From contig JAVYQJ010000012.1 in the NCBI GenBank assembly GCA_038731975.1, positions 1 to 36,248 on the forward strand: a stretch of DNA of 36,248 bases, given 5' to 3'. The notes below the pieces were generated by a model, which saw nothing but the letters and a program-made list of their open reading frames with translations, was not told the DNA's origin and ran no database searches. Positions 1-36,248 of the stretch are shown here, one piece after another. A program made the position numbers and the translations under genes. The DNA is from Thermofilaceae archaeon (GTDB lineage Archaea > Thermoproteota > Thermoprotei > Thermofilales > Thermofilaceae). Position 1 is the first letter of the stretch; each line of letters opens with the position of its first letter.

Positions 1-1
1 G

Positions 2-118
2 CGCAGGATAGCGGACTTCATCTACTTCAGCGAAAAGTACGCGGCGAGGAGCCTGACGCCGGATCAAATGAGCCGCGCGATAGAGCTCGTCAGGGAACTG
101 GGGATCGAATTGGCGTAA
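2..118 (+). CDS. C-terminal fragment of an unidentified protein
   Basis: An open frame enters from the left edge and stops at TAA 116-118. The visible 38 residues (beginning RRIADFIYFSEKYAARS and ending RELGIELA) look like a mainly helical C-terminus, and the codon use resembles the neighbouring genes. No family is recognisable from this fragment. The 5' part lies outside the window, so function and length cannot be given. Confidence 0.5.
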   Translation, partial: RRIADFIYFSEKYAARSLTPDQMSRAIELVRELGIELA

Positions 119-290
119 CCGCGATCCGCGCCTCACTTACTCCCGGCTGCAGCGCTCTACCATCTCTCGAATGCTTCGTTGTTCAGGACCTCTCCGCCCA
201 CTAGCACCTTTCCCGTCAGGGCTTCGGCAGGGTGGGGATGTAGACCCCGACCTTACCGGGGTTCACGCGGCTGGCTGATCTCTACCCCTC

Positions 291-545
291 TTAAACCTCT
301 TCGACGATCCACCCTTCCCCGATCGACCTGCCGCGGAGCCGCGGGGACCTAAGCCTGAGGTAGCCGGTCGTGCTCAGCTTCCACAAAACCGTGGGGTACC
401 TGGAGTCCTTCTCGCCCGCCCCCAGCTTCTCCTCCAGCACCTTCGCTATGAACTCGCTCCTCGACATCCTCAGCTGCCTGCAGAGGGCGTCCACCCTCTT
501 CAAGAGATCCTCCGGGAGGCTCACGCTCACCTTGACAGTCGTCAC
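291..545 (-). CDS. Ribbon-helix-helix (CopG/Arc-type) small protein
   Basis: This 84-residue protein starts with a classic ribbon-helix-helix fold: strand VKVSVSLP, then helix EDLLKRVDALCRQL, a turn, and helix SRSEFIAKVLEEKLG. Such proteins bind DNA as dimers and are usually transcriptional repressors or antitoxins. The C-terminal 35 residues are basic and unassigned. The start is taken at GTG 543-545 because it yields the usual short lead-in to the DNA-binding strand; in-frame TTG codons at 552-557 are alternatives. No toxin gene is directly adjacent. The nearest same-strand genes are a retropepsin-like protein and a HEPN-MNT pair, which suggests a regulator of an accessory island rather than a proven antitoxin. 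Confidence 0.75.
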   Translation of the reverse strand: MTTVKVSVSLPEDLLKRVDALCRQLRMSRSEFIAKVLEEKLGAGEKDSRYPTVLWKLSTTGYLRLRSPRLRGRSIGEGWIVEEV

Positions 546-813
546 ACCCTGCAACAACTCTTACCACCGGCTAATCAAGCTTTCCGCTACCACAGACGCA
601 GAGCCCATGAAGCACGATCGCCTAAGCCGGTCCCGGCCGGTGCGATGGGTAAAGCCCTAATGCGCCTAGAGGCAAATGCAGAGAGGGTAGCGTGGCGCTT
701 CGGGGCCCAGCTCTCGAACAGCTACCGGTTTAGAGTGATTGGGGGTCCGATTCCAAGCTCCACTCGAAAATCCCATTATTAGCGCTCCCTAGCCGCTATC
801 TCGGGCTCCTGCT

Positions 814-1173
814 TCACAGCAGGTACAGCTCCACTCTCTCCAGCTGCCCCGTCCTCGGGTTCACCCTCAGGCCGAGCTTCTCGAGCACCGTATTGCCGAT
901 CAGTGCGTCCACGCCGGGCGGCGTCCTCAACCCCTCCCAGACCTCCACGTCCGCGTCGGTCACCATCCCCTCGACCTCACCTACTCCGTACTTCACGCTC
1001 ACTCTGCCACCGTCGGGCAGCACCCTCACCCTCTCGTGCTTTAGCTTGACGTCCGCCCCCTCGACAGCCTCGGGCCTGGCGATCAAGTCGCCGTAGAAGC
1101 AAGCGTCGACTAGAGCCCTGAGCACCACCTCGCCCCTGGCTCTGACCTTAACGGGGATTACGGCGGCCCCCAT
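814..1173 (-). CDS. Retropepsin-like (clan AA fold) protein with degenerate active site
   Basis: The 119-residue protein has the layout of small archaeal clan AA (retropepsin-fold) proteins: a beta-rich N-terminus, a would-be catalytic loop ALVDACFYGDL, a central beta region (RVSVKYGVGEVEGMV) and the C-terminal signature DALIGNTVLEKLGLRVNPRTGQ. The family normally has D-[TS]-G-[AF]; here it reads DAC, so the glycine and hydroxyl residue are lost and peptidase activity is doubtful. ATG 1171-1173 is used as the start because it begins just before the first conserved strand; an in-frame extension upstream is low in complexity and unlikely. It lies downstream of the MNT gene on the same strand. 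Two or three similar proteins occur elsewhere in this window. Confidence 0.65.
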   Translation of the reverse strand: MGAAVIPVKVRARGEVVLRALVDACFYGDLIARPEAVEGADVKLKHERVRVLPDGGRVSVKYGVGEVEGMVTDADVEVWEGLRTPPGVDALIGNTVLEKLGLRVNPRTGQLERVELYLL

Positions 1174-1326
1174 CACCAGCTCGCTACCGCGCGCGATCTT
1201 AAGCTTGACCGCGGGGAGACCGTTACAACTTGCAGGGTTGAGGGCAGGCTCGCGTGCTCGTGCGGGCTCCCTGCGGCTGGAGCTGGCGGGGCTCACCGGG
1301 AGGGTGCCGCGGCACCCCGCGGAGCG

Positions 1327-1650
1327 CTACGGCTTGATCTCGATCCAGTACCTCGAAACCTCCTTGAAGAAGGCGCGCCCCGATCTCTCGCTGAACTCCC
1401 TGGGCGTTAGGGCTACTATGTCGAAGCCAAACTCCCGCGGCAGCTTCAACCTCACGAGCGCAACCCTTTCCGCGTACTCCATGCCCTCGAAGCGCTCGCA
1501 CACGACGACCACGTCGACGTCGCTCTCAAGCGTGTGATCCCCCCTCGCGTAGCTCCCGAAGAGGTACACCGTCGCGCCGAGCTCCCTGGCGAGCCTCTCC
1601 AGCGCCTCAAGGACCTCCCTACGGGTCTTGTAGAGCTTTTGCGACCTCAT
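1327..1650 (-). CDS. MNT-type nucleotidyltransferase (HEPN-MNT antitoxin)
   Basis: This 107-residue protein is a minimal nucleotidyltransferase. It has the signature GSYARGDHTLESDVDVVVV, which contains the G-S-x-A-R-G motif and the paired metal-binding aspartates (DVD), and a third acidic position near FGFDIVAL. In HEPN-MNT pairs the MNT protein neutralises the HEPN ribonuclease, in characterised cases by adding AMP to it. The start is ATG 1648-1650, giving MRSQKLYKTRREVLEALERLA, which matches the family N-terminus. It overlaps the end of the HEPN gene by 32 nt, indicating translational coupling. All catalytic residues are visible, so the antitoxin should be active. Confidence 0.88.
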   Translation of the reverse strand: MRSQKLYKTRREVLEALERLARELGATVYLFGSYARGDHTLESDVDVVVVCERFEGMEYAERVALVRLKLPREFGFDIVALTPREFSERSGRAFFKEVSRYWIEIKP

Positions 1651-2023
1651 CAAGGACCCCTCTAGCCGTCGAGACAGCCTCCTCCGCCTGCTCCCTTGTG
1701 ATCTCCTCGGAGGGCCTCTCCACGCCGGCACTCGGGGACCTGGCCACCGTGTAGTACGCTGAGAGCCTGAAGAGGGCTCCCTCGCTAATCTCGCCGAGCA
1801 AAATGCCAGCGCCCTTGGCTCTGCGGTAGAGCTTGACGAGGTCGTGCCTTCGAGCGTACCCGCCCAGAGCGTGCAGTATCAGAGCCTTCAACGCCTTCTC
1901 GGCCGCCTGCTGGGCCGCGAAGCAGGCCCAGTTGTAGTCGCCCACGCTGATGCTCACCTCCGCGTGACGGAGGTCTGCTCTAGCCTCCGCCAGCCAATCC
2001 AGCGCCTCATCCCTTACGGGCAT
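1619..2023 (-). CDS. HEPN-domain protein (HEPN-MNT toxin)
   Basis: The 134-residue helical protein belongs to the small HEPN family: MPVRDEALDWLAEARADLRHAE, then YNWACFAAQQAAEKALKALIL, the conserved GYARRHDLVKLYRRA motif, and LFRLSAYYTVARSPSAGVE near the C-terminus. HEPN partners of MNT proteins act as RNA-cleaving toxins. The start is ATG 2021-2023, preceded by a G-rich Shine-Dalgarno-like stretch (AGGGGGTGCGGTG). A TATA-like element lies at 2060-2068. It is first in a two-gene operon with the overlapping MNT gene. Unlike the two other HEPN genes in this window (22611-22998 and 23273-23667), its frame is intact to the stop. Confidence 0.87.
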   Translation of the reverse strand: MPVRDEALDWLAEARADLRHAEVSISVGDYNWACFAAQQAAEKALKALILHALGGYARRHDLVKLYRRAKGAGILLGEISEGALFRLSAYYTVARSPSAGVERPSEEITREQAEEAVSTARGVLDEVAKALQDP

Positions 2024-2059
2024 CACCGCACCCCCTGGATCCCCCAAAGCTCGCAGGCA

Positions 2060-2068
2060 GATTAAAAG
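2060..2068 (-). promoter_or_regulatory. TATA-like promoter element of the HEPN-MNT operon
   Basis: Read on the minus strand this is GCTTTTAAT, about 40 nt upstream of the HEPN start codon. It would give a short leader of roughly 15 nt that contains a G-rich ribosome-binding stretch. Confidence 0.45.
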
Positions 2069-2291
2069 CGTCACCAGCGCAAAGCGCGAGAGAAGCGGAG
2101 CGCCCATGCTTCAACCACAGCAGGAGTCAGCCACCTCCGCGGAAGCTGCCGTCCCGTGGCCGCATGCTGAAGTGTGAAACCGATGGAGTGTTGTCGGCTG
2201 CGCGAGGGGTGCGCAGGCCAGAGAAGGGTTTAGCGGTGATGGCGTGAAAGCCCTCGAGGTCGCAAACCACCAGGCTTATTTGGATCGCCCG

Positions 2292-2663
2292 ATGGCTTTT
2301 CCGGGTGAGGGTGTGCGCGTGAGGGAGGATGTCAAGCTGCACTGCGGCGGCAGGTCGGTAGAGGTTGCAGCGTTCGTGGATACAGGCGCTACCACGCTGG
2401 TTCTGCCCAGGCGCGTGGCCGAGGAGCTGGGGGTGAAGCCCCTGGGAGGGATGGTCGCTGAGCTCGCGGACGGAACCGTGAGAGAGGTGGACTACGGGGC
2501 CGTTGAAGTCGAGGTGAGCGGCAGGAGGGCGCCCGTGCTCGCCGCAATCGTTGAGGGAGGAGAGGTCTGCCTGGGCGTGGAAGCCCTTGAGAGGCTAGGC
2601 CTCGCCGTCGACCCAACTACCGGTAAGATCCACCCCACGAGAAGGTTCGTGACGAGACTCTAA
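2292..2663 (+). CDS. Retropepsin-like aspartic protease-fold protein with intact DTGA motif
   Basis: This protein of about 123 residues is a small single-domain clan AA protein. It shows VAAFVDTGATTLVLPRRVAEELG, the canonical D-T-G-A active site followed by the LP..V...LG segment, then a beta region (MVAELADGTVREVDYGAV) and the C-terminal signature CLGVEALERLGLAVDPTTGK. Retropepsin-fold enzymes act as dimers, each subunit giving one catalytic Asp. The substrate is unknown. The start is uncertain: ATG 2292 is given, but GTG 2244 and GTG 2313 are in frame, and a TATA-like GCTTATTTGG at 2274-2283 points to a start at or after 2292. It is the only one of the four related genes here that is both intact in frame and has an intact motif. 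Confidence 0.72.
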   Translation: MAFPGEGVRVREDVKLHCGGRSVEVAAFVDTGATTLVLPRRVAEELGVKPLGGMVAELADGTVREVDYGAVEVEVSGRRAPVLAAIVEGGEVCLGVEALERLGLAVDPTTGKIHPTRRFVTRL

Positions 2664-3563
2664 AAGCCACCGGATCGGCGCCACCCAGCGCTGCTGATAG
2701 GCATCTCGCCATAGCACCTCCGCGTTTTCCACCCTAAGGGCTTCCTCTTCTGTTTTCCACCATCTCTCGATTGCTCCGACACGTTGAATACTATAGCTAC
2801 TCGCTCGCCTCGAGGTGGCTCGAGCTACAGCGAAGCTGCTTTGCTGAGGGAGAGGCGTTGAGAACGAAAGCTGGCGAGAGGAGCTTACGCGGAGAGAACT
2901 ACGACATTGCGCCTCCGTTGCCTAGCATGCCGTCCAGCTGCTCTTGAAGCCCGCTACTCACGCTGGCGGGTGAGGTACGCCGCACCAATGCCGTCGGCAG
3001 CTGCCGTCCACGCTCGGGGACTTAACGAGTGACTCTTGCTTCGACGATTTTGACCGGGAAAAGAGAGCCCTTTCACAAGGCTTAAAGATGCTCACATAGG
3101 CTCGAAGCGAGGGCTAGTGATTTGGCCGAAGAGTTGGCCTGCATCAGCGAGAGGGTAGCCCGTCTATGCGCAACAACAGAGAGGGAAGGTGATGGATCTC
3201 TTCGGCTCCAGCCTGATTTTCGGCCCTAAGTTAGGAAGGGTACCCCTAAGCCTCTGGCCGCAAACGCCCAGCTCGGCCTAGCGGCTTACGAGGCTGTGAA
3301 CGCTTAGGAGATGCTTTACCCACCGAGGAGGTCAGTGAGCAGGCTGCAGGTGAGTGGAATATTTTACTCGCCAAGGCGTTTCGAGGTAGTTCCATCTACG
3401 AACTCGGCAGCCCATGCTCGCTGGCCGACCCTCTATAGTCCTACCAGCTGGGGTGCTTCGTGCCCGCGAACTTCGGGATTGACAAGTGAAGCTAGTTTCG
3501 ACCCCTCCGTTCTCTGTAGAACGTTCAGCTTACTGATAGATCTTGTTAAAAGAGCGGATAAAC
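2664..3563. other. Gene-poor interval upstream of the Cmr operon
   Basis: No convincing gene is visible over about 900 nt. Short open stretches exist, for example one reading ASDLAEELACISERVARL from about 3115 and a longer one at 3311-3568, but they lack family signatures and good starts. They look like chance frames or remnants of decayed genes. A short string around 2759-2774 (ACCATCTCTCGATTGCT) closely resembles one at 161-177, a weak hint that related sequence once existed at both places. Confidence 0.4.
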
Positions 3564-3571
3564 TATAAATA
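3564..3571 (+). promoter_or_regulatory. TATA box of the Cmr operon (leaderless transcript)
   Basis: TATAAATA lies 23-30 nt before ATG 3594. This is the normal archaeal TATA-to-start-site distance, so transcription should begin at or next to the cmr4 start codon. Confidence 0.8.
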
Positions 3572-3593
3572 CGACTAAGGTTTTCTTTAATCG

Positions 3594-4715
3594 ATGGCCC
3601 AACTTTCTCAGCACTTGATCAGGGTTCCGTCCACCTATCAGCTGGCTGATCTGGTTTTCATCGAGGCTGTAACGCACGTTCACGCTGGTGTGGGGCGCGC
3701 CGGCGGCGTCGTTGATCTTCCCGTGCAGAGGGACGAGTACGGTTACCCCTGTATTTACGCTAGCAGCTTGAAGGGTGCTCTAAAGACTGCGCTGCTCTGG
3801 GCTCTCGTGAAGGAGAAGAACGATTTGGCGCTCGCGAGGAGGGCCGTCGAGGCTCTGCTGGGGCCGGAGCCCGAACCCGAGGAGAGCTTCGAGTCTAGCG
3901 TCGCAGTGCTCGATGCGCGGCTCGTTGCGATGCCCGTGCGCAGCCTCAGGGGCGTGTACGCTTACGTGACCTCACCGTTGCTCCTCAGGAGCTTCCTCGA
4001 GTACTCTCGCCTCTACGGCGCGAGCGAGAAGCTGGTGGGCGACGTTGAGTCGCTCCTGAAAGAAGCAGAAGGAGTCGCTCGAGGTTCTTGCCTTTGCGTG
4101 GGGGACAAGGATCAGCTGGTTGTGAGCGAACTGGAGGGCAATATTATCCTGCTGGAGGAGTTGTGGCTCAATCCTAAGCCGGCTCAGAGCGGCGGCGAGC
4201 TCAGCAAAGCCCTAGGCCTGGACAAGCCCCTACTGGTGCTCCACGACGATGAAGCCAGGCACGCGATCGATCGGGGGCTTCTGAGGCTCACGAGGGTCAG
4301 GTTAAGGAGGGATACGAAGACCGTGGAGGAGGGGGGCCTCTGGAGCGAGGAGTACGTTCCGGCTAAAACGAGGTTCGCCACGGTGTTCCTCTTCAAGAAG
4401 CCGCCCCTCGCTGAGAAGTTCGTGACGAGCCTTCTGGGTAGGCAGAGCGAGGGCGAACGGGGCCAGCAGCGAGTCGATGATACAGCATACCTCGAAGCTC
4501 TCGTGAAGCTCGGCCTGCTAAACGATTCGACGAGAAAGAGGGTAGAGGAAGCTCTGCAGAAGAACGATCTAGCGGGTGCCACCGCGCATCTCGCCAGCAG
4601 CGTGAGAGAGCGAGTGAAGGAGCTTCTTGCCAACCATCTGAAGGGATACGTTGTGCTCGGCGGTCACGAGACGATCGGTAAGGGTATCGTAAGGCTTCAG
4701 GTGGTTAGCGCATGA
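3594..4715 (+). CDS. cmr4: Cmr4 (Cas7 group), backbone ribonuclease of the type III-B complex
   Basis: Cmr4 forms the helical backbone of the Cmr effector and cuts target RNA at 6-nt steps. Visible Cmr4 signatures are VHAGVGRAGGVVDLPVQRDE followed by YASSLKGALK, then YVTSPLLLRSF, LWSEEYVPAKTRF and the C-terminal glycine-rich LGGHETIGKGIVRL. Asp41 in VVDLPVQRD aligns by context with the catalytic Asp26 of Pyrococcus furiosus Cmr4, so RNA cleavage should be intact. At 373 residues it is longer than the roughly 300 typical of the family; the extra length is in the charged middle region. It is the first gene of the operon, with a TATA box 26 nt upstream and no leader, and it overlaps cmr5 by ATGA. 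Confidence 0.95.
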   Translation: MAQLSQHLIRVPSTYQLADLVFIEAVTHVHAGVGRAGGVVDLPVQRDEYGYPCIYASSLKGALKTALLWALVKEKNDLALARRAVEALLGPEPEPEESFESSVAVLDARLVAMPVRSLRGVYAYVTSPLLLRSFLEYSRLYGASEKLVGDVESLLKEAEGVARGSCLCVGDKDQLVVSELEGNIILLEELWLNPKPAQSGGELSKALGLDKPLLVLHDDEARHAIDRGLLRLTRVRLRRDTKTVEEGGLWSEEYVPAKTRFATVFLFKKPPLAEKFVTSLLGRQSEGERGQQRVDDTAYLEALVKLGLLNDSTRKRVEEALQKNDLAGATAHLASSVRERVKELLANHLKGYVVLGGHETIGKGIVRLQVVSA

Positions 4716-5158
4716 GCGCTGAACAGCTTAGGGATCCGGTGAGAGCTGCACTAGACATTTTTATGACAATAAGGGGTGAGCTCGAGCGAAGAGCTAAAAG
4801 TGAAAAGGAAAAAACTGATTTTGGCCGCGATCTGCGTGCACGTGCGAGAGACGCCCCCGAGCTGATAGAGGAAGTAGGCTTAGTGCCGGCTCTGAGCTTC
4901 TTTTACAGCAAGAGTGATAAAATCGGTTACGAATTGATGCTTAAAGCAATCCTGCTTTACCTGCAAAGAATTCAAATCGTACCTTCAAATATCAATCTCG
5001 ATGCTATATTAGCGGGGGAAAGGAATACGGATGCCATGATCGACCTGCTAAGGGATCTTCTCAAGTGGAGCACCGTCGTCGTGCCGATTTTGAGACCGTT
5101 TCTTGTTGAGTTTAAGCGACTCTGTGAGGCCACCTGGAGCGAGAGGGGCTCCTCATGA
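4712..5158 (+). CDS. cmr5: Cmr5 (Cas11 small subunit of the type III-B complex)
   Basis: Cmr5 is a small all-helical subunit that lies along the minor filament of the Cmr complex between Cmr2 and Cmr3/Cmr6. The 148-residue product has the family hallmark RARDAPELIEEVGLVPALSFFYSK, followed by the helical segment KAILLYLQRIQ. It starts at ATG 4712, overlapping the cmr4 stop (ATGA), and its own stop overlaps the cmr1 start in the same way. From about 4740 the DNA becomes visibly richer in A and T than cmr4, a shift that continues through cmr1. Confidence 0.9.
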   Translation: MSAEQLRDPVRAALDIFMTIRGELERRAKSEKEKTDFGRDLRARARDAPELIEEVGLVPALSFFYSKSDKIGYELMLKAILLYLQRIQIVPSNINLDAILAGERNTDAMIDLLRDLLKWSTVVVPILRPFLVEFKRLCEATWSERGSS

Positions 5159-6621
5159 GCACTTATAGCCGATTGAGGGAGCTGCAAAGGCGTGTTAGAG
5201 AGAGTGACCGCGTCTGCCGTTTCGAGTTAACAGCGGTAACTCCGATTCTTATCGGTGGGTACGATACCAGGACGAGTCATGAAGTGGGACGAGAGGGGCT
5301 GAGACCCTCGTCCATTAAAGGTGTGTGGAGGTGGTGGGCGCGCATCTTCGTTTCCGCCGCCATCTGTAAGAGGTTCCGGTACACGAGGTTTGTCAACCTC
5401 GAGGATGCCGATAAGATCGTGGCGAACATCTTAGGGACCACGCGTGACAGGGCAAGTTCTTCGAAATATCAAATCGTTGCGACGGATTTGCAAGTCAATG
5501 AAGTTGAGCTGGCGAAGTACAAAGATGTTGCGCGCGTAAAGCTTCTCAGGTTAGGGAGAGGAGAGATTATTAGGGATAGAGTGCTGGGGCCGAACAGTAC
5601 TTTCTCTGTTGAGCTGTACAGACTAAGAAAGACGGAAGAAGCCGAAGACGCTTTTGCTGCCTCATCACTGCTCGTAGCTCTAGCCCTAGGAGGCGTCGGG
5701 AAGGCCACGAGCAGAGGGTTCGGGAAACTTGCGGTAACTAAGGTGGAATGTAATTTGAGTTCGGTTAAGGAGTTATACAGTGACCTCGAAAAGTTAAGCA
5801 AAGGTGAGATATTTAGGGAGGGATCATTCCAGGTAAAAGCAAAAGAAATCGTGAAGAAGATCTTCGAATTATGCATCAATCTTGCTTCCCCACTAGTGGT
5901 CAACATGAGCGTTTCGGGGCAGTATACACACCCTTTAATTGAGACACCTGTTGATAACTACTATGAAGTTTGCATACCAAACAAATTGTTTGGCAGCGAT
6001 GTGGAAGTTCTCGAAGCGATAGGAAATGCTACTTTAAAGCTGAGCTGGAAAAGGTTGAAAGGCGTAGATATCAGATCGTCTGGAAGGAATCTCGACACTT
6101 GGATACTAGGTCTTCCACGCTCTCAACCTCCGCAATTTGAGCCGCCTCGGGATAGGATACCTCAAGCTAATCTTGAGGAGGTGCTTAGAGATCATCTGAA
6201 GAAGCTACTTAACAGGATTAAATGTGGAAATACCAATACCGACGATATTTCAAACATGATTAGGAAAAAAATTGAAGAGGATAGAAGGGGTAGGGAAGGT
6301 GGTAGGAGGGAAAAGTACAAGGTACCGACTGGATACTTCAACTGCTGCGAAAAGTACAAAGCTTTAGTTAGGAGGAGGTCGCCGATAATTTTTGTACCGA
6401 TCAAAATAAGCGACGGGGAGTATAAGGGGAAGTATTATGTTGTAATTTTAGGTTTTATTACGGCTGATTGGGATAGAGTATCGTTGATACATTTAGGGTT
6501 TAACTGGAATTACCCCCATTACTTCCAGGTGACCTTCAGACCAACACAGCTAAACGACGTGAAAAGGGCCTTCAATACAGCGTTAGACAACGTCGTAAAA
6601 GTGATCGAGAGAAGTCGATGA
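5155..6621 (+). CDS. cmr1: Cmr1 (Cas7-group RAMP capping the type III-B complex)
   Basis: Cmr1 is a Cas7-like RAMP at the 3'-crRNA end of the Cmr complex, involved in target capture. The signature is near the N-terminus: LTAVTPILIGGYDTR, then LRPSSIKGVWRWWARIF, matching the family pattern TP.fiGG ... lR..siKG..R.WwR. A second RAMP glycine-rich stretch is LALGGVGKATSRGFGKLAV at about residues 176-194. At 488 residues it is in the long class of Cmr1 proteins with two RAMP halves; the linker around residues 360-400 is lysine- and arginine-rich. Start ATG 5155 overlaps the cmr5 stop. Codon use is clearly more A/T rich than in cmr2, cmr3 or cmr4. Confidence 0.93.
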   Translation: MSTYSRLRELQRRVRESDRVCRFELTAVTPILIGGYDTRTSHEVGREGLRPSSIKGVWRWWARIFVSAAICKRFRYTRFVNLEDADKIVANILGTTRDRASSSKYQIVATDLQVNEVELAKYKDVARVKLLRLGRGEIIRDRVLGPNSTFSVELYRLRKTEEAEDAFAASSLLVALALGGVGKATSRGFGKLAVTKVECNLSSVKELYSDLEKLSKGEIFREGSFQVKAKEIVKKIFELCINLASPLVVNMSVSGQYTHPLIETPVDNYYEVCIPNKLFGSDVEVLEAIGNATLKLSWKRLKGVDIRSSGRNLDTWILGLPRSQPPQFEPPRDRIPQANLEEVLRDHLKKLLNRIKCGNTNTDDISNMIRKKIEEDRRGREGGRREKYKVPTGYFNCCEKYKALVRRRSPIIFVPIKISDGEYKGKYYVVILGFITADWDRVSLIHLGFNWNYPHYFQVTFRPTQLNDVKRAFNTALDNVVKVIERSR

Positions 6622-6631
6622 GGTGAAAGGG

Positions 6632-7624
6632 ATGAAGGGTCCTAGACCATCACCCACTGCTGGGCGGGCCGAAAGAGAAAGAGCACGAGTAGAGGGTGAG
6701 GAGCAAAGAAGGTTCAAAGTCCCGAAGAAACTACTTGGGGAACTGCGGGAACTGCCTAAGTTGAATGTAGATACGAACTTTCTCTCTTACGTTGTCATGA
6801 TCGGGTTTGGAATCCTGCTTGAGGGAGACGATGATAGAGCCGCTGATAAGAGAGTTCTCCTCGAGATGCTCTGCTCCGTCCTCAGTCAGTTTTCATTCAG
6901 CCAAGTGCAGAAGCATCTCGAACGCGTTAGAGAGGCGCTGCTGTTGAACGGTTATAGCCTGAAGGTGTGTAGGATGGTAACGACTACCAGGACTGTTGTG
7001 GGCGCTGGGGGCTCTTTTGGGAAAGTTCCATTCGAGCTCGGGTTATCCTTTGATCCCATACTTAATGTTCCGTATATTCCGGCTTCCGCGCTTAAGGGGG
7101 CTTTTAGGCACGCGCTCGAAGAGTTGAGAGGGAAGGATCTTGCTAGGCTACTCTTCGGAGAGGAAGGAGAGGTAGGGGTTGTGGGAGTTACGGATGCGTA
7201 TCCCGTAGGGGTCTTGAGAGAGCTTCAGAGTAGATCCGGAGGAGGTGCTGCGGTCCGCTTGCTGGAGCCTGATGTTCTATCGCCGCATTACCCTGAGACG
7301 AAGAAGCTGGAAACGGAGCTCGATGTTGAGCCGAAACCCGTGGTTTTTGCCGCGATAGCGCCCGGTGTTGTCTTCGAGTTTTACCTTTACTATAACAGAG
7401 GTTTGAGGGCTAAACTGGGAGGAAGGGTTGCGGACGCTAGCAGCGAGCTTAACTCGAAGAAACACATTTTCGAGGGGGACCTTGCCGCTGCGAGTAATGT
7501 GACCGTAGACGTATTACCCTCCCTCGACCTCGCAGTACTCTACGCTCTCTCCCGTGGTGTTGGAGCTAAGACGTCCATAGGTTACTCGCGATTCGAGCTT
7601 CTCGAGTACAGGACGGTGAGGTAA
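6632..7624 (+). CDS. cmr6: Cmr6 (Cas7-group RAMP of the type III-B complex)
   Basis: Cmr6 is a Cas7-like subunit next to Cmr1 at the head of the Cmr filament. Family signatures are LGLSFDPILNVPYIPASALKG, LFGEEGEVGVVGVTDAYPVG, the highly characteristic EPDVLSPHYPE, and PKPVVFAAIAPGVVFEFYL, with the C-terminal RAMP loop SRGVGAKTSIGYSRFELL. ATG 6632 is preferred as the start because GAGGTG at 6620-6625 gives a Shine-Dalgarno site 6 nt upstream; GTG 6623 is in frame three codons earlier. The first 40 residues are charged and probably disordered. cmr1 ends about 10 nt upstream and cmr2 starts 2 nt after the stop. Confidence 0.93.
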   Translation: MKGPRPSPTAGRAERERARVEGEEQRRFKVPKKLLGELRELPKLNVDTNFLSYVVMIGFGILLEGDDDRAADKRVLLEMLCSVLSQFSFSQVQKHLERVREALLLNGYSLKVCRMVTTTRTVVGAGGSFGKVPFELGLSFDPILNVPYIPASALKGAFRHALEELRGKDLARLLFGEEGEVGVVGVTDAYPVGVLRELQSRSGGGAAVRLLEPDVLSPHYPETKKLETELDVEPKPVVFAAIAPGVVFEFYLYYNRGLRAKLGGRVADASSELNSKKHIFEGDLAAASNVTVDVLPSLDLAVLYALSRGVGAKTSIGYSRFELLEYRTVR

Positions 7625-7626
7625 CC

Positions 7627-10600
7627 ATGAGTGAGGAGCTTTTCAAGCTTAAGATCGCCGCGCTGCTCCACGATCCTCCGGAAAAGCCCTGGCTGCTGCT
7701 GAGCATGGAGCCGCACGAGGAGGCGGCGCTCGAGTACGTGAGGGAGCTAGCCGGCTTCGGGGATATTCCGAGAGAGGTCAGGGAGGCTGATAGGCTGGCT
7801 TCGAGCATCGACAGGTACGTCCTCTCGATCATAATGGGCGACAGGTACGTCCGGGGGTTCATGCCCTGCAGGAAGCTAGTCCTGAAGAACCCGATCAACC
7901 CGCTCTTCCAAGTGGAGCTGCCAGAAAAGCTGCCCGCGGAGCAGGTTAAGGGATTCAGGAAGAGGCTCTTCGATGCCTTAAGCAAGGTTGCGGATGCGAA
8001 GTTGAGGTACCTGCTGCTCTACGCGCTCTACGAGGTTCTCTGGATCGACCAGGACCTACCTGTAGGGCCGGCGGAGACGAGGGTCCCCACCCACACGGTG
8101 TTCGACCACAACTACGCCACTGCCGCGGCCCTCAACTGGATGGTGAGCGACGCCAGGAAGGGTCTTCTCGTGGGGCTCGACGTGGCCGGCGTGCAGGCCT
8201 TCGTGGCGTCGAGCAGGAAGCTTAGGGACGCGTGGGTGTCCAGCTACCTCGTCTCGGCGCTGGTCTGGTACACCATCCTCCCGCTAGTGGAGCAGCTGGG
8301 GCCCGACGTCGTGGTGACCCCCTCGCTCAGGCTCAACCCGTTCTTCCTGCACTGGCTCTCCCACAAGGTGCGTAGCTGTCCGAAGGAGGAGCTTCCACCC
8401 AGCTTACCTAACGAGCTGGATAAGGCGACGAAGTACGCGTACATGGGGGATGAGTACCTGCTGGAACTGTACAAGGGCTTTTGCGTCCCACCGTACGCTT
8501 GCGTGCCCGAGAGGGCGACGCTCATCCTCCCGCCCGCGGAGAGGCTCAGGGGCATCCTCGGGGATGATGTAGCTTCAGCTCTCGAAAGCAGGTTTAGGCA
8601 GGGCTGGCGCAGCCTTTGGCAGGCGATCCGCGCGTACGCGGAGGAGAGAGCGAAGGACGAAGAGGGGGAGCTTGTTTGGAAGTTCATCGCTAGGGTCTTC
8701 AGCTACTACGATTGCGAGTACGGGAGGACCCTGTTCCACGAGGTGCCGCCGCTCCTCCTCAGGGTGGAGGTGGTCGAGGTTGAGCTGGAGGGGCAAGAGT
8801 ACTGGCGTAGCTACAGCGAAAAGTACAACGAGCTGGCTTCGAGGCTCGCTCAGCGCAAGTACAAGAGGGTCGAACCTGAAGCTGAGCTGCAGGTTGGCCA
8901 GCTCACGGAAGCGGCCTTCGCTAGGGGCGTAGGCTTCCCTCGCCGCTCGCCCAGGGGCTTCGAGTACTGCACCTCCTGTGGAAGGCTGCCGGCCCTCCTC
9001 GTGCTACCCTCGGGGGAGGGCGAACGCCCCGAAGAGGAGGAGTACGGCTTCTACGTGTACGGTGCCATGGCGAAGGGCTGGGAGAGCACCGAAATCGAGG
9101 CACGGTGGAGAAGGATTAGAGATGCTGCGGCTCACGGAGAGAAAGAGCCGGAGCTCGATAGCTTCACCCAATGGCTGGAGAACTACAAAGTTAAGATTGA
9201 TCTTCGGGGCCTCAAGACGATCTTCGCCCCCGGAGAGAGGCTCTGCGCCTGGTGCTTCGCGAAGAGGGTCCTCAGCCTCGAGCCACGACTACTCAACGTA
9301 CTACTCTTAGGCAAGGATGAGGAATACGCTAGACGGCTCGCCAAGGAACCCCGGACACCTCAGATAGCTCGCTTCGGCTTCCCATCCACACCCGACGTGG
9401 CCTCACTTCGGCTTAGGCAGAGGCTCGTCGAGAGCGTAAGTAAGGGGGTTCTCCCAGCGCAGAGGCTCCAAGATCAGCTGGAAGTTTGCTTCCCCCTGTT
9501 CCTCGAAGTTCTCAAAGCAGCTGCGAGTGAGGCCAGGCCCTGGCTCGCCGAAAGGAAGCTGGAGAGGAAGATCAGGGAGTTGAAGCTGAGTAAGGATCTG
9601 GAGATCCTGCTGCTCGTGCTCCTTAAGGCGGACGCCGAAACGCTCTGGCTCTCCAGCGACAAGGAGTTGAGGACCGGCTGGAGCTCGCTCATACGCGAGT
9701 GGGGTCTCGCTGGCTACCTGTGGAGCTACTACGGCATCGTTCGGGCCGACGGCGACAACATCGGTAAGCTGCTCGTAGGCGACGTTTCGGCGCTGTACGG
9801 CCTGGAGGACGAGCCTGCGAGACTGAGAACCTTGCTCGCAAGCATCTTGAGGGCTGCTGGATCTTGCGAGTTCGAGAAGCTGCTTGCCGCGCTACTGGAG
9901 GAAGATGAGGAGAGGTGGCAGGCTGCATTGGAACAGTGGTCGGTGCTCCTCTCGGAGGAGCTGAACGAGAGCGAAAATGAGGTTAGAAGGCGGCTGACCA
10001 GCGCCAGGCAGGTGGTAGAGGGAATTCGGCGCAAGTGCAAGATTCCCGTGAGCATATCCTACCACTTCTCGATCAGCAGCGCCCTATCTAGAATTGCAAT
10101 CCTCGAAGCGGTGGCGATCTCGAGGCTGGGGGGCTTCATCGTCTATGCCGGCGGAGACGATTTGATGGCGTTCGCCCCAGTCGACTCTCTGGCAAGGCTA
10201 GTCTACGTTAGCAGGCGCATCTTCGCGGGAGCCCCCCTCGATAAGTGCTGCGTCGAGACGACGCCTGACGGTGAAGTGCGAGCTTCTACGGCGGGAGAGC
10301 AGCACGAGTCTGAGCAGCCGTGCTTGACCAGCAGTGGAATACGAGTTTCGCCGGAAAAAGGCTTTATCAGGGTGAATAACGCCTGGCTGCCAGCCCTGCC
10401 ATGCGTCGGTAGGAGCTACTGCGCGCTGCTAACTCACTACCTTTACCCGCTGCACCTGGCGCTCAATCGCGCGGGCTCAGCTCTTGAAGATGCGAAAAGC
10501 AGGGTTCGCACTCGCGTGTATGGAAAAATTCAGGAGGTACTCGTGAAGGACACTGCCGCTTTCGTCTACGTGCCGAGAGGGGGCGTGGAACTCTCCTTCG

Positions 10601-11058
10601 TTCCGCTGACGCTGAACAGGGGCTTCCACGTCGCGGAGGGGAGCGTTAGTGCTGAAGACTACCTGTGCGAGGTATCCCTGACCGCCAAGGCCGTTGACGG
10701 CCTGCTCCGCTCGGTATCCCCGCTTCTCGGCGAGCAGCTGTACTCCACCAGCCTCCTCTACGACGTGGAGAGCGTGAACAACAACCTCGTGGAAGCCGCT
10801 AGGCGCCACGTGGAGCTTGTTGGAACGCTGATGGACTTCGTCCTTAAGAGGAACTTGGCGCGTGGGAGGGAGAGAAGAGAGGCAGGAAGGATCAGGTGGA
10901 ATGAACTCTCGGAGCTCATCTGCGAGCTGGATAAGCATGAGAGCATGAAGTTCAGGACTAGCGTAGTGGAGGCGGAGACGGGAGGGAGAGAGGAAGCTGC
11001 GCACATTTTCACGGCTATCGTTCGCTCCGCGAGGAATCTGAGGGGTGGGATGCGGTGA
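7627..11058 (+). CDS. cmr2: Cmr2 / Cas10, large subunit of the type III-B complex (HD nuclease plus cyclase)
   Basis: Cas10 senses target RNA binding and then cuts DNA with its HD domain and makes cyclic oligoadenylate with its Palm domains. In this 1143-residue protein the HD motif AALLHDPPEKPW (His15-Asp16) opens the chain, with ADRLASSIDRYV following. Zinc-type pairs CTSC (Cys448/451) and CAWC (Cys540/543) lie in the middle. The first Palm-type motif VRADGDNIGKL (Asp708, Asp710) and the active cyclase motif YAGGDDLMAF (Gly842-Asp845) are both intact. The N-terminal Palm is degenerate, as usual. Both activities are therefore predicted to be functional. It overlaps cmr3 by GTGA. High GC, unlike cmr5 and cmr1. 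Confidence 0.96.
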   Translation: MSEELFKLKIAALLHDPPEKPWLLLSMEPHEEAALEYVRELAGFGDIPREVREADRLASSIDRYVLSIIMGDRYVRGFMPCRKLVLKNPINPLFQVELPEKLPAEQVKGFRKRLFDALSKVADAKLRYLLLYALYEVLWIDQDLPVGPAETRVPTHTVFDHNYATAAALNWMVSDARKGLLVGLDVAGVQAFVASSRKLRDAWVSSYLVSALVWYTILPLVEQLGPDVVVTPSLRLNPFFLHWLSHKVRSCPKEELPPSLPNELDKATKYAYMGDEYLLELYKGFCVPPYACVPERATLILPPAERLRGILGDDVASALESRFRQGWRSLWQAIRAYAEERAKDEEGELVWKFIARVFSYYDCEYGRTLFHEVPPLLLRVEVVEVELEGQEYWRSYSEKYNELASRLAQRKYKRVEPEAELQVGQLTEAAFARGVGFPRRSPRGFEYCTSCGRLPALLVLPSGEGERPEEEEYGFYVYGAMAKGWESTEIEARWRRIRDAAAHGEKEPELDSFTQWLENYKVKIDLRGLKTIFAPGERLCAWCFAKRVLSLEPRLLNVLLLGKDEEYARRLAKEPRTPQIARFGFPSTPDVASLRLRQRLVESVSKGVLPAQRLQDQLEVCFPLFLEVLKAAASEARPWLAERKLERKIRELKLSKDLEILLLVLLKADAETLWLSSDKELRTGWSSLIREWGLAGYLWSYYGIVRADGDNIGKLLVGDVSALYGLEDEPARLRTLLASILRAAGSCEFEKLLAALLEEDEERWQAALEQWSVLLSEELNESENEVRRRLTSARQVVEGIRRKCKIPVSISYHFSISSALSRIAILEAVAISRLGGFIVYAGGDDLMAFAPVDSLARLVYVSRRIFAGAPLDKCCVETTPDGEVRASTAGEQHESEQPCLTSSGIRVSPEKGFIRVNNAWLPALPCVGRSYCALLTHYLYPLHLALNRAGSALEDAKSRVRTRVYGKIQEVLVKDTAAFVYVPRGGVELSFVPLTLNRGFHVAEGSVSAEDYLCEVSLTAKAVDGLLRSVSPLLGEQLYSTSLLYDVESVNNNLVEAARRHVELVGTLMDFVLKRNLARGRERREAGRIRWNELSELICELDKHESMKFRTSVVEAETGGREEAAHIFTAIVRSARNLRGGMR

Positions 11059-12092
11059 GCGGGGTCTCAGTCTACCAGGTTAGGGTAAAGCCGCTGGAGC
11101 CGCTCATGCTGAGGGGTCCCGGCGAGTTTGACCCCTCGGCTCGCGGGGTGAGCGCGTCCGCCGTCTCGCAGGCATTCCTCGCCCCCAGCACCGTCGCTGG
11201 GCTCTTAACGTCCCTCCTCCTACAGCAGCCGGTGAAGCCAGTTTCAAGCTGGATGTGCTACGTGGAGAGAATGCTCAATCTGCTCAACGGGCTGGGCATC
11301 CGATGGATCCGCGGCCCCTACCTGGTCCGCGACTCCACCCCCTACGTTCCGATCAGGGTGGGTGGCGACTTCTTCTTCATCGATCTGAAGCAGCTCGCCT
11401 GCCACTTCAGGCAAGAGCTCGCCAAGATCGAGAGGGGGGATCTCGAGGACTTCATGAATAGATTGCGGCAGGAGCAAAACCGCGCAGAGCCCCGCCTGCA
11501 GGAGCGGGTGGGGATAGCCTTAACCGCTCGAGAAGGGTTGAAAGCCGCGAGGGAGGGCTTCCTCTACACTGCAAGCTACGTCTCGGTCCACTGCGATTAC
11601 ATAGCCGTCGAGGTCGGCTTGGACAGCGCAAGAGCGCCCAATCTGCTGGTCCGGCTCGACGGGGCTGCGGCAGCGGTAGGCGGTGAAAGTAGGATCGCCA
11701 GGCTCGAGGTACGGAGTGTTGACGAAGGCGTTGTAAAGCCTATCGCTAGCGCGGGGTTCAAGGAGGGCTACGCGGTGCTCCTCTCGCCGCTCATTCTTCC
11801 TAGCCCGCTGAGAATCAAGAGAGAGGGTGGAAGGGTTAGCGTGGAAGTGGACGGTGGGTGCCTCTTAGAACTGGTCACCGGCGCTGCAGGCCTCAGGGGG
11901 TTAGGCTTCAGCATTGCTGAGAGGTCGAGGAAGCCGATGTACCCGGCGATACTCGAGGGATCGATCATCAGGCTCTGCGAGGGTCAATGCTACACGAAGG
12001 ACATGGGCCCCTACGCGAACGTACCGAAGAGGACGTCACTCATCGAGCTGCTGGGGAGGACGGGCTACGGGAGCCTCATCGAGCTTGGGTGA
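11055..12092 (+). CDS. cmr3: Cmr3 (Cas5 group, binds the crRNA 5' handle)
   Basis: Cmr3 is the Cas5-like subunit that pairs with Cas10 at the foot of the Cmr complex and holds the crRNA 5' handle. The N-terminus VRVKPLEPLMLRGPGEFD followed by FLAPSTVAGLLTSLLL is the family signature (plepl..rg...f......s..pp.t..Gal.s.l). The mid region KAAREGFLYTASYVSV and the C-terminal segment around KPMYPAILEGSII also match. At 345 residues the length is normal. The start is GTG 11055, overlapping the cmr2 stop as GTGA, and the stop TGA 12090-12092 overlaps the GTG start of the decayed csx1 in the same way. Confidence 0.92.
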   Translation: MSGVSVYQVRVKPLEPLMLRGPGEFDPSARGVSASAVSQAFLAPSTVAGLLTSLLLQQPVKPVSSWMCYVERMLNLLNGLGIRWIRGPYLVRDSTPYVPIRVGGDFFFIDLKQLACHFRQELAKIERGDLEDFMNRLRQEQNRAEPRLQERVGIALTAREGLKAAREGFLYTASYVSVHCDYIAVEVGLDSARAPNLLVRLDGAAAAVGGESRIARLEVRSVDEGVVKPIASAGFKEGYAVLLSPLILPSPLRIKREGGRVSVEVDGGCLLELVTGAAGLRGLGFSIAERSRKPMYPAILEGSIIRLCEGQCYTKDMGPYANVPKRTSLIELLGRTGYGSLIELG

Positions 12093-13784
12093 GCGCCCCT
12101 CGGGGCGAGGCTGGCTCGTCAGCGACGCCGGTATTCGCGGCAGCCGGTGACGTCCACGACCTTGACAAGTGCGAGTACCTCACGGATGCCAGCGCATGCC
12201 GGGGGGTGGAGCAGTACGAGACGTTTTCTCCGTAGAAGCTCTAGCACGTTGCTACCCTGCGAAGCTCGTGAAAATCTTCGTTCAGGATTCCCTCCTCCTG
12301 AACAGGCTGCTTCAAGGTGATCAACGTTTGATAAACGAGCTTTTCCCGAGGAGGGTACTACGCAGAACCGACTCAGCAGACCATCTCGTGCGCGGCTCCT
12401 GGATATATTCGTACTACGAGGGTTCTCTCTCGAAAGAGGATCGGGATAGAGTCGATGAAGCGCGCAGATGCCTCGAGGAGTTCTGCCGTCAGTTCAAGTG
12501 CGAGGTCACTACGCTGCCGGGGATAGCATCTGGGAGGAGAGACAGCTACGTTTACACGTGGAGGGGTGGAAGGGGGAACTTCTACAGGGCGCTCCTCGCG
12601 GGTGTCGTGGGCTACACGCTCAAGGCCTTGTGCGAGCACGCGGGGGAGGGTTCGATCGATGTCATCGTCGATACCACGCACGGCATCAAATACTTCGCCC
12701 ACGCGCTTAGAGAGGGCGTGTCGCTGGCTTGCTCGCTGTACTCGCTGAAGCGGGCCCTGCAACCCCCACAATCACACTCTCTCACTATAACTCCGACCCC
12801 TTGTCGATAAGGGGCTTCAAGAGGGAAGGCGTGTCTGTCAGAATCAACGGGATCGCCGAAGAGAAGATCCGCGCGGTGGTGGTTTCACGCCTCAAGGAGT
12901 TCCTCGAGATCTGCGCCACGAGCTTCGGCTCGCTCGAGAGAGCTGCTGAGAGCCTAGCCGGGCACTGGAGCAGAGGTGGCTGCACCGCGGACGAGCAGCT
13001 CAAGGGGCCAGCGTCCCGCCTAACGCTGGTCAGGGGGGTCCCATTGGCCCCTCACCCCAGCCCTCCACACCAGGACCCCAGCGCTGGACGAAATCCTGGG
13101 GAGGCTTGAGGAGGTTAAAAGGTGGAAACAGATGGGGAGGGACGAGAGCGCAGGGGAACCGGGTGGGGCCTCGTAGTGCGCGGGTTAACGTGCGGGTGGG
13201 GCGATGATGAGGGGGTCAGCTCCTTCGTTGAGGTTCTCCTGGTTTGTCAGATCGTTCGCGCGCTCAGTGAGACGGCTGAGCAGCTTAAAGCGAGCCCCGA
13301 GCTGTACAGCTTTCTCGCGGAGCACTTGAAGGAGTACAGCGGCGTGATGGAGAGCGGAGTACGGGAGATAACCGCTAAGCTCGAGCAGGGGGAGAGCAGA
13401 ACACCTGCTCTCGATCTGGATCGGATGAGGATCGTAGCGAAGCACGTACACCCGATTGACACCGCCAGCCCGATCGACTACGAGATCAGGAAAGCGTGAA
13501 CCCAGCTTGAAAGAATCCGCAGCAGTAGGCCCGAATCCGGCAGCCGTGCTCAGAGGCCCGGCAAGAGGAGGCATCTGAAGCGCTGAGGAGGGGGTATGAA
13601 GCTTACAATCCCTCTACTCGAGGCGGGCCTCGACGAAGGGAACTTCTACGCCGGTTTAGCGAGCGGCTTTCATCGCAGCCCTGATCGAAGGGGGAGGCTG
13701 GCCGCCAACCCCTACGACTACGCCAGTCATGCGATTAGCCAAGAGCACCACAGCGACCAAACAGCAGCTCCCGCGAAGCTATAA
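12089..13784 (+). pseudogene. csx1: Decayed csx1 (CARF-HEPN cyclic-oligoadenylate-activated ribonuclease)
   Basis: Csx1 is normally activated by cyclic oligoadenylate through its CARF domain and cuts RNA with its HEPN domain. Here the family order is recognisable but spread over several frames. A first piece starts at GTG 12089, overlapping the cmr3 stop, and contains VFAAAGDVHDLDKCEYL, the CARF beginning. A second frame from about 12226 to 12770 carries VEALARCYPAKLVKIFVQDSLL and the CARF motif VIVDTTHGIKYFAHAL. A third frame from about 12770 has LSHYNSDPLSIRG and runs to TGA 13107-13109, with another stop just after and a helical continuation to 13499. A final piece near 13600-13680 reads GLDEGNFYAGLASGFH, which resembles the HEPN motif RNFYAHAGF with both the Arg and the His missing. 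Two or more frameshifts, in-frame stops and lost catalytic residues argue for real decay. A new function for the fragments cannot be excluded. Confidence 0.78.
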
Positions 13785-14022
13785 GCGGCCACCAACTCGC
13801 CACCCCCCACCCAATGTCAAACCAACATCCCCCAGAACGCCGAAACCCTACCTCAAGACCACACCTTAACATCCCCGCATAGGAAAGCACACTTCAAACC
13901 CGATCCCCCCGCTTGAAGCACCCGTTACAGCCAACCGCGAAACCACTCCTCAAGACCACAACCCCACCATACCGCTAACATCCACGTCCCAAACAAAGCA
14001 GCATACCCTCCTGCCTCCCACT
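13785..14022. other. Strongly C/A-rich, G-poor interval distal to the CRISPR array
   Basis: The plus strand here is almost all C and A with few G. It holds an imperfect direct repeat: a block beginning CGAAACCCTACCTCAAGACC at 13841 recurs at 13938 as CGAAACCACTCCTCAAGACC, both followed by CACA and later by TAACATCC. Because the array is transcribed on the minus strand, this segment lies downstream of the last repeat and would appear as G/U-rich RNA. No coding gene is seen. Confidence 0.55.
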
Positions 14023-15115
14023 CTTTCAATTCTTTCCCAGCTGCTTCGCACAAGGACTACCTTTGCTACAAAAAGGAGTTCTTGAACTTTCAATTCTTTC
14101 CCAGCTGCTTCTACCTAGCTATGGCGAGCGTGCTCTGGAAGATCGCCCGCTTTCAATTCTTTCCTAGCTGCTTCGAAGAGTTACTAAATTCCTTCATTCT
14201 AAGCATTGGGGACCCCTTTCAATTCTTTCCTAGCTGCTTCGCATTCACCGCCGCAGGGCGGGAGAAGACGTGCCTGCTCAACTTTCAATTCTTTCCCAGC
14301 TGCTTCGTGCACGCTGATGAAGGTGGACTACGAGAGCAAGACCGTCCTTTCAATTCTTTCCTAGCTGCCTCTTAAAGGATTTACTTGCTCTCGCCCGTCG
14401 CCAGGGAGTGACTTTCAATTCTTTCCTAGCTGTTTTCTGCCGTCGTCGATCTTGGACGGGGGGAGCTGCGGATCCCCTGTGTCTTTCAATTCTTTCCTAG
14501 CTGCTTCAGGAGGAGGCGGCGCGGATGGGCCGCATCTTTGTCGACCTCCGGGGCTTTCAATTCTTTCCTAGTTGCTTCACGGAGATAAAATTCCCCCTGT
14601 CTAAGGGGATTATCGCAGCGTCTTTCAATTCTTTCCTAGTTGCTTCAATTAAAGGCATGGCTGCGGGAGCACCCTAAAGCGCTAGCCTTTCAATTCTTTC
14701 CTAGCTGCTTCCTAACGCATTGAGCTATACAGAGCTCGTCGAAAGGGGAAGGACTTTCAATTCTTTCCTAGCTGCTTCTTGCGGAAGACGCTGCCCTATG
14801 GGGTTTAACAACGTTCATCGCCTTTCAATTCTTTCCCAGCTGTTTCCCCCCTCCCGGCTGGGAGGGGGTACTGCTGCTGAGGGCGCGCTTTCAATTCTTT
14901 CCCAGCTGCTCCCTAAAGAGGGTCGGTGTAGCCGACCCAACCAGAGCAGCTATCGATTTGCCAATGCTCTTTCAATTCTTTCCTAGCTGCTTCAGGAGTC
15001 TAGCTTTGGGGGGTACGCCCCCCAGTGGATTTACGCTGCGTTCTTTCAATTCTTTCCCAGCTAGCCGTTCGAGCTTGCCGTCAGCGCCCTCTTTCAATTC
15101 TTTCCTAGCTGCTTC
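14023..15115 (-). CRISPR. CRISPR array, 17 repeats of 25 nt and 16 spacers, transcribed on the minus strand
   Basis: Repeats start at 14023, 14087, 14150, 14216, 14282, 14347, 14412, 14483, 14554, 14622, 14687, 14754, 14822, 14888, 14969, 15043 and 15091. On the plus strand each begins with the invariant CTTTCAATTCTTTC and ends with a variable part, consensus CTAGCTGCTTC. The reverse complement therefore ends in ATTGAAAG, the classical 5' handle of archaeal crRNAs, which fixes transcription from right to left. Spacers are 38-46 nt for the first thirteen, then 56, 49 and 23 nt. Repeat 16 is damaged (its last part is CAGCTAGCCG) and the spacer next to it is short. Repeats 6, 7, 9, 10, 13 and 14 carry point changes, all in the variable half. 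cas6 lies about 0.9 kb to the right, and the two type III operons flank the locus. Confidence 0.97.
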
Positions 15116-15165
15116 CGTGGGGGTTTTTCGTGTGGTGGTTTTTAAGGTTTGTCTTCTTGAATTTC
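15116..15165 (-). promoter_or_regulatory. CRISPR leader with TATA element next to the first repeat
   Basis: Read on the minus strand, the sequence before the right-hand repeat contains CTTAAAAA (15139-15146) about 27 nt before the first repeat base (15115). This is the archaeal TATA-to-start-site distance, so transcription would start at about the leader-repeat junction. The segment is richer in A/T than its surroundings, as is usual for leaders. How far the leader extends to the right cannot be told. Confidence 0.6.
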
Positions 15166-16042
15166 GAGCATTGTTTTCCGCTGGGTGCGGCGTTCAGCGC
15201 GCATCTGTGGATTCGGGGAAAGGGAATCTAGTTCCCCGGGTTAATCGGGGAATAGAAGTACTTTCCGCGGAAAAACCGTTCACCTTAAATCCAACTTCAA
15301 AAAAGGGGAGCGGGCTTCCCGCGGGTTGGCGGGTAAGGTTTACACGCTTTTCCACGCTTTCCTCTGTATGCGTAGCTTCGTGTTTACGCTGGGTTTCACG
15401 AGGACTTTATTCTTCGAAGGCTTTCGAGGAAGGCTGCTCAACCATGTGAAAAGGTTCCCGTGTTGACGGCGAGCCCAGTGATGGGTTGGGAGCGCTTTCA
15501 ACCCGCTAGTGGAGCAGTATGGAAGGCTGGGGCTTAGCGCGCCAGGGCTGGCGGCGCTCGACTCGACGGATGAGGCTCGAGCACTGGCTATGCCGATTCG
15601 ACGAGTTTAAGGGCTTTCCACCAGCCTCCACCCCCGGTCCGGGGGCGCACCGGGGGTGCACGCTTGTCCCCACTCTAAGCCTATCGTCACCGCAAGAACC
15701 TCAGAGTATCGAATGTGCAGCGAGCGTCTCAGCCGCTTTTCACGTCTCAAACGCGCGGGAATTCAACCCTCTACTTTGAGAGTGCATTGGGGGAATCGAC
15801 TTACCCAAGCACTTTTCCAGCAGAGTGCGTCCCTCAACGCGGGGTAGGAGACCTAGATTGGAGTGCAAGCTTACAACACACGAATCTGTGAAAATCGAAA
15901 ACGCGGGCCTGCGCAGCATCAGATGCGGCTAGATCTAAGGTCGCCGACATCGCGCCTATATTGTGTTGACTGTAACCTTTGTCTTCTCCGGCTTGGTTTT
16001 TGTGTTCTTGTATGCTGTTTCGCCGGTGTTGGTGGTTGTTGT
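15166..16042. other. Non-coding interval between CRISPR leader and cas6
   Basis: No supported gene is seen in about 880 nt. Open frames here lack family signatures and plausible starts. The clearest structure is a perfect 10-bp inverted repeat at 15629-15658, listed separately. Short purine-rich and pyrimidine-rich stretches occur near 15290-15310. Confidence 0.45.
15629..15658. repeat. Perfect 10-bp inverted repeat (GC-rich hairpin)
   Basis: CACCCCCGGT at 15629-15638 and ACCGGGGGTG at 15649-15658 are perfect reverse complements, separated by a 10-nt loop that is itself G-rich. It could form a very stable RNA or DNA hairpin on either strand. There is no U-tract after it on either strand, so a simple intrinsic terminator is not clearly supported. 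Confidence 0.7.
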
Positions 16043-16861
16043 TCACGGTGGTGCTGGTTCGAGGGGGGTGATTTCGACGTGTCCGAAGCCGATGCTTCGG
16101 GATTTGCCGAGGCCGAAGCGTTCGGCGAAGGCTAGTAGCCGCTTGGCGTCTTCAGCCATGTAGCTGTTGGGGTCGAGGAGCTCGTAGGCTACGTAGCCGG
16201 TGAAACCCCGCTCTATGGAGGGGATGCCGTTCTTCACGGCGTAGAGGACGGTGGCGGGCCTAACGCTGTAGTCGATCTCGCAGAGAGCCCTTATGCCCCA
16301 CCCGTATATCTCGCTAAAACTCCTCTCGACCAAGCCGACACCCTGAAGCTTCAAGTCGTAGGCGAGAAGGCCTAACGCCAGCGGCAAATCGGGGAGGAGC
16401 TTGTACCTCCTCCTCAAGCCCAGGGCTTTGAGCAGCTTACCGCGACCGGGTACGGGGAGGAGCGTGGGGGTGAGGAACCTGACGGTGAACTTCCTGGGTA
16501 GGTTCAGCTTTAGCTCTCTCACGTCGGCGACCTCCACCTGCTCCACCTTCGCCACCATCTCCGCAGCCCCGAACTGGAAGATTACGCTCGTCTCCCAGCT
16601 CCCGGGGGGCTTCTCGGTGAGGAGCGAGAAGCGGGCTTGCAGCTTCTCACCCTCCTTCGCGGTTATGATGCCGGGCTCCCCGTAGAGCTTGTAGAGGGGC
16701 TTGCCCTCCCGGAACAGCACGCTGAAGGACGCCCTCCTACCCAGCCGCGGCTCAACGCCCGTCAACCGGTAGAAGGCTGTTCTCGTCACCTTGCTCGTGA
16801 AGGGCGGTAGCACACAATCCTGCAGAGGGATTATCGTCAACCAAACAGTGAGCGCGTACAC
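16043..16861 (-). CDS. cas6: Cas6 CRISPR repeat endoribonuclease
   Basis: Cas6 cuts the array transcript inside each repeat to leave the 8-nt 5' handle on crRNAs. The 272-residue protein ends in the defining glycine-rich loop RFGLGKSRSIGFGHVEI (Gly250, Gly252, Gly258, Gly260), preceded by AKRLLAFAE, with the two-RAMP architecture usual for archaeal Cas6. VKNGIPSIERGFTGYVAYEL is the conserved region before it. A catalytic histidine cannot be assigned with certainty, which is normal for this variable family. The start is GTG 16859-16861, set by a TATA element 22-30 nt upstream. As the only cas6 in the window it probably serves both type III systems. It points toward the array and diverges from the winged-helix/ATPase operon. 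Confidence 0.9.
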   Translation of the reverse strand: MYALTVWLTIIPLQDCVLPPFTSKVTRTAFYRLTGVEPRLGRRASFSVLFREGKPLYKLYGEPGIITAKEGEKLQARFSLLTEKPPGSWETSVIFQFGAAEMVAKVEQVEVADVRELKLNLPRKFTVRFLTPTLLPVPGRGKLLKALGLRRRYKLLPDLPLALGLLAYDLKLQGVGLVERSFSEIYGWGIRALCEIDYSVRPATVLYAVKNGIPSIERGFTGYVAYELLDPNSYMAEDAKRLLAFAERFGLGKSRSIGFGHVEITPLEPAPP

Positions 16862-16883
16862 GAGTGGAGACTGCAGCAGCCTT

Positions 16884-16891
16884 GATATAAG
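16884..16891 (-). promoter_or_regulatory. TATA box of cas6
   Basis: On the minus strand this reads CTTATATC, centred about 26 nt upstream of the GTG start codon at 16861. It supports a leaderless cas6 transcript and this start codon. Confidence 0.7.
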
Positions 16892-17037
16892 CCCGTCTGC
16901 AAGCGCGAACGAAGCCCCCCTGCTAGCCCCTCGCTGCGCGCAGCTTGCGCGGGACAGCGACCCCCCTGTGAAAAGGTTTGCGGGTGTGCTCGGGTTGTTT
17001 TCTGAGTCAATCCTTGATTCGCCAATACCAGAGAATT

Positions 17038-17050
17038 TTTATATATTAAA
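17038..17050 (+). promoter_or_regulatory. TATA box of the winged-helix/ATPase operon
   Basis: TTTATATATTAAA lies 19-31 nt before ATG 17069, the spacing for a leaderless transcript. The divergent cas6 TATA box is about 150 nt away. Confidence 0.78.
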
Positions 17051-17068
17051 GCCGAGGGTAATTTTTCG

Positions 17069-17779
17069 ATGAGGTTAGCGGTTCCGCCTGCGAGCTTTAG
17101 GGAGCTCTACCTCGTCGCCAGGTACGGTCCCGACAGGGTTGGTCGAAAGGGTAAGGCGATAGCCAGATTTCTATCGCGTTTGGGCCTCAACGGGTTTAGC
17201 GGCGGCGAGGAAGAGTTCGTCGAGTCTCTCCTCTCCTCGCTGGACAAGCTGCGCGTCATGGAGCTCCTCGGTGAGGCGTCAAAGCTGGGGTTCCTCAACC
17301 ACATGGTGCTAGCGGAGGTTGCGGGAAGGTACGGCATCAACCTCTCCGCCTCTTCCGCGCGGAACCTGTTGAAGCTGCTCAGGGAGCTGGGCTTGGTAAC
17401 CCGGTTGAGGAGCTGGCTTGTCTACACCCCCTCTCTGGAGAGGGCCGCGCTTGCTGTGCTCTACTCGAGGGGTGAAGCAAAGGTGAGCGAGCTTGAGAAG
17501 CTCCTCGGGGGCCGGGTTCGCGAATCCCTGCTGAAGCTTTGGGCTGAAGGGCTCGTCGAGATTGAGGGTTGTCCACGATCACCGCTTAAGGGCAAGCTCG
17601 ATCTGCCCCGGGACCTCGCGAAGCATGGGCTTGAGTACGATGAAGAGCTGATCGCCTCCATGGGGCTGCAGGGGCACCCAAGGCTGGAGAAGTTCGTTGA
17701 GCGGGAGACGGGGAGAGTCAAGTACGCGATCCTGCTGAGGGGGGATGACAGGGTGAGGATCGTTGTCCCGCCGGGTTGA
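17069..17779 (+). CDS. Unknown protein with two predicted winged-helix domains
   Basis: The 236-residue protein matches no family that I can name. Two segments look like winged helix-turn-helix units: about residues 75-115 (MVLAEVAGRYGIN, then SARNLLKLLRELGLVTRL) and about residues 123-165 (ALAVLYSRGEAKVSELEKLL, then VRESLLKLWAEGLVEIEG). The N-terminal 70 residues are helical and charged. The C-terminal part (VKYAILLRGDDRVRIVVPP) looks like beta strands. No CARF motif is seen, so it is not an obvious Csa3. Its ATG has a strong TATA box 26 nt upstream, and the ATPase gene starts 4 nt after its stop, so the two are almost certainly co-transcribed. A DNA-binding partner or regulator of the ATPase is an inference. 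Confidence 0.7.
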   Translation: MRLAVPPASFRELYLVARYGPDRVGRKGKAIARFLSRLGLNGFSGGEEEFVESLLSSLDKLRVMELLGEASKLGFLNHMVLAEVAGRYGINLSASSARNLLKLLRELGLVTRLRSWLVYTPSLERAALAVLYSRGEAKVSELEKLLGGRVRESLLKLWAEGLVEIEGCPRSPLKGKLDLPRDLAKHGLEYDEELIASMGLQGHPRLEKFVERETGRVKYAILLRGDDRVRIVVPPG

Positions 17780-17783
17780 AACC

Positions 17784-19595
17784 ATGCTAAAGGACCTGGA
17801 GAGCAAAATAGAGATTCTGAGAAAGAACCTTGATGAGGATGAGCTGGAAAAGGTGGTGGCCACGTGGAAGCAAGGACGGTACCTTGACCTACCTCTTGAG
17901 AGCGCAGAGCTCCTTCTCGTTAAGGCTGACTACGTCCGCGAGCATGTGGAGCAAGCGGTTCGAAGGCTCTTGAGGCACCTTAGCTCGCGCTACGGTGGAG
18001 TGGACATATTCTCGATACGATCCCCGCGCCATGCCTACGGGACAGGGAAGTCCCAGATGGCCGTCCTCATCCGTAATCAGCTGAGGGATCGGGGAATCCC
18101 GACCGAGTACCTGGCCGTCGGCGTCAGCAGTGTGATGAGCGGGGACTTCAGGAGCCGCCTGTGGGGGTACAGCGGGCTGAAGGAGGCTGTAATCTTCATA
18201 GACGAGGTCGATCTTCTCTTCTCCCCAGAGCTGAAAGAGGAGGATCAGAGGAAGCTGCTGGAGGCGTTCGCGAACATTGTGATTGAGTACAGCGAAAGCC
18301 TCTCGGCGCGCGGCGATGTGCATCAGGCTCTCGTGCTCGTGCTGAGCTACAACGCTGAGCGGAGGATCGAGGAGTTCGCGTCGAGCCGGCTGAGTAGGAG
18401 GCTGATGCAGGTGCTCCTGAGCGTTGATATCCCATTGTCGAGGGAGGATTTCCGGGAGCTGTTGACGACAGTTTCGGCCCTTTACGCCCACCGTCACAGG
18501 TTGAGCGGCCTAGCGCTTTGGCCACTGGTATGCTTCATTAACAGTTACACGAGCTTCCTCGAGAAGGGTTTTAGGGACAGGTCGATCGGCGAGATCGTAA
18601 CCACCTCTATGAAATACACGCAAATGTTCTGTGAGGGGCTTTCAGCGGTGCGCAGAGTTTCGGAGCAGAACGTCATAGCGATGTGCGGAATACTGCAAAG
18701 GCCGTCCCCACAGCTCGGCTCAGTTGTAGAGCAGATAGTCAAGGAGATTTTGGCCAAGCTCGTCCCTAGGTATGAGGTGGAGCTGCCGGAGCAAATGCTT
18801 TCGGTGACCTGTACTTTCTCCAGCAGTAGTATCGACGTAAGCGGGTTTAGGACAGACTGCTTTTACAGCATAAAGCTAGGAGCGATCGAAGTGGGGAAGT
18901 GCCTCATCGAAGTCACAGCGGCCCGCGAGCTCGATAGCAGGAAGCGGGAGCAGCTGGAGAGGTTCGCCAGCAGGTACCCCACTCTGCTCATACACCTCCT
19001 TGAGGGTTTCGAGAAACTGACGGATTACGAGGAGGAGGGCGACTTGTACACCATCAGGATTGACCTTGAACCCTTCAAGTACCCGGCGGCGCTCCGGGAG
19101 TTTGCGAGGGAGCAGGCAGACGCCTTGGCCTACGAGCTGGCGAATGATCTCAAGCTAGGCGACTCGATCATAGCTTTCCTGAGGAGGAACTCTATCTCTC
19201 TGGCATACAGCTGGCTCGCTCAGCAGAAGGTGAGGGAGGCGCGGGCAGCGCCGACTCGCGCGGAGGCGGAGAGGAAGCAGGCGGAGGCTGTTGGGCTGAT
19301 GCTGCGAAGCTTCATCGAAAGGCTCGGTTTCGCAAGTGTTACGAAGAGGAGAAAGGATACCGTGAGGAACTGGTTTGCCGAAATCCTGAGATCGTCCCTC
19401 GGTTACATTGAGGATTCCGTGCTTGAGTTCCTGCTCATCGAAACGATGAACGGTTGGGCAAGAGAAGGACTCTGCCGCCTCACGGCAAAAGAGGTGCATA
19501 GGACGGACTTGTGGAACGATGAGCGCGCGCTAAAGATAGCCTATGACGTCATTACACCAGTGCTACAGAGTAAAACACGCTCACTCGACATGTAG
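17784..19595 (+). CDS. AAA-type P-loop ATPase of unknown role, with a possible nuclease-like C-terminal region
   Basis: The 603-residue protein carries Walker A in SPRHAYGTGKSQ (Lys89 and Ser90 counted from ATG 17784) and Walker B in AVIFIDEVDLLFSPE (Asp140, Glu141). SYNAERRIEEFASSRLSRRL follows, with arginines in sensor or finger positions. This is the plan of archaeal AAA/Orc-like or conflict-system ATPases, not of a transporter. After about residue 340, FRTDCFYSIKLG followed by KCLIEVTAARELDSRKREQL vaguely resembles a PD-(D/E)xK nuclease core, but the lysine is not in the usual place. The C-terminus is helical. ATG 17784 is preferred over TTG 17763, which would overlap the preceding gene. 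It forms a two-gene operon with the winged-helix protein. Function unknown. Confidence 0.78.
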   Translation: MLKDLESKIEILRKNLDEDELEKVVATWKQGRYLDLPLESAELLLVKADYVREHVEQAVRRLLRHLSSRYGGVDIFSIRSPRHAYGTGKSQMAVLIRNQLRDRGIPTEYLAVGVSSVMSGDFRSRLWGYSGLKEAVIFIDEVDLLFSPELKEEDQRKLLEAFANIVIEYSESLSARGDVHQALVLVLSYNAERRIEEFASSRLSRRLMQVLLSVDIPLSREDFRELLTTVSALYAHRHRLSGLALWPLVCFINSYTSFLEKGFRDRSIGEIVTTSMKYTQMFCEGLSAVRRVSEQNVIAMCGILQRPSPQLGSVVEQIVKEILAKLVPRYEVELPEQMLSVTCTFSSSSIDVSGFRTDCFYSIKLGAIEVGKCLIEVTAARELDSRKREQLERFASRYPTLLIHLLEGFEKLTDYEEEGDLYTIRIDLEPFKYPAALREFAREQADALAYELANDLKLGDSIIAFLRRNSISLAYSWLAQQKVREARAAPTRAEAERKQAEAVGLMLRSFIERLGFASVTKRRKDTVRNWFAEILRSSLGYIEDSVLEFLLIETMNGWAREGLCRLTAKEVHRTDLWNDERALKIAYDVITPVLQSKTRSLDM

Positions 19596-19805
19596 GTGGG
19601 GAGAACCTTCCATTCAGCGCTCGTTAAACCTCAACGGACTTCAGGCTCCCGCAGGACACCCCCGCGCCGGATACTCGAAGGAAACCACGCCGCTGGTGGT
19701 GCATCGCGCAAGTTGCGTGAGAACGTGAATCCGGTCGCGTAACGATTAACGGATTTCGCGGGCTCCCCCGATTGTATCGTCAGCCAACGGTGTTAACCTT
19801 CAATG

Positions 19806-19814
19806 CTTATAAAT
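19806..19814 (+). promoter_or_regulatory. Probable TATA box upstream of the FAD oxidoreductase gene
   Basis: CTTATAAAT lies about 60 nt before ATG 19871. It predicts a 5' leader of roughly 35 nt that ends in GTGGAAGG (19854-19861), a fair Shine-Dalgarno match 9 nt before the ATG. Confidence 0.55.
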
Positions 19815-19870
19815 TGGCGGGTACAAAGTGCTCGGTCCTGAGATTGGGTAGTAGTGGAAGGATTCCGGGT

Positions 19871-21919
19871 ATGGTTTACATAATGTTCTCATTCATCCCT
19901 TGGATCATCTACTGGGTGTTAACCGGTTTGGGCTTGCCCATCGGGGTTCTCCTATCGCTGGCCGCTTCCCTCCTCCTTCTGGTGCCGCAGGTTTTGAGGA
20001 GGAATTTCTACTTTATGGATGTTTTCAGCTTCTTTTACTTTCTCGTGGCTTCCATGGTGACTTTCCTGCTTGGGGTGGGCTTCTTTGTGGAGTACAGCGG
20101 GTTCGTGGGCTACTCGGCTCTCTCGCTGATGGCTGCGTCCTCTATTGCCCTCGGTGTACCGTTCACGCTTCAGGTTTCTAGGCGGGATTGGCCGGAGGTG
20201 TACTGGAGGGATAGGGCGTTCCTGCGGATCAACAACCTTGTTTCAGCCGCGTGGGCGCTTGTCTTTACCACCAACGCGCTGGTCTACCTGCTCCTCAAGC
20301 ACCCTTACAGCACGGCGGTTTCGAACGTTCTCGTGGTGTTGGGTACTGCTTTCTCGGTGGTGTTCCCGGCGAGAGCTTCAGCCTTCTTCGTCGCGAAGAG
20401 GTACGTGGAGCCGCTTGAGAGGTTCGATTGGAAGGTTCGGGTGAGCCCCGGCGCCTCCAAGGGTGAGGATGAGTACGACGTTGTGATCGTGGGGGCGGGC
20501 ATCGGAGGGTTGGCGTGTGGCAGCTTGCTGGCGAAGTGGGGGTACAGGGTTTTGGTGGTGGAGCAGCACTACCGGGTTGGAGGCTACTGCTCCTCGTTTA
20601 GGAGGCTGGGGTTCACGTTCAACACTGGAGTTGAGGATGTGAGCGGGCTTTGGGGGAAGGGACCCATTTCGTACCTGCTCCGCGAGCTGGGGTTGGAGAA
20701 GGAGGAGCTGTTCGTGAGGAACAGGACGAGGTTCATCTTCAAGGGAAGGATCATCGAGGCGGAAGGCTTGGAGGAGTTCGTAGAGAAGCTATCGGAGCTG
20801 TTCCCCCACGAGAGGGATAACGTGGCCCGCTTCTTCGAGAATGCTCGATGGGCGTACGAGGAGTGCTACCGGGAGGCCGAAGTTTACGGCGTACCGCTCC
20901 CGGGCGAGTTGATCGCGAAGGTTTTCGGAGTAGAGAAGCTCGTGGACTACCCGAGGGAGCACCCGCACTTCTACGATTGGATGAGTAAGACGTACAGGCA
21001 GAAGCTGGACGAGTACTTCAGGGATGAGGATTTGAAGCTGCTGTTGAGCGCGTTGATCGGCTACGTCGGCGCAGAGCCGGAGAAGGTTTCCGCGGCGAGC
21101 GCTCTCACTGCCTGCGTCTCCTACTACCTGCACGGAGGCTACTACCCGAAGGGGGGAGCCCAGAGGTTTGCGAACAGCTTGAGGGATGCCATCGAGAGGA
21201 ACGGGGGGCGGGTTCTGGTTCGGCAGAGGGTTGACAGGATCCTCGTTGAGAACGGGGAGGTGAAAGGGGTTGCCGCGGGGGGTAGGGTTTTCAGGAGCAG
21301 CGTTGTGGTCGCCAACGTGAACGCCAAGACTGCTCTCTTGGAGCTCGTTGGGGAGGAGCACCTGGGTAGAGAGCACGCGGGCTACATCAGGGGGTTGAAG
21401 ATGTCCCCATCGGCTTTCATGGTCTTCCTGGGGGTTGACATGGACCTATCGGGCTACCCGACGCTCATCAAGGATCTGGACGGGGGCATCGGGGTAGTCA
21501 TAAACTCCAACGCGGATCCCTCCCTCGCGCCGAAGGGCATGGCCAGCGTCACCATCATAACGCTGGCGAACTACCACGATTTCCCCCCGAGAGGGACGGA
21601 GGAATACCTGAGGAGGAAGAGGGAAGTTGCAGACGAGCTGATCCTGAGAGCGGAGAAGGTCATCCCGGGCTTGAGCGAGCGCATCGTTGTCCGGGACGCA
21701 GCGACGCCGAAAACCTTCGAGAGGTACACTTCGATGCCGGAGGGTGCGATCTACGCGTTCGACCAGTCGATTGAAACCCGGAGGCCCTTCTTCAAGACGC
21801 CCATTAAGGGGTTGTACCTCGTCGGTGCATCAACTTTCCCCGGCGGCGGGGTAGAGGCGGTCGTCATCTCCGGGATCATCTGCGCGAACGATATACGCGG
21901 CTGGAGGCTTGAGCGGTAA
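19871..21919 (+). CDS. Membrane protein fused to a phytoene-desaturase/carotenoid-isomerase-like FAD oxidoreductase
   Basis: The 682-residue product has two parts. Residues 1 to about 190 hold about six hydrophobic helices (for example IGVLLSLAASLLLLVPQVL and VFSFFYFLVASMVTFLLGVG). From about residue 200 a Rossmann FAD-binding domain begins with VVIVGAGIGGLACGSLLAKW (Gly208, Gly210, Gly213), continues with VVEQHYRVGGYCSSF, and ends with IKGLYLVGASTFPGGGVEAV, the C-terminal FAD signature of phytoene desaturase, CrtISO and retinol saturase relatives. Such enzymes reduce, desaturate or isomerise long isoprenoids, so a membrane isoprenoid or carotenoid substrate is plausible but not shown. ATG 19871 fits a Shine-Dalgarno site and starts just before the first membrane helix. 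No CRISPR link is evident. Confidence 0.85.
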   Translation: MVYIMFSFIPWIIYWVLTGLGLPIGVLLSLAASLLLLVPQVLRRNFYFMDVFSFFYFLVASMVTFLLGVGFFVEYSGFVGYSALSLMAASSIALGVPFTLQVSRRDWPEVYWRDRAFLRINNLVSAAWALVFTTNALVYLLLKHPYSTAVSNVLVVLGTAFSVVFPARASAFFVAKRYVEPLERFDWKVRVSPGASKGEDEYDVVIVGAGIGGLACGSLLAKWGYRVLVVEQHYRVGGYCSSFRRLGFTFNTGVEDVSGLWGKGPISYLLRELGLEKEELFVRNRTRFIFKGRIIEAEGLEEFVEKLSELFPHERDNVARFFENARWAYEECYREAEVYGVPLPGELIAKVFGVEKLVDYPREHPHFYDWMSKTYRQKLDEYFRDEDLKLLLSALIGYVGAEPEKVSAASALTACVSYYLHGGYYPKGGAQRFANSLRDAIERNGGRVLVRQRVDRILVENGEVKGVAAGGRVFRSSVVVANVNAKTALLELVGEEHLGREHAGYIRGLKMSPSAFMVFLGVDMDLSGYPTLIKDLDGGIGVVINSNADPSLAPKGMASVTIITLANYHDFPPRGTEEYLRRKREVADELILRAEKVIPGLSERIVVRDAATPKTFERYTSMPEGAIYAFDQSIETRRPFFKTPIKGLYLVGASTFPGGGVEAVVISGIICANDIRGWRLER

Positions 21920-22249
21920 CGTGAGAGACCGTTAACGGCTCGATCCGTGAGGCGTAGGAGCCGGGGGGCTGTTTCAAAACCTATCAAAGGGTACGCTCGA
22001 TCCATGTTGGGGCGTAACGCTTTTTGCTGCGGGATGAGTTTCATTGTGTGGAAAAAAGGAAGAGTAAAAGGCGGAGGAAGCGCCGTAAGGGGGATGAGTG
22101 CGACGACGGTTTCTTCATGCGAGCTGGGATCGCAATCGCATCCCAAGCCCGGGCGGTTTGAAGGATGAGGGGACGCGCTCGCCGAAGGCGTCGACCCCCA
22201 TGCGAGGGTGTTGAATCACCCCTTGTTAAGCTTTGGAGCCTAGCGGGCT
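21920..22249. other. Non-coding interval after the FAD oxidoreductase gene
   Basis: No supported gene is seen. A short imperfect hairpin, GGGAT paired with ATCCC around 22127-22145, lies in the middle. It is too weak to call a terminator. Confidence 0.35.
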
Positions 22250-22627
22250 TCACTGCGCTGGCCTCGTCTGGAGCTTGCGTAGGTCGAGCTTGACGCCCTT
22301 TTCCAGGGCTTCGGTTACGACCACCTTCCTGCCCTTGTACTTCTCCAGCTGCTCGGGAGTGTAGGGGAACATCTCCAGCGTGAAGGATCCGTCCCAGAGC
22401 CTGCTGAGGAGCTCCATGTTCTCGATGAAGCTCCTCCCCCTGAACTTCTCTGAGACGACCACCATGTCGAGATCGCTATCTGCCAGCGGGGTGCCGTAGA
22501 CTCTCGAGCCGAAGAGGTAGACCTCTCTGACGTCGAGCTCATCCTTCAAGCGCTTGAGGAAGGCTAGGAGCTCCCTCTTCTGCTTCTTCGAGAGCCGCAC
22601 CCTGTCGAGCTCAGGGAAGGTTTCCAC
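22250..22627 (-). CDS. MNT-type nucleotidyltransferase (HEPN-MNT antitoxin)
   Basis: The 125-residue protein has the minimal nucleotidyltransferase signature REVYLFGSRVYGTPLADSDL followed by DMVVVS: G-S-R with the D-x-D metal pair. Helices EDMELLSRLW-like and EQLEKYKGRKVVVTEALEKG follow (the first reads ENMELLSRLW). It is the antitoxin half of a HEPN-MNT pair. The start is GTG 22625-22627, overlapping the true reading frame of the upstream HEPN gene, whose restored stop is at 22611-22613. All catalytic positions are present, so it should be active even though its HEPN partner is frameshifted. Confidence 0.87.
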   Translation of the reverse strand: METFPELDRVRLSKKQKRELLAFLKRLKDELDVREVYLFGSRVYGTPLADSDLDMVVVSEKFRGRSFIENMELLSRLWDGSFTLEMFPYTPEQLEKYKGRKVVVTEALEKGVKLDLRKLQTRPAQ

Positions 22628-22998
22628 GGCTCCTCACCCACTCTAGGACCCTCTGGGCCGCTGCAAGGCACCTCTCGCAGATCTCCCTCGTGTACGCTTC
22701 GCTGGGCACCGTGTTCGCCGCGTTGGGGTACCTCGCCACCGTGTAGTGGGGGGTTTAGGATCCTCAGCTCGTCCATCACCTCCTCGGCGTCGAGAGCCTT
22801 CCCGAGCTTCACGAGGTCCTGGCCCCTGGGAGGGAGCCCCGCCTTCATAGCTATGTAGAGGGCCTTCAAAGCCTTCTCCGCCGCTTGGTGGCAGAGGAAA
22901 GCGGCTACGCTGTACTCCTCCATATCGAAGTTCTTCCTAGCCTGCCTGAGATTGTGTTTCGCTTCGCTCCACCAATCTAAGGCCTCCTCCCTTACCAC
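22611..22998 (-). pseudogene. HEPN toxin gene with a one-base frameshift in a C-tract
   Basis: The frame starts at GTG 22996-22998 with VREEALDWWSEAKHNLRQA and YSVAAFLCHQAAEKALKALY, typical of small HEPN toxins. After MDELRILNP the frame leaves the family. Dropping one C from the CCCCCC run (plus-strand G run near 22747-22752) restores NPHYTVARYPNAANTVPSEA and then REICERCLAAAQRVLEWVRS, ending at TGA 22611-22613 and overlapping the MNT start. So either the toxin is inactivated by slippage in a homopolymer, it is phase-variable, or the base count is a sequencing error. A TTTAAA promoter lies at 23023-23028. Confidence 0.85.
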
Positions 22999-23022
22999 TC
23001 AGTCATAACCCGACCCACGAGG

Positions 23023-23028
23023 TTTAAA
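23023..23028 (-). promoter_or_regulatory. TATA-like element of the minus-strand HEPN-MNT pair
   Basis: TTTAAA sits inside the palindrome GGTTTAAACC, 25-30 nt upstream of GTG 22998, consistent with a leaderless transcript. Confidence 0.55.
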
Positions 23029-23243
23029 CCTGCTTTTACAGCATTGCGTAGCCTAACGGGGCTTGCGCTCAAGCCGACCCCCGGAGCGGGGAACACGCTT
23101 CAGAATTCGCCTCGGAAGCCTCACCCGCCGAGAAGCATTCTACGCTCGGATCCTACACTCCAAGTAAATTCTCAGCAAAGCATACACTCCCTATGGTTTC
23201 ATCCAGAAGGATTCCGGCTTTTCAAGGCGCGGCCTGTAGCGGA

Positions 23244-23249
23244 TTTAAA
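23244..23249 (+). promoter_or_regulatory. TATA-like element of the plus-strand HEPN-MNT pair
   Basis: TTTAAA lies 24-29 nt before GTG 23273. Together with the element at 23023-23028 it makes a divergent promoter pair about 220 nt apart for two HEPN-MNT modules. Confidence 0.5.
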
Positions 23250-23272
23250 GGAGGGTTCGCTCTGAGTGTGAG

Positions 23273-23667
23273 GTGGGTAGACTGAAAGGTGTAGGGCTTC
23301 CTATGGAGTGGGTGGAGAAAGCGGAGGTTTTTCTCGGGGATGCGGAGAGGCACTTGGCGGAAGGGCACTTATGGCTTACGTGCTTCGAGTCCCACCGGGC
23401 CGCTGAACTGTACTTGAAATCCCTGATAGTAGCGGTGGGGCTCCACCCTGCACGCGCGATTTGACGGAGCTGCTTGAAGCTCTAAAGAGGGTTGGCTTCA
23501 CCGCGGGTGAAGGTATCGTGATCGCATCGGAGATCCTGACGCCCCAATACGCCCTGTCCCGGTGCCCGGGGAAGCGCGCCATAAGCTACACGAGGGAGAG
23601 GGCGGAGAGGTGCTTGAAATCGGCTAGGTCTATTATCAACTGGGTGAAGGAGGTTGCCGACCCGTGA
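23273..23667 (+). pseudogene. HEPN toxin gene with a frameshift at the RHDL motif
   Basis: The first part, MEWVEKAEVFLGDAERHLAE and SHRAAELYLKSLIVAVGLHP, is a HEPN N-terminus. The frame then ends at TGA 23462-23464, after PARAI. The other frame resumes with DLTELLEALKRVGFTAGEG, YALSRCPG and RAERCLKSARSIINWVKEVA and stops at 23665-23667. The break falls at the conserved R-H-D-L motif: CGC, two bases, then GATTTG, so one base seems to be missing and the histidine codon is destroyed. The start is GTG 23273 by its TATA spacing; ATG 23303 is an alternative. The downstream MNT gene is intact. Confidence 0.82.
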
Positions 23668-23998
23668 CGAACTCGGGCTGCGCCTGCTCCAGGAGGCGGC
23701 AAAGAGGGTAGCGGAGTGGCAGGAGGCGTTCGAGCAGTACGTTGAGGAAGTGCGTAGGAGCGGGCTGGTGAAGGAGCTCTACCTCATCGGCTCCAGAGCG
23801 AGGGGGGAGCACCTCCCCTCCAGCGACTTCGACCTCCTGGCAGTCGTGAGCAGGGGTGCGGATCCGTTGGAGGTGGCCGAGAAGCTCAGGTTGCTGAAGA
23901 AGAGGAGCTTCCCACTGGATATCGTAGTCCTAACAGAGGAGGAGTTGGAGGACCCCATCTACAGCGAGATGCTCAGAGGAAGGAAGAAGCTCCTGTAG
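23654..23998 (+). CDS. MNT-type nucleotidyltransferase (HEPN-MNT antitoxin)
   Basis: The 114-residue protein has the nucleotidyltransferase motif KELYLIGSRARGEHLPSSDF followed by DLLAVVS, with G-S-R-A-R-G and the D-x-D metal pair, and a later FPLDIVVLTEEEL strand. It begins with a helical segment RLLQEAAKRVAEWQEAFEQY. TTG 23654 is used as the start; it overlaps the HEPN remnant by 14 nt. The antitoxin looks intact although its HEPN partner is frameshifted. Confidence 0.85.
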   Translation: MPTRDELGLRLLQEAAKRVAEWQEAFEQYVEEVRRSGLVKELYLIGSRARGEHLPSSDFDLLAVVSRGADPLEVAEKLRLLKKRSFPLDIVVLTEEELEDPIYSEMLRGRKKLL

Positions 23999-24473
23999 GC
24001 CCATCGGGCGCGCGAGAAGCTGAACCGTTGGGCAACCCCGGCGCCAGCGGGCTCGCGACCCCTAGCTGCATCGGCTCCCCGCAGACAGGGCCGCCGCTCA
24101 AAGCAGCCCGCTCCCGCAGAGCCCTCGTGGGGTAATAGTCACAGTGCTCCTCACACTTAAGGGCGGTCTCTCCACCGCGTCGCAGGATCAGAGGCTACTG
24201 GGTGGCGGTGCCGGCTTCGCGAGCAATAGGAGGTTATCGTGGGGCGGCGCGCCTGTAGATCTGCCCTGCCGCCAGCCCTCGAACGAGTTGCTGTCAGTGT
24301 AGGGAAGGTGGCCGGTTATGAGGCGCGCTAACGGGCGTAGCGTCCCCTGGCGTGGAGGATGCGCATCTCGAGCCCTTCTCGAGGGGTTCGTTGCAGGTTA
24401 CGCTGGTCCCCAGCTCGATCCTTAACGATCTTCTGCCCGCGGTGGGTTGCCCGGCTATCGCTCCAGGCACCCT
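23999..24473. other. Gene-poor interval
   Basis: No gene can be supported in about 475 nt. Only short open stretches are seen on both strands, and the composition is high in GC like coding DNA, so it could hold unrecognisable gene remnants. Confidence 0.35.
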
Positions 24474-24908
24474 TTAGAACCAGTACTGGGGGGCTTCGCT
24501 CTCCCTAACGACATCCTCGTCGGAGAACCTCCACTTGCCTCTCAAGTCCAGGATCACTATCCCCAGCTCCCCTCCAAGCTTGTCGCTGATCAGCACTTCG
24601 TACTCGAGGTGGGAGATCATCACGTCGCACCGAACGGGGCCCACGACCCTATCCTTAGCCTCGGCGAGCACCTCGGCTGCCCCAGGAACTAGGTAGTTCC
24701 TCACCGGTCCCCCGGCGGTGCCCACCTCCACTAGGTAGGCGTCCTCCGGCGGTGGCCATAAGCCTAGTTCTAGGGCTAGCCTGCGCGGGATGAGTAGCTG
24801 TGGGGTTTCTGCCTCGAAGCTGGAGTTGACGAGCGCGCTGCTAACTACCTCCCTCCCGCTCCTCAGCGACCTTACCCTCAGCTTCACTCTCACCGCCACG
24901 ATGAGCAC
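24474..24908 (-). CDS. Retropepsin-fold protein lacking the catalytic aspartate
   Basis: The 144-residue protein resembles the small clan AA proteins at 814-1173 and 2292-2663: VVSSALVNSSFEAETPQLLI and PRRLALELGLWPP match the segment A-[LF]-V-D-T-G-A ... LP..LA..LGL, and a C-terminal YEVLISDKLGGELGIVILDL replaces the usual G...L..LGL signature. The catalytic D-T-G reads N-S-S, so it cannot be an aspartic peptidase by the usual mechanism. A binding or regulatory role is possible. GTG 24908 is given as start; later GTG codons at 24897 and 24891 are alternatives, with AGAGGG just upstream. The start lies next to two 20-bp palindromes spaced 30 nt apart. Confidence 0.55.
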   Translation of the reverse strand: MLIVAVRVKLRVRSLRSGREVVSSALVNSSFEAETPQLLIPRRLALELGLWPPPEDAYLVEVGTAGGPVRNYLVPGAAEVLAEAKDRVVGPVRCDVMISHLEYEVLISDKLGGELGIVILDLRGKWRFSDEDVVRESEAPQYWF

Positions 24909-24916
24909 CCCTCTTA

Positions 24917-24966
24917 ATCGGGTAGATGTGGCCGATCCTCCTCCTGATCGGGTAAATGTGCCCGAT
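24917..24966. repeat. Tandem pair of 20-bp imperfect palindromes, 30-nt period
   Basis: ATCGGGTAGATGTGGCCGAT at 24917-24936 recurs as ATCGGGTAAATGTGCCCGAT at 24947-24966. Each has ends ATCGG and CCGAT in inverted orientation. The 30-nt period is close to three helical turns, so two dimeric proteins could bind on the same face. The position, 9 nt upstream of the GTG start of the minus-strand gene at 24908, suggests operators for that gene. Confidence 0.75.
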
Positions 24967-25384
24967 CCTCGCCCTCAACCTGTGAATGCTCATGCACCCT
25001 CGAATAACACGCCCCCAGCCACTAATAACTCTACCTAGCCCAGGCCTTGAACGGATCTCCCAACCGGGAAGTGGGGTAAAGCGCGGTTTCACGCTCCGCA
25101 TCCCTCGTAGACGAGCCTGAACAGTCGACAGCCTACCACCCCCCTCACCGCTCGCAACAGCTTACAGGGGACTTAACATCTCCCGGGCAGTTAATCGTGA
25201 AGGTTCTTAAAGTGAAGAAGCTTGTGGGCTACTCGAGGAGGCTCCTGCACATCTATTAAGGCGTATTTCAAGTTGCAACGCTGTCTAATGCTCTAGGCTT
25301 GAGTGATCTCGGGTATGGCCGGGCCTGCGCGCGCAGTCGCTGTCCTGGTTTTGTCGAGAAGAGAAAAAGGGTGGTTTTTGATTT
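24967..25384. other. Non-coding interval between the retropepsin-like gene and the type III-D operon end
   Basis: No supported gene is seen. A 20-codon open stretch at 25197-25259 (VKVLKVKKLVGYSRRLLHIY) could be a gene remnant. Nothing clearly marks the terminator of the cas operon. Confidence 0.35.
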
Positions 25385-26242
25385 TCAGCCGCGGAGCAGT
25401 TTTAAGAAATCTTCCAGCTTCACTGCCGGTGTCTTGAGGGGGTTCGCCAGCCCAACTCCGCCCTTGTCCTCCGCTAGCTTCACGACGTGGAACTCCGCGC
25501 TTTCGAGCTGGAGGAGGCCGAGGCCCGCGCTCTTCCGGCCGCCGATGCTGAGCCCCACTTCCTTGACGGCTTCCAGCGTTGAAGCTAGCAGCTTGGCTGA
25601 GGGCGAGCCGAGCCTCTCCACCTCCCCGACCATCACGAGTGGTACCGACACCTCAGCCTCTGTGGTCTCGACAGTATAGAGGACCCCCTCCTGCACTTTA
25701 AGGTCCTTCCTGCTGATGCCGACACCCGGCCTGCGCTGGGTTTGGGCGGTTAGGAGGGTGTCGAGGAAGCGCACGCTGCCGGCTCTCACCTGGTTGCCGA
25801 AGAGCTTCCCGATTGGGCAGTGGTAGGCGAGGTACTCGACGAGCATCCAAGCCGGGTCTTCGGGAGCCCTGAGCTCCTCCTCGCTGTAGCCGATGCTGAG
25901 GAGCACGCGCTTCACGTCATCGGGCTTGAAGGGCGGGGCTTCCTCACCTCTCAACGCCCTCCCGAAGCCTTCGAGCAGGTCCTTCACGCTGCTCTTCGGT
26001 TCGCTGGACAGGGCTACCCTCTCCACGGCCAGCTTCTCGATCTCGCTCAGTGGCATCGAGGGTGCCAGCTTCTCGGCTATCGCCCTGAAAGCCCCCTTCC
26101 AGGTGGAGGAGGGTACGAGGAGCCTCCCGAGGCTCCTCAGCCTCAGCGCGTAGAGGACGTTGGCCTCCCTGGCTCCACCGACGTGCACGGGTGTTCTAGC
26201 GGTGAACTGCAGCTTCCCGACGAACTTCACCTCGTACGCCAC
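25385..26242 (-). CDS. Cas7-like RAMP protein, last gene of the type III-D operon
   Basis: The 285-residue protein is a RAMP. It has the first strand LQFTARTPVHVGGAREANVL, then LVPSSTWKGAFRAIAEKL (the P.SS.KG..R motif), HCPIGKLFGNQVRAGSVRFL (a C..G.LFG version of the zinc or fold loop of the other Cas7 subunits), and the glycine-rich loop GLSIGGRKSAGLGLLQL. The aspartate that cuts RNA in Csm3-type subunits is absent; the aligned region reads EANVLYALR. So it is probably a non-cleaving backbone or capping subunit. The GTG start 26240-26242 follows directly after the csx10 stop (TAG then GTG). Confidence 0.85.
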   Translation of the reverse strand: MAYEVKFVGKLQFTARTPVHVGGAREANVLYALRLRSLGRLLVPSSTWKGAFRAIAEKLAPSMPLSEIEKLAVERVALSSEPKSSVKDLLEGFGRALRGEEAPPFKPDDVKRVLLSIGYSEEELRAPEDPAWMLVEYLAYHCPIGKLFGNQVRAGSVRFLDTLLTAQTQRRPGVGISRKDLKVQEGVLYTVETTEAEVSVPLVMVGEVERLGSPSAKLLASTLEAVKEVGLSIGGRKSAGLGLLQLESAEFHVVKLAEDKGGVGLANPLKTPAVKLEDFLKLLRG

Positions 26243-27223
26243 CTACCTCACCCCCAGCAGGCTGGTGTACTCTTCGAGCGGTATGAGGGAGTTCAAGCCG
26301 ACCACCTTGAAGTCCGCCACGCTGATAGGTAGGCCGGTCCTCAGCGCAGCGGGGTCGCCGCCTGCCTCGGCCAGCACAAGGCTGCCGGGCCTGGCCAGCC
26401 TGACGATCGGCCTCATCTTCCCCTGAAGGATGTCCCAGCCGAGCTGCATCGTGATCTCCCTCCCCACCACCCTGCCCACCTTCAGGCTCTCCCCCCTCCA
26501 CCGGATCCACTCGACCGGGGCTAGCGGGGAGAGGGCAATGAAAGCGCCCCTCTCGGGCACGGGTTTCGCCTCCACGGGGGTTAGGGTGAGGTCGGCCCAG
26601 CCGAAGCCCCTCGACTGGCCCCTGCCCACCGCGACTTCGAGCGAGCTGGGGAGGTTGAAGTTGTCCGGCGCGGCCACCCAGGCCCAGAAGGCGGAGCCCT
26701 CGGCGATCGCCTCGTAGTCGAAGAGGAGCCCCTTCACCGCCGACGCCCTCTCCTTGCTGATCCCCACGGACGTGGCCCTGAAGGTCCTCAGCCTGTAGCT
26801 CCTCAGCCTGCCTCCCTCCGCGTAGACGAAGCGCCCGTGGAGAGGCTCCATCGGCCCACCGTCCCTCGGGCAGACCAGCGGGAACCTGAGCCCGCCTCCC
26901 TGCTCAAGCGCCCTAGCGGCCTCCGCGGTCGCGTCCACCCTGTGGTCGCAGCGCTTGCACGCCGCCATGAAGGGCGTTGCCGGCAGCGTCCTCCTCCCGT
27001 TGGCGAGCGGGAGGCCCGGCGACGCGAGGAGCGTGGGCTCCTGCGCCTCCCTCCTGAGATCGTCCCTCCCCAGCTTCCCAGCCCTGTAGAGGGCCGTGAG
27101 GATCGCCCCCCTCAGCGTCGATCCGGGGATGTAGCTGTGCGGCCTCACGTAGCCCCTCTCAGTCCTCCTCGCCGTGACGATGGCGGGGCTCTTCAGCACC
27201 AGCCTAGCCTCGTAGAGCCTCAC
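26243..27223 (-). CDS. csx10: Csx10-like Cas5-group RAMP of the type III-D complex
   Basis: Csx10 is the Cas5-type subunit of III-D complexes and should bind the crRNA 5' handle beside Cas10. This protein begins VRLYEARLVLKSPAIVTARR, then YVRPHSYIPGSTLRGAILTAL, with a zinc-type CKRC at FMAACKRCDHR and a later CPRDGG. TFRATSVGISKERASAVKGL and YEAIAEGSAFWAWV match the Csx10 pattern, and VGRGQSRGFGWADLTL is the glycine-rich RAMP loop. The start is GTG 27221-27223, which overlaps the upstream stop as GTGA; the in-frame extension upstream is low in complexity. The length is 326 residues. Confidence 0.85.
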   Translation of the reverse strand: MRLYEARLVLKSPAIVTARRTERGYVRPHSYIPGSTLRGAILTALYRAGKLGRDDLRREAQEPTLLASPGLPLANGRRTLPATPFMAACKRCDHRVDATAEAARALEQGGGLRFPLVCPRDGGPMEPLHGRFVYAEGGRLRSYRLRTFRATSVGISKERASAVKGLLFDYEAIAEGSAFWAWVAAPDNFNLPSSLEVAVGRGQSRGFGWADLTLTPVEAKPVPERGAFIALSPLAPVEWIRWRGESLKVGRVVGREITMQLGWDILQGKMRPIVRLARPGSLVLAEAGGDPAALRTGLPISVADFKVVGLNSLIPLEEYTSLLGVR

Positions 27224-27879
27224 GGGCCCACCACCCCCACCCAGAGCCAGGATCTGAGCTCCGAGAGCAGCTGCCTCCACTCCTCGCCCACCAGGGCGTC
27301 GAGGAGGCCCTCGTCCTCCAGCCTCGCGTCCACCATCGACCGCCTCCCGAACCTCCCGGTCCGCAGCTCGGCTACGGCAAGGAGGAGGAGGGGCAGCAGA
27401 TCCCTCCCCTCGCCGATCAGCCTCAACTCCCCCTTGAACTCCACACCGGGCGGTAGGTGCTCCATCGAGTACAGCTTACCCCGCTCAGCCGTTAGCGTCC
27501 TATCGTTCAGCGAGACCCTCCAGATCACCTCCGTGGCCGCTTCACCCACCAGCTTGAAGTCGCTGACATGCAGGAGCGCACCTTCTCCGCCCGGCCAGCC
27601 GAAGAGCTCGCAAACCGAGCAGGCGCGCCCCATCGCCCTGTGCGCTTCAGCGATCCTCGAGGGCTCCACCTCACCGCAGCTGGTGAAGCCGTAGTGGGCG
27701 GCGACCCTGCTGGCTGAGCTGCGCAGCGCCCCCTTCACGCTGCTCCCCGGAATGTACAGCTCGTAGCGGTCTCCGACCAGCTTCCTGGCGTGCACCACGT
27801 CGGCCCCCATCACCTCGGGGATGCCCCAGCCGACGGTCAGCAGCGTTACAGACCTGAACCTCATGCCGATCCTGATCAT
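27220..27879 (-). CDS. Cas7-like (Csm3-type) RAMP of the type III-D complex
   Basis: This 219-residue RAMP reads RFRSVTLLTVGWGIPEVMGA then DVVHARK, followed by YELYIPGSSVKGALRSSASR. The cysteine loop is ACSVCELFGWPGGEGALLHV, then SDFKLVG. Asp27 in MGADVVHARK sits where Csm3 proteins carry the catalytic aspartate, so it may cut target RNA. It lacks a clean C-terminal glycine loop (RTGRFGRRSM). Start ATG 27877-27879 overlaps the cas10 stop as ATGA, and its own stop overlaps csx10. It is one of five Cas7-type proteins in this operon. Confidence 0.88.
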   Translation of the reverse strand: MIRIGMRFRSVTLLTVGWGIPEVMGADVVHARKLVGDRYELYIPGSSVKGALRSSASRVAAHYGFTSCGEVEPSRIAEAHRAMGRACSVCELFGWPGGEGALLHVSDFKLVGEAATEVIWRVSLNDRTLTAERGKLYSMEHLPPGVEFKGELRLIGEGRDLLPLLLLAVAELRTGRFGRRSMVDARLEDEGLLDALVGEEWRQLLSELRSWLWVGVVGP

Positions 27880-30638
27880 CGCGCACCACCCCCGGCGAGC
27901 TTGATCATGTTGATCACGTCGGCGAGCGGAGCCACACCGCCCCCCGGCCGGTCGAGCAGCGTCCTGCCTATCAGCTTGGCTAGCGCCCCGTAAGCCTCAG
28001 CGAGCTCCTCGCCCACCTCCCTGGACTGCTGCCTGAGAGCGTAGATGTACAGCTTCTCCCTCCAGTACTGGGAGTCGAGCACCTGGCCCCAAGCCCGCAT
28101 AACAGCGTTCCGCAGCGCCCTCAGCCTCGCCCGCTCTTCTCGACCCAGCACTTCGCCCTCCGGCCTCGAGGCGAGGTAGGCCCTCCCTAGTGCCAGCTTG
28201 TGGAGCTCGAAGCTGCGGGGGTTGCTCCAACCAGCCAGCTCGAAGACCGTGCTGAAGAGCGTCTCCCACGCCTCCGGCTGCTTCCCGGGTCTGACGTCGA
28301 TGAGGTACGGCTGCGCGCTGTCCGCGCGCCTCTCGAGCCTCCTCCTGGCGATCTCGGCGGCGCTTAACCCCATGGCTGCTTCACAGAACCTGTCGGAGAT
28401 GTAGCACAGCCGCTCAACGGCGCTGCTGCCGGAGGGTGAGCCAGACTCGTAGATGTCGAACACGAGGGCGCCGACCTGGCCGCTGGCACCGCCCATCTTC
28501 TTTACACAGTCCTTCGCGGCACGGAGGAGCTCGCCCGCGCAATCGATGAGCGACCAGACGCTCATCGCGACCGGCCCCGCGGCGACCGCCACCGAGAGGC
28601 CTCGGGCGAGGCCGAGCTGCCTGCAGAACTCCTCGGCGATGTAGTGGGCCAGGATCGGCGCAGCCCACGAGGGGGCGAGGATCAGGCCGTCGTCGCCGCC
28701 CATGTAGATGGTCCCCAGGTAGACCTGCGAGACGGCCTTCTCAGCCTCGTCGCTGCCGGCCACCTCCCTCACCCCCTGGTAGAGCGCCTCGAGCGCCCTG
28801 AGGTAGGCCCTCTTGATCGCTACGTCTATGCGGAAGCTCCTCTCGACGGCGTCGGTGAACGAGATGGCCTCGAGCATGAAGGACCCCATCATGTTCCCAT
28901 CGAACTTCACCACGGCGTAGTTCCTCTTCTGCACCCCCTTCTCCAGCTCCTCGAAATCGTGGCCGGCGATGATCTCCATGATCCTCTTCGAAGCGTCACC
29001 CCACCCCCTATCGAACGCCTCGCTCGGGCTGAAGCGTCGCCCGGCCACCTGGATTTGCGACTCCCACTTAGCCCTGAAGTGGAACTCGGAGCCCAGCTTG
29101 TAGAGCCTCGCGCAGGTTTCGCAGGTGTCGACCGGCCCCTCCGGCGTCTCCGCCTTCTGCACCGCCGGCGCGCTGTAGCAGAGTCGGCAGAGCCTCTCAA
29201 CCGGTTGCGCGCTCAAACCGCCCAGCTCGACGCTGTGCTTCTTCAGCGACATAGCTTGGGCCAGTAGGTCGGCAGCTAAGGCGTAGCTGCTCGTGAAGGG
29301 TTGCCTCACGCAGTAGATCCTGACGCCTCCCACGAGCCTCTCATACCCTCCGACGAGCTGCTCGACGCGCTCGGCCAAGCTCTCGGGGAGCAGCATCAGC
29401 AGGGTGCCGCCGCCCGAGTAGATCACGGCCTCTGGCGGGAGGCGCACGCCTTTGGTTCTGAGGTACATCGGGAGGTGGGCGTGGACGATGAGGTCGATCA
29501 GGTAGCTCGCCGCCGAGACAACCCTGATCTCCTGGCTCCTGTAGATGAACTCCTGCACGGAGCCGATATCGATCAGGACGAGCGAGAGCCCCGCGGGCGC
29601 AGCACCTTCGCGCCCCACCAGCTCCTCCCTGCCCAGCGCGGCAACCTTCTCGAGGAACTCCTGCGTGAGCTCCCTAACGGGGTCCTCGAGAGCGACGCCC
29701 TCCCTCCTCAGCAGCTCGATACTCCTGTAAGCCCTCCGCCAGAACTCCCAGTCGTCCCTTGAGACCCCGAGTAGCTTCTCCATCCTGGCCAGCTTCTCCC
29801 CGAGCAGCTTATCCACAAGCTCCGCCAAGCGGTCGGCGGCCGCTGCCAGCCGGTCGGCCTGGTTCAAGCTGCTCGCGGCGATGTGGTGCTCCCTGACGAG
29901 CCTAGCGATCGCCTCCACCTCGTCGTTGGGGAGCAGGCCGCCCAGGAGTTTGCGCGCGAGATCCTCTGACGCTTCGTAGTGCCTCTCTGGGTCCACAGCC
30001 TTACCGAGGTCGTGCAGAAGGGCGGCCAGCCTCACCCTCGCCTGCTGGAGCTCGTCAGCCCCGCGGAGGTGCTCGAGGGCCCAAGCCAAGGCCGATGTGA
30101 GGAGGGAGTGCGCCACGAGGCTCGAGGTGTTGAAGCCCGGCCTCGTGTCGGCGGGGAACTTCAGCCAAAGCCCGAGAACCAGCTCCGAGGTTCTCTCCTC
30201 GAAGAGCTCCTCGATCTGCCTGAAGTCCGCGCTCCGCAGGTTCGCCACGTACTCGGCGAAGATGTAGGGGTTCTCCACCGCCTCTTTAACGGCCCTCCTC
30301 TCCATGAGGCCCTCGGGCAGGAGCAGGTAGAGTGCGTTAGCCTTCAGCGGCGTCGGGGCCACGGGGGAGGCCTCCATGATGAGAGGCGACCTCAGCAGGA
30401 GCACAATCGCGTCCGCCGTCTTCCAGAGCAGCTCCCGCTCGCTCACCCCCGCCCGGCGCCAGGCGCCGACGAGGCGCTCCAGCAGGGTTCTCAGCAGGGA
30501 TAGGAGCTCCTCGAACTCCCTACGGTCGCCGTCGGTGACACGCCTCACGCTGACCGGCTGGTCCCTCTCCCACACTGGGACGCGCAGCCCCCTGTACACC
30601 GGGTAGGGCTCCCTAAACTCAAGCTTCAAGATGCTCAA
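27876..30638 (-). CDS. cas10: Cas10 (Csm1-like) of the type III-D system with HD and GGDD motifs
   Basis: The 920-residue large subunit has a canonical HD domain: His177 in LVAHSLL, His209-Asp210 in LAALLHDLGKAVD, His251-His252 in VREHHIAAS and Asp262 in NQADRLA. The first Palm is degenerate (IYSGGGTLLMLLPE). Zinc pairs CRLC (Cys484/487) and CETC (Cys506/509) follow. The second Palm has VKFDGNMMGSF (Asp580) and the cyclase motif IYMGGDDGLIL (Gly647-Asp650). So both DNA cleavage and cyclic oligoadenylate synthesis are predicted. III-D Cas10 proteins are often described as lacking HD, so its presence is notable. The start is TTG 30636-30638 or TTG 30627-30629; both overlap or adjoin the previous gene end. 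Confidence 0.95.
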   Translation of the reverse strand: MSILKLEFREPYPVYRGLRVPVWERDQPVSVRRVTDGDRREFEELLSLLRTLLERLVGAWRRAGVSERELLWKTADAIVLLLRSPLIMEASPVAPTPLKANALYLLLPEGLMERRAVKEAVENPYIFAEYVANLRSADFRQIEELFEERTSELVLGLWLKFPADTRPGFNTSSLVAHSLLTSALAWALEHLRGADELQQARVRLAALLHDLGKAVDPERHYEASEDLARKLLGGLLPNDEVEAIARLVREHHIAASSLNQADRLAAAADRLAELVDKLLGEKLARMEKLLGVSRDDWEFWRRAYRSIELLRREGVALEDPVRELTQEFLEKVAALGREELVGREGAAPAGLSLVLIDIGSVQEFIYRSQEIRVVSAASYLIDLIVHAHLPMYLRTKGVRLPPEAVIYSGGGTLLMLLPESLAERVEQLVGGYERLVGGVRIYCVRQPFTSSYALAADLLAQAMSLKKHSVELGGLSAQPVERLCRLCYSAPAVQKAETPEGPVDTCETCARLYKLGSEFHFRAKWESQIQVAGRRFSPSEAFDRGWGDASKRIMEIIAGHDFEELEKGVQKRNYAVVKFDGNMMGSFMLEAISFTDAVERSFRIDVAIKRAYLRALEALYQGVREVAGSDEAEKAVSQVYLGTIYMGGDDGLILAPSWAAPILAHYIAEEFCRQLGLARGLSVAVAAGPVAMSVWSLIDCAGELLRAAKDCVKKMGGASGQVGALVFDIYESGSPSGSSAVERLCYISDRFCEAAMGLSAAEIARRRLERRADSAQPYLIDVRPGKQPEAWETLFSTVFELAGWSNPRSFELHKLALGRAYLASRPEGEVLGREERARLRALRNAVMRAWGQVLDSQYWREKLYIYALRQQSREVGEELAEAYGALAKLIGRTLLDRPGGGVAPLADVINMIKLAGGGAR

Positions 30639-31635
30639 GCGCCCCCACCTCGTCCACGTCCAGGAGCTCGCCCCCGTACGTGGTTCTAACCAGCTTCACC
30701 AGCCCGGCGACCAATCTGCCCAGCACCTCGCCCTCAGCGCCGCCCCCAGGGGGTATCTCGAGCCCATCCACCTTCAAGGGTTGGGAGAAGGGGGCCAGCT
30801 CCAGCTTCTGCAGCTCGTACCTCACAACCCCAAAGACGTGGGGTAGATCACGCCTGTACTTCAGCTTGCCGAGCAGGACGGGCTTGCCAACCCTTGAGTC
30901 CCTCAGCCCCATCCCGTAGAGGAGGAGCCCGAGCTCCACCGGCTCAAGGCTTCTGAACGTTACCGAGCCCTTGAACACGCTCCCCGGCTTAACCGCCTCC
31001 AGCTTTTCACCCGTGGGCAGGTTCAGCCTCTCCGTCTCAACCCTCTCGCCAACGAAGTCGCTGAAGCTGACGAGCCCCTGCAGCCCTGCGGTCCCGAAGA
31101 GGTCGCAGAGCAGGCAGACCTCGCACTCCTCCCAACCCCCGGTGCAGTCGCACGGGGACCCCCGTTCCTCCCTCAAGGACTCCTCCCAGATCCTGTAGTG
31201 CCTCCAGCCCTGCTGGCCCCTAGCGGGGGGCCTGCCCGCTCCGCTAGCCCTGATGAAGCAGGACCTGAACCCCTCCCTTCCCCGCGCGAAGCTGAGCTCC
31301 AGCCTGCTCCTCACGTTCCCCTTCACGCTGCTGGCCGGTACAACGAGGCCTCGGGCGGTGGCCGAGAACGGCTGGTGGTCCAGCGAGATTGCCTTACTTA
31401 GCTCCGCGACCACAGCCTCCAGCTCCCTCCTCACCCGAGCTTGGCGGGCCTTGGCGAGCAGCCGCTCCTCAATCGCGAGCCTCAGGAAGCCCGAGCCGAC
31501 GTAGAGGTAGCTGTCGACCTCGTCCCCCACCCCCCTCGAGCAGGTCCTCAACGCCAGTTGCAGCCTGCCCGCCAACCCCTCCAGGCGGCTCCTATCCTTC
31601 GGCTTGCGCCTCACAACGCTAAGCGAGGGCTGCAC
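30619..31635 (-). CDS. Divergent Cas7-like RAMP of the type III-D operon
   Basis: The product of about 338 residues has RAMP features: GLVVPASSVKGNVRSRLELS, a cysteine loop EECEVCLLCDLFGTAGLQGL followed by VSFSDFVG, and VKPGSVFKGSVTFRSLEPVE. The N-terminal 90 residues form helices that precede the usual first strand, and the standard C-terminal glycine loop is not clear (GLRDSRVGKPVLLGKLKY). It may be a Csm5-like capping subunit, but this is uncertain. The start GTG 31633-31635 is preferred because GGAGGTG lies 7 nt upstream; GTG 31612-31614 is an alternative. It overlaps both neighbours, as typical in this operon. Confidence 0.8.
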   Translation of the reverse strand: MQPSLSVVRRKPKDRSRLEGLAGRLQLALRTCSRGVGDEVDSYLYVGSGFLRLAIEERLLAKARQARVRRELEAVVAELSKAISLDHQPFSATARGLVVPASSVKGNVRSRLELSFARGREGFRSCFIRASGAGRPPARGQQGWRHYRIWEESLREERGSPCDCTGGWEECEVCLLCDLFGTAGLQGLVSFSDFVGERVETERLNLPTGEKLEAVKPGSVFKGSVTFRSLEPVELGLLLYGMGLRDSRVGKPVLLGKLKYRRDLPHVFGVVRYELQKLELAPFSQPLKVDGLEIPPGGGAEGEVLGRLVAGLVKLVRTTYGGELLDVDEVGALEHLEA

Positions 31636-32533
31636 GGTCCCACACCTCCTCCAGCTTCGATAGCGCGCGCCAAGCGTTGTCACCCGACGCCTTCAACCAC
31701 CCATCGTACCGCTGGGCTAGGCCCGCCAAGTCGACCTCAACGTCCCTCTCGTCCACGGCCAGGAGCTTCGTGCCGCTGACCGTGCCGCCGGTGACCGAGA
31801 AGGAGAGGTTCTCGACCCGAACCTCACCGAAGCCTCTCGTCTTGAACCCGCCGACCCTCACCCAACCCTCGTGAAGCATCTTGAGGATCTTGGCCAGGAG
31901 GCCGAGCGCGTAGTTCGGGAGGTTCGTAGCCCTCACCGTGAGCTTGAACCTGGCGCCGGGCTCGACGAACTCGACCTGGTAGAGAGCACCACGGTACACG
32001 GCGCCCGTCCTCCTGTCGATCGCGATCCCCGTCCTAACCCCGAGGGGGACCTCGAGCAGCTGCCCCTTCTCGTCGAGCGGGTAAGCGTCGCTGAACTCCA
32101 CGTGCCCGGTGAAGGAGGGGGCGCCGAACATCTTGCAGAGGAGGCACGCGTCCTCGTGGAAAACCCTGAAGGCCCCGGGCTCATCCCCCTCCCTCTGCCT
32201 CTCCTGGATAAATTTCAGCAGGCTGGTTCCGTACTTCGGGCTCTCCCAGTCCATGCACGTATCCCCGCTCAACCCGCTGCAGACGGTCAACCCCTTGGCC
32301 CTCGCCAGCTGGATGGCGGTGCTCCTGAAGACCCCCTTCAGGCTGCTCCCCGGGATGTAGGGGACGCTCCTACCGCCCAGGTGGATCCTTATGACGGCCA
32401 GGTCGACTGCGCTGCCAAGCGGCGGCTCCCTGCCTGTTCCGACGCGGAGGGGGGTCTCGTTGACCAGCCAGCCCTCGATCACGGCGAGGCGGAGCAGCAG
32501 CCTGTGCGAGCTCCAGGGCACCGGCTGGCTCAT
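31619..32533 (-). CDS. Csm3-like Cas7 RAMP of the type III-D complex, catalytic Asp present
   Basis: This 304-residue backbone subunit reads VNETPLRVGTGREPPLGSAV then DLAVIRI, where Asp44 aligns with the RNA-cleaving Asp of Csm3. RSVPYIPGSSLKGVFRS follows, then a cysteine loop DACLLCKMFGAPSFTGHVEF with SDAYPLD, and a glycine-rich loop VRVGGFKTRGFGEVRV. It is closely related to the next gene upstream (same residues around Asp44), so the two look like a tandem duplication. The start ATG 32531-32533 overlaps the upstream stop as ATGA. Confidence 0.92.
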   Translation of the reverse strand: MSQPVPWSSHRLLLRLAVIEGWLVNETPLRVGTGREPPLGSAVDLAVIRIHLGGRSVPYIPGSSLKGVFRSTAIQLARAKGLTVCSGLSGDTCMDWESPKYGTSLLKFIQERQREGDEPGAFRVFHEDACLLCKMFGAPSFTGHVEFSDAYPLDEKGQLLEVPLGVRTGIAIDRRTGAVYRGALYQVEFVEPGARFKLTVRATNLPNYALGLLAKILKMLHEGWVRVGGFKTRGFGEVRVENLSFSVTGGTVSGTKLLAVDERDVEVDLAGLAQRYDGWLKASGDNAWRALSKLEEVWDRAALA

Positions 32534-33255
32534 CGGCCACCACCCCCGATAGCCCCCCTAAGGGTCACTTCGAGCCTACCGTCCCTGATCTCGTAGACCC
32601 TGTACTCCCCCTTTACGAGCTTCAGGAGCCCGTAGCCGATCGTCTTCCTGGCCCCAACTTGCACCATCCCCTGCTGCAAGAAATCGAGGAGCTGCCTGAG
32701 CAGCCGACCCCTCTCCTCCTCGGGCTCGGGGAAGAGCTTGATGTTGATGACGTCCATCCTGAACGCCCACTCAACGCCGGGGGCTACCTGCTCCTCCGTG
32801 TACAGGATCCCAGGCTTCACCCCCCTAAAGTCCCTGCTGATCCCCACACCCGTCTTAACGAATAGCGGGGGCTCACCCACGGGATAGGCGTCGTAGACCT
32901 TCACGTGCCCCGCCAGGTAGGTGTTACCGAAAATCCCGCAGATAACGCAGAAATCCAAGCTATCCTTTTCCTTTTCTATCGCTACCCAGTCCCAGGGGTC
33001 GTGGATGCTGTAGCCTTGAGCCCTGGCGATGGACTCGGCGAGGCTCCTCAGCGAGCCCTTGAGGCTGCTTCCCGGGATGTAGGGCACGCTCCTACCTCTG
33101 ATGCTTATTCTGAGAGGCGCAATGTCAACCGCGCTGCCGAGCGGTGGCTCCCTGCCGACTCCCACGCGCAGAGGAGTCTCGTTGACCAGAAGGCCCTCAA
33201 CCACTGTGAGCAGCTTAAGCTTGTCAAAGTCCCTGTAGTCGGGCAAGGGCTTCAC
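32530..33255 (-). CDS. Csm3-like Cas7 RAMP of the type III-D complex, catalytic Asp present
   Basis: The 241-residue protein reads VNETPLRVGVGREPPLGSAV then DIAPLRI (Asp44 from the chosen start), RSVPYIPGSSLKGSLRSLAE, the cysteine loop DFCVICGIFGNTYLAGHVKV with YDAYPVG, and the glycine loop VQVGARKTIGYGLLKLV. It is a paralogue of the gene at 31619-32533. The start is set at GTG 33253-33255 because it overlaps the cas11 stop as GTGA, the rule in this operon; the longer in-frame extension is low-complexity and antisense-like. Confidence 0.92.
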   Translation of the reverse strand: MKPLPDYRDFDKLKLLTVVEGLLVNETPLRVGVGREPPLGSAVDIAPLRISIRGRSVPYIPGSSLKGSLRSLAESIARAQGYSIHDPWDWVAIEKEKDSLDFCVICGIFGNTYLAGHVKVYDAYPVGEPPLFVKTGVGISRDFRGVKPGILYTEEQVAPGVEWAFRMDVINIKLFPEPEEERGRLLRQLLDFLQQGMVQVGARKTIGYGLLKLVKGEYRVYEIRDGRLEVTLRGAIGGGGR

Positions 33256-33644
33256 CGGCCCGCTAGCCGCCTGAGCAGCTCCTCGAGCGTCGCCTGCTCC
33301 GGCCTCAACCCCCTCGGCGGCGCGGTTATCGCCTCGTAAACCCACTTCGCGAAACCCAGCATCTTCCTGGCATGCTCCTTTCCAGCATTCTTCTCGTATA
33401 AGTCTAGCATCGCTTGGTTCACGATCCTAGCCATCGTCCTCCCTGTGCCAAGCCTCTCAGCCTGCCTGAGCGCGAAGGCCGCTGTGGCGAGAAGCGCCTC
33501 CCTGCTCTCGACTGAATCGAGTGAAGCGATAAGGTTCTCAAGCTGAGCCGAACGAACGTTCTCAAGCCTCGCCGCCAAACCTACACGAGCCCCCCAGTCG
33601 AGAAGAAGCTTCTCATCAATAACGGTTTTCTGAGGGGTGCTCAC
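33252..33644 (-). CDS. cas11: Small helical subunit (Cas11, Csm2-like) of the type III-D complex
   Basis: This is an all-helical protein of 130 residues with segments ALLATAAFALRQAERLGTG, RIVNQAMLDLYEKNAG and ARKMLGFAKWVYEAITAP. Its size, fold and position at the head of the RAMP operon fit the Cas11/Csm2 role along the minor filament; sequence identity to named families is low, so this is partly inference from context. GTG 33642-33644 is chosen over ATG 33684-33686 because a TATA box (33668-33675) lies about 27 nt upstream of the GTG, inside what would otherwise be coding sequence. Its stop overlaps the next cas7 as GTGA. Confidence 0.75.
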   Translation of the reverse strand: MSTPQKTVIDEKLLLDWGARVGLAARLENVRSAQLENLIASLDSVESREALLATAAFALRQAERLGTGRTMARIVNQAMLDLYEKNAGKEHARKMLGFAKWVYEAITAPPRGLRPEQATLEELLRRLAGR

Positions 33645-33665
33645 GAAAGAATACTGCGGGAATCT

Positions 33666-33677
33666 ATTATATAAATT
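33666..33677 (-). promoter_or_regulatory. TATA box of the type III-D operon
   Basis: Read on the minus strand this is AATTTATATAAT, the best TATA match in the region. It is centred about 27 nt upstream of GTG 33644, so the operon is probably leaderless from that codon. Confidence 0.72.
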
Positions 33678-34189
33678 CAACGCCATTCTTCTTTTAGATA
33701 GAGTTCATGATGACAGAGCCCTTCACAGCGAAGTTCTTCTATGAACTTTCACGGATAATCTTAGATTTTTGATTTTTAGGTGGAAAATACAGTGAGTACG
33801 CCGGGAAAGACAAACCGTTCCCTAGGATCTACCGATGAGCTCTCAGCTCCAGAAATTCTATGGGTATTCTTCCAGAAGAGGAGAAAGGCTTAAAAAAGAA
33901 TTGATTCTTGACGCCGAGGGGGGCGCTAAAGGGGGTTTCCCGGGACCACGATGTGGCATATATTCAGTTAGAGGAGCCGTATAGGCTCGTGAATGTATCG
34001 GGGGAGTTCGTGAATTGGCGTTAGTACCCGCTCCGAAATTTATCAGCGTCGGGTCGCGCGCTACCCCGGTTTTCCGGGATGGTGCGGGCGGAGCACGGCT
34101 GGGAGTTCTTCATCCTACGTTAGTATAGCTCCGTCAGACTGCTCTGAGGAGTTTGACCTGGATTTGAGGGAGAGGGAGGACCGTCTCCT
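33678..34189. other. Non-coding interval upstream of the type III-D operon
   Basis: About 510 nt with no supported gene. A short open end (SEEFDLDLREREDRLL, about 34144-34193, plus strand) could be a remnant. The stretch near 33895-33910 is A-rich (TTAAAAAAGAATTG). Nothing else stands out. Confidence 0.4.
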
Positions 34190-34481
34190 TTAGTTCCTCG
34201 CGCTCCCTTGTTCAGTGAGAAGATCCCAGCTGAAATGGTTAAGTGAGCGTTTAGAGAGTCTGTCAGAAAGGTGTAGCCTGCTCGGGAGTTCTCCAACTGC
34301 GAAGAAACTATGCGTGTCGTAGGAGCATTACAGCACCTTCAAACCCAGTGTCGATGGAAAGCTCCAGCTCAATGCTTTCAACCAGCAGGTTGAGCAACTT
34401 CAGCTTGAGTACCGGGTACTCGTGCACCAGTCCCTTAGCGTAGCTCCAGCAGCTTATGGGCTTATAGAGCCTCCCCACCAT
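34190..34481 (-). pseudogene. Frameshifted DTGF-type retropepsin-like gene
   Basis: ATG 34479-34481 opens a frame MVGRLYKPISCWSYAKG with LELSIDTGFEGAVMLLRHA, ending at TAG 34308-34310 after 57 residues. DTGFEG is the active-site motif of the small archaeal clan AA family that has DTGF in place of DTGA. In the next frame the family sequence continues as SYDTHSFFAVGELPSRLHLS and ends at 34190. So a small frameshift just after VML truncates the protein, probably by loss of two bases or gain of one at CTCCTAC. It overlaps the ribbon-helix-helix/DUF5678 gene by 28 nt, the arrangement of a toxin-antitoxin-like pair. Confidence 0.75.
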
Positions 34482-34828
34482 TCGAGCACCTCTGCGATGT
34501 CCTCGCCGATCTTTGCCGCTAAGGCGTGCCTCGGCCTCTCCTCAAACTCTCTGAGCGCCGCGATAACTTCGTTAAGCGACGCGTTGACTCCGACGAGTTG
34601 GCCGTGGGCGAAGACAGCGTACTTTCCTCTATGCTCCTTCAAGAGCTTCTGCTTCTCCCTAACGTACGCCGCGTTGTTGGCATCCGGCTCAGCCCAAGCG
34701 GGTTTCTGCGAGAGCCATAGCTCTATAGCTTCCTCCAAGGCTTGAGAGAGCGTTAACCCCTTCTTAATGGCTTCAGCTTTAAATCCTCGAAGCTTTTTCT
34801 CGTCAATCTTCCTAATCACTAGGGTCAT
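34454..34828 (-). CDS. Ribbon-helix-helix protein with DUF5678-like C-terminal domain
   Basis: The 124-residue protein begins MTLVIRKIDEKKLRGFKAEA and GLTLSQALEEAIELWLSQ, a ribbon-helix-helix DNA-binding unit. A C-terminal segment HRGKYAVFAHGQLVGVNASL followed by NEVIAALREFEERP matches the small DUF5678-type domain (GKYvA...G.vVg.g.s..Ea....). ATG 34826-34828 is chosen because GGTGA lies 5 nt upstream; GTG 34837 is in frame. Its end overlaps the start of a retropepsin-like gene by 28 nt. An antitoxin or autoregulator role is inferred from fold and overlap. Confidence 0.78.
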   Translation of the reverse strand: MTLVIRKIDEKKLRGFKAEAIKKGLTLSQALEEAIELWLSQKPAWAEPDANNAAYVREKQKLLKEHRGKYAVFAHGQLVGVNASLNEVIAALREFEERPRHALAAKIGEDIAEVLEWWGGSISP

Positions 34829-34837
34829 GGACTTCAC

Positions 34838-35172
34838 CTAGGTGAACTATGATAGAAAGCCTTGTTGCTCGACAACACAAAAGGAGCTGTTTCCGCTAGT
34901 TGCTTAGCGCGAAGTTAGTCGATTACAGTGGAGAGGGGTTGCTCGATGTGCTCAGATTAGGGTTGGCATGACGCTACCGTGTCCGCACGCACAATCTTAG
35001 AAAGGGTTTTCGAGCTCGAGAAGGGTGGGTGACACGAGATGCCTGGAAGCCTTTGCGAGACTCGGCATCCTCAGCGACTGGGTACACGCGGAATTGAGGC
35101 TGAACAACTCGTCTTAAGCTTCTGTCAGAGGAGGAACTCGAGCCCCCTATAGACCTGCATAGCATAAAGTCG
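34838..35172. other. Gene-poor interval with a possible gene remnant
   Basis: No intact gene is seen. An open end on the plus strand around 35035-35116 reads RCLEAFARLGILSDWVHAEL and resembles the end of a small helical family, possibly a DUF86-type HEPN protein, but this is weak. Confidence 0.3.
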
Positions 35173-35187
35173 ATGGTTATAGCAATT

Positions 35188-35375
35188 ATGATTCAAGTCA
35201 GCAGGAGGATGCGGCGGCTTCTAGACGTTTTGAAGAAGAGGTTGTCCGCGAGAAGCTGCGACGAGGTTCTGCAGAAACTCTTAGCCGAGAAGATGGGTGT
35301 TCCAACCACAATGTTTGGCTCAAACCCTAAACTGTCCAGCCTTTGGAGAGGAGGACGAGGTAGAGTATGTGTTAC
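35188..35375 (+). pseudogene. vapB: Frameshifted vapB antitoxin gene
   Basis: From ATG 35188 (or 35173) the frame reads MIQVSRRMRRLLDVLKKRLS, ARSCDEVLQKLLAEKMGVP and TMFGSNPKLS, the usual archaeal VapB antitoxin ending in MFGS. It then goes off as SLWRGGRG. The other frame continues as PAFGEEDEVEYV from about 35336, which is the expected tail leading into the vapC start. A one- or two-base indel near 35337 breaks the gene. It is paired with the decayed vapC that follows. Confidence 0.75.
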
Positions 35376-35772
35376 GAGTACGTGATCAGCGCGTACGCTC
35401 GGTTAGAGTGCTTAAGAGGTTCGAGGGCAGGGGGGTGGCAGGACGATACATCGAGAAGGAGGGCTCAGCTACATCAACAGTGGTTATCGCAGAGCTGGAC
35501 GGGGAGCTGCTCAAGGTGGTTGAGAGGGGGAGGCGATTGAGGGTTGGAAAGCTAAGCTGGAGTTCGTCAGGGCTGCCACCGATGTTGCGGATTCGTCGTT
35601 CGACGTCTCCGTGCTCGCAGGCAAGATAGACGTTGAGAGAAAAAGGAGGGTAGTGAACTGGGGGTAGCCGGCCCTACCATACCGGCAATAGCCTGGGCGT
35701 CTAACGCAAAGGTTGTTACTAGGGATGAGCATTTTCGCAGACCAGATAGACGAAGTTGTAATGGTAGGATAG
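35367..35772 (+). pseudogene. vapC: Frameshifted vapC PIN-domain toxin gene
   Basis: ATG 35367 opens MCYEYVISAYARLECLRGSR, a PIN-domain start in which the first acidic residue (usually D-x-[YS]) is replaced (ISAYA instead of VDAYA). Another frame gives RYIEKEGSATSTVVIAELDG and ELLKVVERGRR, then a third EGWKAKLEFVRAATDVADSS, SFDVSVLAGKIDVERKRRVV and NAKVVTRDEHF. The last frame, ADQIDEVVMVG, ends at TAG 35770-35772. At least three frameshifts and loss of the first catalytic Asp show that this ribonuclease toxin is dead. Confidence 0.8.
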
Positions 35773-36058
35773 CGAGCACTTAGAGCGCTCACCCCGATTA
35801 CCGCAGGGTTCTCGTCCTGCAGCTTTACTCCCCGGTGGACAGGGAAGTTGGGCAGAAACGGTGGCGCAAAGCGAAGCACTCTAGATCACTCCTGTGATTC
35901 TTTCGGGTGAGCGTCGAAGGCCTAGTGGCGGAATCACGCTTCATCTATTCTCTGCTGCGTGAATGGGGGTAGCGAGTTTCGCGTGAGGGGCTGCAGTGTA
36001 GCTTGCCCGCGGCTCGCAATGCCAGTGATGAAAGTGGCGGTTGACGTGGTTAGATACG
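35773..36058. other. Non-coding interval before the right-edge csx1
   Basis: No supported gene is seen in about 285 nt. The right end holds the promoter of the csx1-like gene. Confidence 0.4.
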
Positions 36059-36066
36059 CTTATATG
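36059..36066 (+). promoter_or_regulatory. TATA box of the right-edge csx1-like gene
   Basis: CTTATATG is centred about 26 nt before GTG 36088, which supports both the promoter and a leaderless start. Confidence 0.7.
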
Positions 36067-36087
36067 CTCAAAAGAGCTTGATTAAAC

Positions 36088-36248
36088 GTGGCCGAGGGCG
36101 GTTACGGAAGCTCTTTCTGCGCTACGACTTGGGGTAACCCGGCTTCCTGGAGGTTGGCTAACTACGTGAATGGAGGATTGAGCGATACGGGTTTCTCAAC
36201 ACTAGGGATGCTGCAGAAGCTTGAGAAGCCGCGGATGCCGGTGCTCGT
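36088..36248 (+). CDS. csx1: Csx1-like CARF protein, N-terminal part (runs off the window)
   Basis: The open frame from GTG 36088 to the right edge gives 53 residues with ATTWGNPASWRLANYVNGG then TGFSTLGMLQKLEKPRMPVL. The W-G-N-P-x-x-W motif followed by a strand and an S-T-L..L helix is the start of the CARF domain of Csx1-family effectors, which are turned on by cyclic oligoadenylate and cut RNA through a C-terminal HEPN domain. The HEPN part lies outside the window, so activity cannot be judged. Its TATA box makes the start secure. It may replace the decayed csx1 in the Cmr operon. Confidence 0.72.
   Translation, partial: MAEGGYGSSFCATTWGNPASWRLANYVNGGLSDTGFSTLGMLQKLEKPRMPVL

Follow-up and report, generated by a model that had tools for sequence, protein, structure and literature searches.

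The closest published architecture to the gene pair analysed here is that of the HerA/FtsK capture systems, in which an Orc/CDC6 ATPase carries an inactive REase between its AAA+ core and a C-terminal wHTH; HerA/FtsK and a separate active REase are core genes of these systems, a multi-wHTH protein is sometimes present, and related Orc/Cdc6 genes with disrupted Walker B exist (PMC10853773). An AAA+ module and a PD-(D/E)XK domain also occur together in one protein in DUF1703 (PMC1913061), and arCOG03166, entered in Table 1 of PMC4158269 as a likely defence or plasmid gene, is an AAA+ ATPase fused to HTH and RecB nuclease domains. The pair, hereafter genes A and B, is best read from its predicted structure as a minimal ATP-dependent, DNA-targeted nuclease cassette. 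Its features in the window (the whole stretch of DNA that was analysed, 36,248 nucleotides from a Thermofilaceae archaeon, genome G000) and those of its immediate surroundings are as follows.

14015-15120, CRISPR array of about 17 repeats with the core CTTTCAATTCTTTCCTAGCTGCTTC, between the type III-B genes and cas6
16043-16861, minus strand, cas6, the divergent neighbour, Cas6 by Pfam and PADLOC; given as a neighbour, not as a member of the cassette
~16884-16890, minus strand, TATA-like box of cas6, ~26 nt before the cas6 start
~17038-17047, plus strand, TATA-like element of the A-B pair, TTTATATATT, read from the sequence, ~26 nt before the A start
17069-17779, plus strand, gene A, 236 aa, ATG start; HTH/winged-helix partner protein
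17784-19595, plus strand, gene B, 603 aa, ATG start; AAA+ ATPase, PD-(D/E)XK-like and wHTH protein
17877-18653, plus strand, predicted AAA+ core and lid, B residues ~32-290 (model, fold search, motifs)
18708-19001, plus strand, predicted PD-(D/E)XK-like domain, B residues 309-406, motif III Lys replaced by Thr (model, residue conservation)
19257-19583, plus strand, predicted C-terminal winged-helix-like domain, B residues ~492-600 (model secondary structure)

Likened by description to the capture systems, B shares the domain order of their Orc/CDC6 ATPase and A resembles their multi-wHTH partner in kind. The pair differs in having two genes only, and in an inserted domain that keeps the residues E-D-ExK-Q, or ExT with a possibly relocated lysine. 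HerA/FtsK is generally absent, lying near the pair only in genomes G651, G639 and G523; no HerA-family gene was matched on the window's contig (C12), and no separate active REase gene was recognised beside the window pair. By analogy, the pair may work like the HerA/FtsK capture systems, though we do not file it as a member. B and DUF1703 have in common an AAA+ module followed by a PD-(D/E)XK domain, the acidic residue of motif I and the glutamine of motif IV; DUF1703 differs in its aberrant Walker A (RPRRFGKS), and we know of no obligate wHTH partner gene for it. The Pfam models of DUF1703 and PDDEXK_9 matched none of 25 homologues of the B family at E≤0.01. With arCOG03166, B shares, again by description, the combination of AAA+, HTH and nuclease domains in a single archaeal protein; the difference is a separate obligate partner gene, of which the part of PMC4158269 that lists arCOG03166 makes no mention. 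The archaeal Orc1/Cdc6 initiators resemble B in their AAA+ fold, for which the fold match is A. pernix ORC2, and in their C-terminal winged helix, whereas B has an extra nuclease-like domain, an obligate partner and a patchy distribution, and the Pfam domains of the Cdc6 lid and Cdc6 C-terminus match none of the 25 homologues (E≤0.01).

Both open reading frames are present as the preliminary description had them, and it was right also about the ATPase with intact Walker A (YGTGKSQ) and Walker B (FIDEVD) and about the tight spacing of the two genes: by the ORF reading of the window, 4 nt separate the stop codon of A from the ATG of B, an alternative TTG start of B at 17763 giving 610 aa. The TATA-to-start spacing of ~26 nt is consistent with a leaderless A-B transcript. 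The pair had further been assigned a promoter divergent from cas6. The cas6 gene is indeed divergent, but it is preceded by its own TATA-like box, so that the arrangement is one of two back-to-back promoters ~150 bp apart and not of one that is shared. The surroundings, described earlier as an island of CRISPR and toxin-antitoxin genes, prove to be just that, and richer. A type III-B set (Cmr4, Cmr5, Cmr1, Cmr6, Cas10, Cmr3) is followed by the CRISPR array, cas6, the A-B pair, a flavin amine-oxidase-like gene, a HEPN/nucleotidyltransferase pair and a second type III set. The amine-oxidase neighbour was rejected as a partner of the pair, its homologues in relatives having other flanks and no A-B pair. 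Two type III effector gene sets, at 3594-12092 and 25385-33345, thus lie apart from each other on opposite strands of this one 36-kb contig; the second Cas10-like protein (27876-30638) bears an HD domain, and the first Cas10 has no HD match. A 213-aa ORF at 12169-12807 matches the Csx1 CARF domain only, is shorter than most of the matched Csx1/Csm6 profiles, and may be truncated or a stand-alone CARF protein. At 2244-2660, an ORF of 139 aa with matches to aspartyl protease models (PF13650, E 4e-10; gag-asp_proteas) adjoins a HEPN gene.

The earlier view that neither protein of the pair is a known cas accessory accords with searches of Pfam, NCBIfam, PADLOC and PDB sequences, which matched the window pair to no named system, Pfam recognising the AAA core of B only; a known defence system is rejected on these profiles, and no CARF domain was found in A or B. 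The domain make-up of B is more interesting than had been recognised, for the nuclease-like domain at residues 309-406 and the C-terminal winged helix had both been overlooked. In the model of B, built from a 25-sequence alignment (pLDDT 89.8, pTM 0.83), the AAA+ core contains Walker A at residues 85-91 and Walker B at residues 138-143, with G88, K89, D140 and D143 invariant in the 25 B homologues and E141 kept in 22 of them. The core aligns with Aeropyrum pernix Orc2 (1w5t; Z 13.9, 236 residues, rmsd 3.6; Foldseek E 1e-4) and, at a Z of 15, as high with NSF D2, so that the Orc/Cdc6 placement denotes general fold similarity. Kinship of the ATPase to a known replication or segregation family, named beforehand as an observation that would speak against a conflict system, is accordingly seen at the level of the AAA+ fold only (Orc/Cdc6- and NSF-like). 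Weak similarity to BrxC_BrxD, probably a reflection of the AAA+ core, occurs in 5 of 25 B members (best E 4.5e-4); with no match in the window protein and no BREX gene recognised in the window, identification of B as BrxC/BrxD of BREX was rejected. A helical stretch is predicted between the 309-406 domain and the C-terminal winged helix, the latter comprising helices (H) and strands (E) in the order H492-514, E521-523, H524-539, H544-560, E564-566 and E570-573.

The predicted secondary structure of residues 309-406 fits helix-strand-strand-strand-helix-strand with one extra strand, and the conserved positions are a Glu on helix one, an Asp preceding the hairpin at the centre, Glu-x-Lys/Thr on the strand that follows and a Gln on the helix after it, residues that fit the pattern of PD-(D/E)XK motifs I-IV as laid out in PMC1913061. 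Outside one degenerate Asgard group, every one of the 21 members covering these positions retains E316, D358, E376 and Q390. The members divide at position 378: K378 (ExK) is present in 14/14 members of one group, and the other group, to which the window protein belongs, has T378 (ExT) together with a lysine in an [R/A]K[K/R]xQ helix in all seven covered members. Loss of the lysine from motif III, with its migration proposed, is described for DUF1626, DUF506 and DUF790 (PMC1913061); by analogy, the nuclease domain of the ExT clade may still be active via a relocated lysine. From predicted topology and residue pattern, we infer that residues 309-406 constitute a PD-(D/E)XK-like nuclease domain. 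Searched by itself as a sequence profile against Pfam and PDB, this domain hit no PD-(D/E)XK family, and profile comparison with Hjc was not significant, its score of 16.0 standing against 9.7-14.3 for shuffled-column controls (P 0.058) and 18.8 for the unrelated A profile; the best segment of that comparison had motif III in register. The VIA-align and Foldseek lists for B were filled by the AAA+ domain, which makes the missing nuclease folds there uninformative.

The degenerate Asgard group just mentioned (G574, G575 and the second copy of G405) has DNxD in place of the Walker B DExD and no longer carries the nuclease residues. Its genes (L067:11563-13305, L069:1571-3289 and L070:8872-10647) retain the pairing with A and a locally conserved synteny, and possibly represent a non-catalytic derivative.

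Gene A had been described as encoding a double winged helix. The model (pLDDT 94.2) bears this out for the C-terminal part (residues ~116-236), a single clear winged helix, but the N-terminal half is predicted to be helical and HTH-like. Foldseek of the A model gave no match with E≤0.001, and VIA-align returned only common MarR/Zalpha-type winged helices with Z below 7. DNA binding by A is plausible on this predicted fold.

A and B are an obligate two-gene cassette. At 26 loci from Thermofilaceae, Wolframiiraptor, a Korarchaeia-like class and Asgard archaea, each of the 26 A genes immediately precedes B in the same orientation, the two ORFs overlapping in 24 of the 26 loci (longest-ORF calls); B in locus L071 was recognised by whole-genome match and by eye, and not by the HMM used for the other loci. 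The same order throughout indicates more than chance pairing. In the Korarchaeia-like class, which comprises 26 genomes and is probably Korarchaeia, the A profile had 13 matches, all immediately 5' of B; in the two genomes that carry B but lack A, B lies at a contig end. The pair occurs in 15 of these 26 genomes, incomplete MAGs included. Elsewhere it behaves, in most lineages, as an accessory gene: full-length matches are found in 3/81 genomes of the window's class, and the pair in 4/398 sampled genomes of the window's phylum and in 7/227 of the phylum of the Asgard MAG. Whole-genome search for B relatives, found in G006 and G009, places the pair in 3/17 Thermofilaceae, and a scan of named genomes added Wolframiiraptor, one Asgard MAG and two Thermoproteota MAGs. 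Two copies are present in G522. G641 has, a few kb from its intact pair, fragments of a second, broken B (L054:1-2500), and the Wolframiiraptor B (L017:4797-5871) is interrupted by an in-frame stop beyond residue ~287 and then runs into the contig end, reflecting a pseudogene or an assembly error.

The closest relative of the window pair is found in G006, with 57% identity for A and 43% for B. By maximum likelihood, the tree of A has its main clades in common with that of B, and the two largely agree. Because both nest the Thermofilaceae member G009 inside the Korarchaeia-like clade, beside G638/G642, the pair is likely to have moved as one unit from the Korarchaeia-like class into G009; the member of G000, the window genome, belongs to a different clade.

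Based on this evidence, A and B are proposed to form a DNA-acting complex in which A is the dedicated HTH/winged-helix partner and B is an Orc/Cdc6-type AAA+ ATPase with the PD-(D/E)XK-like domain placed between its ATPase/lid module and its C-terminal winged helix. A and the winged helix of B would recognise a DNA site or structure. Binding or hydrolysis of ATP would load B on DNA or remodel it there, in the manner of Orc/Cdc6-type ATPases, after which the bound DNA might be nicked or cut by the nuclease-like domain. In the window's clade, cutting would proceed via the lysine moved from motif III to the next helix (K387), or else would have been lost. The most likely biological role of such a complex is that of an accessory anti-invader nuclease, restriction-like or serving DNA capture, rather than that of a part or regulator of CRISPR, and we give an accessory DNA-targeting nuclease cassette with this role an even chance of being correct. 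The obligate pairing, the likely transfer as a unit and the conserved nuclease residues with their putative ExT compensation, as in the DUF families cited above, argue for it, as does the assignment of a closely similar architecture to counter-invader systems (PMC10853773). Defence-type genes stand beside some pairs: type III genes in G000 and G009, a type IIG restriction-modification gene in G407, a TrlF-like ATPase in G564, a HerA-NurA pair adjacent in G651 and G639, HerA with a NurA-like ORF and an IetA-like AAA protein nearby in G523, and PIN genes in several loci, all these being individual cases; enrichment against expectation was computed for RAMP genes. The G407 pair (L068:2569-9074) adjoins, besides the type IIG gene, a spore-photoproduct-lyase-like radical SAM gene. 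Against an anti-invader role stand the non-significant proximity to RAMP genes (detailed below), the profile searches and Hjc comparison that did not place the nuclease domain among PD-(D/E)XK families, the failure to find the pair in phage, plasmid and viral collections, and its frequency amid housekeeping synteny in the Korarchaeia-like class, which would suit a core function. A more specific proposal, advanced tentatively as a possibility below even, is that TACK and Asgard archaea possess a minimal immune system, complete in itself, built on an Orc/Cdc6 nuclease: a HerA/FtsK-free two-gene relative of the capture systems whose catalytic lysine has moved in one clade and which has become near-core in the Korarchaeia-like lineage.

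A core function is taken up by the explanation that ranks next, and which we regard as rather unlikely, namely that the pair serves repair, recombination or chromosome maintenance as a loader-nuclease of Orc/Cdc6-like type, passed on vertically within the Korarchaeia-like class, with occasional transfers. The frequency of the pair in that class (15/26) would be as expected, and the loci there lie in locally conserved, largely housekeeping synteny, subgroups having PEP carboxykinase, MFS/SDR or ABC genes as neighbours; flanks elsewhere include lactate permease, ABC transporters, PEP carboxykinase, MFS/SDR, UbiD/UbiA-like and elongation-factor-like genes, some of them named by eye. Housekeeping contexts free of defence neighbours, foreseen at the outset as evidence against a conflict system, are in this sense partly realised, many loci lying among metabolic and transport genes. 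The HerA and NurA neighbours in G651, G639 and G523 would also fit DNA maintenance, but HerA-family genes number 3-10 per genome, so that adjacency to them is a weak functional link; suggestive as it is in these three genomes, it was rejected as such. The very patchy distribution outside the Korarchaeia-like class, the likely transfer into G009, the two copies in G522, the extra fragments in G641 and the Asgard subgroup without the Walker B Glu and nuclease residues all sit poorly with a housekeeping function.

Patchiness and likely horizontal transfer, together with an Orc/Cdc6-like ATPase and a wHTH partner, are features that a mobile-element pair would also show, acting as a helper in transposition or replication or in plasmid maintenance, hitch-hiking, and domesticated in some lineages. 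Weak TniB similarity in two members of the alignment (E ~0.002) points the same way. Relatives of the pair were, however, absent from phage, plasmid and IMG/VR viral collections, which may hold few relevant archaeal elements, and no integrase or transposase is among the commonest neighbour families of the pair. We consider this origin improbable.

Control of the adjacent type III CRISPR locus was the other role raised in the preliminary description, and the survey of pair loci disfavours it. Of the 21 pairs in genomes with RAMP genes, only 2 have such a gene no farther than 10 kb away, where 0.38 would be expected (P=0.054); one is the window locus from which the question arose, and the other is in G009. 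In all, 17 of the 19 RAMP-bearing pair genomes carry the pair away from RAMP genes, and seven further pair-bearing genomes have no RAMP match. A regulator or accessory whose winged-helix protein controls cas6 or the array is thus very improbable, despite the divergent cas6, the array and two type III sets in the window and the type III genes within 10 kb of the G009 pair, this last belonging to a different clade from that of G000. Of the two-component defence module suggested earlier, the conserved two-component unit stands, at 26 loci, and the tie to CRISPR and cas6 does not. The CRISPR setting of the window pair is probably incidental, and adjacency to cas genes in a single genome says little about function.

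Lastly, Orc/Cdc6-type ATPases are being recognised more and more in conflict systems besides replication. An accessory anti-invader role of A and B, if true, would add to these a two-gene cassette with a nuclease signature from thermophilic TACK and Asgard archaea, small enough for reconstitution in vitro, and such a cassette would serve to examine the way in which a nuclease is guided to DNA by an initiator-type ATPase. The split between ExK and ExT members provides a natural test of lysine migration in PD-(D/E)XK sites.
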